From: Chlorophyllum brunneum
Taxonomy: Eukaryota > Basidiomycota > Agaricomycetes > Agaricales > Agaricaceae
Length of the DNA stretch: 64,000 nt
Assembly (NCBI GenBank): GCA_963576785.1
Contig: OY756147.1
Location: 930,001 to 994,000 of the forward strand
Reading direction: 5' to 3'
The notes under the pieces are model-generated. The model searched no databases. It saw nothing but the letters and a program-made list of their open reading frames with translations, and was not told the DNA's origin. Shown here one piece after another: positions 1 through 64,000 of the stretch. The first letter of the stretch is position 1, and every line of letters starts with the position of its first letter. Position numbers and translations under genes: made by a program.

Positions 1-753
1 AGCTTTGATCTATAGTTATGGATTTGGCTACTAAGGGCAATCAAAGAGGATGTGATCTCTAGGATATGGCCTTAATACCTATCTTAGCTAATTAACCAGA
101 TAAGCAAACATTATCAAACTGTCATTACTTAACCAAGAAATGGAAATCCCATTATCTCGTATCTCTTGAGTAATGAGGGCAAGTAGAGAATAAGCAGTTA
201 AGCAATCTTCTATTGATTGACAGCAACTGTCAATGGAAACTCTTCTTGGGTGATCAAAAAGGCTACCCCTGTAGAAGATCAAAGCTTAAGCTTTGACTTC
301 TAATACAGTCAGCTATTTATACTAACTACTTCTTTTCTATAAACACTATGGAGTATAGATAATGAGACTGAAACAGGTTTCACAATATAAAACTGATAGA
401 TATGAAATGCAAGATGAAATACTACTAAAGATAAACATGAAACTGATAAAGATGAAACAACTAAATATAGGACAAGGTGAAACTGATAAAGATGAAACAG
501 ATGAGTGCTTACTCATCCTTGGAAATCTCAGATGATGATGATATGGATTCATCAGAACAGTTGCAGTTGCAAGACATGCAGGATGAGGTAATGGATGGCA
601 ATGATGGTGATGATAGTAGTGATGGAAGAACTGCATCCATTGGTTGATCAGAGTCAGATAATAAGAATAACATTAACATGGTTGGTTCTTTGGAGAGATA
701 AGACTTGGGTGACTTGACAAAGGCTCAAGTGGATTGCAATAGCAGATGAGATC
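1..753. other. AT-rich leader without recognisable gene
   Basis: I see no convincing gene here. Short open frames at 88-282 and 346-636 on the minus strand are low in complexity (the second is His/Pro/Ser rich) and match nothing I know. A 10-bp inverted repeat AGCTTTGATC sits at 1-10 and 281-290, probably by chance. LINE A sequence begins at about 754. Confidence 0.6.
438..499 (+). repeat. Pair of 22-bp direct repeats (GATGAAAC-rich)
   Basis: The same 22 bases, ending in GATAAAGATGAAACA, occur at 438-459 and 478-499, inside a stretch rich in GATGAAA and GAAACTG. It looks like a decayed minisatellite. No function is apparent. Confidence 0.7.
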
Positions 754-2243
754 TTGGCAAGTATGGCCATGAGCATGTTATAGTTCAAGGAAGGGAAGAA
801 CTGAGCAATGTTGAAAGCAACCATGCTCATCTTGAGACCCTTGGCCCACCCAGCACAAACCAGGTGGGTAAGGAACAGCCTGGTATCCTCAGTGGAATGT
901 TGGCAAATGCCTCCAAGTTGATGGGAGTGAAAGATGTCATGCTTAATAGCATCAAACTGGATTTGGTTGGAAAGCATTTTCTCAACCAGTTTACCAAGGA
1001 TATTCAGGAGGATGATAGGCCTGAATGTCTTGGGAGTAGAGTAGGAGGGCTTTCCCAGTTTCAGCACCATCAAATAATCTTCATTGATGATGATATACTT
1101 GAGATAGGACCATAGAACATGGTCCAGCCCCAGAGAAGACATATTAGAGCAAGAGGCCAAGGCCTTCATGAGCTCCAATGCCAAAAAAGAGGCCCACTCC
1201 CTGACTGGAAGATCAGGGAGAGGGTTGAGAACAGACATGTTGCACTGCCAATCAGCAGCAGAGTTGTACGTTAAGTGGAGGGCATCCCAAAGAGAGTCCA
1301 TTCCATGACAAGGCTATCTATTAAATTAGATAGCCTCACAGGGAGATAACTTGCAAGCCTTGACCCACTCCATTAGGTTCTAGAGCTGCTTGTTAGTAAA
1401 AGTGATCTTCTCAATCTTGGAATCAAAGAATCAACACTTGGCTACTGTACAAGCATGCCTGAAGTCCCTCCAGTCACTATGGCTCCAAGAGCCCTGGTAT
1501 CTGGAGAAAGAGGTGGTGCATGCCTTGTCCTACCAGGGACAAGTGTGGCGAGTGATCCGGATCTCTTTTGAGTGGTGGGCCCACATGTCAGAGAAGGCTT
1601 CTTCATAGCCTGGGCCAAGACATCCACCTGTTCCAGAGATTCCAGAGAGGGACAATCCCAAAGATTAGTCACCTCATCGATGATATGTCCTAGAAAGGCC
1701 TCCTCTTCATTGGAGCCCTTTGGAAGGACAAGTTTAGTAATCCCAATGTCAACGGGAGTGATAGAAAGGGTGACAGTCAATGGGATATGATCTGATATGC
1801 TCTGAAGGGACAGGTCCTGATGAGGAAAGGTCCTTGATACATCAGGAGAAGAGATGAAAACCAGATCAATCACTGATGGGCAAAGATCTGGGTTGTGGGA
1901 GGCAAACATCGGACCTGAGTTGGTTGGCATAACCAAATTGAGGCCAAGATTGCAACTCATTTCCATGAGTTTATAAGCTGCCATTCAATAATGAAGAACC
2001 TCAGGGTCCCACTCCAAAGAATGACAGTTAAAGTCCCCACTCATAAGATTGAATGGGGGAAGAACATCAACCTTCCCATAGAGGAAGTTGATGGCAGTAT
2101 GTTGATTGTCTGAGTAGATGTTCAGGAAGTTATATGCCTTTGCATCAGTAAAAAATATCAGCACAAGGATATTAGGATGATCAACAAGGTCCTTCCTCAT
2201 TGATAGCCTTAGACATTGCAACTGAGTGTGTACATAAGCCATC
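754..2243 (-). pseudogene. LINE A copy A1, ORF2 EN-RT fragment
   Basis: Reading leftwards, the conceptual protein carries endonuclease pieces (NIYSDN, SGDFNCHS) and then RT pieces (LVEKMLSNQIQFD, HQLGGICQ, FNIAQFFPSLN). This matches the middle of LINE A ORF2. The frame is broken by several stops, and most differences from the young copy at 40488-44373 are CpG to TpG or CpA. The fragment stops abruptly inside RT at 754, where unrelated sequence begins. At 2243 it is interrupted by the full-length LINE A copy A2. It resumes at 8490, so it was the target of that insertion. Confidence 0.85.
2230..2243. repeat. Target-site duplication of LINE A2 (left)
   Basis: GTACATAAGCCATC at 2230-2243 is repeated exactly at 8490-8503, directly after the A-rich tail of A2. 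The duplicated bases belong to the antisense A1 endonuclease region, so A2 landed inside A1. Confidence 0.9.
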
Positions 2244-2373
2244 TGACTGCTTCTTTTCCCCAAACTCCCACCTGTTGATCACATGATCACCCCTCGTCAA
2301 TACTCCAAATATCCTCCATGTTCCAGGCAGTAAGCACTCTAAGTGCAGATTTCCATATGGGCCTGTAGCCCCC

Positions 2374-4306
2374 ATGCCTCCCCACAGTTCAAGGAGGAGA
2401 ATGAGTGCTCATTGCATTGCCTCCTCAGAAGACAAAAATATGGCCTCTGTATTTCAGGCAGTGGTCAATCCCTTGCTTCCCAGGTCCACCCCAGAGCCTT
2501 ATTCTCTGGGTATCCCCCCCTACAGCAGCAGTATCAGGGATACCTATACCTTCGCAGTTCTCCTTCAGCAGAGGGGATGCATTCTGTCATGATATGGGTC
2601 CCCAATCCCATCTTGACCTCCCCTAGCTCCTGGTTTGGAAGCCAGAGCTTCATCTCTCCCCTTGTCTTTCCTACCCCTTGCCTTCCCACAGGACATGGAA
2701 TAGGACAACCAGGAGGAGCCCACTGCTACCCCCCTCTCTATTTTGGGCATCAATATTAGTGCTAGAGAGGATGCCAATGCAATCCAACAGTTGCTCAAGA
2801 TTGTTGCCAACTTCATGAAGATAGTACATCTTATTCCCTAGGAGGATGTCCTGTCCTTCCATTCTATTGCCTCTAGACTATCCAAAATAGTCCAGATGGT
2901 TGCCTCCTCTCCCATGTGGCATGAAACCTACACAGAGGCAAGTGATTCTCTCTCCCTGAGGGACTTGATTGCTTCAGTATTCCCTGTTCCCCCAGTAGTG
3001 ACTTCTACGCCTCTGGCTACCCCTCCAAGGGTACCAGGACCTTCTACTCTCGGCCCCCCCCAGTGCAGGCCCCCTGTGCAGGAGGAGCATGATCTCATGG
3101 ATGTGGAGAAGACTCCAGTCAAGCGCCCGCACACAAACCCCAAGGGAAAGATGCCTGTCCAACTTGTGAAGGTCCCTATGAAGCCTCAGGTCCCCTATGA
3201 GAGGCCCTCTGGGCCTCCTCCCTCCAATCTCACTTCAAAGCCTAAGCCAGGACAGAAGACTTACTTGGCTGCAGTGAGACAACCAGCTTTGGCCAAACCA
3301 GGGGTGGACCTACTCCCCTTGTTGAAAGCAGTCTTCCCCTACCTCTCTACAGAGCAGATACTCAGTTTTCATGTGCAAGCCAAGGCTATGAAGCAAACCC
3401 CCTCATCAAATGCTTGCCCTAAGAAGCCAGCATTCACAATTCCTGGACTGTCATGTAAGTAGGTCCTAGTTTCCTATGAAGACAAGTCAAATACCTTGGC
3501 TGGTCTTCACTCTTACCCAGCAGGCCTGTAAGGCTCTCAAGGCTGGGCAAAGCTCGCTTGTTGTGGAGGGGTCCACACTTGCTTATGATGGCTATTCCAT
3601 GGCCACCAACAAACTCGCCATGACCAAGGACATTGAGATCCTTTAGGCATTGGTTGAATGTCTGTCCCCTCCAGGAGCTCCTTTCTGGATCAGTCTCCTC
3701 TTGTCAATATCGTACCTCTGTGTAGTAGATGTCCTCTTCCTTAAGAACTCCACTGTCAGAGTTCAATCCACCCCAGCAGATGTCGAGGAGATTCTCATCT
3801 CCTCTGTTCATGCTCCTCTTATCAACTTCAAGGGTCTACTGAGGTTGGTGTGCAACTTCAAGACATCCAACTCCTGTACAGCATTCTTCAACATATGGGA
3901 CTCCATGAACAAGCAGTATATAATACTCTCTGCCAACTCTTCCCATAATGAGTCACTGTGCACCCACTGTTATAAGTGGGGCCACATCTCTTCCTGGTAC
4001 AAGGCTGATGGCCCTGCATGTCCCAACTGCAGTGGTCCTCACTCCCATGTGAACCATCATACTTTTGCACAGTGTTGTAAGGGGCAACTGAAGGCTATGC
4101 CTCTGGTTCCTGCTACCCCTACTGGTCAACCATGCTCTCACCCTCCTTGTTGTCATAATTGCAAGAAGGAGTATCCCACTGATTTCATGAAGTGTGCCTT
4201 CTGGAATTGCAAACATGACCAGGCCTGGCTTACAGCCTGTTATTGAGAGGTGTATAACAGATGTTTTCACTCTTCTATCCCCCCTCATAACCCCCTTTAT
4301 GTCTAG
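2374..4306 (+). pseudogene. LINE A2 ORF1, gag-like protein, degenerate
   Basis: The start is the ATG of MPPHSSRRRMSAHC, which aligns with the ATG at 46392 in copy A9. The N-terminal half is Pro/Ser/Lys rich and the centre is RNA-binding-like. The C-terminus carries knuckles of the CX2CX4HX4C type (CTHCYKWGHISSWY, whose last Cys is lost to Tyr) and further Cys/His pairs up to about 4220. The frame shifts several times. A TGA at 4244-4246 corresponds to a CGA codon in younger copies, which is a CpG transition. The true family stop is the TAG at 4304-4306, overlapping the ORF2 start. In LINEs this protein packages element RNA. Confidence 0.88.
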
Positions 4307-7300
4307 GAACAACCTGGACTGTCTGGAGGGTGTTAGGGTTTTTACTTTTAATGTTGCGAAATCTTACATATATGTTGATACTTTACTCGAGAAATTGAAA
4401 GACTTTTTTGATATTCTCTTCTTCCAAGAACCTCCCTGGAGGTTCATCCACTCCACTCCCTCTACCACTGATATGGAAGGGGACAATGTTACTAGTACAC
4501 CAAAGCACTCTGACTGGCTCATGGTGGTGTGTCCCCCTACTCAGGGGTCCCAGCCCCAAGTGATGGCATATGTACACACTCAGCTGCAATGTCTAAGGCC
4601 ATCGATGAGAAGGGACCTTGTCAATCATCCTGATATTCTTGCACTAATACTCTTTACTGATGCAAAGGTATATAATTTCTTGAACATCTATTCTGATAAT
4701 TAACACACTGCAATCAACTTCCTCCATAGAAAGGTTGATGCTCTTCCCCTATTTGATTTTATGAGTGGGGACTTTAACTGTCATTCTTCAGAGTAGGACC
4801 CTGAGGTTCTCTACTATCAGACAACAGTGCATAAACTCATAGAGATGAGTTGCAATCTTGGTCTCAATTTGGTTATGCCAACCAACCCGGGTCTGACCTT
4901 TGTTTCCCACAACTCAGATCTTTGCCCATCAGTAATTGATCTGGTGTTTATCTCTTCTCCCAATGTATCAAGAACCTTTCCTTATTGGGACCTGTCCCTC
5001 TAGGGTACTTTGGATCACATTCCATTGACTGTTACCCTCCCTATTGCTTCTGTTGACATTGGGATCATCAAGTCTGTCCTTCTGAAGGGCTCTGATGAAG
5101 AGAAGGCCTTCTTGGGACATGTTATCAATGAGGTGACCAATCTTTGCAATTGTCCCTTCCCAGATACTCTGGAACAGGTGGATGCCTTGGCCCTGGCCAT
5201 GGCTGAAGCCTTCTCTGATGCATGGACCCACCACTCAAAGGAGATCCAGATTACTCACTGCACCCATCCCTGGTGGGACAAGGCATGCACCATAGCTTTC
5301 TCTAGGTACCAAGGCTCTTGTAGCTGTGGCAACTGGGGGGACTTCAGGCATGCTTGTACAGCAGCCAAGCATTGATTCTTTGATTCTAAGATTAAAGAGA
5401 TTGCTTCCACTAACAAACAACCCTGGGATCTTATGGAGTGGGTCAAGGCTTATAAGTTACTTCCCTGCAAGGCTATCTAGTTTAATGGACAGCCTTGCCA
5501 TAGAATGGACTCCCTTTGGGATGCCCTCCATACAATGTATAACTCAGCTGCTGATTGGCAGTGCAATATGTCTGTTCTGGACCCTCTCCCCAACCTCCTG
5601 GTCAGGGAATGGGTCCCATTTTTGGCATTGGAGCTCACAGAGGCTTTGTTCTCCTACTCAAATGCATCTTCTTTGGGGCCAGACCATGTTACATGGTCTC
5701 ACCTCAAGTATATTGTCATTGATGAAGATTGTTTGGCAGTATTCCTGCACTTGGCCAATACCTGCCTCTCAGTGGGTTATTGGCCCCACAGCTTCAGGGG
5801 GTCACTCTCAGTTATAATTCAAAAGCCAGGGAAGCCCTCCTACTCTACTTCCAAGGCTTTCAGGCCTATTGTGCTCCTGAACACCCTTGGTAAACTGGTT
5901 GACAAAATGCTTTCCAACCAAATCCAGTTTGATGCCATTAAACATGACATCTTTCACTCCCATCAACTTGGAGGCATTTGCCAACATTCCAATGAGGATG
6001 CTGGGCTGTTCCTTACCTACCTGGTTCATGCTAGGTGGGCTAAGGGTCTCAAGACAAGCGTGGTTGCCTTCGACATCACCCAGTTCTTTCCCTCCTTGAA
6101 CTATGACATACTCATGGCCATACTTACCAAGCAGGAGTTCCCACTTAATATGAGGACCTTTTTCACTTCTTACTTGGTAGGCTGCTCCATGGTTTATATA
6201 TGGAATGGCTTTGCCTCAGACCCCTGTGGATATGGGCATTGGACAGGGCTCTACCATGTCCCCTGTCCTCTCAGGCCTCTACATTTCCCCTCTTATGAGG
6301 GTTTTTGATCTGTGGATCACTGCCCCAGGCAGTACTCTGCTATTATATGTTGACAATGGTACCATTGTTGTGCAGGCCAAGACCTGGGACAAGAACTTGG
6401 ACACCCTCAAGGGGGTGTACATTGTTCTCTTCAATCTCTTTGTAGTGTTTGCACTTGTCATGGAGCATAACAAGTCTGAACTTTTCCACTTCTCTAGGAA
6501 ACCTGGAGACATCAACCCCCCCCTTGATTTGGGCTTCAGCCCATTCACAGGGGACACTCCTCTCCACCCTAAGACCTATTGGAAGTACCTGGGCTTTTAT
6601 TTTGACCATGCCCTGAACTTTCAGGAGCACATTCAACATTATTCTACCAAGGCTCTTTCCACCATGAAAGTGATGGGGATACTTGGTAACTCTTTCTGTG
6701 GTCTAACTCCCAAGCAGAAGCAACTCCTATTCAGGTCATGTGTCATACCTATTGCAACATATGGCTTCCACTTGTGGTACTTTGACAAGGCTCAATACAA
6801 GGGTCTTCTCAAGTCCCTCAATACCATGCAATGCAAGGCTGCATTGTGGATCACCAGTGTACTTCGTACCTCCCCTTCTGGTAGCATGGAATGCAAGTTT
6901 ACTGCTGCAGGGGGAATTCCAGGCAGTTTCTGCTGCCCAGATCTACTGGTCAGGCCAGCATGTCTTCCAGACAAGACATATGGCTGGTTGAGTGACAGCT
7001 CCTGATGCAGAGTTGTATGCTATCCATGTTGCAATTGGGAAGGCTGCCAGCCTCCCCAACTGTGACTCCATTATTTTGTTCACTGATTCCCCTGGTGCTG
7101 CCAGGAGAGTGGTGGACCCCTCCATTCACTCTGGTCAGGCTCATTCACTTGCCATGTATAGTGCTCTTATAGAGTGGTTTGAGGGTCATCCCAAGCACTC
7201 TCTTCACATCTGGCACACCTACTCTTCGGAGAAGTAGGCCATCCATGGTATCATACACCAGTACTGTACCGAGCTCCAGGTCTCTGTAGGTTCCTGTCCA

Positions 7301-7923
7301 CAAACCTCTCTTAACTCCCTTTATCAGAAGGTTGTCAAATCCTGCCAGGATGCCTGAATCACTCGATTCCAGGATCCCACTTACTCAGGCAGCCAGTTCA
7401 TGGCTCTTGAAGGGCATAATGGTAAGTCCATCCAGCCCACCTACCTCAATGGAGATTTGTGGCTACCATATGCTGCAGCTGAATCTGTTAGCAGATGACC
7501 TGTTTAGATAGTCACATGATCTAGAGTACACAGACCATGTATTTTTGGTATATAAGGAGTGTCCCAGCTCCCTCAAATATAAGGTTTCTACCCACTTTTG
7601 TGTCTATGTCTGTGTCTGTGTCTGTGTTTGAGCTCTCTCTCTATTCTCCTCTTTTAACAGAGTCTAACTCACTGTCAGCCCATATGTGTAGAGTTATACT
7701 CAACCATGTGCCAATTGGGGCCTATAGGTCTTGGTTCTTCCAGGATGAGCTGTTTTGGTGTCCATATGGGACTCTCTTTGAGTCATGTGTGCATATTCTT
7801 ACCAACTGCAGTCAGTTTGATTCCTCTAGGGGGTACCCTGCTATGCTGGGTGCCCTTGTCAAGTTCTCGAAGATAAACCCTTAGGTGTTCACCTTCCCAT
7901 CTGTTTCTCAGGGAATTGGATAA
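4299..7923 (+). pseudogene. LINE A2 ORF2 (EN-RT-RNase H), degenerate
   Basis: ORF2 should start at the ATG in ATGTCTAGG, overlapping the ORF1 stop. The endonuclease is recognisable from QEPPWRFI, NIYSDN, GDFNCHS and LDHIPLTVTL. RT is recognisable from FDITQFFPSLN, GIGQGSTMSP and the catalytic box, here YVDN instead of YVDD. RNase H shows DAELYAI and FTDSPGAA, and the C-terminal finger ends near 7860. Stops, frameshifts and a large deletion near 6890 (removing the RT-RNase H linker) make it non-functional. A solo LTR splits it at 7486-7659. The family stop GIG-TAA is at 7921-7923. Confidence 0.9.
7486..7659 (+). mobile_element. Solo LTR, short member
   Basis: A 174-bp block begins TGTTAGCAG and ends TTTTAACA. 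It is flanked by GAATC (7481-7485) and GAGTC (7660-7664), a 5-bp target duplication with one transition. It carries a TATATAAGG box and a TGTGTC-rich 3' part. It is clearly related to the 305-bp LTR at 17334-17638 but shorter. Removing it rejoins the LINE A RNase H region. A solo LTR left by LTR-LTR recombination is the natural reading. Confidence 0.87.
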
Positions 7924-8429
7924 CTGGCTTAGGATAGGTAGGTTATTGTTCAGCACTGGAGGCCTCTGGTAAAGATCTGGTGAACACTTTTGATGACTGG
8001 TGAATGGACCTGAACCCTTCGGCTACTAGGTGTGGTGAAGATGCCAATAGCCACACAAATGGTGTGGTCAATTACTCTGGCAAGGATGACTGTGGCTGGG
8101 GGATTGGGTCTTAGTAAAAGGGGGTTGGGGCTTAGCTGGGCTAGTAACTGGGTACATTGCCACTGCTGGGCATTTACAGTGAATTAACACCTACTGACTG
8201 GGCCTGGTCTTTGGACTGGGTTGCTGGTTGGGGGACCTCCCTACCCACTTGCCTCCTCTTGCATCCACTCCTCTCATCCTTCAGGCTCAGGAGTAGGATA
8301 CAACTCCTCCTGCTGTTGGTTTTGGACAATGGCACTTCTGCTTGGTAGGGCATAATTACTATTTCTCCATAGATACCTGCTAGAGTCCTCATTTGTATTC
8401 TGGCTGCAGGCTGTGTTTGAGCACTGTGT

Positions 8430-8435
8430 AATAAA
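8430..8435 (+). terminator. LINE A poly(A) signal AATAAA
   Basis: AATAAA lies about 20 bases before the A-tract of A2, at the same place as in copy A9 (53137-53142). It probably directs 3' end formation of the LINE A transcript. Confidence 0.6.
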
Positions 8436-8489
8436 TTGACCTTGGGCCATAATTTAAAAAAAAAAAAAAACAAAAAACAAAACAAAAAA

Positions 8490-8573
8490 GTACATAAGCC
8501 ATCACTTGGGGCTGGGACTCCTGGATAGGGGGATGCATCACCATGAGCCAGTCAGGGTGCTTAGGTGCATTGA
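8490..8573 (-). pseudogene. LINE A1 resumed (endonuclease fragment)
   Basis: After the right target duplication of A2 the antisense A1 copy continues with the endonuclease stretch that corresponds to KHPDWLMV. It ends near 8573, where plus-strand LINE A ORF1 sequence (copy A3) abuts without a visible duplication. Confidence 0.8.
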
Positions 8574-8929
8574 ATGCCTCAGCTGGTCCTTATACTCTTA
8601 CCTAGCAGGCCTGTAAGGCTCTTAAGGCTAGGCAAAGCTCACTCATCATTGAGGAATCTACACTTGCCTACAATGGCTACTCTATGGCCACCAATAAACT
8701 TGCCATGACCAAGGATATTGAGATCCTTTGGGTATTGGTTGAATGTCTGTCCCCTTCAAGAGCTCCCTTCTGGATTGGTCTCCCCTCATCAATATTGTAC
8801 CTCCATGTAGTAGATGTCCCCTTCCTCAAGAACTCTGCCACTGGAGTTCAATCCACCCCAGTAGACATCGAAGAGGTTCTTACCTCATTGGTTCATGCTC
8901 CTCTTATCAACCTCAAGGGTCCACCAAGG
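8574..8929 (+). pseudogene. LINE A3 ORF1 fragment (5' side of split copy)
   Basis: The translation matches the central part of LINE A ORF1 (SMATNKLAMTKDIEIL, FWIGLPSSI, PLINLKGPPR). It stops exactly at GGGTCCACCAAGG (8917-8929). The same 13 bases, in reverse complement, reappear at 19201-19213, where ORF1 continues with the next residues. The copy was split by a LINE C insertion, and its two halves were then separated by the 13.9-kb inversion. Confidence 0.88.
8917..8929. repeat. Target-site duplication of LINE C1 (now separated by inversion)
   Basis: GGGTCCACCAAGG at 8917-8929 is identical to the reverse complement of 19201-19213. The latter abuts the poly(T) (19214-19231) that is the antisense A-tail of LINE C1. 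The pair flanks LINE C1 only when segment 10420-24338 is re-inverted. Confidence 0.92.
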
Positions 8930-10419
8930 CATCCCTTCTTTGACTTGTACCACTACCATCAATTCTCATAAGTTGATCTTATGGTGCTAGTCTATAGTAC
9001 AAAGGATATACACTATGCCTGAGTTATGTTCTAACCTCTCCCCAAGGGAGCCTACACCTGATGGAGATGAGGATGCCTTTGGGTACACACCACGTGTTCC
9101 CCCCTCATCGATCTTTGCAGCCTCTCCGGCTCTGCCCCCCCCTGGCATCCTGTTCCCCAGGATGCCATCCACGCCCAGGCCCTTCATCCATACAGACCAG
9201 GCCTACAGCCAGACCATTCCCCCTTCAGTCATTAGCAGAAGTTCGTCGGCATCTACAAGACCAATGACTCCCACACATGCCACTGGTCCTGCCATTGGTG
9301 ACATTCAGAAAACGGCCCATCGAGCTTCTAAATGCACACAGCTGGATGGAGACTACTACTACTTGAATGAAGGCACCTCGAGTAACAATTGGGCCGACCA
9401 AGTTGAAGACAAGTTGAAGATAAAGATGAAGGTTGAAGAAGTTGCTGAGAAAGACACTGCAGAGCATGACGGTGGTCCAGAGGAGTGCTATGAGGATGCA
9501 GTGAGAGAAGTAGGCAAGATCTCCGAGTGGGTGAAGGCCTGTGTCTCCTACAACTGCTCTTACAACATGAGTGGTGACGAGGGTCTTGTATTTGGGCGAG
9601 CTTTCTCAGAATTGACGGGGACCTTGATGAAAGCGGGATGGCTCAAGGCTGCCGTCGACGAGCAGAAGAACAACCTTCTAGGTTGGATGGGGGTCAACTT
9701 CGGTACCATCACCATCCGCGCCAAGGAGACACCTTAACCAGACACCTCCCCCCTATGATGCGTGGCCTCCAAAGGGCCCACATGGAATCCAGACAATGTC
9801 CGCATGGAGGTCATCGAACACATTGTCACACCAGGCATCACCGGCAATCAAACCAACGATGCCACTGACAACGTCCAAATGATCACTGAGGCAGAGTTCA
9901 AGACTGTCATAAGGAAGAAGAAGGGTAAGGAGCGTAAACCCAAGCCCTCTAATGCAACCCCCCCTATCTCCAGACCAGCAACCACGCCCCCTAAGGCCAA
10001 ACCCATGAAGCCCACCCCCGCTATGAAGCAGATACCTGCTCCGGCCACCCCCTCCCCACTGAAGGGAGGCCTGAAGCCCTCCTACACTTTGGCCCCTGCC
10101 AAGAATGGCAAGGCCCCTGCCTCCACTCCTTCCTCTGGGTGTGACCCTCTCAAACTCCTGGGGTTTGTGAGCAAGTTCCCAGAACTATCAAACAAAAAAA
10201 TAGTAGCTATGTCTGATATTGCTTACTCTGCCCCCTCCACTACAAACAAAAAGCCAACCAAGAGTGCTGGCATGGTTCGTTCTATGCTTAATGGTCCCTT
10301 GCACAAGCAAGTGATCATCCCCCTCCTCTCCAGTCCCAATGTTACCAACTTTGGGGCCATAATCGACTCTCTCAATGCCTGCCTCATAGCCGAGAAGTCC
10401 AAAACCAGGGTCATCACCG
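8930..10419 (+). mobile_element. LINE C1, 5' part (5' UTR and ORF1 N-terminus)
   Basis: This segment runs from the LINE C 5' end, directly after the target duplication, to the inversion breakpoint. Its remainder is the minus-strand block 19214-24338. Together they give an element of about 6.6 kb. The join between base 10419 and the complement of base 24338 keeps the ORF1 reading frame. Confidence 0.85.
9015..10419 (+). pseudogene. LINE C1 ORF1, N-terminal part
   Basis: An open stretch starts at 9015 (MPELCSNLSPREPTPDG) and runs 240 codons to a TAA at 9735-9737. A TGA follows in frame at 9756-9758, and the same frame then stays open to the breakpoint. Seen here: Pro/Ser-rich N-terminus, an acidic/Lys segment (EDKLKIKMKVEE), a segment with WVKACVSYNCSY, a basic KKKGKERK stretch, then a long Pro/Lys/Thr linker. 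There are no zinc knuckles; those lie at 23566-24338 across the breakpoint. The layout parallels LINE B ORF1. Taken alone it could be mistaken for a host gene. The target duplication and the in-frame continuation argue against that. Confidence 0.75.
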
Positions 10420-11883
10420 CCCCGGAGAGGCTGCAGATGGCCTGATAGGACAGGCATATCTACCAATGTGGAGCGACTTCTGGAGGAGGAGGTTTGTCTG
10501 TTGACCCTTCTGAGAGTCATAGATATTGAAGTATACCATGGTGGTATCAGATGCCTCAGAGTTCCTCGAGATACGAAGGGGTCCCATTAATGTGAATAGG
10601 TCAGAAAATGCTGTGCATTTCATGATCTGCTCGATCTCAAAAGAGGACCAGCGAGTCTTGCCGATCCTGAAGTAGGGGATGTTGATGACCTTGAGATAGG
10701 ACTTTGACTAAGGAAGGCCAACCATAAAAATGGTTCCCTGAGGGATAGCCTTCGAGATCCACATTCTGGCAACCTCGAGGTCAGCAGGAGTGGGGACAGT
10801 GTTGGTATGCAGAGCAAAACCCCCATACTTGGCAGAGGTAGCCTCTACTCAAATATGAAGGCATGAGTCTTGGACTTGGGAGGAGAGACTTGCTCACCCA
10901 TGGCGAGAATCCTGTCCAGAGGAAGCGAAGGGAACATCTGTGCAAGCTGCACAACAGTTCCCAATGCCATAGTTGTCTTTCCCTTCCCTTTCGGTTGGGG
11001 AGCAGGCTCCTTGGCCACTACAGAGAATGTTCTCTTGTTCTCTGCCTTAACAGCTGGAGTAGAAGGGGCAGGAGGAGCCACTGGCTTGTGCTAGTAGGTC
11101 CCCTTGCCCAAGAGAGGAGATGGTCCAACCCCAGCAGAGCAAGGACCACTTGAAGGTCCCTCTGGACCAGGCATGAGAATGTCTGGATCCTGGGAGGGAG
11201 GCCCAGCCAGGGGAGGCTGGGGGACAGCTCATGCCCTTGGTACAGGAGGAGTACGAGGGGCAGGAGGAGGAGCAGTGGGAGTGGCAGGGGCCAGTCCCAT
11301 AGATGCACTCAGGATGGTACCAATGGTAGGCATTCCAAAGCCAAGTTTGACAGTGGACCATCCACTATTGTCGATAGCCTTGCACAATCAAATAATCAAT
11401 TGTGTAAGGGGATAGACTGAATTACCTGCAAGGTAGTCCAGTCGATATTCTCCACCATCTTGTTGAGGAAGGTAGAGATTAAGTCCAGCAAATCCAAGGC
11501 TGCTTTGGGGTCTCCTACAACACTTTCAACAGTGTTAAGAAGATGACAGGAGTATGGGAATAACAAGCTGGTGGAAGAGGGCACAGGGCTAGGTGCACTA
11601 GGGTAGGGCCCCGGGGGGGAGTTCTGGGTACTTCATCAAACCCACCTAACTCATCAAAGTCCCCCACAGTGGGCCCAAGCAATGGCGAGGTTGCGCATAA
11701 AGGGGTGCGTCAACTCCTCCTTCTAGTAGGAGTCCTGAGAATGTCTGGAGGTCCTCTAGTATGACTAGAATCGCATGGATGGTGGATAGGTCCTGAGGAG
11801 GAAGCCCAGATAGTATTGAGGGTGTCGGGGGACTTGGGGACATGGCGCCCAGTCCCTCCACTGAATGGGGGTTGCGATGACAT
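10420..11883 (-). pseudogene. LINE B1 ORF1, N-terminal and central part
   Basis: The start is the ATG of MSSQPPFSGGTG at 11883, the same start as LINE B9 (60095). Recognisable parts are a Pro/Ala-rich domain, the motif KRTFSVVAKEPAPQPKGKGK (near 11040-10980), TVVQLAQMFPSLPLDRIL, and then an RNA-binding-like segment up to the zinc-knuckle region, cut by the breakpoint. Several frameshifts and stops are present. It is a gag-like nucleic-acid-binding protein by family. Confidence 0.8.
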
Positions 11884-12016
11884 GCAGAATAGCCGCAGGT
11901 GTGTTCCTAGGGGGCTAGGACACCGAAACAAGCAAGGACAACAACTTTGATGATGAGAACAAGTTGTTTACACTTGTTTACTGGTGGAAGTACCAAATCA
12001 AGAAGCATTATTTCTT
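10420..12016 (-). mobile_element. LINE B1, 5' part (5' UTR and ORF1), inverted
   Basis: This is the LINE B 5' UTR (about 11884-12005) and most of ORF1, reading leftwards to the breakpoint at 10420. Its continuation is 24339-25238 on the plus strand, and the join restores the LINE B sequence seen at 54601-54640 without a missing base. The 5' end matches that of LINE B9 near 59969 (both start GCTTCTT, then a conserved stretch reading CACTTCCACCAGTAAAC or close to it). Confidence 0.85.
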
Positions 12017-12033
12017 GCTCTCTAGAACCATTC
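12017..12033. repeat. Target-site duplication of S1-LINE B chimera
   Basis: GCTCTCTAGAACCATTC at 12017-12033 and GCTCTCTAGGACCATTC at 16921-16937 differ at one base. They bracket the poly(T) at 12034 and the truncated S1 end at 16920. The 17-bp pair shows that LINE B and S1 entered together. Confidence 0.92.
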
Positions 12034-12036
12034 TTT

Positions 12037-12067
<31 letters not shown>

Positions 12068-12343
12068 GTTTAAGGTGGTGCGTGATTGCAGTCCACCTGT
12101 AACTACTATGACATGTAGGCTACAAAGAGGGTAGTATACAAAGATGGGCTCTCCCCTGGCCAAACTAGACCACCGACAGGCGGTCTGGGTGAACGGTTGC
12201 AGAAACACGCACGAACACGTGAATTCTAGACCAGATATGCAAAGCGACCCCTAGCCTCCCCTCCCTAGGGAGAGTATGCGTCAATTCACAATTAACTCCT
12301 ATACACATCAGAGACGTGGGGAGCTAGCAGGGGTCACACTGTG

Positions 12344-15300
12344 TTATCCAACTCTTACAAGCGGTGTGTTGGACTTAAACGCAAACGCTAAAGGATTGCG
12401 CTTAAGGAAAGATACCAGCTGGTCAATAGAGACCAGCAGGCCACGACGTCTCTTGTACAGAGGACAAGAGCACAAGATATGAGTGCGAGTCTCCAGAGGA
12501 GCCCCACACTCACAGCCAATAGGCTCTAGAGGATGAAACCAGGAGCGATACTTGCTGGTCGGTGTGTGCCCGAGAATGGCATGATTCGCCCTCATTGCAA
12601 TGGACGGAGAGGAAAAGGAAGGAAGCCAAGAACTCCCATAGAGGTATGTCGGCTGTAACAGTTTGTTCTTACTGTCCTTGAGAACAAGGAAGTTAGAACC
12701 GCAATAAGAGGAGTCTTGGAAGGTAACCTTCCAGGCCTTCTGGACAGTTGCTACATTGAGCTTACGCAGTGAGTCAATAGATGTCTCTGGACAATGTCCA
12801 GTGGCAACTCAAAGGTCGGTGGCAAATAAATGCACCTCCTGATGAATGGACCATTTCACCGACGACGGAATGGACCAGAAAGTGAGAGAACAGTCAGGAC
12901 GATCCCTGAACCATTCCACCAGAAGACAACACACAGCCAGAGAATGTCCCTGGCCAGAGTGTACAGACAGGTCCAGAGCTCGCTTGGCAGAGCCAATCGA
13001 GTCAGTAAAGACCACAATATGTACAGCCTCAGAAACTGCTGCAGTAGTTCCCAAAGCCATACGAATGGCAAAAAGTTCAGCATCTGGGGCTATAACCTTG
13101 CCAGCTGGGTGACGCATTGCACGAAGCAACCGTGTCCCCCTGTAAACGTGGGCAGCCGAAACTGCCTGGTAATCTCCAACCAGAGGCAGACTTGCGTCTG
13201 TCACTGTATAGACCACCTGTCTGTCCTCACGATACCCATGAAGGGTATCATTGAGCAAATCCACCTGACGACCTGTGGGGTTTCCACCGAGCGAGGCATC
13301 ATATGTTTTGAAAGTCACCTGGGCCACGTAGCGGTCCAGGAGACGAGAATCTGGCGATGCTTCGAGTGCAAACGGCTCAAATGTCTCTATTAACACTGGC
13401 AAACGAGAGTTTGCCTCTGTGACTGGCCCCTTAACCTTAACTGCCTGGGCGGGGGTCATGAGAGCGATCGATCTGGGGTGTAAAACACATTCCCCAATGT
13501 ACTGATGCCCCATAACGGAGCGAACAGGGTGATTCTCAGAAAGTGTGGCAACCCTGTGGACAGTACGGGTAGCCAGCTTCTTGAGATGAAGATGGATGGG
13601 GATGAGGCCAGCCAAGGCCTCAACTCCTCCAGTAGGGCTGGTGTGGAATGCACCAGTGATCCACAATGCAGCTTTATGCTGCATCGTGTTAAGTTGTTTC
13701 AGAAGGGCCTTGTTACAGGCACCTTCATAAAACCAGAGTCGGAACCCATACGTAGCAATAGGCACTATGCACGAGCGATAAAGGATCCTCTTCTGAGCAG
13801 GAAGAAGACCTCGTGAAGAGTTACCAAGCATGCCCATGGCCTTGACCATAGACAGAGACTTGGTAGCATAATGTCGAACGTGCTCTTTAAAAGTAAGAGC
13901 ATGATTGAAGAAAAAACCCAAGTACCTCCAGTGGGTCTTAGGGTGTAGCAGAGTGTCACCAGTATGGGGAGCATACCCCAAATCCAGCGGTGGGTTGTTG
14001 TCTCCCCGTTTACAGGAGAAATGAAAAACTTCGGACTTGTCGTGCTCGACGGCAAGCCCAAATGCAGTAGTCAAGCGATAAATAATCTGGTACGCCTGCT
14101 TGAGGCACACCAAATTAGGCTCCCAAGTTTTAGCTTGGGCGATGGCAAGGCTATCATCAACATATGAGAGCAAGGTACTCCCAAGGGCAGTCGCCTCCCT
14201 ATCATAAAGCTTCATGAAGGGGGCAAGATAGAGGCTGGAGAGGACAGGAGAGAGCAAAGAGCCCTGACCGACCCCAATGTCTGCCTGCCTGAGATCAGAC
14301 TTGTGGTCCCCCCACGCATACTGCGTAGAGCGGCCAACCAAATAAGAGGCAAAAAATCTACCCACACAGGGGTCGAATCCTTGCTTCCGTAGAATTGCCA
14401 ACAACATAGAGTGGTTGAGCGAAGGAAAGAACTGAGCAATGTCAAAAGTGACAACACTAGTCTTGAGGCCCCTGGCCCACCCCGCATGAACGATATGGGT
14501 TAGGAGCATCCCAGCATCATCAGTGGACCTCTGACGGATACCACCGAGCTGATTTGGATGAAAAACTCCATGTTTGACGGAGTCAAATTGGAGGCGATTC
14601 GAGATCATTTTCTTGATAAGTTTACCAAAGGTGTTCAGGAGCACAATGGGCCTGAACGCCTTGGACGTTGAGTAGGACGGCTTGCCCGGCTTCGGTATAA
14701 TAACTGACAAGCTTTCCTTGAAATGGGATGGCCAATGACCCACACGCATGCAGGCATTAGCTATTCTGATGAATAGCCGAAGGCCATCAGGGTCTTTGGT
14801 GATCTCTTTGAGGTGGGTCCACGTTACATGGTCCGGCCCTGGGGCAGACACACCTGAGCATGCACTGAGGGCATCCATCAGCTCTAAGGCTGAAAAATGG
14901 ACCCACTCCCTAGCTAGAAGGCTTGGCAGTGGATCAAGAACGGAAATATCCACAGCTCAGCCAGAAGCAGAGTTGTAGGTATTGTGGAGTGCGTCCCAGA
15001 GATCCAGGAGCACATGACATGGCTCTCTATTGTACTGGATAGCCTCGCAAGGTAGAAGCTTCCGCTTTTGGACCCATTCCATAAGGTCCCACGGTTGCTT
15101 GTTAGTAGAAGCAATCTCCTCAATGTGAGCATCAAAGAAGTTGCACTTAGTGCGCTTCTTAGCACGTCTAAAAGTAGAGTAGTCATCGTGAGAACAAGTC
15201 TCACGATATCTCCCAAAGGTTTCACGGCATTCCTGGTTCCACCAGGGTTTAGAGTGGCAAGTGATCATGACGTCCACTGCATGGGCTTCCCATGCAGTGG

Positions 15301-16216
15301 AAAAGGCCTCCGCCATGGCATGGACCGCAGCTTTGACCTCATCAGTAGTAGTAGGTTCCGGAAGTCTAGCTACTTTATGGAGGTCCCAGATAACATCAGT
15401 GAGGAAGAGCGCTACCTCCTCGCCACCATCATGCGGCAGGGTTCTCCTGTGAGTCTCCACTAATGTGGGAGTGACTGGAAGCATCAAGACTAGTGGAACG
15501 TGGTCTGACGGACCCCTAAGGGAGTAATCCAACCTGGGCCTATGGGCAATAGACAGGTCTGATGGAACAAATACCAGATCAATGACCGAAGGTCGGAGAT
15601 CCTCATTGTGTGAAATATGAGTAGGCCCAAGCTCGACCAGAAGGGCGAGGTCTAGACCAATGTCTGTCCCGATGGAGATCAGAGACTGCAAGGTACCTGA
15701 GTGGGAGCCATAATTAGGGTCCCACAACTCGGAATGGCAATTAAAATCGCTGCCCATGTAGATATGCTTGGGCAAAGTAGTGGCCCAGTCCAAAAGGAAC
15801 CAAATCATACTGTGCTCTGAATCGGAGTAGACATTCATGAGATTCAGGATCTCGCCCCCCAAAAAGAGGGAGAGAACCATGATGTCATGGTGATCAATGA
15901 GATCTGTCCAATAGGACAGTCTCAGAGAAGCCAACCGGTTATGGACAAATGTCATAACCTGTGGGTCAGAGCCAGGCTCCAGGGCCCGAACCATGCACAG
16001 CCACTCGGGGTGCTTGGGGGCGCCAACAACGTCGTCTCCCTCGACAGAAGTTGTGGAGGGAGCGGATCTAATGAACTGCCAGGGAGGTTCCTGAATAAAG
16101 AGAACATCAAAGTGATCTTTGAGGTCCTCAAGTAATGTGTCCAATAAATCATAATTTTTGTTAAGATTCTGTTGGTACAATCGGATACTACGTAGTTCTA
16201 GAGGTCGCCTATTCAT
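12344..16216 (-). pseudogene. LINE B2 ORF2 (EN-RT-RNase H), near-intact
   Basis: From the ATG of MNRRPLEL at 16216 to GVG-TAA at 12344 the pieces lie in one frame, about 1,290 codons. I found two in-frame stops, a TGA at 14957-14959 and a TGA at 12809-12811; a short stretch after 12809 I did not check codon by codon. Endonuclease: QEPPWQFI, NVYSDSEH, GSDFNCHSELWDP, PSDHVPLVL. RT: FDIAQFFPSLN (motif A), GVGQGSLLSPVLSSLY (motif B) and the intact catalytic box SYVDDS. RNase H: VTDASLP, DAELFAIRMALG, VFTDSIGSAK. C-terminal finger: CECGAPLETRTHILCSC. It is the best preserved LINE B polymerase in the window. Confidence 0.93.
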
Positions 16217-16238
16217 TGGCAAGCTGTAGAGTCCCATC

Positions 16239-16920
16239 TACGGAGCCCCTTGAGGGGTCTCTTACCACCAGCCTTAGCCAATGGTGATGTGGAATCAACT
16301 TGAGCTGGAACCTGGCTATTTTTCCTGTACCAGGCCAACCAATGTAGGATTTAGTCCTCTCGAGCCAGGTGAGCATTCTCTGATAACCAGCAGCTTTTTT
16401 CAGCATGCCCCGGTACATCACCTGTTATGGCCCACAACTTCACCCAGGCGCTACCCCAGAGTTGCTTCCCGTTCCTCAGCAGCCAGTTTGGTATGCCTTA
16501 TGGCCCAGATCCCCGTGCTTAACTGTCTGAGATCTACACCTTGCAGACACCACTACCAGATTGGTCCTGAGGTTATTTTAAGCCAACTTAGTCAGCATCC
16601 TCAATCTGGAGATTGGGTTATGTCTACTAACTACCGGAACTATGCCAAAGTGGACCGGGAGGGGTATTCTATCTCGGCGGCTTTTTTCAGCACGCCCCGA
16701 GTCGGACTGTTATCACAACATTCCCCTTCTTATAATGCCCTATCTCCAGCAGTGGCTTAGGTAATCCTCCCAAGTTAGGCCCCAGCATTAGGGCACCACC
16801 ACCTTTGGCCAATATTGGACTTGGGCGATGCACACAGCTGGGTCACACCGTGACAGTGTGATGTCACTATGTGACTTGCTATGTGGCTGGGTGTGACAAC
16901 TCCCATGCTAGCCTGTGACA
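16239..16920 (-). mobile_element. S1 non-coding element, 5'-truncated
   Basis: About 680 bases match the S1 copies at 32714-33590 and 50871-51472 but lack the tRNA-like head. It contains two copies of the core motif GCTGAAAAAAGC (antisense, near 16390-16405 and 16680-16700), about 286 bases apart. Its 3' end (16239 side) is joined directly to LINE B2 upstream of ORF2. No open frame looks selected. Confidence 0.85.
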
Positions 16921-16937
16921 GCTCTCTAGGACCATTC

Positions 16938-16968
16938 AACAGTCCCACTGCATACTATCTTTATCAGA
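16938..16968. other. Short unassigned sequence
   Basis: About 31 bases between the right copy of the 17-bp target duplication and LINE A3. They match none of the elements here. In the pre-inversion order they lay between the LINE A3 end and the LINE B1 5' end, so they may be a remnant of the older locus. Confidence 0.5.
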
Positions 16969-19213
16969 ACATGCTCCTGAAAGTTCAAAGATTGAAGAGA
17001 ACAATGTACACTCCCTTGAGAGTATCCAAGTTCTTGTCCCAGGTTTTGGCCTGGGCAATGATGGTTCCATTGTCAACATATGACAGCAGAGTACTGTCAG
17101 GGGCAGTAACCTGCAGGTCAAAAACCCTCATAAGAGGGGCAATGTAGAGGCCTGAAAGGACAGAGGACATAGCAGAGCCCTGTCCAATACCCACATCTGC
17201 ACCCCTGAGGTCTGAGGCAAAGCCATTCCATGTATAAACTGTGGAGCGGCCTACCAAGTAAGAAGCAAAAAAGGTTTGCATGTTAAGTGGGAAGCTCTGC
17301 TTGGCAAGTATGGCCATGAGCATATCATGGTTCTGTTAGAGTTGACCAGCTATCTCATCTTATCAGAGCTTGTCTAGTGTTATCTTATCTTATCTGGTTC
17401 ATCTCATCTTATCCTAGATAGCCTTAGATAGTTAGTCACATGATTTGGTAGTGCACAGACTACCCTCTGTACATATATAAGGAGCATCCCAGCTCTCCCA
17501 AATATCAATCCTTTACCCATTATGTGACAGTGTTAGTGTCTGTGTCAGTATCTGAGTGTTTGCTCTCATCTCTCTTTATCATCCTCTTTTGTGTTGCCTC
17601 TACCCTTGCTATCCCCTTCTGTGTTCCCACCTTTAACAGGTTCAAGGAAGGGAAGAACTGAGCAATGTTGAAAGTGACCACACTTGTCTTGAGACCTTTA
17701 GCCCACCCAGCATGAACCAGGTGGGTAAGGAACAGCCCAGCATCCTCAGTGGAATGTTGGTGAATGCCTCCAAGTTGATGGGAGTGAAAGATGTCATGCT
17801 TAATGGCATCAAACTGGATTCAGTTGGAAAGCATCTTCTCAACCAATTTACCATGGGTATTTAGGAGAATGATAGGCCTGAATGCCTTGGGAGTGGAGTA
17901 GAAGGGCTTTCCCGGTTTTAGAATAATAACCAAGAGCAACTCCTTGAAGCTGTGAGGCTAGTGACCCATATAAGGTAGGTATTGGCTAAGTGTAGGAACA
18001 CCATCAAGCAATCTTCATTAATGATAATATACTTGAGGTAGGACCATGTAACATGGTCCAGCTCCAGAAAAGACATATTAGAGCAAGATACCAAGGCCTT
18101 TGTGAGCTCCAATACTGAGAAAGGGGCCCAGGGTCAATAACAGATGTGTCCACACTGCTGATTAGCAGCAGAGTTGTATGTCAAGTGGAGGGCATCCCAA
18201 AGAGAGTCCATTCCATGACAAGGCTGTCCATTAAATTGGATAGCCTCATAGGGAGGTAACTTGCAAGCCTTGACCCACTCCATTAGGTCCCAGAGCTGCT
18301 TGTTAGTAGAAGTGATCTCCTTAATCTTGGAATCAAAGACCTGATGCTTGGCTGCTGTACAAGCATGTCTGAAGTCCCCCCAGTCACTATGGCTCCAGGA
18401 GCCCTGGTATCTGGAGAAAGTGGTAGTGTATGCCTTGTCCCACCAGAGACAAGTGCAGTGAGTAATCCAGATCTCTTTCAAGTGGTGGGTCCACACATCA
18501 GAGAAGGCTTCCACCACAGCCTGGGCCAAGGCATTCACCTGTTCCAGAGATTCTGGAGAGAGATGATCATGAAGATCAGTCACCTCATTGATTGTCTTTC
18601 AATTTCTCAAGCAGCATATCAACATAGACATAAGATTTCATGACATTAAAACTAAATACCCTAAGGCCCTCCAGACAATCCAGGTTGTTCCTGGACATAA
18701 GGGGGGTTATGAGGGGGGATAGGAGAGCAATGATGCCTATCATGCACCTCTCAATAACAGGCTGTCAGCCAGGCCTGGTCATGGTTGTGATTCCACAAAG
18801 CACACTTCCTGGAATCAGCAGGATACTCCTTCTTGCAGTTGCGGCAATGGAGAGGATGCAGGCATGGTTGACTAGTGGGGATAGCAGGAACCAGAGGCAT
18901 AGCCTTTGGTTTCCCCTTACAACACTGTGCAAAAGTATGGTGGTTGGCATGGGAGTGAGGACTACTGTAGTCAGGACATGCAGGGCCATCAGCCTTGCAC
19001 CAGGAAGAGATGTGGCCCCACTTATAACAGTGGGTGCACAGTGACTCATTATGGGAAGAGTTGGCAGAGAGTATTATATACTGCTTTTTCCCAAACATGA
19101 TCTTCTTGTTCAGAAGACTGAGGGCTCAGGTACTCCTCATAGAGTCCCAGATGTCAAAGAATGCCATATAAGAGTTGGACATTTTGGAGTTATGCACCAA
19201 CCTTGGTGGACCC
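16969..19213 (-). pseudogene. LINE A3, remainder of split copy (ORF1 end, EN, RT)
   Basis: Reading leftwards from 19213: ORF1 resumes right after GPPR, with knuckles (CTHCYKWGHISSWC, CRNCKKEYPADSRKC). The ORF1/ORF2 junction is near 18700. The endonuclease start is cut by a deletion of several hundred bases near 18592. RT then runs to about 16983 (DHVTWSYLKYI, QLGGIHQ-type pieces, GIGQGSAMSSVLSGLY, YVDNG). A solo LTR interrupts it at 17334-17638, and a further internal deletion near 16990 joins two RT segments. Frames are broken throughout. Confidence 0.87.
17334..17638 (+). mobile_element. Solo LTR, 305 bp
   Basis: It begins TGTTAGAG and ends TTTAACA, with an exact 5-bp target duplication GGTTC (17329-17333 and 17639-17643). 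A TATATAAGG box lies at 17474-17482. Upstream is a run of ATCTTATC repeats. Downstream is a TGTGTC/TCTCTTT-rich tract. Removing it restores LINE A RT. The 5-bp duplication and TG...CA ends fit an LTR retrotransposon, and the family is shared with 7486-7659. No internal coding part of this family is seen, though a Copia RT scrap exists at 31608-31873. Confidence 0.92.
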
Positions 19214-19429
19214 TTTTTTTTTTTTTTTTTTAAATCAACAATTTATATAGTGGTGCTCGATTGCAGTCCACAAGTACATAGTACAAAGGCAGAACATACA
19301 GAATGTTTGGAGCAGAGAGAGTAAACTATTTGTAAATTAACCCCACGAGACTCGATGACATCTAGCGTGTACACTAGAGAGATGTTTGATACCTAGGTTG
19401 AACTGCAAGAAAAGGAAAGGAAGGAAGTT

Positions 19430-19455
19430 GGAGAGAGAGAGAGTGAGAGAGAGAA
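19430..19455 (-). repeat. GA/CT microsatellite in LINE C 3' UTR
   Basis: A run of GAGAGA units, also present in LINE C2 near 28195-28210. It is therefore part of the element rather than a local expansion. Confidence 0.8.
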
Positions 19456-19672
19456 ATTGATAGAAAAGGAAAACTATCTACCCTTGAATACAAGGGAGAA
19501 CACCAAATGGTACTAGCATATGGAGGGGCATTTTGCCCAGACACCACGGGAATGATGGAAGTCAAAAGAAATCTACATAGAATAGTAGACGAGCAGGGAA
19601 GAGAGAGAGAGAGAAATGGAAGTGAAGTCCATAACCAGGAGAGCACCAGAAAAATATAAGAGAAGAAAGGAC

Positions 19673-22600
19673 TCACGCGGGCATGGACCCGAACCTCAGG
19701 AGGACTTGGCGACAATGTAACAGTGGTATTGAGCCAACACAGATATGAGGGCAATCAGGTTCCGGCGGGAAGCTGAATGCAGATGGATTTTGTCGCAAGA
19801 AGTTGACGAGTATTTTGATGGTAGTGACTCCGAAGTGATGGTCAAAGTGTTGACAGCAGTAGAGGATATGTGACCTGGTCTGGACCAGTTGGTTGCCACA
19901 GTGATGGCAAGCTAGATCCTTGTTGGGGAAGAACCGGAGTCGGTATTCACCAATTGGGACATGGCATAGGATGGTGCGACATGCTCTTGCAAAGAGCTGT
20001 GATTGGTATCTGCATTCTCGCATCCAAGGACCGGATTTGAGGTGCGATGGTAAGGTGGAGGCCCCGTTCACTCTCATCAGGAGATGGAGGAAGGAGCTAC
20101 TGCTGTAGCTCTTGAATCCAAACATGGCTTGCTATGTATGGATGGAACATTCAGCGGACTTCTTGCAAAGGTAGTCGATGGAATTGGGGGCTTGGTGATT
20201 CTCACCCCAGTTAGGCCAGGCTACTGTTTGGATCCAGTCATGCGTAGCTTTCTGGATCCTGTACTTGCACTTCGATGGGGTATAATAGAAGGAGAGGCAG
20301 TGTCAGTTGGACTTGTTGAACCAAGTCAGGAGCGCCTTTGACGTGCGTATGGATTGTTGCTGACAGGAGTGTGGTGAGTAGTCAAGTAGGAGCCAGGAGG
20401 CCATGAGAGAGTCAGTGAAAACATGAATGTGTTCGACCTGCTCATAGTTGTTGGTGGCGAGTACCTTGGTGATCCCCAAGCACTGTGCAACCAGTTCAGT
20501 GTCAGTAGACATCATTCCTCCAAGCCTCTTCATGATAGAGCTCCCTCTGTCCAGATGTCAAATGGTAGCTGCAGCTGTAAACTGGCCAGCAAGCGGGTTA
20601 GGATTGGGGTGGACTGAGCCGTCTGTGCCGATGATGATGACCTTGTGGTCCGTCGTTGCATTCTTCATTACATTGTCCCATAGTTCTTTCGAGAGATGGA
20701 GATCATCCCGGTTGAACCCTATGAAAGATACATTAGCATGAAACAGGTCTAGTAACTTACGTCCGGGCCAGAGAGTCTTAGAAAAAGAGTTGAAAGATTC
20801 TATATAGCAAGTCTCGGGGGTGGGGCAGGAAACGTCCATTACAGCTCCAAGCATCTTCTTCTTCTGAATCTCCATGAAATTCCTGATGTGAAGTCGGTGG
20901 GGGGAAGAGTGAAACTCTTTCATCAATCTTGCCAGTGCATGTTCATCATCCAGTGTATGAAGCCTCGACGTCTGTTGTTCAGCCAACTTTCGGAGATGGA
21001 GTTTGATGGGCATGAGACCGGCAAGGGACTCAACACTGCCGGTAGGGGATGTGCAAAAGGCCCTGGTAATCCAGAGGGCCGCACATCGCTGCATCTTGCT
21101 GAGGATTTTGCAAGTCCCCTTCATCTGGGACTTGTTGTGAAACCAAAGTCGGTTTCCATATGTCGTGACCGGCACAACACACAAATGGTACAAGAGTCTC
21201 TTGTTGCTAGGAGACAATCCTCGCACGGAGTTCCCTAGCATCTTCATTGCCTTGATTGACAATATCGCCTTGGCAGAGTAGAAGCGGACATGTTCCTTGA
21301 AGGTCAATGTCCTATCAAAGTAGAAGCCAAGATATCGCCAGTGGGTCTTCGGCTTAAGGGGTGTATGGCCTGTGAATGGAGGGGAACCCAAGTTGATAGA
21401 GGGATTGGAGTCTTGCCTGGCACGGGTGAAGTGGAAAACCTCGGACTTTGCATGCTCGATCACTAAGCCAAAATCATTCAGGAGCCACTCCATCTCGCAG
21501 TACATGTGCTGTAGTATCTCAACGTTCTTTTCGAGGGACGGGGATTGCACGATGAGGGTGCCATCGTCCACGAAGGACAGGATGTTGAAGTCCCATTTGT
21601 CTTGGTGTTCCTCCATGCGGGCGTCGAATATTCGAAGGAGGGGGGTGAGGTAGAGAGTGGAGAGAATAGGACTAAGGATAGAGCCCTGTCCTACCCCCAC
21701 TGCCACATTGTATTCCGGGGAGTTCTCATTGTTCCATTGGTATATGGTGTGGCAACCTTTAAGGTAGTTGTTGAAGAACACCACAATTTGGGGGGGAAGC
21801 CTTGCCAATGGAGTATGTCGGTGAGGAGGCCGTGATTGAGGGAGGGGAAGAATTGGGTGACGTCGAATGCAAGCACTGATGTTTTCTTCTTCTTTGTCCA
21901 AGCTCCCCAGATGATGTGAGTCAGGAATAAGCCCGTGTCCTCTGTGGATTGTTGACAGATGGCTCCCAATTGGTGAGAGTGGAGGACTTTGAACTTCACC
22001 GCCTCGAACTGAAGTCTCTTAGCTAGCATCTTCTCGATTAGCTTGCCCAGAGTATTGAGTAGGACGATCAGATGGAATGCCTTTGGAGTGGAGTAGTTGG
22101 GCTTGTTCGGTTTGGGAATAATCACCAATATCGACATTTTGAAGTGCGAAGGCCAGTGACCAAAGGCCAGGCATGCTCGGCTGGTGTTGAGGAATAGATC
22201 AGCGCAGGTATTGTTCGAGGCGATCTGTTTGAGATGGGACCAAGAGAGTCGGTCGGGGCCGGGGGCAGAAGAATTCAAGGTGTCCTTGAGCGATTCCCTC
22301 ATCTCTAGGAGAGAGAAATCGACCCAAGTCCTATTCTCCATGCCAATCAGGGCCAGTAACTCATCGAGGACAGCCACATTAGTTGGTCTGTCTTGAGCCA
22401 AGTTGTAGTGTTGGCTGAGTGCCGTCCATAGGCTGTCCATGGTGAGACAGGGCTGACCATTATGGCGAATGGCTTCAGTGGCCGGGAGAGCGCATGTCTT
22501 GACCCACGGCATCAAGTTCCATGGGCGTTGGTTGTCAACTGAGATTTCTTGGATCTTCTTGTCAAAGTATGCTCTTTTTGTCTTCCTCGTAGTCTTGCAA

Positions 22601-23545
22601 AAAGTGTTCCATTTGCGCTTGTTCTTGCAGTCCGCACGATGTTCAGCAAGTGTGTTGGAGCACTCTTTGTTCCACCAGGTCTTGGATCTGGAGGTGATCT
22701 TCTTCTTCACATTGCGATTCCAGGACCTGTCAAATAAAACTCCCAATTTGGCCACAGCTCTCTCCAGCTCGTCCGCGTTGTTCATTGGCCAGTTTCCGTT
22801 CTCAATTCCCATCGCAATATCCATCAGGAATTTAGTTTCTTCATCTGATTCCTTTGGTATTGTCAGTCTCTCAATGACAAGGTCCATTTGTGGAATGGGG
22901 ACTCTGATTAGAAGGGGGGCATGATCATGAGGAGACAGTCTGCACTCACTGGATGTTGGTCCGTCGAAGGGTCCCATTACTCAGATCAAATGTTGATGTC
23001 GCCACCTAACAAGAGGAAGGGTAGGAGGTCAGAGAGGTGCTCCTCGAGAAAGTGGAGTGCAGTGTTGCAGCTGTCGTTGTAGATGTTCAACAGCAGCAGT
23101 TCTTCTCCTCCCGCACAAAGGGAAATGCACAGGAGGTCTCGATGGTCGACGATGTCTCTTCTGATGGAGGGTCAGAGGCATTTGAGTCTCTTGTGAGCAA
23201 AGGCGAGGACTCGAGGCACGGATTGGTGTTGCATGTTGACCATCTGTCAAGGTTGCCGCTGGCATCCAGCTTGGAGGACTTCTTTGGCAGTGAATGAGTA
23301 TGATAGTAGAGTCCAGTCTGGGTGGACCGGGCCTCCTACAAGGGGGGAACCATTATTGGAGACAGGGGAGGGGATGTCACGGAGGTATCTCTACGGGGGT
23401 TCTTGTACAAGGAGGAGGTCGACGTCACCTCTGTGCACAAGGACTGTCTCACTCCATATGATCTTCCAACATTGTGAGAGCAGACCTTCAACTCACTCAG
23501 AAGTGAGCGAGGAGGCCCGTCTTAAATGTCAGGTGCGTTATTCAT
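19673..23545 (-). pseudogene. LINE C1 ORF2 (EN-RT-RNase H), degenerate
   Basis: By comparison with 58281 (MNNTPDDQD), ORF2 should begin near 23545. The endonuclease N-terminus is full of stops (QEPP, NIYND, LGGDIN still readable). From 22977 leftwards a 428-codon frame gives the EN C-terminus and RT start (SSAPGPDRLSWSHLKQI, FDVTQFFPSLN). A frameshift near 21800 leads to a second frame with GVGQGSILSPILSTLYL, the intact box SFVDDGT, and RNase H (GTDGSVHPNP, DTELVAQCLGI, FTDSLMASW). A C-terminal finger (CHHCGNQLVQTRSHILYC) follows. Stops at about 20558 and 20303 break the last third. Confidence 0.88.
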
Positions 23546-23565
23546 TTGGTGGGGTTAGTCTGGCT

Positions 23566-24338
23566 TCAACTAGCCGGGGATAAGGAGGAGGGGGCGGGGA
23601 TTCCTTTGTTGGCCCTTAGTTCGAGAGCCTTGTTAGCATGCCAGTTATGGTCGAATCGCTTCTTCCAGAACTGACATTTGTAGTTGGTGGCGAGGTGGTC
23701 CTTGCCGCAGTTGGAGCAGGTGGCCTTATGAGGGCACGGTTCCCCAGCAGACATGGCCACAATGGGGGGGTTGGTCTTGTCATTGCCCTTGCAGCAGTAG
23801 GCAAAGGAGCGGTGGTTGGCAGTGGAGTGGGGGCCCTTGCAATGAGCACATGTGAAGAGTTGGGCATGGCACCGGATGAGAGGGTGGCCCCACCTGCAGC
23901 ATTTGGTGCAGAATGGAACACCGGGGTTGGCGTTAGCCCTTCTGATGTGGAAGAGGCTGCCGTATATGTTGAGGAACTTATCCTTGATCTTGGCAATGTT
24001 GGTCCCCACTTTGGAGTCCCAGATCTTGAACCACACCGTACAGGTATCAGAGTGTTTGGAGTTGCGATGCACCCTCGGTTGCAACGCGAATTGAATGGTG
24101 TCAGAGTGGATAGAGTTCCTGACGCTGGAGACGACATCAGCCTCGGTGAGAACTTGGCCTCGTAGTGTGATGTAGGAGACATCCATGACTTTCATGAATG
24201 ATTTGGACTTGGGGAGGGAGGCTTTGCCAGTGGTGATCCCTCCGAACTTCTCCTTGAGCCATGCCTTGATGACATTGAGCTCCATGGGGGTCAACACCTC
24301 CAAGGTGTGGACCATAAGACCCAGCTTACCCTGTGAGA
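23566..24338 (-). pseudogene. LINE C1 ORF1, C-terminal part with zinc knuckles
   Basis: This is the frame continuing from 9015-10419 across the inversion breakpoint. It carries SQGKLGLMVHTLEV, an RNA-binding-like domain (KVMDVSYITLRG, CTVWFKIWDSK), then three Cys/His knuckles: CTKCCRWGHPLIRC (CX2CX4HX4C), CAHCKGPHSTANH, and CSNCGKDHLATNYKC. It ends at 23566. The frame appears open across this part. The codons to the right of 24338 in the same frame belong to antisense LINE B and are not part of this gene. Confidence 0.88.
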
Positions 24339-25238
24339 GTGTCTCTGTGTAAGTGATGCTTCCACTGGGGTCACCCCATCCAATTCTGCAAGGCACAGGC
24401 CTTGAAATGCCCAACCTGTGGTGGTTCTCATTGGGAGGAACATCACCGTACTCTCTGTGGGTGCTGCAAGGGTAACTCCAGTGTGCAGCCCCCTATTCCC
24501 CCCACACCGGCAGATGAGCCCTGTTCTCATATGCTGCATTGTCTCAACTGCCGAGGTTCACACCATACGACCTCAAAGAAATGTAAATTTTTTGATGCTT
24601 GGTTTGAACCCAAGAAAATCAAGAAGTTCTATCACAAGGTGAGCAACAACAGCAATCTCCCCTCACTAACCCTCATACTCTACAGCTTGCCAATGAATAG
24701 GCAACCTTTAGAACTACGAAATATCTGTGTATATCAACAGAATTGTAATAAGAATTATGATTTCGTGGATACTTTACTTGAGGATCTCAAAGATCACTTT
24801 GACATCCTCTTCTTTCAAGAACCTCCCTGGCAGTTCATCAGATCCACTCCCTCCACAACTTTTGTCAAGGGGGATGACGTTATTGGCACCCCCAAGCACC
24901 CCAAATGGCTGTGCATGGTTCGGGCCCCAGAGCCTGGCTCTGACCCATGGGTTATGACATTTGTCCATAACTGGGTGGCTTCTCTGAGACCATCCTATCA
25001 GACAGATCTCATTAATCACTGTGACATCATGGTTTTCTCTCTCTTTTTGGGGGGTAAGACCCTGAATCTCATGAATGTTTACTCTAATTCAGAGTACACA
25101 GCAATTCGGTTCCTTTTGGACCAATCTGCTACTTTGCCCAGACACATCTATATGGGTGGCAATTTCAATTGCCATTCTGAGCTTTGGGACCCTAACTACG
25201 GCTCCCACTCGGGCACCTCACAGTTTCTGATCTCCATC
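24339..25238 (+). pseudogene. LINE B1, ORF1 end and ORF2 endonuclease start
   Basis: This is the continuation of 10420-12016 after re-inversion. The knuckles CPTCGGSHWEEHH and CLNCRGSHHTTSKKC are followed, without a stop, by MNRQPLELRNI of ORF2, so ORF1 and ORF2 are fused in one frame from 24402 onwards. The endonuclease part shows QEPPWQFI, NVYSNSEY and GGNFNCHSELWDP, with the usual Asp of GDFNC replaced by Asn. It is cut at 25238 by the poly(T) of LINE A4. Confidence 0.85.
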
Positions 25239-27969
25239 TTTTTTTTTTTTTTTTTTTTTTTGAATCATGGCCTAAGGCCAATTTATTATGTGGTGCTCAA
25301 ACACAGTCCATGGCCAGAATACAAACGAGTAGACTAGCGGGTATCTACGGAGAAAGAGTAGCTATACCCTACCAAGTATAAGTACTATTGCCCAAGACCA
25401 ATGGTAGGAGGAATTGTGTCCTACTCCCGAGCCCGAAGGGTGAGAGGAGTGGATACCAGAGGAGGCAAGTGGGCAGGGAGGTCCCCCAACCAGCAACCCA
25501 GTCCAGAGACTAGGCCCAGTCAGTAAGTGTTAGTTCACCATAAATGCCCAGCAGTAGAAACCCCCAGTTACTAGTCCTGCTACTAGCCCCCGGAGTTCTT
25601 CTTACTAGGAGTCATCCCCCTGGCCATGGTCACCCTTGCCAGAGTAATAGGCCACACCATTTGTGTGGCTATCGGCATCTTCACTACACCTAGTCACTGA
25701 AGGGGACAACTCCATTCATAAAACTCTGAAGGTCTTCACTGGACTTTCACTGGAGTTCTCTGGTGCTGGACAATAACCCACCCACCCTGAGCCAGTTATC
25801 CAATTCCCTGAGGAACAGATGGGAAGGCGAATGCCTGAGGGTTCATCTTCAAGAACTTGGCAAGGGCACTCGGCATAGTCAGGTACCCCCTAGAGATATC
25901 AAACCTCGGACAAGAGGTAAGAACATGCACACGAGACTCAAAGAGAGCCCTGCATGGACACCAGAATGGTTCATTCTGGAAGAACCGAGACCTATAGGCC
26001 CTGATAGGTGCATGGTTGAGTATAACTCTGCATATGCGGGCAGATAGCAAGTTAGAATCTGCTGTGGCAGAAGGCAGCCACAAACCTCCATTGAGGTAGG
26101 TGGGCTGGAGGGGCTTACCGTTGCACCCTTCGAGAGCCATGAACTGGCTTCCCGAGTAAGTAGGATTCTGGAATTGAGTGATCCAGGAATCCTGGCATGA
26201 TTTGATGACCTTCTGACGAAGGGAGTTGAGGGAGGTTTGTGGACAGGAACCTGCAGCAACCTGAAGCTTGGTACAATACTGGTGTATGGTGCCATGAATG
26301 GCCCACTTCTCCAATGAGTAAGTGTGCCAGATGTGAAGGGAGCATTTGGGGTGACCCTTGAACCACTCCAAAAGTGCATTACACATGGCAAGCAAGTGAG
26401 CCTGACCAGAGTGAACAGAGGGGTCCACCGCTCTCTTGGCTGAGCCAAGGAAGTCAGTGAACAGGACAATGGAGTCACAGTCAGGGAGGATGGTAGCCTT
26501 CCCAATCATGATCCAGATAGCATACAGCTCCGCATCAGGAGCTGTCACTTGACTGGCCACATGTCTTGTCTAGAAGACATGCTGGCCTGACCAGTAAATC
26601 TGGGCAGCAGAGACTGCCTGGAATTCCCCCTGTAGTGGTAGACTTGCATCCATTGCCACAGTGAGAACCCGAGGATTGGCACTAGCACGTTCCAAAGTGC
26701 TGTTCAGATGCCTCATATGCACAGCCCTCTCATTGCAAGAACGAGAGGAGTCATGGAAGGACACTTGGGCCACAAAGCAGTCCAGGAGACAGTGACCAGG
26801 TTGAGCCACTACAGAGCAGGGATCAAACTGTTTGGTGAGAGATGGGAGCACTGAGACAGCTTCCATAAGAGAGCCCTTGACCTGCCTAACAAGGCATTTG
26901 GGAGACAGAGAGAGGATGTGGGGGGGCACCCTTGGTGTTTGGATGATTGAGGAGGGATCAAAGAGGATGGGTATCAGAGAGGGTGGCAAGTTGGTAGTTT
27001 GCTCTTAAGGCCAGCTTCTTCAGATGGAGGTGGATGGGGATGAGACCAGTGAGGGCTTTGGTGCTGCCAGAGGGGGAGGTGCAGAATGCACCAGTGATCC
27101 ACAATGCAGCCTTGTATTGCATAGTATTGAGGGATTTTAGAAGGCTCTTACATTGAGCTTTGTCAAAATACCACAGACAGAAGCCATATATCGCAATAGG
27201 CATGACACACGACCTGAAAAGAAGCTGCTTCTGCTTGGGGGTCAGACCACAGGAGGAGTTACCAAGCATCCCCATCGCCTTCACAGTGGAGAGAGCCTTG
27301 GTAGAGTAATATCGAACATACTCCTGAAAATTCAGGGCATGGTCGAAGTAAAAGCCCAGATACCTCCAATAGGTCTTAGGGCGGAGAGGAGTATCCTCTG
27401 TGAATGGACCAAAGCCCAAGTCAAGGGGGGGGGTTCACATCTCCAGGCTTCTTGGAGAAGTGGAAAAGTTCAGACTTGTCATGCTCCATGACAAGTGCAA
27501 ACACTATGAAGAGATTGAAGAGAACAATGTATGCCCCCTTGAGGGTGTCCAAGTTCTCATCCCAAGTCCTAGCCTGGGCAATGACAGTACCATCATTGAC
27601 ATAGGATAGCAGAGTACTCCCAGAGGAAGTAATCTGCATATTGAAGACCTTTATAAGAGGGGCAATATAGAGGCCAGAGAGGACAGGGGACATGGCAGAG
27701 CCCTGTCCAATGCCTACATCTGCACCCTGGGGATCAGAGGAGAAGCCATTCCATGTATACACAGTAGAGCAGCCCACCAAGTATGAAGCAAAAAAGGTCC
27801 TCACGTTAAGTGGGAACCTCTGCTTGGCAAGTATGGCCATGAGCATCTCATGGTTCAAGGAGGGAAAGAACTGAGTAATGTCAAAAGCGACCACGCTCAT
27901 CTTGAGACCCTTAGCCCACCCAGTATGAACCAAGTGGGTAAGAAACAACCTAGCATCCTCAGTGGACCG
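25239..27969 (-). mobile_element. LINE A4, 3' half
   Basis: The A-tract (poly(T) 25239-25261), 3' UTR and ORF2 from RT to the stop, inserted antisense into LINE B1. It ends at 27969 where LINE C2 begins. Its own 5' limit and second target duplication are not visible. Confidence 0.87.
25796..27948 (-). pseudogene. LINE A4 ORF2, RT and RNase H
   Basis: Readable as FDITQFFPSLN, GIGQGSAMSPVLSGLYIAPL, the box SYVNDGT (first Asp of the pair changed to Asn), then RNase H with AMDASLP, DAELYAIWIMIG and FTDFLGSAK (Ser lost to Phe). The C-terminal finger CPCRALFESRVHVLTSC has lost a Gly. Frames break near 27420, 26990 and 26565. CpG loss is intermediate between A2 and A8. Confidence 0.87.
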
Positions 27970-29350
27970 TTTTTTTTATTTTTTATTTTTTTTTAAATCA
28001 ACAATTTATATAGCGGTGCTCAATTGCAGTCTGCGCGTACACACATACAGAGGTAGAATGTACAGAAAGTTCAGAGCAAGGAAAGTAAACTATTTGTAAA
28101 CTAACCCCACGAGACTCGATGCTATCTAGCACATACACTAGAGAGATGTTTGGTACCAAAGTTGAATGGTGGGAAGAAGAATGAAAGGAATTTGGAGAGA
28201 GAGAGAGTGGAAGAGAGAAATTAATAGAGAGAAACTATCGACTTGCAAACACAAGGGAGAACAATGAACAGTACTAGCATGTGAAGGGGCATTTTGCCCA
28301 GACACCATGGGAATGATGGAAGTTGAATGAAAACTATATAAAATAGTAGACAAGCAAGGAAAGGAGAGATAGAGAAATGAGATTGAAATCCATGACTGGG
28401 AGAGCATAAGAAAAATGAAAAAGAGAAAGGATTCATGCAGGTGCAGACCCGAACCTCTGATTGACTTGACGACAATGCAGTGGGAGTATTGAACTGGCAT
28501 GGATTCAAGGGCAATCAGGCTCCAGAGGGAAGCTGAATGTGGTGGGGTTACGACACAAGAAGTTGACAAATGTCTTGATAGTGTCGACACCAAAGTGGTG
28601 ATCAAAGGTGTTGCAATGATAGAGGATGTGCAACCTAGTCTGGACCATTTGATTGTTGCAGTGGTGGCAAGATAAATTCTCATTGGGGAAAAACCGAAGT
28701 CAGTATTCTCCAATTGGGGCATAGCATAGAATGGCACGACATGCTCTTGCAAAGAGCTGTGGCTGGTATTTGTATTCTTGTATCCAGGGACCAGACTTGA
28801 TGTGCGACAGTAAAGTGGAGGCCCCATTTGCTCACACTGGGAGATGGAGGAAGGAGCTACTGCTGTATTTCTTGAACCCAAACATGGCCTGCCATGTATG
28901 AATGGTGCATTCGGTGGACTTCTTGTGTAGGTAGGTGACGGAGTTAGGGACTCAGTGATTTCTACTCCAGTTGGGCCAGGCAACTGTTTGGATCCAGTCA
29001 TGTATGGCTTTTTGAATACCATACTTGTACTTCGATGGAGTGTGATAGAATGAGAGGCAGTGCTGGTTGGACTTGTTGAACCAAGCCAGGAGTGCCTTTG
29101 AGGTGAGAATGGACTGCCGCTGGCAGGAGTGTGGCGAGCAGTCGAGTAGGAGCCAGGAGGCTGCAAGGGAGTTGGTGAACATGTGAATGTGTTCAACCTG
29201 GTCATAGTTATCAGTTGCGAGTACCTTGGTGATTCCTAGGTACTGCACAACCAGTTTGGTGTTGGTTGATGTCATTCCTCCGAGCCTCTTCATGATAGAG
29301 CTCCCTCTGTCTAAGTGTCGAATAGTGGCTGCCACTGTGAACTGGCTAGC
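27970..29350 (-). mobile_element. LINE C2, 3' end fragment
   Basis: A T/A-mixed tail (27970-27994), 3' UTR with GA repeat and the RNase H-to-finger part of ORF2, inserted antisense in LINE A4 within its RT. It is cut at 29350 by the tail of LINE B3. Confidence 0.85.
28440..29350 (-). pseudogene. LINE C2 ORF2, RNase H and C-terminal finger
   Basis: RNase H pieces (TNTKLVVQYLGITK, FTNSLAASWLL, where the motif FTDS has become FTNS), then HTPSKYKYGIQKA and the Cys/His finger region. It is split by frameshifts. The sequence is close to LINE C1 at 19673-20600. Confidence 0.83.
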
Positions 29351-30200
29351 TTTTTTTTTTTTTTTTTTTTAAATCAACATGTTTAAGGTAGTGCGCGATC
29401 GCAGTCCACCTGTATCTACTGTGACATGTAGGGTACAATGTAAGGATATACAAAGATAGGCTCTCCCCTGGCCGAACTAGACTGCTGACAGGTGGTCTGG
29501 GTGAATGGTCGTGGAAATACGCACGGACGCGCGAATCCTAGACCAGAAAAATGAGTGACCCCTAGCCTCCCCTCCCTAGGGAGAGTATGTGTCAATTCGC
29601 AATTAACTCCTACACACGTCGAAGATGTAGGGAGCTAGCAGGGGCCGCGTCACGTTATCCAACTCCTGCAGGCGGTATGTTGGACTTAAATGCAAATGCA
29701 GAAGGATTGTGCTTAAGGAAACCTACCAGCTGGTCAATAGAGACCGGCAGGCCACGACGTCTCTTGTACAAAGGACAAGAGCACAAGATATGAGTGCGAG
29801 TCTCCAAAGGAGCCCCACACTCGCAGCCAATAGGCTCATGAGGATGGAACTGGGAGCAATACTTGCCGGTTGGTGCATGCCCAAGGATGGCATGATTTGC
29901 TCTCATTGCAATGGACTAAGAGGGGAAAGACGGAAGCCAAGAACCCCCATGGAGGTACGTTGGCTGTAGAAGTCTGTCCTTACTATCCTTGAGAGCAAGG
30001 AAGTTCGAACCACGATAAGAGGAGTCCTGGAAAGTAACTTTCCAGGCCTTCTGAACGGTTGCCACATTGAGTTTATGCAGCGAATCAATAGACGTCACTG
30101 GATGATGTCCAGCGGTGACCTGAAGGTCGGTGGCAAATAAATGCACCTCCTGATGAATGGACCACTTTGCCGAGGACGGAACGGACCAGAAAGTGAGGGA
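29351..30200 (-). pseudogene. LINE B3, 3' UTR and ORF2 C-terminus
   Basis: Poly(T) 29351-29370, the LINE B 3' UTR, the ORF2 stop at 29655, then the C-terminal finger (CECGAPLETRTHILCSC) and part of RNase H up to the SSAKWSIHQE region near 30170. It is inserted antisense at the cut end of LINE C2. At about 30200 it meets plus-strand LINE A ORF1. Confidence 0.86.
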
Positions 30201-30430
30201 GTCTCCTATGAGGACAAGTCAAATGCTTTGGCTGGTCTCCATACCCTTACCCAGCAGGCCTGTAAGGCCTTAAAGACTGGGAGAAGCTCCCTAATTGTGG
30301 AAGGTGCCATGCTCGCATATGATGGCTATTCCATGGCCACCAACAAGCTCGCCATGACTAAGGATATTGAGATCCTTAGGGCATTGGTTGAATGTGTGTT
30401 CCCTCCAGGAGCACCCTTCTGGATTGGACG
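30201..30430 (+). pseudogene. LINE A5 ORF1 fragment
   Basis: It encodes the ORF1 centre (VSYEDKSNALAGLHTL, SMATNKLAMTKDIEIL, PGAPFWIG) in one open frame. It is followed by about 16 bases resembling LINE B (AATGGTCCATTCAT), then by antisense LINE A ORF1. No ends or target duplications are visible. Confidence 0.8.
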
Positions 30431-30446
30431 AAATGGTCCATTCATA

Positions 30447-31204
30447 CGGGCATTTGACTAGAGTCTTCTCCAGGTCCATAAGGTCATCCTCCTCCTGTAC
30501 AGGAGACCTGCACTGGGGGAGGCCAAGGGTAGAAGGCCCTGGTACCCTTGGAGGGGTAACTGGGGGCCTGAAAGTCACCACTGGGGGAGCAGGAAACGCT
30601 GAAGCGATTAAGTCCCTCAGGGAGAGAGTGTCACTCACCCCTGTATAGGTTTCATGCCACATGGGAGAGGATGCAACCATCTGGACTATCTCAGATAGTC
30701 GAGAGGCAATGGGATGGAAGGACAGAGTGTCCTCCTGGGGAATGAGATGTGCCATCTTCATGAAGTTGGCAACAATCTTGAGCGACCATTGGATTGCATC
30801 AGCATCCTCTCTAGCACTAATATTAATGCCCAGGATAGAGAGGGCAGTATGTCACAATGGAGTGCGTCCCCTCTGCTGAAGGGAAACCATAGGGGCGTAA
30901 GTATCCCTGGCACTGCTGCCATAGGGGGGGGATACCCAGAGAGTAAGGGCCTGGAGTGGACCTGGGGGCTGGGGAGTGGTTTGGCTGCCACCTGGTTGGA
31001 TAGCAGCTGCCATCTCTTCATCTTCTGAGGAGACTGAGCAATGGGCACTTGTCCTCCTCAAACTGTAGGGAGGCATGGGGGCCAGGGGCCCATACAGTAG
31101 TCTGCACTTAGAGTGCTCACTGTCTGGGATGTTGAGAATGTTGGGAGTGTTGATGAGGGGGTGATCACGTGATTGACAGGTGGGAGTACTGGGAAAAGAA
31201 GCAA
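30447..31204 (-). pseudogene. LINE A6 5' UTR and ORF1 N-terminal half
   Basis: Reading leftwards from the LINE A 5' end (about 31204): 5' UTR, then the ORF1 start near 31076 (MPPYSLRRTSAHCSVSSEDEEM), the Pro-rich segment, and a segment (IASRLSEIVQMVASSPMWHETY) also seen in A8 and A9. It breaks off at the EKTLVKCP segment. Frameshifts are present. The 5' UTR is the only copy here that keeps a CACGTG site. Confidence 0.83.
31165..31172. promoter_or_regulatory. E-box TCACGTGA in LINE A 5' UTR
   Basis: The palindrome TCACGTGA lies in the LINE A6 5' UTR, about 35 bases from the element's 5' end. Copy A2 has CACATG at the same place, which fits CpG decay. LINEs need internal promoters, so a binding site here is plausible, but the role is inferred. 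Confidence 0.4.
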
Positions 31205-31607
31205 TGTGGCCTGCCAGTCTCTATTGACCAGCTGGTTAGTTTTCTTAAGCATAATCCCTCTGTATTTGCATTTAAGGCCAACATACTGCTTGCAGGAGTT
31301 GGATAATGCAGTGCAACCCCTGCTATCTTCCCACATCTCAGACATGTGTAGAAGTTAATTGCAAATTGATGCATACTCTCCTTAGGGAGGGGAGGCTAGG
31401 GGTTACTTGTATATTTGGTTTAGGATTTGTGCATCTGTGTGTATTTCCACAGCCATTCACCCAGGCCACCTGTTGGTAGCCTAGTTTGGCCAGGGGAGAG
31501 CCTATCTTCATATACTACCCTCTTTGTAGCCTACATGTCATAGTAGATACAGGTAGACTGCAATTGTGCACCATCTTAAACATGTTGATTTAAAATAAAA
31601 AAAAAAA
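31205..31607 (+). mobile_element. LINE B4, 3' end fragment
   Basis: Last 33 or so codons of ORF2 (SIDQLV, then GVG-TAA near 31304), the 3' UTR and an A-tract ending at 31607. It is 5'-truncated at the junction with LINE A6. Confidence 0.85.
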
Positions 31608-31873
31608 GATGCTGTGGAGCTTCCTATTCCACTGTCTGGCTACCTGCCTGAGTCCATAGAGTGATTTTCGAAGCCTACAAACATTGTTGGGGCCTCCCAC
31701 ATGATATTCTTCAGGCTGGTATATATAGACCTCTTCTTCAAGTTCTCCATAGGTAAAGGCAGATGAAATGTTGATAGATCAAAGCTGGTAGCTTTCTCTG
31801 GCTGCTAGAGCAATTATGAGGTGAAGGAAGGTAGGATGAAAGGTGGGAGCAAAGACTTCAGTGTAATCATAGC
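31608..31873 (-). pseudogene. Ty1/Copia reverse transcriptase fragment
   Basis: The minus strand reads DYTEVFAPTF, ALAARESYQL, a stop, AFTYGELEEEVYIYQPEEY, then LRKSLYGLRQVARQWNRKL. This order and wording are typical of Copia RT, in which KSLYGLKQAPRxW is a hallmark. It is about 88 codons with one stop and no flanking LTR. It is sandwiched between the A-tail of LINE B4 and the poly(T) of LINE B5, so it is the oldest substrate seen in this part. It could belong to the family that left the two solo LTRs, but nothing links them directly. Confidence 0.85.
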
Positions 31874-32470
31874 TTTTTTTTTTTTTTTTTTTAAAAATCA
31901 ACATGTTTAAGATGGTGCGCAATCACAGTCCACCTGTATCTACTGTGACATGTAGGCTACAAAGTAGTGATATGCGAAGATAGGCTCTCCCCTGGCTGAA
32001 CTAGACCGCCAACAGGCGGTCTGGGTGAACGGTCATGGAAATGCACATGGATGCGCAAATCCTAGACCAGAATGATGAGCGACCCCTAGCCTCCCCTCCC
32101 TAAGGAGAGTATGTGTCAATTCACAATTAACTTCTACACATGCTGGAGATGTGGGAAGCTAGCAGGGGCTGCATTGTATTATCCAACTCCTGTAAGCAGT
32201 GTGTTGGACTTGAACACAAATGCTAAGGGATTGCATCCAAGAAAATCTACCAGCTGGTCAGTAGAGACTGGCAGGCCATGACGTCTCTTGTACAAAGGAC
32301 AAGAGCACAAGATATGAGTGCGGGTCTCCAGAGGAGCCCCATACTCACAGCCAATTGGCTCTAGAGGATGGAACTGGGATCGGTACTCGCTAGTTGCCTG
32401 CATATGGAGCCCCTTGAGGGAATAAAGCTCCTAGAGGCCCAGAAATAGGGGTCTTGAGATATTGTGTGCC
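31874..32470 (-). mobile_element. Chimera: S2 3' end fused to LINE B5
   Basis: Poly(T) 31874-31892, the LINE B 3' UTR and ORF2 C-terminus (32179-32395), then about 75 bases (32396-32470) that are the S2 3' end in the same orientation (GGAGCCCCTTGAGG on the plus strand). The S2 part stops at 32470, where a plus-strand S2 begins. No target duplication is visible. Confidence 0.78.
32179..32395 (-). pseudogene. LINE B5 ORF2 C-terminal finger
   Basis: About 72 codons from YRSQFHPLEPIGCEYGAP to GVG-TAA. The finger reads CEYGAPLETRTHILCSC with the second Cys changed to Tyr. It is truncated on its 5' side at the S2 junction. Confidence 0.83.
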
Positions 32471-32699
32471 ATTGCTCCTTGACTTGTTACCACCACCATC
32501 ACTTTTCCACTTCCCTTTCCTCATTGCACCATTCGTTTCTCAGGCTCTCTCTCATGGGCTTATGTCTTTTCTGAGCCTTCACTGGCTGTAGGGGGGCAGT
32601 CCGGGTAGCAACATTAGTTGGTCGATGGGCAGCACGCCCTTGGTGAAGGCGATTAAAGGTGGGCATATCCCCACCATTCATCTGACTAATGCCTATACA

Positions 32700-32713
32700 C
32701 ACAGATCGACGAG
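32700..32713. repeat. Target-site duplication of S1-LINE B chimera inside S2
   Basis: CACAGATCGACGAG at 32700-32713 and CACAGATCGATGAG at 33900-33913 differ by one CpG transition. In uninterrupted S2 copies this site occurs once. The pair therefore marks an insertion of 1,186 bases. Confidence 0.92.
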
Positions 32714-32800
32714 TTGGCCTAATGGTCGAGTGGTTTGGGTGTAGGCTTAATTCCTACCAGGCTGCTTGGCTAGAAGGTCCTGGGTTCGAAACCTGTGGAG
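32714..32800 (+). promoter_or_regulatory. tRNA-like Pol III promoter of S1
   Basis: An A-box-like TGGTCGAGTGG (32723-32733) and a B box GGTTCGAAACC (32783-32793) lie about 50 bases apart, directly at the start of the element. The head resembles a Leu/Ser-type tRNA. The T-stem is mismatched, so it is not a working tRNA. It probably drives internal Pol III transcription. Confidence 0.75.
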
Positions 32801-33899
32801 GGGATTTATTCTCAACCGTGGGAAGTACCAGTGTGCGAGGTGTGGTTGCTTAGCAATATTCCCGGATGACACCAGATTAGGTTGTGTGGTCCTGTTTGGC
32901 ATTGTTTGGTGCTGTCACAGGCTAGCGTGGGAGTTGTCACACCCAGCCACATAGCAAGTCACATAGTGATGTCACACTGTCACAGTGTGACCCAGCTATG
33001 TGCATCGCCCAAGTCCAATATTGGCTAAAGGTGGTGGTGCCCTAATGCCGGGGCCTAACTTGGGAGGATTACCTAAGCCACTGCTGGAGATAGGGCATTA
33101 TAAGAAGGGGAATGCCATGATAACAGTCTGACTCGGGGCATGCTGAAAAAAGCCGCTGAGATAGGATACCCCTCCCAGTCCGCTTCGGCATAGTTCCAGT
33201 AGTTAGTAGACATAACCCAATCTCCAGATTAAGGATGCTGACTAAGTTGGCTTAAAATCACCTCAGGACCAATCTGGTAGCAGTGTCTGCAAGGTGTAGA
33301 TCTCAGATAGTTAAGTACGGGGATCCGGGCCGTAAGGCATACCGAACCGGCTGCTGAGGAATGGAAAGCAACTCCGGGGTAGCGCCTGGGTAAAGTAGTA
33401 GGTGATGTACCGGGGCGTGCTGAAAAAAGCCGCCAGTTATCAGAGAATGCTCACCTGGCTCGAGAGGACTAAATCCTACATCGGTTGGCCTGATACAGGA
33501 AAAATAGCCAGGTTCCAGCTCAAGTTGATTCCACATCACCATTGGCTAAGGCTGGTGGTAAGAGACCCCTCAAGGGACTCCATAGATGGGCCCCTGCTAG
33601 GTTCCCACATCTCTGATGTGTGTAGGAGTTAATTGCGAATTGATGCATACTCTCCCTAGGGAGGGGAGGCTAGGGGTTGCTTTGCATATCTGGTCTAGGA
33701 TTCATGCGTTTGTGCATGTTTCCGCAATCATTCACCCAGACCACCTGTCAGCAGTCTAGTTTGGCCAGGGGAGAGCCCATCTTTGTATACTACCCTCTTT
33801 GTAGCCTACATGTCATAGTAGTTACAGGTGGACTGTAATCGCGCACCACCTTAAATATGATGATTTAAAAAAAAATAAAATAAAAAATAAAATAAAAAG
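32714..33899 (+). mobile_element. Chimera: complete S1 fused to LINE B 3' UTR
   Basis: S1 from its tRNA-like 5' end (TTGGCCTAATGG) to its 3' end near 33590, then the LINE B 3' UTR (33591-33868) and an A-rich tail to 33899. It is enclosed by a 14-bp target duplication. The LINE part is only the 3' UTR, so the composite codes for nothing. It looks like a SINE with a borrowed LINE tail. The S1-LINE B junction shares CCCC. Confidence 0.9.
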
Positions 33900-34594
33900 C
33901 ACAGATCGATGAGGCAGCCCCTTGGTAAAGGGTCTTAAAGGCTGGGATACTGGCCACCTTGCTCGCTTGCACTCGCTGGGTTATCAGTGGTGGCGGCCCT
34001 TCTACCAATTAGATGGGCTTGCATTCCTGTATAGGGTTTGCATGTGGGTTTTTACCCCTACTGCAGGTCAAGTCTGGCTAGTATCTCGAGGCTGGGCTAT
34101 ACCGGCTGACGACGGACATCCAGGCCCACCCCCAATTGTACTTGCATGTCGGTGGGGAGCGTGCTGAAAAAAGCCGCCCAGTTACCAAGAAGGAGCAGCC
34201 CAGCTTGAGAGGTCAAAATCCTCTGTCGGTGGGTCCCCGTGAAGATCGGGGTGTACCCATTTGAGTTGTTACCATGTGAGAGGTCTGGTTTTGGGGTGGC
34301 AGCGTACACAGTCAAGCAGTGAGATCCTGTCTGTGTACCATATAGGAAGGATACCTCAAGTGAACGGCAGGCCGGTCCTCAGGGATACCACACTCTCTCA
34401 GTAGCGGGGTGTTCACCCAAGCTAAAGGCTTTACCTCTTAGGAGGGAGGGGCAAAGTCCCCGCAACATGGCCGGATGCGACACCAATATGTGAGCCTGGG
34501 AACATGCTGGACATTCTACAGGCACACAATGTCTCAAGACCCCCATCTCTGGGCCTCTAGGAGCTTTATTCCCTTAAGGGGCTCCATACGCAGG

Positions 34595-36833
34595 CACTAA
34601 CAAGCGGCCATGGGACCTTATGGAATGGGTCAAGGCATGCAAGTTACCTCTCTGCGAGGCTATCCAGTTTAATAGATGGCCTTGTCATGGTATGGGCTCC
34701 CTCTGGGATGCCCTCCACTCGACATACAACTCCGCTGCTGATTGGCAGTGTGATACATCTGTCCTTGACCCTCTCCCGGACCTTCCAGTCCGGGAGTGGG
34801 CTCCCTTCTCGGCACTTGAACTCAAGGAGGCTTTGTTCTCCTGTTCTAATACATCCTCTCCAGGACTGGACCATGTGACGTGGTCCCACCTTAAGTACAT
34901 CGTCATTGATGAAGATTGTTTGATGGTGTTCCTGTGCTTGGCCAATGCCTGCCTCACAGTTGGGCACTGGCCTCGCAGTTTCAAGGAGTCACTTTTGGTT
35001 ATCATTCCAAAGCCAGGGAAGCCCTCCTACTCTACCCCCAAGGCGTTCAGGCCGATTGTCCTCCTGGACATGCTTGGTAAACTGGTTGAGAAAATGATTT
35101 CCAACCGCATCCAGTTTGATACCATTAAGCATGACATCTTTCATCCCCATCAACTTGGAGGCATTCGCCAACGTTCCACTGAGGACGCCGGGTTGTTCCT
35201 TACCCACCTAGTTTGCACTGGGTGGGCTAAAGGTCTCAAGATGAGCGCGGTTGCTTTCGACATTGCTCAGTTCTTCCCCTCTCTTAACCATGAGATGCTC
35301 ATGGCTATTCTTGCCAAGCAGGGGTTCCCACCTAACGTGCGAACCTTTTTTGCTTCATACCTGGTGGGCCGTTCCACTGTTTACACATGGAACGGCTTCT
35401 TCTCTGATCCCCGGGGCGCAGATGTGGGCGTCAGACAGGGCTCTGCCATGTCCCCCATCCTCTCTGGCCTCTATATCGTGCCTCTTATGAAGGCTTTCGA
35501 CTTGCGGATCACTTCCCCTGGGAGTACTCTGCTGTCGTATGTCAATGACGGTACCGTCGTTGCCCAGGCTAAGACCTGGGACGAGAACTTGGATACCCTC
35601 AAGGGGGTGTACATTGTTCTCTTTAATCTTTTCGTAGTGTTCGCACTTGTCATGGAGCATGACAAGTCTGAGCTCTTCCACTTCTCCAGAAAGCCTGGAG
35701 ACGTCAATTCCCCCCTTGACTTGGGCTTCAGTCCATTCACAGGGGACACTCCTCTTCGCCCTAAGACCTACTGGAGGTACCTGGGCTTTTACTTCGATCA
35801 TGCCCTGAATTTTCAGGAACATGTTTGACATTATTCTACCAAGGCCCTCTCCACCGTGAAAGTGATGGGGATGCTGGGTAACTCCTCCTGCGGTCTGACC
35901 CCCAAGCAGAAGCAGCTCCTCTTTAGGTCATGTGTCATGCCTATCACAATGTATGACTTCTGTCTGTGGTATTTTGATAAGGCTTGGTGTAAGGGCCTCC
36001 TCAAATCCCTCAATACTATGCAATGCAAGGCTGCATTGTGGATCACCTCCCCCTCTGGCGGTGCCAAAGCCCTCGCTGGCCTCATCTCCGTCCACCTCCA
36101 TCTGAAGAAGTTGGCCTCAAGAGTGAACTACCGTCTCTCCACCCTCTCCAATACTCACCCTCTTCGATCTCTCCTCGATCGTCCAAATGCCAAGGGTGCC
36201 CCCCCACACCCTCTCTCTGTCTCCCAAATGCCTTGTTAGGCAGGTCAAGGGTTCCCTTATGGAAGCCGTTTCTGTGCTCCCATCTCTTACTGAACAGTTT
36301 GACCCCTGCTCTGCAGTGGCTCAGCCTGGTCACCGGCTCCTGGACCACTTTGCAGCCCAGGTCTTCTTCCATGACTCTCCTCTTTCTCATGATAAGAGAG
36401 CTGTGTATATAAGGCATTTGAATAGCACCTTGGAACATGCCAATGCCGATCCTCAAGTTCTCGCTGTGGCCACGGATGCCAGTCTACCACTGCGGGGGGA
36501 GTTCCAGGCAGTCTCCACTGCCCATATCTACCGGTCAGGCCAGCATGTCTTCCAGACGAGACATGCGGCAGGTCAAGTGACAGCTCCTGATGCTGAGCTG
36601 TACGCTATCTGGATTGCAATTGGAAAGACCACCAGCCTTCCTGATTGTGACTCCATTGTTTTGTTCACTGACTCCCTTGGCTCGGCCAAGAGAGTGGTGG
36701 ACCCCTCCATTCACTCTGGTCAGGCTCATTTGCTTGCCATGTGTAACACCCCCATGGAGTGGTTTGGGGGTCACCCTGAATGCTCCCTTCATATCTGGCA
36801 CACCTACTCTTTGGAGAAGTGGGCCATTCATGC
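34595..36833 (+). pseudogene. LINE A7, RT and RNase H part of ORF2
   Basis: It begins at TNKRPWDLMEWVKA, directly after the S2b 3' end. A 402-codon frame (34620-35828) holds FDIAQFFPSLN, GVRQGSAMSPILSGLY (motif B with Gly to Arg) and SYVNDGT (YVDD changed). A TGA near 35826 follows. Then come the RT thumb, a 15-base deletion near 36045 and frameshifts. RNase H follows (ATDASLP, DAELYAIWIAIG, FTDSLGSAK). It is cut at 36833, near EKWAIH, by the tail of LINE B6. Confidence 0.88.
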
Positions 36834-36864
<31 letters not shown>

Positions 36865-38760
36865 ACATGTTTAAGGTGGTGCGCGATCGCAGTCCACCTG
36901 TATCTACTGTGACATGTAGGCTACATAGGTAGGTAACAGAAGACAGGCTCTCCCCTGGCCGAGCTAGACCGCCTGTCGGCGGTCTGGGTGAGAGGCCGCG
37001 GAAACACGCACGGACGCGCAAATCCTAGGCCAGATAAGTAGAGCGACCCCTTGCCTCCCCTCCCTAAGGAGAGTATGTGTCGATTCGCAATTAACTTCTA
37101 CACACGTCGGAGACGTGGGAAGCTAGCAGGGGCCGCGCCGCGTTATCCAACTCCCGCAAGCGGTGTGTTGGACTTAAACGCAAACGCAGAGGGGTTGCGT
37201 TTAAGAAAAGATACCAGCTGGTCAACGGAGACCGGCAGGCCACGACGTCTCTTGTACAGAGGACAAGAGCACAAGATATGAGTGCGGGTCTCTATAGGAG
37301 CCCCGCACTCGCAGCCAATAGGCTCTAGAGGACCCGTACACGGAGTCCCTTGCAGGCAAACTTCTAGCAGCCCAGAGACGGGGGTCTTGAGACGATATGT
37401 GCCCGTAGAATGCCCAGCATGTTCCCAGGCTCCCATATTGGTGTCGTATCCAGCCATGTTGCGGGGACTTTGCCCCTCCCTCCTAAGAGGTAAAGCCTTT
37501 AGCTTGGGCAGACACCCCGCTACTGAGAGAGCACGGTATCCCTGAGGACCGGCCCGCCGTTCGCTTGAGGCATCCTTCCTATACGGTGCACGGACGGGAT
37601 CTCACCACATGACTGCACACATCGCCACCCCAAATCCAGACTACTTACGTGGTATCAACTTAAACGGGTACACTCCGTTGTTGGCGGAGACCCATTGACG
37701 GAGGATCTAGACCTCTCGAGCCGGGCTGCTCCTTCTCGGTAACCGGGCGGCTTTTTTCAGCATGCTCCCAGTAAACAGCCCGCTACGGTCCACTAGTTGG
37801 GCAGGCAGAGGCCACGAAGGCGTACCTCCAAGGCGCGACCCCTGGACTAGCTTCCCGTTCCCCCGCAGCCGCTTTCGCTATGCCCTACCCCCAGAGGAGG
37901 CGACTTGTCTTTGGGCACGGATCCGCGTGCTAATACTGGCGGGGATCTCCGTCTCGCAGGGGGCGCTACCAGGGTGGTGTTCACATTGGATCACATAAGC
38001 AACCCGCGGAACGGGTTACTAAGCAATCCGCGGGACGAGCGCCAATTAACCCGAGTTTCCCCGTGTCAATCCGCACCCGCCCGGTGTCCTGGAGTTTGGC
38101 GTATCCCTACTAACGACCAGGCGCTACCCCCAGAGGGGTTCCCGAAGGCATGGCGACACTGGTGGGGGGTGGCCTGTCCTTTCAGTCGGCTTGTTTTCAC
38201 CTCCATACCCCCTGTTACCGTCCCTTATCCTTTCAGTCCCTTTCGGGTGCGACGGGGCGGCTTTTTTCAGCACGCTCCCCACCGACGTGCAAGCACGATT
38301 AGGGGTAGGCCCGGATGTCCGTCGTCAGCCAGGATAACCCAGTCTCGAGATGCTAGCCGGACTTGAGCTGCAGCAGGGGTTAAAACCGCCATGCAAACCC
38401 TATACGGGACTGCAACTCCATTGGATTGATAGAAGGGCCACCACCACTGGCGACCCAGCGAGTGCAAGCGAGCAAGGTGGCCAGTATCCCAGCCTTTAAG
38501 ACCCTTTACCAAGGGGCTGCCTCGTCGATCTGTGCGTATAGGCGTCAGTCAGATGAATGGTGGGGATATACCCACCTTTAATCGCCTTTACCAAGGGCGC
38601 GCTGCCCATCGACCAAGTAACGTTGCCACACGGACTGCCCCCCTACAGCCAGCGAAGGCTCAGAAAAGACCCAGGCCCATGAGAGAGAGCCCAGGAGATG
38701 AAAGGTGCAATGGGGAAAGGAAGTGGAAAAAGTGATGGTGGTGGTAACAAGTCAAGGAGC
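36834..38760 (-). mobile_element. Chimera: complete S2 (S2c) fused to LINE B6 3' end
   Basis: Poly(T) 36834-36858, the LINE B 3' UTR and the end of ORF2 to 37332, then S2 in the same orientation from its 3' end (37333) to its 5' end (38760). The S2 part is full length (about 1.43 kb) with two GCTGAAAAAAGC cores (near 37750 and 38260). It is inserted antisense in LINE A7. A clear target duplication is not visible because another S2 abuts at 38761. Confidence 0.82.
37143..37332 (-). pseudogene. LINE B6 ORF2 C-terminus
   Basis: The last 60 or so codons, from EPIGCECGAPIETRTHILCSC to GVG-TAA, in an open frame and CpG-rich, hence fairly young. The open frame continues to 37457, but that part is S2, not LINE B. 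Confidence 0.83.
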
Positions 38761-39937
38761 GTTAGGGGCTTGCAGTCCCGTATAGGGTTCGCATGTGGGT
38801 TTTTACCCCTACTGCAGGTCAAGTCTGGCTAGTATCTCGAGGCTGGGCTATACCAGCTGACGACGGACATCCAGGCCCACCCCCAATCGTGCGTGCACGT
38901 CGGTGGGGAGCGTGCTGAAAAAAGCTGCCCTGTCACACCCGAAAGGGACCGAAAGGATAGGGGACGATAATAGGGGGAACGGAGTGATAACAAGCCGACC
39001 GAAAGGACAGGCCACCCCCCACCAGTGTCGCCATGCCTTCGGGAACCCCTCTGGGGGTAGCGCCTGGTCGTTAGTAGGGATACGCCAAACTCCAGGGCAC
39101 GGGCGGGTTCGGGTTGACTTGGGGAAACTCGGGTTGATTGGCGCCCGTTCCGCGGAATGCTTAAGTAATCCGTTCTGCGGGTTCCTTAGGTAATCCAATG
39201 TGAACACCACCCTGGTAGCGCCCCCTGCGAGACGGAGATCCCTGCCAGTATTAGCACGCGGATCCGCGCCCAAAGACAAGTCACCTCCTCTGGGGGTAGG
39301 GCATAGCGAAAGTGGCTGCGGGGGAACGGGAAGCTAGTCCAGGGGTCGCGCCTTGGAGGTACGCCTTTGTGGCCTCTGCCTGCCCAACTAGTGGACCGTA
39401 GTGGGCCGTTTACTGGGAGCGTGCTGAAAAAAGCCGCCTGGTTACCGAGAAGGAGCGGCCCGGCTCGAGAGGTCAAAATCCTCTGTCGGTGGGTCCCCGT
39501 GAAGATCGGGGTGTACCCATTTGAGTTGTTACCACGCGAGAGGTCTGGTTTTGGGGCGGCGGCATGTGCAGTCAAGTGGTGAGATCCCGTCCGTACACCA
39601 TATAGGAAGGATGCCTCAAGCGAACGGCGGGCCGGTCCTCAGGGATACCGCGCTTTCTCAGTAGCGGGGTGTTCGCCCAAGCTAAAGGCTTTACCTCTTA
39701 GGAGGGAGGGGCAAAGTCCCCGCAACATGGCCGGATGCGACACCAATATGGGAGCCTGGGAACATGCTGGGCATTCTACGGGCACACGACGTCTCAAGAC
39801 CCCCATTTCTGGGCCTCTAGGAGCTTTATTCCCTCAAGGGGCTCCGTACACGGGTTTCGATCGCGCTCTTACGTTCAAAGAGTACGTTCGGCATTACACT
39901 ACTAAGTCCCTGTCCACGGTCAAGGCCATGGGCATGC
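38761..39937 (+). mobile_element. Chimera: 5'-truncated S2 (S2d) fused to LINE B7 RT fragment
   Basis: S2 from about 430 bases inside its 5' end to its 3' end (39853), with cores near 38910 and 39417. It is followed in the same orientation by 84 bases of LINE B RT (DRALTFKEYVRHYTTKS). LINE A8 then interrupts LINE B at 39938. It lies head-to-head with S2c. It is CpG-rich and recent. Confidence 0.8.
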
Positions 39938-40487
39938 TTTTTTTTTTTTTTTTTTTTGAATCATGGCCTAGGGCCAATTTATTACGCGGCGCTCGAACAC
40001 AGCCCGCGGCCGGGATACAAAAGAGTAAACTAGCGGGTATCTACGGAGAGAGTGGTAGCTACGCCCCACCAAGCAGAAGTACCGTTGCCCAAGACCAACG
40101 GTAGAAGGAACCGCGACCTACTCCCGAGCCCGAAGGGCGAGGGGGTGGACGCTAGAGGAGGCGAGTGGGCAGGGAGGTCCCCCAACCAGCGACCCAGTCC
40201 AAAGACCAGGCCCGGTCAGTAGGTGTTGATTCACTGTAAATGCCCGGCGGTGGAGACGCACCCAGTTACTAGCCCAGCTGAGCCCCAACCCCTTTTACTA
40301 AGACCCAGTCCCCCAGCCACGGTCACCCTTGCCAGAGTATTTGACCGCACCATTTGTGTGGCTATCGGCATCTTCACCACACCTAGTCGCTGTGGGGTCC
40401 AGGTCCGTTCATCGGTCATCGGAACTGTCGCCAGGTCTTCGCCAGGGGTCACCGGTGCCGGACAATAACCCACCTACCCTAAGCCAG

Positions 40488-43400
40488 TTATCCAATTCCC
40501 TGGGGAACGGATGGGAAGGCGAACGCCTGGGGGTTCGCTTTCAAGAACTTGACAAGGGCGCCCGGTGTAGCAGGGTACCCCCGAGAGGAATCAAACCGAC
40601 TGCAGTTGGTAAGAATGTGCACACGGGACTCGAAAGGAGCCCCGCATGGACACCAAAATGGTTCGTCCTGGAAGAATCGAGACCTATAGGCCCCGATAGG
40701 CGCATGGTTGAGTATAACCCTACACATGCGGGCAGACAGCGAGTTGGACTCTGCTGCGGCAGAAGGCAGCCACGAACCTCCATGGAGGTAAGTGGGCTGG
40801 AGGGGCTTACCGTTACGCCCTTCGAGAGCCATAAACTGGCTACCCGAGTAAGTAGGATCCTGGAATCGAGTGACCCAGGCATCCTGGCAGGATCTGACGG
40901 CCTTCTGACGAAGGGAGTCGAGGGAGGTCTGCGGCCGGGAACCCGCAGCGACCTGAAGTTCGGTGCAGTACTGGTGTACAACACCATGGATGGCCCACTT
41001 CTCCGAAGAATAGGTGTGCCAGATGTGAACGGAGCATTCGGGGTGACCCTCGAACCACTCCATAAGAGCGGTACACACGGCAAGCGAATGAGCCTGGCCT
41101 GAGTGAACGGAAGGGTCCACCGCTCTCCTGGCCGAACCAAGTGAGTCAGTGAACACGACAATGGAGTCGCAGTCGGGGAGGCTGACGGCCTTCCCAATTG
41201 CGATCCGGATAGCGTACAGCTCAGCATCAGGAGCTGTCACTCGACCTGCCGCATGTCTCGTCTGAAAGACACGCCGGCCCGACCGGTAGATATGGGCAGC
41301 AGAGACTGCCTGGAACTCCCCCCGCAGCGGCAGACTAGCGTCTGTGGCCACAGCGAGAACCCGAGGGTTGGCATTGGCACGGTCCAGGGTGCCATTCAGA
41401 TGCCTTATATGCACAGCCCTCTCGTCACGAGAACGAGGAGAGTCGTGGAAAAGGACCTGGGCCGCAAAGCGGTCCAGGAGGCGGTGACCAGGTCGAGCCG
41501 CTGCAGAGCAGGGGTCAAACTGTTCAGTGAGGGATGGGAGCATAGAAACAGCTTCCATAAGAGATCCTTTAACCTGCCTACCAAGCCGGTCAGACAGGAG
41601 GGAGATGGAGAGAGGGTGTGGGGGGGCACCCTTGGCGTTCGGACGATCAAGAAGGGATCGAAGAGGGTGGGTATCGGAGAGGGTGGCGAGACGGTAGTTC
41701 GCTCTTGAGGCCAGCTTCTTCAGATGGAGGTGGACGGGGATGAGGCCAGAGAGGGCCTCGACGCCGCCGGATGGGGAGGTGCGGAACGCACCGGTGATCC
41801 ACAATGCAGCCTTGCGTTGCATAGTGTTAAGGGATTTGATGAGGCCCTTGCACCGAGCCTTATCAAAATACCAGAGACGGAAGCCATATGTCGCGATAGG
41901 TACGACACATGACCTGAAGAGGAGCCGCTTCTGCTTGGGGGTCAGACCGCGGGAGGAGTTACCCAGCATCCCCATCGCTTTCACGGTGGAGAGGGCCTTG
42001 GTAGAATAGTGCCGAACATGTTCCCGAAAATTCAGGGCACGATCGAAGTAAAAGCCCAGGTACCTCCAATAGGTCTTAGGGCGAAGTGGAGTGTCCCCTG
42101 TGAATGGGCCGAAGCCAAGATCAAGGGGGGGATTGACGTCTCCAGGCTTCCTAGAGAAGTGGAAGAGCTCGGACTTATCATGCTCCATGACAAGCGCGAA
42201 CGCTACAAAAAGATTAAAGAGAACGATGTACGCCCCTTTGAGGGTGTCCAAGTTCTCGTCCCAGGTCCTAGCCTGGGCAACGACGGTCCCGTCGTCGACA
42301 TACGACAGCAGAGTACACCCAGGGGAGGTGATCCGCAAGTCGAAAACCTTCATGAGGGGTGCGATATAGAGGCCAGAGAGGACGGGGGACATGGCAGAGC
42401 CCTGCCCGACGCCCACATCTGCACCTCGGGGGTCAGAGGAGAATCCGTTCCATGTGTAGACAGTAGAACGGCCCACCAAATACGAAGCAAAGAAGGTTCG
42501 CACGTTAAGTGGGAACCCCTGCTTGGAAAGAATAGCCATGAGCATCTCATGGTTAAGAGAGGGAAAGAACTGAGCGATGTCAAAAGCAACCACGCTCGTC
42601 TTGAGACCCTTGACCCACCCAGCACGAACCAGGTGGGTAAGGAACAACCCGGCGTCCTCAGTGGAACGTTGGCGAATGCCTCCAAGTTGGTGGGGGTGAA
42701 AGATGTCATGTTTAATGGCATCAAACTGGATGCGGTTGGAAAGCATTTTCTCAACCAGTTTGCCAAGCGTGTTCAGGAGGACAATTGGCCTGAACGCCTT
42801 GGGGGTAGAGTAGGAGGGCTTCCCCGGCTTCGGAATGATAACCGAAAGCGACTCCTTAAAGCTGCGTGGCCAATGCCCCACCGAAAGGCAGGCATTGGCC
42901 AAACGCAGGAACACCGTCAAGCAATCCTCATCGATGACGATGTACTTCAGATGGGACCACGTAACGTGGTCCGGACCACGTAACGTGGTCCGGACCTGGA
43001 GAGGACGTATTAGAACAAGAGGACAAAGCCTCCTTGAGTTCCAACGCCGAGAAGGGGGCCCACTCCCGGACCGGAAGGTCGGGGAGGGGGTCGAGGACGG
43101 ACGTATCACACCGCCGATCAGCAGCAGAGTTGTACGTTGAGTGGAGGGCATCCCAGAGAGAGTCCATAGTATGACAAGGCCGTCCGTTAAACTGGATAGC
43201 CTCGCAGGGAGGTAACTTGCGTGCCTTGACCCATTCCATAAGGTCCCATGGCCGCTTGTTAGTGGAAGCGATTTCCTCAATCTTAGAGTCGAAGAACCGG
43301 CGCTTGGCAGCTGTACGAGCTCGCCTAAAGTCCCCCCAGTCACCCCGACTTCGAGAGTCCTGGTACCTGGAGAAGGAAGTAGCACACGCCTCGTCCCACC

Positions 43401-44373
43401 AGGGATGAGTGCGGCGCGTAATCCGGATCTCCTTTGAGTGGTGTGTCCACGCGTTAGAGAAGGCTTCAGCCATGGCCAAAGCCAAGGCATCCACTTGATC
43501 CGGGGATTCTGGAGAGGGCTGATCAAGAAGCTCAGTCACCTCATCAATGACGTGTCCCAAAAAGGCCTCCTCTTCATCGGAGCCCTTCGGTAGGACAGAT
43601 TTGACAACCCCGATGTCAACAGGGGTGATGGGAAGGGTGACGGTCAGCGGAACGTGATCCGAAGTACCCTGCAGAGATGTGTCCCGATAAGGAAAAGTCC
43701 TCGATGCATCAGGAGACGAGACAAACACCAGATCGATCACCGACGGGCGGAGATCTGGGTTGTGGGAAACAAACGTCGGACCCGGGTTGGTTGGCATAAC
43801 CAAATCGAGACCGAGATCGCAGCTCATTTCCATAAGCCTATGAGCTGTCGTTCGATGATGCAGAACCTCAGGGTCCCACTCCAAAGAATGACAGTTGAAG
43901 TCCCCACTCATAAAGTCAAATGGGGGGAGGACATCGACCTTCCCATGAAGGAAGTTGATGGCGGTATGCTGATCATCTGAGTAGACGTTCAGGAAGTTAA
44001 GGGCCTTCGCATCAGTGAAGAGCGTCAGCGCCAAGATATCAGGGTGATCCACGAGGTCCCTCCTCATTGATGGCCTTAGACGTTGCAGCCGAGTGTGTAC
44101 ATACGCCATCACTCGGGGCAGGGACCCCTGGACAGGGGGATGCACCACCATAAGCCAGTCAGGGTGCTTAGGTGCGCCAGTAACATCATCCCCTTCCACA
44201 TCAGTGGTCGAGGGAGCGGAGCGGATGAACCTCCAAGGAGGCTCTTGGAAAAAGAGAATATCGAAATCATCTTTCAATTTCTCGAGTAAGACATCAACAT
44301 ATACATAGGATTTAGCGACGTTAAATGAAAAAACCCTAACGCCCTCCAGACGGTCCAGGTTGCTCCTAGACAT
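40488..44373 (-). pseudogene. LINE A8 ORF2 (EN-RT-RNase H), one frameshift
   Basis: The start is the ATG of MSRSNLDRLEG at 44373, inside ATGTCTAG, where the last three bases are the ORF1 stop. Endonuclease: QEPPWRFI, NVYSDDQH, SGDFNCHSLEWDP, TSDHVPLTV. RT: FDIAQFFPSLN, GVGQGSAMSPVLSGLYIAPL, the intact box SYVDDGT. RNase H: ATDASLPLRGEF, DAELYAIRIAIG, VFTDSLGSAR. Finger: CPCGAPFESRVHILTNC. The stop is GIG-TAA at 40488. The only lesion I found is a 19-bp tandem duplication at 42956-42993 that shifts the frame between EN and RT. Without it the frame would be about 1,288 codons, the size of the LINE B ORF2. Confidence 0.94.
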
Positions 44374-46113
44374 GAGGGGGGTTATAAGGGGGGATGGGAG
44401 AGCGACGACGTCTGTCACGCACCTCTCGATAGCGGGCTGTCAGCCAAGCCCGGTCGTGTTTGTGGTTCCAGAAAGCGCACTTCCTGGAATCAGCGGGATG
44501 CTCCTTCTTGCAGTTACGGCAGTGAGGAGGATGGGGGCACGGTTGACCAGTAGGGGTAGCAGGAACCGGAGGCGTAGCCTTCGGTTGCCCCTTACAACAC
44601 AGAGCAAAAGTGCGGTGGTTAGCACGAGAGTGCGCACCACCGCAGTCGGGACATGCCGGGCCATCGGCCTTGCACCAGGAGGAGGCGTGGCCCCACTTGT
44701 AACAGCGGGTACACAGCGACTCGTTACGACGAGGGTTAGCAGAGAGTATCACGCACTGCTTGTTCCCAAACATGATCTTCTTGTTCAGAAGACCGAGAGC
44801 TCGGGTACCCCTCATGGAGTCCCAGATATCAAAAAACGCCGTACATGAGTCAGACGTCCTGGAGTTGCGCACCAGCCTAGGGGGACCCTTCAGGCTGATC
44901 AGGGGAGCATGCACCGACGAGGTAAGAACCTCCTCGACGTCTGCTGGGGTACACGGAACTCCAGCGGCGGAGTTCTTGAGATACGGGACGTCGACCACAC
45001 GGAGGTACGACACCGAAGATGGGAGTCCGATCCAGAAGGGGGCTCCTGGAGGGGACAGACGTTCAACCAACGCCCTAAGGATCTCAATGTCCTTGGTCGT
45101 GGCGAGTTTGTTGGTGGCCATGGAATAGCCATCATACGCGAGCGTGGCACCTTCCACGATCAGTGAGCTTCTCCCAGCCTTCAGCGCCTTACAGGCCTGC
45201 TGGGAAAGAGTATGGAGACCAGCCGAAGCGTTCGACTTGTCTTCATAGGAAACTAGGACCTGCTTTCGCGATGGTCCGGGAATCGTGAACGCTGGCTTCT
45301 TAGGGCGAGCATTTGACGAGGGAGATTGCTTTGCAGCCTCAGCCTGCGAATGAAGGCTGAGGAGCTGCTCTGCGGAGAGGTGGGGGAACGCCGCTTTCAA
45401 TGCAGAAAGCGGCTCCGCCCCAGACTTGGACGAGGCCGGTTGTTTCGCTGCAGCCGAATAAGCCTTCTGTCCTGGCTTGGGCTTTGAAGCGATCGTGGAG
45501 GGAGGAGGACCAGAGGGCCTCTCATAGGGGACCTGAGGCTTAGTAGGGGCCTTAACAGGTCGGACTGGCGCCTTCCCCTTAGGGTCTGTGCGCGGGCGTT
45601 TGACTGGAGTCTTCTCCGGGTCCATAAGATCGTCCTCCTCCTGCACAGGGGCTCTGCGCTGGGGGGGGCCGAGGGTGGAAGGTCCTGGTACCCTGGGAGG
45701 GGTAACCGGGGGCCTATACGTCACCACTGGGAGAGCAGGAAATGCCGAAGCGATCGAGTCCCTCAGGGAGAGAGAGTCACTCGCCCCTGTGTAGGTTTCA
45801 CGCCACATGGGGGAGGATGCGACCGTCTGGACTATCTCAGATAGTTGAGAGGCGATGGGACGGAAGGACGGAGCGTCCTCCTGGGGAATGAGATGCGCCG
45901 TCTTCATGAAGTCGGCAACAATCTCGAGCGACCGTTGGATCGCATCGGCATCCTCTCTGGCACTAATGTTGATGCCCAGGATAGAGAGGGGGGCGGCGGT
46001 AGGCTCCTCCTGGTCGTCCTGTTCCATAGCCTCTGGGGAGGCGGGAGGAGGGGAAGACGGGGGGAGGGACGAAGCCCTGGCTTCTGCGCCAGGAGCTGGG
46101 ATAGGTCGAGAGG
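44366..46113 (-). CDS. LINE A8 ORF1, gag-like protein, 5' end in gap
   Basis: Open from the gap edge to TAG at 44366, about 580 visible codons. It has an N-terminal Pro/Ser/Glu-rich region (QEEPTAAPLSILGINISARE), a linker rich in Lys/Pro (KTPVKRPRTDPKGKAPVRP), a central domain (FWIGLPSSVSYLRVVDVPYL, CTAFFDIWDSM) and three knuckles: CTRCYKWGHASSWC, CPDCGGAHSRANH and CRNCKKEHPADSRKC. By family it binds element RNA and forms the ribonucleoprotein used for target-primed reverse transcription. It is the only ORF1 in the window with no visible stop. Confidence 0.92.
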
Positions 46114-46313
46114 NNNNNNNNNNNNNNNNNNNNNNNNNNNNNNNNNNNNNNNNNNNNNNNNNNNNNNNNNNNNNNNNNNNNNNNNNNNNNNNNNNNNNNN
46201 NNNNNNNNNNNNNNNNNNNNNNNNNNNNNNNNNNNNNNNNNNNNNNNNNNNNNNNNNNNNNNNNNNNNNNNNNNNNNNNNNNNNNNNNNNNNNNNNNNNN
46301 NNNNNNNNNNNNN
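46114..46313. other. Assembly gap (200 N)
   Basis: An exact run of 200 N between two head-to-head LINE A copies. The round length suggests a placeholder of unknown true size. It hides the 5' ends of A8 and A9. Confidence 0.99.
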
Positions 46314-46391
46314 GTCGACACTCTTAACGTCCTACATGTCCAAGACAGTGAGTGCTCTTAGCGCGGATTTCCATATGGGCCCCTAGCCCCC

Positions 46392-48371
46392 ATGCCTACT
46401 CGCAGTTCGAGGAGGAGGACGAGCGCCCATCACAAGGCCTCCTCAGACGACGACGACATGGCTACTGCCTTCGAGGCAACAGCCGGTCCCCCCCCCCAGG
46501 TCCACCCCAGGCCCTTACTCTCTGGGTATCCCCCCTTACGGTAGCAGTGCCAGGGATACCTATGCCCCTGCAGTTCCCCTTCAGCAGAGGGGATGCACTC
46601 CATCGCGACATGGGTCCCCAACCCCCTCTCGACCTATCCCAGCTCCTGGTGCAGAAGCCAGGGCTTCATCCCTCCCCCCGTCTTCCCCTCCTCCCGCCTC
46701 TCCAGAGGACATGGAACAGGATGACCAGGAGGAGCCTACCGCCGCCCCCCTCTCTATCCTGGGCATTAATATTAGTGCCAGAGAGGACGCCGATGCGATC
46801 CAATGGTCACTCGAGATTGTTGCCGACTTCATGAAGACGGCACATCTCATCCCTCAGGAGGATGCTCCGTCCTTCCATCCCATCGCCTCTCGACTATCTG
46901 AGATAGTCCAGACAGTCGCATCCTCCCCTATGTGGCGTGAAACCTACACAGGGGCAAGTGACTCTCTCTCCCTGAGGGACTCAATCGCTTCGGGGTTTCC
47001 TGCTCTCCCAGTGGTGACTTATAGGCCCCCGGCTACTCCTCCCAGGGTACCAGGACCTTCTATCCTCGGCCCTCCCCAGCGCAGAGCTTCTGTGCAGGAG
47101 GAGGACAATCTTATGAATCTGGAGAAGACTCCGGTCAAATGCCCGCGCACAGACCCCAAGGGAAAGGCGCCTGTCCAACCTGTTAAGGCCCCTACAAAGC
47201 CTCAGGTCCCCTACGAGAGGCCCTCTGGACCTCCTCCCTCTAGTATCGCTTCGAAGCCCAAGCCAGGACAGAAGGCTTACTCGGCTGCAGCGAAACAACT
47301 GGCGTCGTCCAAACCTGGGGTAGAACCGCTTTCTGCATTGAAAGTGGCCTTCCCCCATCTCTCTGCAGAGCAGCTCCTCAGTCTTCATTTACAAGCTGAG
47401 GCTGCGAAGCAATCTCCCTCGTTGAATGCCCGCCCTAAGAAGCCAGTGTTCATGATTCCTGGGCCATCGTGAAAGCAGGTCCTAGTTTCCTATGAAGACA
47501 AGTCGAATGCCTTGGCTGGTCTCCATACTCTTACCCAGCAGGCCTGTAAGGCGTTGAAGGCTGGGAGAAGCTCTCTGATCGTGGAAGGTGCCACACTCGC
47601 GTACGATGCTATTCCATGGCCACCAACAAACTTGCCATGACCAAGGATATTGAGATCCTTAGGGCGTTGGTTGAACGTCTGTCCCCTCCAGGAGCCCCCT
47701 TCTGGATTGGACTCCCATCTTCGGTGTCGTACCTCTGTGTGGTCGACGTCCCATATCTCAAGAACTCTGCCACCGGAGTTCAGTATACCCCAGCAGATGT
47801 TGAGGAGGTTCTTACCTCGTCAGTGCATGCTCCTCTTATTAGCCTTAAGAGTCCCCCTAGGCTGGTGCACAACTCCAAGACGTCTGACTCATGTACGGCG
47901 TTCTTCGACATCTGGGACTCCATGAGGGGTACCCGAGCCCTCGGTCTTCTAAATAAGAAGATCATGTTTGGGAACAAGCAGTGTGTGATACTCTCTGCTA
48001 ACCCTCGCCGCAACGAGTCGTTGTGCACCCGCTGCTACAAGTGGGGCCATGCCTCCTTCTGGTGCAAGGCCGACGGCCCTGCATGTCCCGACTGTGGTGG
48101 GGCGCACTCTCGTGCTAACCACTGCACCTTTGCACTGTGTTGTAAGGGGCAACCAAAGGCTATGCCTCCAGTTCCTACTACCCCTTCTGGTCAACCGTGC
48201 CCCCATCCTCCTCATTGTCATAACTGCAAGAAGGAGCATCCCGCTGATTCCAGGAAGTGCACTTTCTGGAACCACAAACACGACCGGGCCTGGCTGACAG
48301 CCCGTTATCGAGAGGTGCATGACAGACGTCGTCGCTCTCCCATCCCCCCTCATAACCCCCCTTATGTCTAG
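46392..48371 (+). pseudogene. LINE A9 ORF1
   Basis: ATG of MPTRSSRRRTSAH at 46392, an early frameshift, then an open run from 46711 to a TGA at 47470-47472. A one-base deletion near 47610 follows, then an open run from 47616 to TAG at 48371. Knuckles CTRCYKWGHASFWC, CPDCGGAHSRANH and CHNCKKEHPADSRKC are intact. The layout equals A8 ORF1, and three small lesions separate it from an intact frame. Confidence 0.88.
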
Positions 48372-50179
48372 GAACAACCTGGGCCGTCTGGAGGGCATTA
48401 GGGTATTTTCATTTAACGTCGCTAAATCTTATGTATACGTTGACACTCTGCTCAAGAAGTTGAAGGATTCCTTTGATATTTTCTTCTTCCAAGAACCTCC
48501 ATGGAGGTTCATTTGCTCTGCTCCCTCAACCACCAACGTGGAGGGGGATGATGTTACTGGCACACCTAAGCACCCTGACTGGCTCATGGTGGTGCATTCC
48601 CCTGCCCTGAGTGATGGCATATGTTCACACTCGGCTGCAACGTCTAAGGCCATCAATGGGGAGGGACCTTATTGACCACCCTGACATCCTTGCACTGATG
48701 CTCTTCACTGACGTGAAGGCGTACAACTTCCTGAATGTCTATTCAGACGATCAACATACCACCATCAACTTCCTTCATGGGAAGGTTGATGTTCTTCCCC
48801 CATTCGACTTTATGAGTGGGGACTTTAACTGTCATTCTTCGGAGTGGGACCCTGAGGTTCTGCATCATCGAACGACAGCTCATAGACTCATGGAAATGAG
48901 TTGCAATCTTGGCCTCAATTTGGTTATGCCAACCAACCCGGGTCCGACGTTTATTTCTCACAACCCAGATCTCCACCCATTGGTGATCGATCTGGTGTTT
49001 GTCTCATCTCCCGATGCATCAAGGACTTTTCCTTATCGGGATGTATCTCTGCAGGGTACTTCGGATCATGTTCCAATGACCATCACCCTTCCTATCACCC
49101 CTGTTGACATCGGGGTTGTCAAATCTGTCCTACCGAAGGGCTCCGACGAAGAGAAGGCCTTTCTGGAACACATCATTGATGAGGTGACTGGTCTGACTGA
49201 TCGTCCCTCTCCGGAATCTCCAGATCAAGTGGATGCCTTGGCTCTGGCTGTGGCTGAAGCCTTCTCCGACGCATGGACCCACCACTCAAAGGAGATCCGG
49301 ATTACTCGCCGTACTCATCCCTGGTGGGACAAGGCGTGCTCTACCTCCTTCTCCAAGTACCAGGGCTCTCGTAGTCGTGGTGACTGGGGGGACTTTAGGC
49401 GAGCTCGTACAGCCGCCAAACGATGGTTCTTTGATTCTAAAATTGAGGAAATCACTTCCACTAACAAGCGGCCATGGGACCTTATGGAATGGGTTAAGGC
49501 TTGCAAGTTACCTCCCTGTGAGGCCATCCAGTATAATGGACGGCCTTGTCATGGCATGGACTCCCTCTGGGATGCCCTCCACTCAATGTACAACTCCGCT
49601 GCTGATCAGCGGTATGATACGTCTGTCCTTGACCCCCTCCCGGACCTTCCAGTCCGGGAGTGGGCCTCTTTCTCGGTACTGGAACTCAAGGAGGCCCTGT
49701 CCTCCTGTTCCAATACGTCCTCTCCAGGCCCGGACCATGTTACATGGTCCCACCTTAAGTACATCGTCATCAATGAAGATTGTTTGACGGTGTTCCTATG
49801 CTTGGCCAACGCCTGCCTCATGGTGGGGCATTGGCCATGTAGTTTTAAGGAGTCGCTTTCGGTTATAATTCCGAAGCCAGGAAAGCCCTCCTACTCTACC
49901 CCCAAGGCGTTCAGGCCGATTGTCCTCCTGAACACACTTGGTAAACTGGTTGAGAAAATGATTTCCAACTGCATCCAGTTTGATGCCATTAAACATGACA
50001 TCTTTCATCCCCATCAACTTGGAGGCATTTGCCAATGTTCCACTGAGGATGCTGGGTTGTTCCTTACCCACCTAGTTTGCGCTGGGTGGGCTAAAGGTCT
50101 CAAGACGAGCATGGTTGCTTTCGACATCGCTCAGTTCTTCCCCTCTCTTAACCATGAGATGCTCATGGCTATTCTTGCC

Positions 50180-50329
50180 AAGTAGGGGTTCCCACTTAAC
50201 GTGCGAACCTTTTTTGCTTCATACCTGGTGGGCCGTTCCACTGTCTACACATGCAAGCAGGGGTTTCTACTGAACATGAGGAATTTTTTTGCTTCATACC
50301 TGGTGGGCCATTCCACTGTTTACACATGG
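50180..50329 (+). repeat. 75-bp tandem repeat inside LINE A9 RT
   Basis: Two units, 50180-50254 and 50255-50329, encode FFASYLVGRSTVYT and FFASYLVGHSTVYT. They differ at about a dozen sites, mostly in the first 30 bases. The second unit resembles the subfamily of A2 there (AACATGAGGA type). Confidence 0.85.
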
Positions 50330-50870
50330 AATGGCTTCTCCTCTGATCCCCGGGATGCAGATGTGGGCATTGGACAGGGCTCTGCCATGTCCCCCGTCCT
50401 CTCTGGCCTCTATATTGCACCTCTTATGAAGGTTTTCGACTTGTGGATCACTTCCCCTGGGAGTACTCTGCTGTCGTACGTCAATGACGGTACCGTCGTT
50501 GCCCAGGCTAAGACCTGGGACGAGAACTTGGATACCCTCAAGGGGGCATACATTGTTCTCTTTAATCTTTTCATAGCGTTCACACTTGTCTTGGAGCATG
50601 ACAAGTCCGAGTTCTTCCACTTCTCCAGAAAGCCTGGAGACGTCAATCCCCCCCTTGACTTGGGCTTCAGTCCATTCGGGGATGCTGGGTAACTCCTCCC
50701 GCAGTCTGACCCCCAAGCAGAAGCGGCTCCTTTTTAGGTCATGCGTCATGCCTATCGCGACGTATGGCTTCCGTCTGTGGTATTTTGATAAGGCTCGGTG
50801 TAAGGGCCTCCTCAAATCCCTGAACACTATGCAATGCAAGGCTGCGTTGTGGATCACTGGTGCATTCCGC

Positions 50871-50951
50871 GTCGGCCTAATGGTTGAGTGGTTTGGGTGT
50901 AGGCTTAATTCCTACCAGGCTGCTTGGCTAGAAGGTCCTGGGTTCGAAACC
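50871..50951 (+). promoter_or_regulatory. tRNA-like Pol III promoter of S1
   Basis: A-box-like TGGTTGAGTGG (50881-50891) and B box GGTTCGAAACC (50941-50951), same spacing as at 32723-32793. The A box differs from that copy by one CpG transition. Confidence 0.75.
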
Positions 50952-51472
50952 TGTGGAAGGGGATTTATTCTCAACCGTGGGAAGTACCAGTGCATGAGGC
51001 GTGGTTGCTTAGCAATATTCCCGGGTGACACCGGATTAGGTTGTGTGGTCCTGTTTGGCATTGTTTGGTGCTGTCACAGGCTAGCGTGGGAGTTGTCACA
51101 CCCAGCCACATAGCAAGTCACATAGTGACGTCACACTGTCACGGTGTGACCCAGCTGTATGCATTGCCCAAGTCTAATATTGGCCAAAGGCGGTAGTGCC
51201 CTAATGCTGAGGCCTAACTTGGGAGGATTACCTAAGCCACTGCTGGAGATAGGGCATTATAAGAAGGGGAATGTCATAATAACAGTCCAACTTGGGGCAT
51301 GCTGAAAAAAGCCGCCGGTTACCAGAGAATGCTCACCTAGCTCGAGAGGACTAAATCCTACATCGGTTGGCCTGGTACAGGAAAAATAGCCAGGTTCCAG
51401 CTCAAGTTGATTCCATGTTGCCATTGGCTAAGGCTGGTGGTAAGAGACCCCTCAAGGGGCTCCATAGACGGG
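50871..51472 (+). mobile_element. S1 non-coding element inside LINE A9
   Basis: S1 from its tRNA-like 5' end (GTCGGCCTAATGG) to its 3' end (GGGGCTCC then ATAGACGGG). It carries only one core GCTGAAAAAAGCCGCC (near 51300), against two in the copies at 16239 and 32714. On both sides lies plus-strand LINE A, but about 140 bases of LINE A are missing at the site and there is no target duplication. This is not an ordinary insertion. Confidence 0.87.
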
Positions 51473-53136
51473 TCACCCGAATGCCAAGGGTGCCCCCCCG
51501 CACCCTTTCTCCATCTCCCTCCTGTCTGACCATCTTGCCAGACAGGTCAAAGGTTCCATTATGGAAGCCGTCTCCGTGCTCCCATCTCTTACTGAGCAGT
51601 TTGACCCCTGCGCTACAGTGGCTCAGCCTGGTCACCGTCTCCTGGACCGCTTTGCGGCCCAGGTCTTCTTCCATGACTCTCCTCGTTCTTGTGATGAGAG
51701 GGCTGTACATATAGGGCATCTGAATGGCACCTTGGAATATGCCAATGCCAATCCCCAGGTTCTCACTGTGGCCACAGACGCTAGTCTACCGCTGCGGGGG
51801 GAATTCCAGGCAGTTTCTGCTGCCCATATCTACCGGTCAGGCCTGCGTGTCTTCCAGATGAGACATGCGGCGGGTCGGGTGACAGCTCTGGATGTGGAGC
51901 TGTACGCTATCCGGATCGCGATTGGAAAGGCCACCAGCCTTCCTGACTGCGATTCCATTGTCTTGTTCACCGACTCCCTTGGTTCTGCCAAGAGAGCGGT
52001 GGACCCCTCCGTTCACTCAGGTCAGGCTCATTTGCTTGCCGTGTGTAGTGCCCTCATGGAGTGGTTCGAGGGTCACCCCAAATACTCTATTCATATCTGG
52101 CACACCTACTCTTTGGAGAAGTGGGCCATTCATGGTACCATACACCAGTACTGCACTGAACTTCAGGTCGCTGCGGGGTCCCGTCCGCAAACCTCCCTTG
52201 ACTCCCTTCATCAGAGAGTTGTCAAATCCTGCCAGGATGCCTGGATCACTCGATTCCAGGATCCTACTTACTTGGGTAGCCAGTTCATGGCTCTCGAAGG
52301 GCGTAACGGTAAGCCCCTCCAGCCCACTTACCTCCATGGAGGTTCGTGGCTGCCCTCTGCCGCAGCAGAGTCCAACTCGCTGTCCACCCGCATGTGTAGG
52401 GTTATACTCAACCATGTGCCTATCGGGGCCTATAGGTCTCGGTTCTTCCAAGATGAACCATTCTGGTGTCCATGTGGGGCTCCTTTCGAGTCTTGTATGC
52501 ATATTCTTGCCAACTGCAGTTGGTTTGACACCTCTCGGGGGTACCCTGCCATGCCGGGTGCCCTTGTCAAGTTCTTGAAAGCGAACCCTCAGGCGTTCGC
52601 TTTCCCATCTGTTCCCCAGGGAATTGGATAACTGGCTCAGGGTAGGTGGGTTATTGTCCAGCACCGGAGGCCCCTGGCAAAGACTTGGCAACCATTTCAA
52701 TGACCGATGAACGGACCTGGACCCTACAGCGACTAGGTGTGGTGAAGATACCAATAGCCACACAAATGGTGCGGTCAATTACTCTGGCAAGGGTGACCGT
52801 GGCTGGGGGACTGGGTCTTAGTAAAAGGGAGTTGGGGCCTAGCTGGGCTAGTAACTGGGTACGTCTCCACCACCGGGCATTTACAGTGAATTAACACCTA
52901 CTGACCGGGCCTAGTCTTTGGACTGGGTTGCTGGTTGGGGGACCTCCCTGCCCACTCGCCTCATCTGGTGTCCACTTCTCTTGCCCTCCGGGCTCGGGAG
53001 TAGGACGCAATTCCTCCTACTGTTGGTTTTGGGCAATGGTACTTTTGCTTGGTAGGGCATAGCTACTCTTTCTCCATAGATACCTGCTAGAGTACTTGTT
53101 TGTATTCTGGCTGCGGACTGTGGTCGAGCACTGCGT

Positions 53137-53142
53137 AATAAA
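53137..53142 (+). terminator. LINE A poly(A) signal AATAAA
   Basis: AATAAA 16 bases before the A-tract of A9, at the same place as in A2 (8430-8435). Confidence 0.65.
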
Positions 53143-53180
53143 TCGGCCTTAGGCCATGAAAAAAAAAAAAAAAAAAAAAA

Positions 53181-54949
53181 GAACTCCCACCAGTAGGAGG
53201 GGTTCACACAACCCTTCACGCGCAACCTCGCCATCGCCTGGGCCCGCTGTGGAGGATTTTGGTGAGTTAGGAGGGTTCGACAAAGATCCCATGACTCCCC
53301 CTCGGGGCCCCACCCCCAGCGCACCTAGCCCTGTGCCCTCCTCCTCTAGCTCCTCGTCCCCGTACTCCTGCCATCTTCTGAACACTGTTGAAAGTGTTGC
53401 AGGGGACCTCGTAGTGGCCTCGGACTCACTGGACCTCATCTTCACCTTCCTTAACAAGACGGTAGAGAATATCGACTGGACTACCCTCCCAGGTAATTCA
53501 GTGTACCCCCTTGCGTGATCGATTATTCGATTGTGCAAGGCTATCGATGACAGTGGATGGTCCACTGTCAAGCTTGGCTTCGGGATGCCTACCATTGGTA
53601 CCATCCTGGCAGCATCTATGGGACTGGCCCCCGCCGCTCCCGCTCCTCCTCCTCCTGCCCCTTGTACTTCTCCAGTACCAAGGGCTCGAGCTGTTCCCCG
53701 GCCCCCCTTGGCTGGGCCTCCTCCCCAGGACCCAGACATTCCGATGCCTGGGCCAGAGGGTGCTCTGAGTGGTCCTCGCCCCGGAGGGGTTGGGCCATCT
53801 CCCCTCGCAGGCAAGGGGACCTACCAGCGCAAGCCGGTGGCTCCTCCTGCTCCTTCTGCTCCAGCCACCAAACCAGGGAACAAGAGAACGTTCTCTGCGG
53901 TGGCTAAGGAGCCTGTCCCCCAACCGAAAGGGAAGGGGAAGGCAACTACGGCGTTGGGGACTGTTGTGCAACTGGCACAAATGTTCCCTTTGCTTCCTCT
54001 GGACAGGATTCTCACCATGGGTGAGCAAGCCTCTCCTCCCAAGTCCAAAGCTGCTAAGAGGCCTAGGATGACCACCACTGGCCTCTCACGGCGCCAGTTG
54101 ATCGTTGACTTCGAGGCTACCCCCGAAGTCTCCTCTTTCCACCTCGAGACCATGGTCAACCGTGGCTTCGTGGACTCACGCCTTCATATTCGAGTAGAGT
54201 CTACCTCTGCCAAGTATGGGGGTTTTGCTCTGCGTACCAATGCTGTTCCCTCTCCTGCCGACCTAGAGGTTGCCAGGACATGGATCTCGAAGGCCGTCCC
54301 TCAGGGAACTGTGTTTACAGTTGGCCTTCCTTAGTTGAAGTCCTATCTCAAGGTCATCGACGTCCCCTACTTCAGGATCGGCAAGACTCGCTGGTCCTCT
54401 TTCGAGATCGAACAGATCATGAAGTGCACAGCATTTTCTGATCTCTTCACGTTAACAGAACCTCCCCGTATTTCGAGGAACTCCGAGGCATCTGATACCA
54501 CCACAGTGTACTTCAACATTCACGACTCTCAGAAGGGTCAACGGGCAAACCTCCTCTTGAGGAAGTCACTCCATATCGGTGGATATGCCTGTCCTATCAG
54601 GCCATCCGCAGCCTCTCCGGGGGTGTCTCTGTGCAAGTGTTGCTTCCACTGGGGCCACCCCATGCAATTCTGCAAGGCGCAGGCCTTGAAATGCCCAACC
54701 TGTGGTGGTCCTCATCGTGAGGAACATCATCGAACCCTCTGTGGGCGCTGCAAGGATAACTCCAGCGTGCAGCCCCCCATCCCTCCTACACCGGCAGATG
54801 AGCCCTGTCCTCATATGCTGCATTGTCTCAACTGCCAAGGTCCCCACCACACGACCTCGAAGAAGTGTAAATTTTTTGATACTCGGTTTGAACCCAAGAA
54901 AATCAAGAAATTCTATTGCGAGGTGAGTAACAACCATCTTCGACGGTGA
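53181..54949 (+). pseudogene. LINE B8 ORF1, gag-like protein
   Basis: One frame throughout, with two stops: TGA 53516-53518 (CGA in kin) and TAG 54332-54334. It has a Pro/Ala-rich region, KRTFSAVAKEPVPQPKGKGK, TVVQLAQMFPLLPLDRIL and an RNA-binding-like domain (KVIDVPYFRIGKTRW, TTVYFNIHDSQKGQ). The knuckles are CKCCFHWGHPMQFC (CX2CX4HX4C), CPTCGGPHREEHH and CLNCQGPHHTTSKKC. It ends with TGA at 54949, 37 bases before the ORF2 ATG. Confidence 0.9.
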
Positions 54950-54986
54950 TCTCCCCTCACCAACCCTCGTACTCTACAGCTTGCCA

Positions 54987-57834
54987 ATGAATAGGCGACC
55001 TTTAGAACTATGTAGTATTTATTTGTACCAACAGAATCTTAACAAGAATTATGATTTATTGGACACTCTGCTTGAGGACCTCAAAGATCTCTTTGATGTT
55101 CTCTTTATTCAGGAACCTCCCTGGCGGTTCATCAGATCCGCCCCCTCCACATCTTCTGTTGAGGGGGATGATGTTATTGGCGCCCCCAAGCACCCCAAGT
55201 GGCTGTGCATGGTTTGGGCCCCGGAGCCTGGCTCTGACCCATGGGTTATGACATTTGTCCATAACCAGTTGGCTTCTTTGAGACTGTCCTATTGGACGGA
55301 TCTCATTAATCACCATGACATCATGGTCCTCTCCCTCTTTTTAGGGGGCGAGACCCTGAATCTCATGAACGTCTACTCCGATTCGGAGCACACTGTGATT
55401 CGGTTCCTTTTGGACTGGTCTGCTACTTTGCCCAAGTATATCTACATGGGCGGTGATTTTAATTGCCACTCTGAGCTGTGGGACCCTAATTATGGCTCCC
55501 ACTCAGGCACCTCGCAGTCTCTGATCTCCATCGGGACAGACATCAGTCTAGACCCTCGCCCTTCCGGTTGAGCCTGGGCCTACTCATATTCCACACAATG
55601 AGGATCTTCGGCCTTCGGTCATTGATCTCGCATTTGTTCCATCGGACCTGTCTATCTCCCATAGGCCTAGGTTGGATTACTCCCTTAGGGGTCCGTCAGA
55701 CCACGTTCCACTGGTCCTGACGCTTCCAGTCATTCCCACGATAGTGGAGACTCACAGGAAAACCCTGCCACATGATGGTGGCGTCTTATGGAAGCAAGGA
55801 TTCGACCCCTGTGTGGGTAGATTCTTTGCCTCTTATCTAGTTGGCCGCTCTACGCAGTATGTGTGGGGAGACCATAAGTCTGATCTCAGGCAGGCGGACA
55901 TTGGGATAGGGCAGGGCTCTTCACTCTCTCCTGTCCTCTCTGGCCTCTATCTTGCCCCCTTCATGAAGCTTTATGATAGGGAGGCGATCGCCCTTGGGAG
56001 TACCTTGCTCTCATATGTCAATGATGGCCTGGCCATTGCCCAAGCAAAAACTTGGGAACCTAATTTGGTATGCCTCAAGCAGGCATACCAGATTATATAT
56101 CGCTTGACTACTGCATTTGGGCTTGCCGTCAAGCATGACAAGTCCGAAGTGTTTCATTTCTCCTGTAAACAGGGAGATGACAACCCACCGCTGGACTTGG
56201 GGTATGCTCCCCATACCGGTGATACTCCGCTATGCCCTAAGACCCATTGGAGGTACTTGGGTTTCTTCTTCGATTGTGCTCTTACATTTAAGGAGCATGT
56301 TCGACATTATGCTACCAAGTCTCTGTCCATGGTCAAGGCCATTGGCATGCTTGGTAACTCTTCACGAGGTTTTCTTCCTGCTCAGAAGAGGACCCTTTAT
56401 CACTCATGCATAGTGCCTATTGCTACATATGGGTTTCGTTTGTGGTTTTATGAGGGTTCCCGCAACAAGGCCCTCCTGAAACAACTCAACACTATGCAGC
56501 GCAAGGCTGCATTGTGGATCACTGGTGCATTCTGCACCAGCCCTACTAGAGGAGTGGAGGCCTTGGCTGGCCTCATCCCCATCCATCTTCATCTCAAGAA
56601 GCTGGTTACCCGTGCCGTCCACAGGGTTGCCACACTTTCTGAGAATCACCCTGTTCACTCCGTTATGGGGCATCAGTACATGGGGGGATGTGTTCCACAC
56701 CCCAGGTCGATCGCCCTCATGACCCCCGCTCAGGTGGTCAAGGTCAAGGGGCCAGTCACGGAGGCAAACTCATGTTTGCCAGACTTAACGGAGGCGTTCG
56801 AGCCGTTTGTGCTCGAGGCATCCCCAGGTTCTCGTCTCCTGGACCACTACGTGGCCCAGGTGGGTTACAAGACATATGATGCCTTGCTCGGTGGAAACCC
56901 CGTGGGTTGTCAGGTGGATTTGCTCAACGATACCCATTGTGAGTATCATGAGGATGGACAGGTTGTCTACGCAGCGACGGATGCAAGTCTGCCACTGGTT
57001 GGGGACTTCCAGGCAGTTTCTGCTGCCCATGTTTATAGGGGGACACGTTTGCTTCGGGCAATGTGTCACCTAGCTGGCAAGGTTACAGCCCCAGATGCTG
57101 AACTATTCACCATTCGTATGGCGCTGCGAACTGCTGCGGCAGTCTCTGAGGCTGTACATATCACAGTCTTTACGGACTCGATTGGTTCTGCCAAGCGAGC
57201 CCTTGACCTGTCTGTACATTCCGGCCAGGGACATTCCCTGGCTGTGTGTCATCTCTTGTTGGAGTGGTTCAGGGGCCGTCCTGACTGCTCCATCACTTTC
57301 TGGTCCGTTCCGTCTTCGGCAAAATGGTCCATTCATCAGGAGGTGCATTTATTTGCCACCAACCTTCAGGTTGCTACTGGACGCTGTCCAGTGACGTCTA
57401 TTGATTTGCTGTATAAACTCAATGTAGCAGCCGTTCAGAAAGCCTGGAAAGTGACTTTCCAGGACTCCTCTTATCGTGGTTCGAACTTCCTTGCTCTCAA
57501 GGATAGTAAGAACAAACTTCTACAGCCAACGTACCTCCATGGGGGTTCTTGGCTTCCGTCTTTCCCCTCTCAGTCCATTGCGACGAGAGTGAATTGTGCC
57601 ATTCTCAGGCATGCACCAACCAGCGAGTATCGCTCCCGGTTCTATCCTCTAGAGCCTATTGGCTGCGAGTGTGGGGCTCCTTTGGAGACTCGCACTCATA
57701 TCTTGTGCTCTTGTCCTTTGTACAAGAGACGTTGTGGCCTGCCGGTCTCTATTGACCAGCTGGTGTCTTTCCTTAAGCACAACCCTTCAGCGTTTGCGTT
57801 TAAGACCAACACACTGCTTGCGGGAGTTGGATAA
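54987..57834 (+). pseudogene. LINE B8 ORF2 with EN-RT deletion
   Basis: ATG of MNRRPLELCSI at 54987. The EN N-terminus is open to a one-base insertion near 55555 (QEPPWRFI, NVYSDSEH, GGDFNCHSELWDP). From 55672 a 720-codon frame runs to GVG-TAA at 57834. It starts with PSDHVPLVLTLP of EN, jumps at about 55782 straight into RT (WKQGFDPCVGRFF), and then has GIGQGSSLSPVLSGLY, SYVNDGL (catalytic pair changed), RNase H (ATDASLP, DAELFTIRMALR, VFTDSIGSAK) and the finger. RT motif A is lost in the deletion, so no polymerase activity is expected. Confidence 0.9.
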
Positions 57835-58137
57835 CGCATTGCGGCCCCTGCTAGCTTCCCACGTCTCCGACATGTGTAGAAGTTAATTGCGAATTGATGC
57901 ATACTCTCCTTAGGGAGGGGAGGCTGGGGGTCGCTTTGCATATCTGGTCTAGGATTTGTGTGTCTGTGTGTATTTCCATGACCATTCACCCAGACCACCT
58001 GTTGGCAGTCTAGCTCGGCCAGGGGAGAGCCCGTCTTTTTTTACCTCCTATGTAGCCTACATGTCACAGTAGATACAGGTGGACTGCAATCATGCACCAC
58101 CTTAAACATGTTGATTTAAAAAAAAAAAAAAAAAAAA

Positions 58138-58550
58138 GACCATAAATGTTAGTTTTGGAGGAAATAATTTGACCATGACTGGTATGCCAACAAAGCACTT
58201 GAACTAAGAGCAAACAAAGGAGTTCCACTGCCCCCCTCCTTGTCATCCCAGGCTAGTCAAAGCCAGACTAACCCCCCCCAATGAATAACACACCTGACGA
58301 CCAAGACAGGCCTCCTCGCTCATTTCTGAGTGAGTTGAAGGTCTGCCCTCACAACGTTGGAAGATTGTATGGAGTGATGGAGACAGTCCTTGTGTGTAGA
58401 GGTGATGTTGACCTCCTCCTCATACAAGAACCCCCGTGGAGATATCTCTGCGATATCCCTTCCCCAATTTGTGAAATCCAAAAAAAGTATCAGAGGTGCA
58501 TCTCCAACGACAGCTCCCCCCTCGTAGGAGGCCTGGTCCACCCAGACTGG
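58138..58550 (+). pseudogene. LINE C3 fragment: ORF1 end and ORF2 endonuclease start
   Basis: ORF1 C-terminus (FDHDWYANKALELRANKG) up to about 58280, then ORF2 from ATG 58281 (MNNTPDDQDRPPRSFL) with HNVGRLYGVMETVL and LLLIQEPPWRYL, which is the first endonuclease motif. It clarifies where LINE C ORF2 begins. It is cut near 58550, where antisense LINE A10 starts inside RNase H. Confidence 0.82.
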
Positions 58551-59968
58551 GAGGGGTCTACTGCTCTCTTAGCTGAGCCAAGGGAGTCAGTGAACAAGAC
58601 AATAGAGTCACAATCAGGGAGGCTGGTAGCCTTCCCGATTGCGATCCGGATAGCGTACAGCTCCGCATCAGGAGCTGTCACCCGCCCCGCCGCATGTCTC
58701 ATCTGGAAGACACACCAGCCTGACCGGTAGATATGGGCAGCAGAAACTGCCTAGAACTCCCCCTGCAGTGGTAGACTGGCATCTGTGGCCACAGCAAGAG
58801 CCCGAGGGTTGGCATTAGCATGCTCCAAGGTGCTACTCAGATGCCTAATATGCACAGCTCTCTCGTCCCGGGAATGGGGAGAGTTGTGGAGGGAGACAGT
58901 GACTAGGTCGAGCCACTGCAGAGCAGGGGTCAAACTGTTCAGTGAGGGATGGGAGCACTGAGATGGCTTCCATAAGGGAACCCTTGACCTGCCTAACGAG
59001 GTCGTCAGATAGGAGGGAGATGGAGAGAGGGTGCAGGGGGGCACCCTTGGCGTTTGGATGATCGAGAAGAGATCGGAGAGGTGAGTATTAGAGAGGGTGG
59101 AGAGACAGTAGTTCGCTCTTGAAGCCAGCTTCTTCAGATGGAGGTGGACAGGAATGAGACCAGCGAGGGCTTTGGTGCTGCCAGAGGGGGAGGTGCGAAA
59201 TGCACCAGTGATCCACAACGCAGCCTTGCATTGCATAGTATTGAGGGATTTGAGAAGGCCCTTACACCGAGCCTTATCAAAATACCACAGACGGAAGCCA
59301 TATGTCGCAATAGGCATGACACATGACCTGAAGAGGAGCCGCTTCTGCTTGGGGGTCAGACCACGGGAGGAGTTACCAAGCATCCCCATCACTTTCACAG
59401 TGGAGAGAGCTTTAGTAGAATAATATCGAATGTATTCCTGAAAGTTCAGGGCACGATCGAAGTAAAAGCCCAGGTACCTCTAATAGGTCTTAGGGTGAAG
59501 GGGAGTGTCCCCTGTGAATGGACCAAAGCCCAAGTCAAGGGGAGGATTGATATCTCCAGGCTTCCTGGAGAAGTGGAAGAGCTCGGACTTGTCATGCTCC
59601 ATGACAAGCGCGAATGCTACAAACAAATTGAAGAGAACAATGTATGCCCCCCTGAGGGTGTCCAAGTTCTCGTCCCAAGTCTTAGCCTGGGCAATGACAG
59701 TGCCATCATCGACATATGACAACAGAGTACTCCCAGGGGAAGTAACCCATAAGTCGAAAACCTTCATAAGAGGCGCAATATAGAGGCCAGAGAGGACGGG
59801 GGACATGGCAGAGCCCTGTCCGATGCCTACGTCTGTGCCTCGGGGATCAGAGGAGAAGCCGTTCCATGTATAAACAGTGGAACAGCCCACCAAATATAAA
59901 GTGAAAAAGGTTCGCATGTTAAGTGGGAACCCCTGCTTGGCGAGGATGGCCATGAGCATCTCATGGTT
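58551..59968 (-). pseudogene. LINE A10, RT-RNase H fragment
   Basis: Reading leftwards from 59968: RT (MLMAILAKQGFPLN, GIGQGSAMSPVLSGLY, the intact box SYVDDGT), thumb, and RNase H up to FTDSLGSAK at about 58570. The 3' end of the element is missing, which is unusual for a LINE and implies a later deletion or recombination. The 5' side is cut at 59968 by the LINE B9 5' end. Breaks lie near 59480 and 58890. Confidence 0.86.
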
Positions 59969-60094
59969 CATCGCTTCTTTATCCGGCACTTCCACCAGTA
60001 AACAAGTGTAAACAAAGTCGCTCATCGTCTCTATCATTGTACTTGCTTGCTCTGGTGTCCTAGCTCCCTAGGAACACACCCGCGGCCATTCCGC

Positions 60095-61201
60095 ATGTCA
60101 TCACAACCCCCATTTGGTGGGGGGACCGGGCACCAAGTCCCTGAGTCCCCTGACACCATCGACACCATCTGCGGGTCCTCAACAGGACCCATCCATCATC
60201 AACGTGAATCTAGTCGTACTAGAGGACTGCCCAACATTCTTCGAACTCCCACCAGTAGGAGGGGTTCACGCAACCCTTCACACGCAACCTCGCCATTGCC
60301 TGGGCTTGCTGTGGAGGATTTTGGCAAGTTAGGAGAGTTCGACAAAGATCCCATGACTCCCCCGGCACACCTAGCCCTACGCCCTCCTCCTCCAGCTCCT
60401 CGTCCCCATACTCCTGTCATCTTCTGAACACTGTTGAAAGTGTTGCAGGGGACCTTGAAGCAGCCTCAGACTCGCTGGACCTCATCTCCACCTTCCTTAA
60501 CAAGACGGTAGAGAATATCGACTGGACTACCCTCCTAGGTAATTCAGTGTACCCCCTTGCGCGATCGATTATTCGATTGTGCAAGGCTATCGACAACAGT
60601 GGATGGTCCACTGTCAAGCTTGGCTTCGGGATGCCTACCATTGGTACCATCCTGGCAGCATCTATGGGACTGGCCCCTGCCGCTCCCGCTCCTCCTCCTC
60701 CTGCCCCTTGTACTTCTCCAGTACCAAGGGCTCGAGCTGTTACCCGGCCCCCCTTGGCTGGGCCTCCTCCCCAGGACCCAGACATTCCAATGCCTGGGCC
60801 AGAGGGTGCTCTGAGTGGTCCTCGCCCCGGAGGGGTTGGGCCATCTCCCCTCGCAGGCAAGGGGACCTACCAGCGCAAGCCGGTGGCTCCTCCTGCTCCT
60901 TCTGCTCCAGCCACCAAACCAGGGAACAAGAGAACGTTCTCTGCGGTGGCTAAGGAGCCTGTCCCCCAACCGAAAGGGAAGGGGAAGGCAACTACGGCGT
61001 TGGGGACTGTTGTGCAACTGGCACAAATGTTCCCTTTGCTTCCTCCGGACAGGATTCTCGCCATGGGCAAGCAAGCCTCTCCTCCCAAGTCCAAAGCCAC
61101 TAAGAAGAGGCCCAGGATGACCACCGCTGGCCCCTCACGGTGCCAGTTGATCGTTGACTTCGAGACTATCCCCAAAGTCTCCTCTTTCCACCTCGAGACC
61201 A
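60095..61201 (+). pseudogene. LINE B9 ORF1, N-terminal and central part
   Basis: ATG of MSSQPPFGGGTGHQ at 60095, open to 60427. A deletion near 60363 (relative to B8) shifts the frame, which then stays open from 60547 to the insertion point. KRTFSAVAKEPVPQPKGKGK and TVVQLAQMFPLLPPDRIL are intact. Very close to B8 in 60547-61100, which suggests a recent shared source. Confidence 0.87.
61188..61201. repeat. Target-site duplication of LINE A-S2 chimera
   Basis: CCACCTCGAGACCA at 61188-61201 and CCACCTCGAGACTA at 63599-63612 (one transition). They enclose poly(T) on the left and the S2 5' end on the right. LINE B ORF1 is continuous once the insert is removed. Confidence 0.92.
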
Positions 61202-61737
61202 TTTTTTTTTTTTTTTGAATCATGGCCTAAGGCTGATTTATTACACGGCGCTCGATCACAGCCCATGGCTGGAATACAAAAGAGTAGACTAGTGGGTATC
61301 TACAGAGAAAGTGGTAATTACGCCCTACCAAGCAAAAGTACCATTGCCCAAGACCAATGGTAGGAGGAATTGCATCCTACTCCCAAGCCCGGAGGGCGAG
61401 GGGAGTGGACGCCAGAAGAGGCAAGTGGGCAGGGAGGTCCCCCAACCAGCAACCTAGCTCGAAGACCAGGCCCAGTCAGTAGGTGTTAATTCACTGTAAA
61501 TGCCCAGCAGTGGAAACGCCCCAGTTACCAGTCTGGTTACTAGCCTCCAAAGCTCTTCTTACTGAGAGTCGACCCCCTTGCCAGAGTAATAGGCCACACC
61601 ATTTGTGTGGCTATTGGCATCTTCACCACACCTAGTCGCTGAAGGGGATAACTCCATTCATAAAACTCCGACGGTCTTCACTGGACTTTCGCTGGAGTTC
61701 TCTGGCACCGGACAATAACCCCCCTACCCTAAGCCAG

Positions 61738-62164
61738 TTATCCAATTCCCTGAGGAACGGATGGGAATGCGAACACCTGAGGGTTCGCTTTCAAGAACTT
61801 GACAAGGGCACCCGGCATGGCAGGGTACCCCCTAGAGGTGTCAAACCGACTACAGTTGGTAAGTATATGCACACGAGACTCGAAAGGAGCCCCACATGGA
61901 CACCAGAATGGTTTGTCCTGGAAGAACCAAGACCTATAGGCCCCGATAGGTGCATGGTTGAGAATAACCCTACACATGCGGGCGGACAGCAAGTTGGACT
62001 CTGCTGCGGCAGAAGGCAGCCATGAACCTCCATGGAGGTAAGTGGGCTGGAGGGGCTTACCGTTGCGCCCTTTGAGAGCCATGAACTGGCTACCCGAGTA
62101 AGTAGGATCCTGGAATTGAGTGATCCAGGCATCCTGGCAGGATTTGACTACCTTCTGATGAAGG
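61738..62164 (-). pseudogene. LINE A11 ORF2 C-terminus
   Basis: About 140 codons: the end of the RNase H region (SCQDAWITQFQDPTYSG), then the finger CPCGAPFESRVHILTNC and GIG-TAA at 61738. The frame is open, but upstream ORF2 is replaced by S2, so it is not expected to be translated. Confidence 0.86.
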
Positions 62165-63598
62165 CCTGCGTACGGAGCCCCTTGAGGGAATAAAGCTCCT
62201 AGAGGCCCAGAGATGGGGGTCTTGGGACGTTGTGTGCCCGTAGAATGCCCAGCATGTTCCAAGGCTCCCATATTGGTGTCGCATCCGGCCATGTTGTGGG
62301 GACTTTGCCCCTCCCTCCTAAGAGGTAAAGCCTTTAGCTTGGGCGAACACCCCGCTACTGAGAGAGCATGGTATCCCTGAGGACCGGCCCGCCATTCGCT
62401 TGAGGCATCCTTCCTATATGGTGCATGGACAGGATCTCACCGCTTGACTGCGCACGCCGCCACCCCAAAACCAGACCTCTCACATGGTAACAACTCAAAT
62501 GGGTACACCCCGATCTTCACGGGGACCCACCAACAGAGGATTTTGACCTCTCAAGCTGGGCTGCTCCTTCTTGGTAACTGGGTGGCTTTTTTCAGCATAC
62601 TCCCAGTAAATGGCCTGCTACGGTCCACTAGTTGGGCAGGCAGAGGCCACAAAGGCGTACCTCCAAGGCGCGACCCCTGGACTAGCTTCCCGTTCCCCCG
62701 CAGCCACTTTCGCTATGCCCTACCCCCAGAGGAGGCAACTTGTCTTTGGGCGCGGATCTGCGTGCTAATACTGGCGGGGATCTCTGTCTTGCAGGGGGCA
62801 CTACCAGGGTGGTGTTCACATTGGATTACCTAAGCAACCCGCGGAACGGATTACTTAAGCATTCCATGGAACAGGTGCCAATCAACCCAAGTTTTCCCGA
62901 GTCAACCTGAACCCGCCTGTGCCCTGGAGTTTGGCGTATCCCTACTAACGACCAGGTGCTACCCCCAGAGGGGTTCCCGAAGGCATGGCGACACTGGTGG
63001 GGGGTGGCCTGTCCTTTCGGTCGGCTTGTTATCACTCCATTCCCCCTATTATCATCCCCTATCCTTTCGGTCCCTTTTGGGTGCGACAGGGTGGCTTTTT
63101 TCAGCACACTCCCTACCGACATGCAAGCACGATTGGGGGTGGGCCTGGATGTCCATCATCAGCCAGTATAACCCAGCCTCGAGATACTAGCCAGACTTGA
63201 CCTACAGCAGGGGTAAAAACCCACATGCGAACCCTGTACAGGACTGCAAGCCTATCTAATTGGTAGAAGGGCCGCCACCACTGACGACCCAGCGAGTGCA
63301 AGCGAGCAAGGTGGCCAGTATCCCAGCCTTTAAGACCCTTTACCAAGGGGCCACCTCGTCGATCTGTGCATATAGGCATCAGCCAGATGAATGGTGGGGA
63401 TATGCCTACCTTTAATTGCCTTCACCAAGGGTGCACCGCCCATCGACTGACTAATGTTGCCACCCGGACCACCCCCCTACAGCCAGCGAAGGCTCAGAAA
63501 AGACACGAGCCCATGAGAGAGAGCCCGAGAAACGAATGGTGCGATGAGGAAAGGGAAGTGGAAAAGTGATGGTGGTAGTAACAAGTCAAGGAGCAATG
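62165..63598 (-). mobile_element. S2 non-coding element, full length (S2e)
   Basis: About 1,434 bases, cores GCTGAAAAAAGCC near 62590 and 63095, spacing 506. The opposite strand contains a 129-codon open frame (62444-62833) that has the same length in S2d (39186-39575). S2c keeps only its last 78 codons. Most amino-acid differences come from CpG transitions, so I do not call a gene. Confidence 0.85.
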
Positions 63599-64000
63599 CC
63601 ACCTCGAGACTATGGTTAACCATGGTTTCGTGGACTCACGCCTTCATATTCGAGTAGAGTCTACCTCTGCTGAGTATGGGGGTTTTGCTCTGCATACCAA
63701 CACTGTCCCCACTCCTGCCGACCTAGAGGTCGCCAAGATGTGGATCTCGAAGGCCGTCCCTCAGGGAACTGTGTTTACAGTTGGCCTCTCTCAGTCAAAG
63801 TCCTATCTCAAGGTCATCAACGTCCCCTACTTCAGGATCGGCAAGACTTGCTGGTCCTCTTTCGAGATCGAACAGATCATGAAGCGCACAGTGTTTTCTG
63901 ATCTTTTCATGTTAATGGGACTTCCCCGTATTTCAAGGAACTCTGAGGCGTCTGATACTGCCACGGTGTACTTCAATATTCACGACTCTCAGAAGGGTCA
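63599..64000 (+). pseudogene. LINE B9 ORF1, continued to window edge
   Basis: ORF1 resumes right after the target duplication (DSRLHIRVESTSAEYGGFAL, KVINVPYFRIGKTCW, FNIHDSQKG). The window ends before the zinc knuckles. Confidence 0.86.

Follow-up and report, generated by a model that had tools for sequence, protein, structure and literature searches.

A 13.9-kb inverted segment through two LINE retrotransposons in a centromere-like repeat cluster of Chlorophyllum brunneum

Two retrotransposons, LINE B and LINE C, are both cut within ORF1 in the stretch of Chlorophyllum brunneum DNA analyzed here, which raises the question of whether a single inversion accounts for their arrangement and what kind of event would have produced it. 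This stretch, termed the window, comprises 64,000 nucleotides corresponding to bases 930,001-994,000 of contig 9 in a genome of 38.9 Mb and 14 contigs. The halves of both elements match only once the segment from 10420 to 24338 is turned. Coordinates of the relevant features are collected in Table 1.

The original prediction placed switches between LINE C and LINE B at 10419/10420 and at 24338/24339, and both were seen when sequences spanning the two junctions (J1 and J2) were searched against the genome. Specifically, the J1 query contained 241 bases (10300-10540) and the J2 query 240 bases (24219-24458), with the best 40 of 237 candidates scored in the J1 search and the best 40 of 291 in the J2 search. 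The junction was crossed by more than 10 bases in none of the 39 other matches listed, for the J1 query and the J2 query alike. LINE B, however, runs across the restored join with a gap of 0 at 14 of the 14 places common to the J1 and J2 matches listed. This pairing compared all 25 LINE B rows of the J1 search with 18 of the 39 other J2 rows; the remaining 21, inspected by eye, were not near any J1 row. LINE C is likewise contiguous across its restored join (gap 0) at 11 of 11 places common to both match lists, which were paired by hand from their coordinates among the matches listed for its two sides. The reversed order together with this base-level closure confirms that the segment 10420-24338 is inverted in the assembled order.

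Table 1. Features of the inverted segment, its flanking elements and the contig 11 inversion. Positions are those of the window except for contig 11.
Feature	Coordinates	Strand	Basis or remark
Inverted segment as first proposed	10420-24338	-	13,919 bp; 10421-24337 at least as good a fit
Breakpoint J1, plus-strand LINE C ORF1 to antisense LINE B ORF1	10419-10422		genome search, joined-flank alignment
Breakpoint J2, antisense LINE C ORF1 to plus-strand LINE B ORF1	24336-24339		genome search, joined-flank alignment
LINE A insertion, outside block	2244-8489	+	14-bp target duplication 2230-2243, 8490-8503
LINE A target fragment left of LINE C	8572-8929	+	homology; ends in LINE C duplication
LINE C target duplication, outer copy	8917-8929	+	window sequence search
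LINE C 5' part	8930-10419	+	homology to relatives
LINE B 5' part	10420-12006	-	extent of homology
Second LINE B insertion (B'), inside inverted block	12034-16921	-	LINE B homology 12038-16232
LINE A target, continued inside block, reversed	16987-19213	-	internal deletion; short insertion 17333-17638
LINE C target duplication, inner copy, reversed	19201-19213	-	window sequence search
LINE C 3' part	19214-24338	-	polyA read as polyT 19214-19231
LINE B, next 900 bases	24339-25238	+	antisense LINE A interrupts at 25239
Contig 11 inversion locus	about 804,788-810,676		loci L029, L030

When 150 bases from each side of the restored joins were aligned with relatives, LINE B aligned without gaps to 13 distinct copies (14 rows) and LINE C to 11 (12 rows, of which L004 and L040 represent a single copy). 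The gap that is present in longer LINE B alignments thus sits elsewhere than at the join. Extra bases at the joins in relatives of either element had been named as a finding that would weaken the claim of exactness, and none were present in these 13 and 11 aligned copies. LINE B had also been said to be restored as in a copy 'B8' with five G in a row. Its closure was reproduced, while the five G are present in several copies and 'B8' is a label of the prediction itself. There is no N at either join, the sole gap in the window being at 46114-46313.

The position of the cut has a one-base ambiguity. With 10420-24338 as the segment, the first LINE C base after the join is a T, at a position where C is present in all 11 of the 11 distinct copies aligned. 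None of the 39 other LINE C matches listed starts its alignment at base 24338; 33 of the 39 begin one base later and 6 of the 39 begin at base 6. The cut is perhaps one base too wide, because the LINE C relatives lack the base at 24338. If the inversion is taken to exclude this base pair, LINE C gains its C and LINE B gains an A that is found in 2 of the 39 other matches listed and in 2 of the 13 distinct aligned copies. Bases 10421 and 24337 are identical in either order, which makes 10421-24337 and 10422-24336 indistinguishable and amounts to 1 bp of microhomology. A segment of 10421-24337 with this microhomology therefore suits the data no worse than 10420-24338. A private or later point mutation, or a repair error, is also a possible cause of the odd base at 24338. 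The description of the inversion as 'exact' is consequently correct in that no net base is gained or lost in any version, but it is too strong for the one base whose side is ambiguous.

Insertions nested around and within the segment provide a further continuity. The window contains just two copies of GGGTCCACCAAGG, the 13-bp target duplication of LINE C, one at 8917 (+) and the other at 19201 (-). Re-inversion brings these oppositely oriented copies together, as was proposed. The LINE A element that LINE C interrupts resumes in reverse from 19213. Since the LINE C duplication and the LINE A continuation are both reversed, the target, the duplication and the element must have turned together. 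The second LINE B insertion (B') has a 16-bp target duplication with 1 mismatch (12018-12033 and 16922-16937), which is direct, as expected for an insertion that lies wholly within the inverted block. The homology of B' to LINE B covers 12038-16232, with the rest (16233-16921) left unassigned. The claim that re-inversion puts all elements between 2244 and 25238 on the plus strand holds for the elements that could be placed, among which the unassigned 16233-16921 does not count, but not for 8490-8571, which is antisense LINE A target resuming after an insertion (join 2243/8490). Two stretches of the LINE C 3' part, 20558-21898 and 21691-22974, match reverse transcriptase. The LINE B 3' half past 25238 was not found in the 880,001-1,054,000 region of contig 9 that was searched, and therefore further loss or rearrangement must have occurred, a point that counts against the inversion reading. 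Short insertions that start with TGTTA and end with TAACA are present at 7483-7660 and 17333-17638, flanked by 5-bp repeats (GAATC/GAGTC and GGTTC/GGTTC, respectively); they look like members of a MITE family.

Reading frames are also informative at the restored joins. The LINE C frame has 219 stop-free codons before the join and, in the 257 codons after it, no stop before the terminal one, so that phase is kept and the frame stays open on re-inversion as anticipated. The phase of LINE B is preserved as well, with 96 open codons before the join and a stop at the sixth codon past it that is the sole in-frame stop in the next 900 bases.

The probable source of this arrangement is a real chromosomal inversion of ~13.92 kb that was made by end joining and is younger than the LINE B and LINE C insertions; we infer both that the living genome has the assembled order and that end joining produced it. 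A double-strand break in each ORF1, that of the LINE C copy and that of the LINE B copy, would have released the segment, which would then have been rejoined in the opposite orientation via classical end joining. Such joining would have proceeded without resection, fill-in duplication or inserted bases, using 0 or 1 bp of microhomology, and would postdate both insertions. A search for inverted homology between the breakpoint neighborhoods (1 kb a side) gave a best E of 0.14 in a 2-kb comparison, which is chance level. Between 8700 and 25700 the sole inverted repeat of at least 30 bases pairs 15671-16232 with 24677-25238 (562 bases, 85%); its arms belong to the two LINE B copies, and neither is at a break. 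These results bear out the proposals that the breakpoints lack inverted homology and that repeat-driven recombination is a poor explanation, the breakpoints sharing no inverted repeat. With inverted homology absent, end joining of two breaks remains. The inversion reading is also supported by the fact that one inversion restores the LINE B body, the LINE C body and the LINE C duplication with its LINE A target, three continuities that were restored by none of the alternatives tested.

Among these alternatives, non-allelic homologous recombination (NAHR) between inverted repeats is scarcely credible as the cause of the flip. A repeat-flanked inversion is known in the sister cluster on contig 11, but J1 and J2 share no inverted homology and LINE B and LINE C have the same direction in the restored order. 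NAHR was rejected at the window locus as no inverted repeats extend across both breakpoints. The probability is close to negligible that twin priming, or a nested antisense insertion, mimics an inversion here. Primate L1s are known to give rise to twin-primed, inverted insertions, which like the window contain inverted LINE parts (PMC2837659); the LINEs in the window also insert into one another. Twin priming, however, would invert part of one element between target duplications (PMC2837659), whereas in the window two different elements are split, and both were turned along with a third insertion and a target fragment. J1 moreover has no polyA, and the LINE C duplication is itself reversed instead of direct, which with the splitting of two elements led to rejection of this explanation. 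A LINE endonuclease might alternatively have made the breaks during abortive insertions that end joining then rejoined. The region is LINE-rich and both breaks are within LINEs, but nearly all of the local sequence is LINE, making break location uninformative, and neither junction shows an A tract, a target duplication or a piece of an element; we regard this origin of the breaks as very unlikely.

An assembly artefact, with the flip introduced by assembly, polishing or curation, is unlikely as well. The repeat nest is dense and a 200-N gap (46114-46313) is 22 kb away, which are circumstances that favor an artefact. Against it, an assembler flip generally requires an inverted repeat at both ends and no inverted repeat was found at either end. 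Complementary cuts that agree to the base are also not expected from unrelated chimeric reads. Furthermore, scaffolders usually place N at joins and these joins have none, so neither N nor a shared repeat marks either junction. The 200-N gap itself separates head-to-head LINE A copies (42448-46113 and 46625-50256) that are inverted and 90% alike, and its presence indicates that the assembly was joined there.

Conservative end-joining inversions, as inferred for the window, are an already described class, so the kind of event is known. Cut-and-paste inversions by non-homologous end joining (NHEJ) have clean double-strand breaks and lack duplications (PMC7584159, where they are credited to Wesley and Eanes 1994). 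The window inversion is like these in having no end repeats or inverted duplications and no net sequence loss (PMC7584159): a single inversion restores both junctions and leaves ends without duplication, deletion or insertion, with one base of ambiguous side. It is unlike those cases in its size of 13.9 kb and its location within a retrotransposon nest, and in that its ancestral order is read from relatives of the broken elements and not from another chromosome. Staggered-break NHEJ inversions share with it end joining without ectopic homology but have inverted duplications at their ends (PMC7584159), which the window inversion does not. None of the titles and abstract openings in a literature search described an inversion of this sort in a LINE cluster of a fungus, which does not prove that there is none. 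What is noteworthy is the setting of an uncommon but known kind of event in a LINE-built, centromere-like cluster.

This setting is evident from the composition of the window, which is a nest of non-LTR retrotransposons. A scan of 12 proteins gave RVT_1 matches for six above the curated cut-off and for one just below it, an Exo_endo_phos_2 match for one and no match for four. Among the matches listed (best 40 per search), LINE A forms one block each on 12 contigs and LINE B one block each on 12 contigs, with contig 12 having LINE A only and contig 8 having LINE B only, so that together the blocks span contigs 1-13; contig 14 has 59,189 bases. LINE C, in contrast, is dispersed along contigs among the matches listed. 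The contig 9 block covers ~930-1,000 kb and 1,013-1,035 kb, with a GC content of 36-47% to its left and in between. There is thus one cluster per chromosome with cluster-specific LINEs among the matches listed, and the cluster on each of the 13 long contigs looks like a centromere. This is congruent with Agaricus bisporus, where large repeat clusters that are likely centromeres occur once per chromosome, four HaTad-type non-LTR families are confined to the clusters, and cluster copies are truncated through jumping into each other (PMC7473861). The likeness extends to the confinement of LINE A and LINE B, the single block per long contig and the nested truncated copies. The A. bisporus clusters differ from the present ones in also having a cluster-specific LTR family, Copia-28 (PMC7473861), and the inversions between A. 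bisporus strains are ~800 kb and ~250 kb (PMC7473861) as opposed to 13.9 kb here.

A further 264 kb-wide scan (~160 kb of it LINE-rich), with 174 kb from contig 9 and 90 kb from contig 11, looked for paired reciprocal joins with a tolerance of 15 bases. This strict scan yielded one candidate on contig 9, which is the window inversion, and none on contig 11, against 0 and 0 in a same-orientation control; it is biased in that its LINE C side consists of one relative, L004, that was obtained via the junction query itself. The count is a lower bound: the relatives came from the stretches of contigs 9 and 11 and from ten short loci, so inversions through poorly represented families would be missed. 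Looser scans with offsets of up to 60 and 300 bases gave 17 and 417 candidates on contig 9 versus 11 and 347 in the control, and 4 and 274 on contig 11 versus 4 and 258, indicating that these candidates are mostly noise. One loose contig 11 candidate (1 and 19 supports), which the strict scan had missed, is a repeat-flanked inversion. It has a ~1.67-kb spacer (806,897-808,566) between inverted arms of 2.11 kb that are 99.1% alike, and three target duplications are reversed, two belonging to the arms and one to a LINE B. This inversion is of the repeat-mediated kind, or is an assembly flip; by contrast with it, the window inversion is different in kind.

Breaks within centromere-like repeats can seldom be read, given how similar the repeats are to one another. 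In the window, diverged nested LINEs and their target duplications resolve one event to the base level and date it after two insertions. A speculative extension, which we hold to be rather unlikely though possible, is that LINE-packed centromere cores of this organism are reshuffled by conservative end-joining inversions besides repeat-mediated ones, with nested LINEs and duplications recording the breaks. If true, this would provide a base-level record of centromere breaks, a class of event that is usually invisible in repeats. If reads agree with the assembled order, the method could count events over all clusters and separate end joining from repeat-mediated flips.

Finally, CpG observed/expected ratios near the joins are similar in the two halves of each element (0.22 and 0.23 for LINE B; 0.38 and 0.45 for LINE C), within a range among the halves of relatives of 0.13-0.82 for LINE B (9 copies) and 0.23-0.80 for LINE C (11 copies). 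This agreement is weakly consistent with single elements that were cut later, the halves being alike in most relatives as well and the LINE C values being less even over the whole parts (0.36 and 0.51). For LINE A the ratio is 0.06 in the insertion at 2244-8489 versus 0.77 in the stretch at 39938-46113, and thus CpG loss varies widely within 40 kb.
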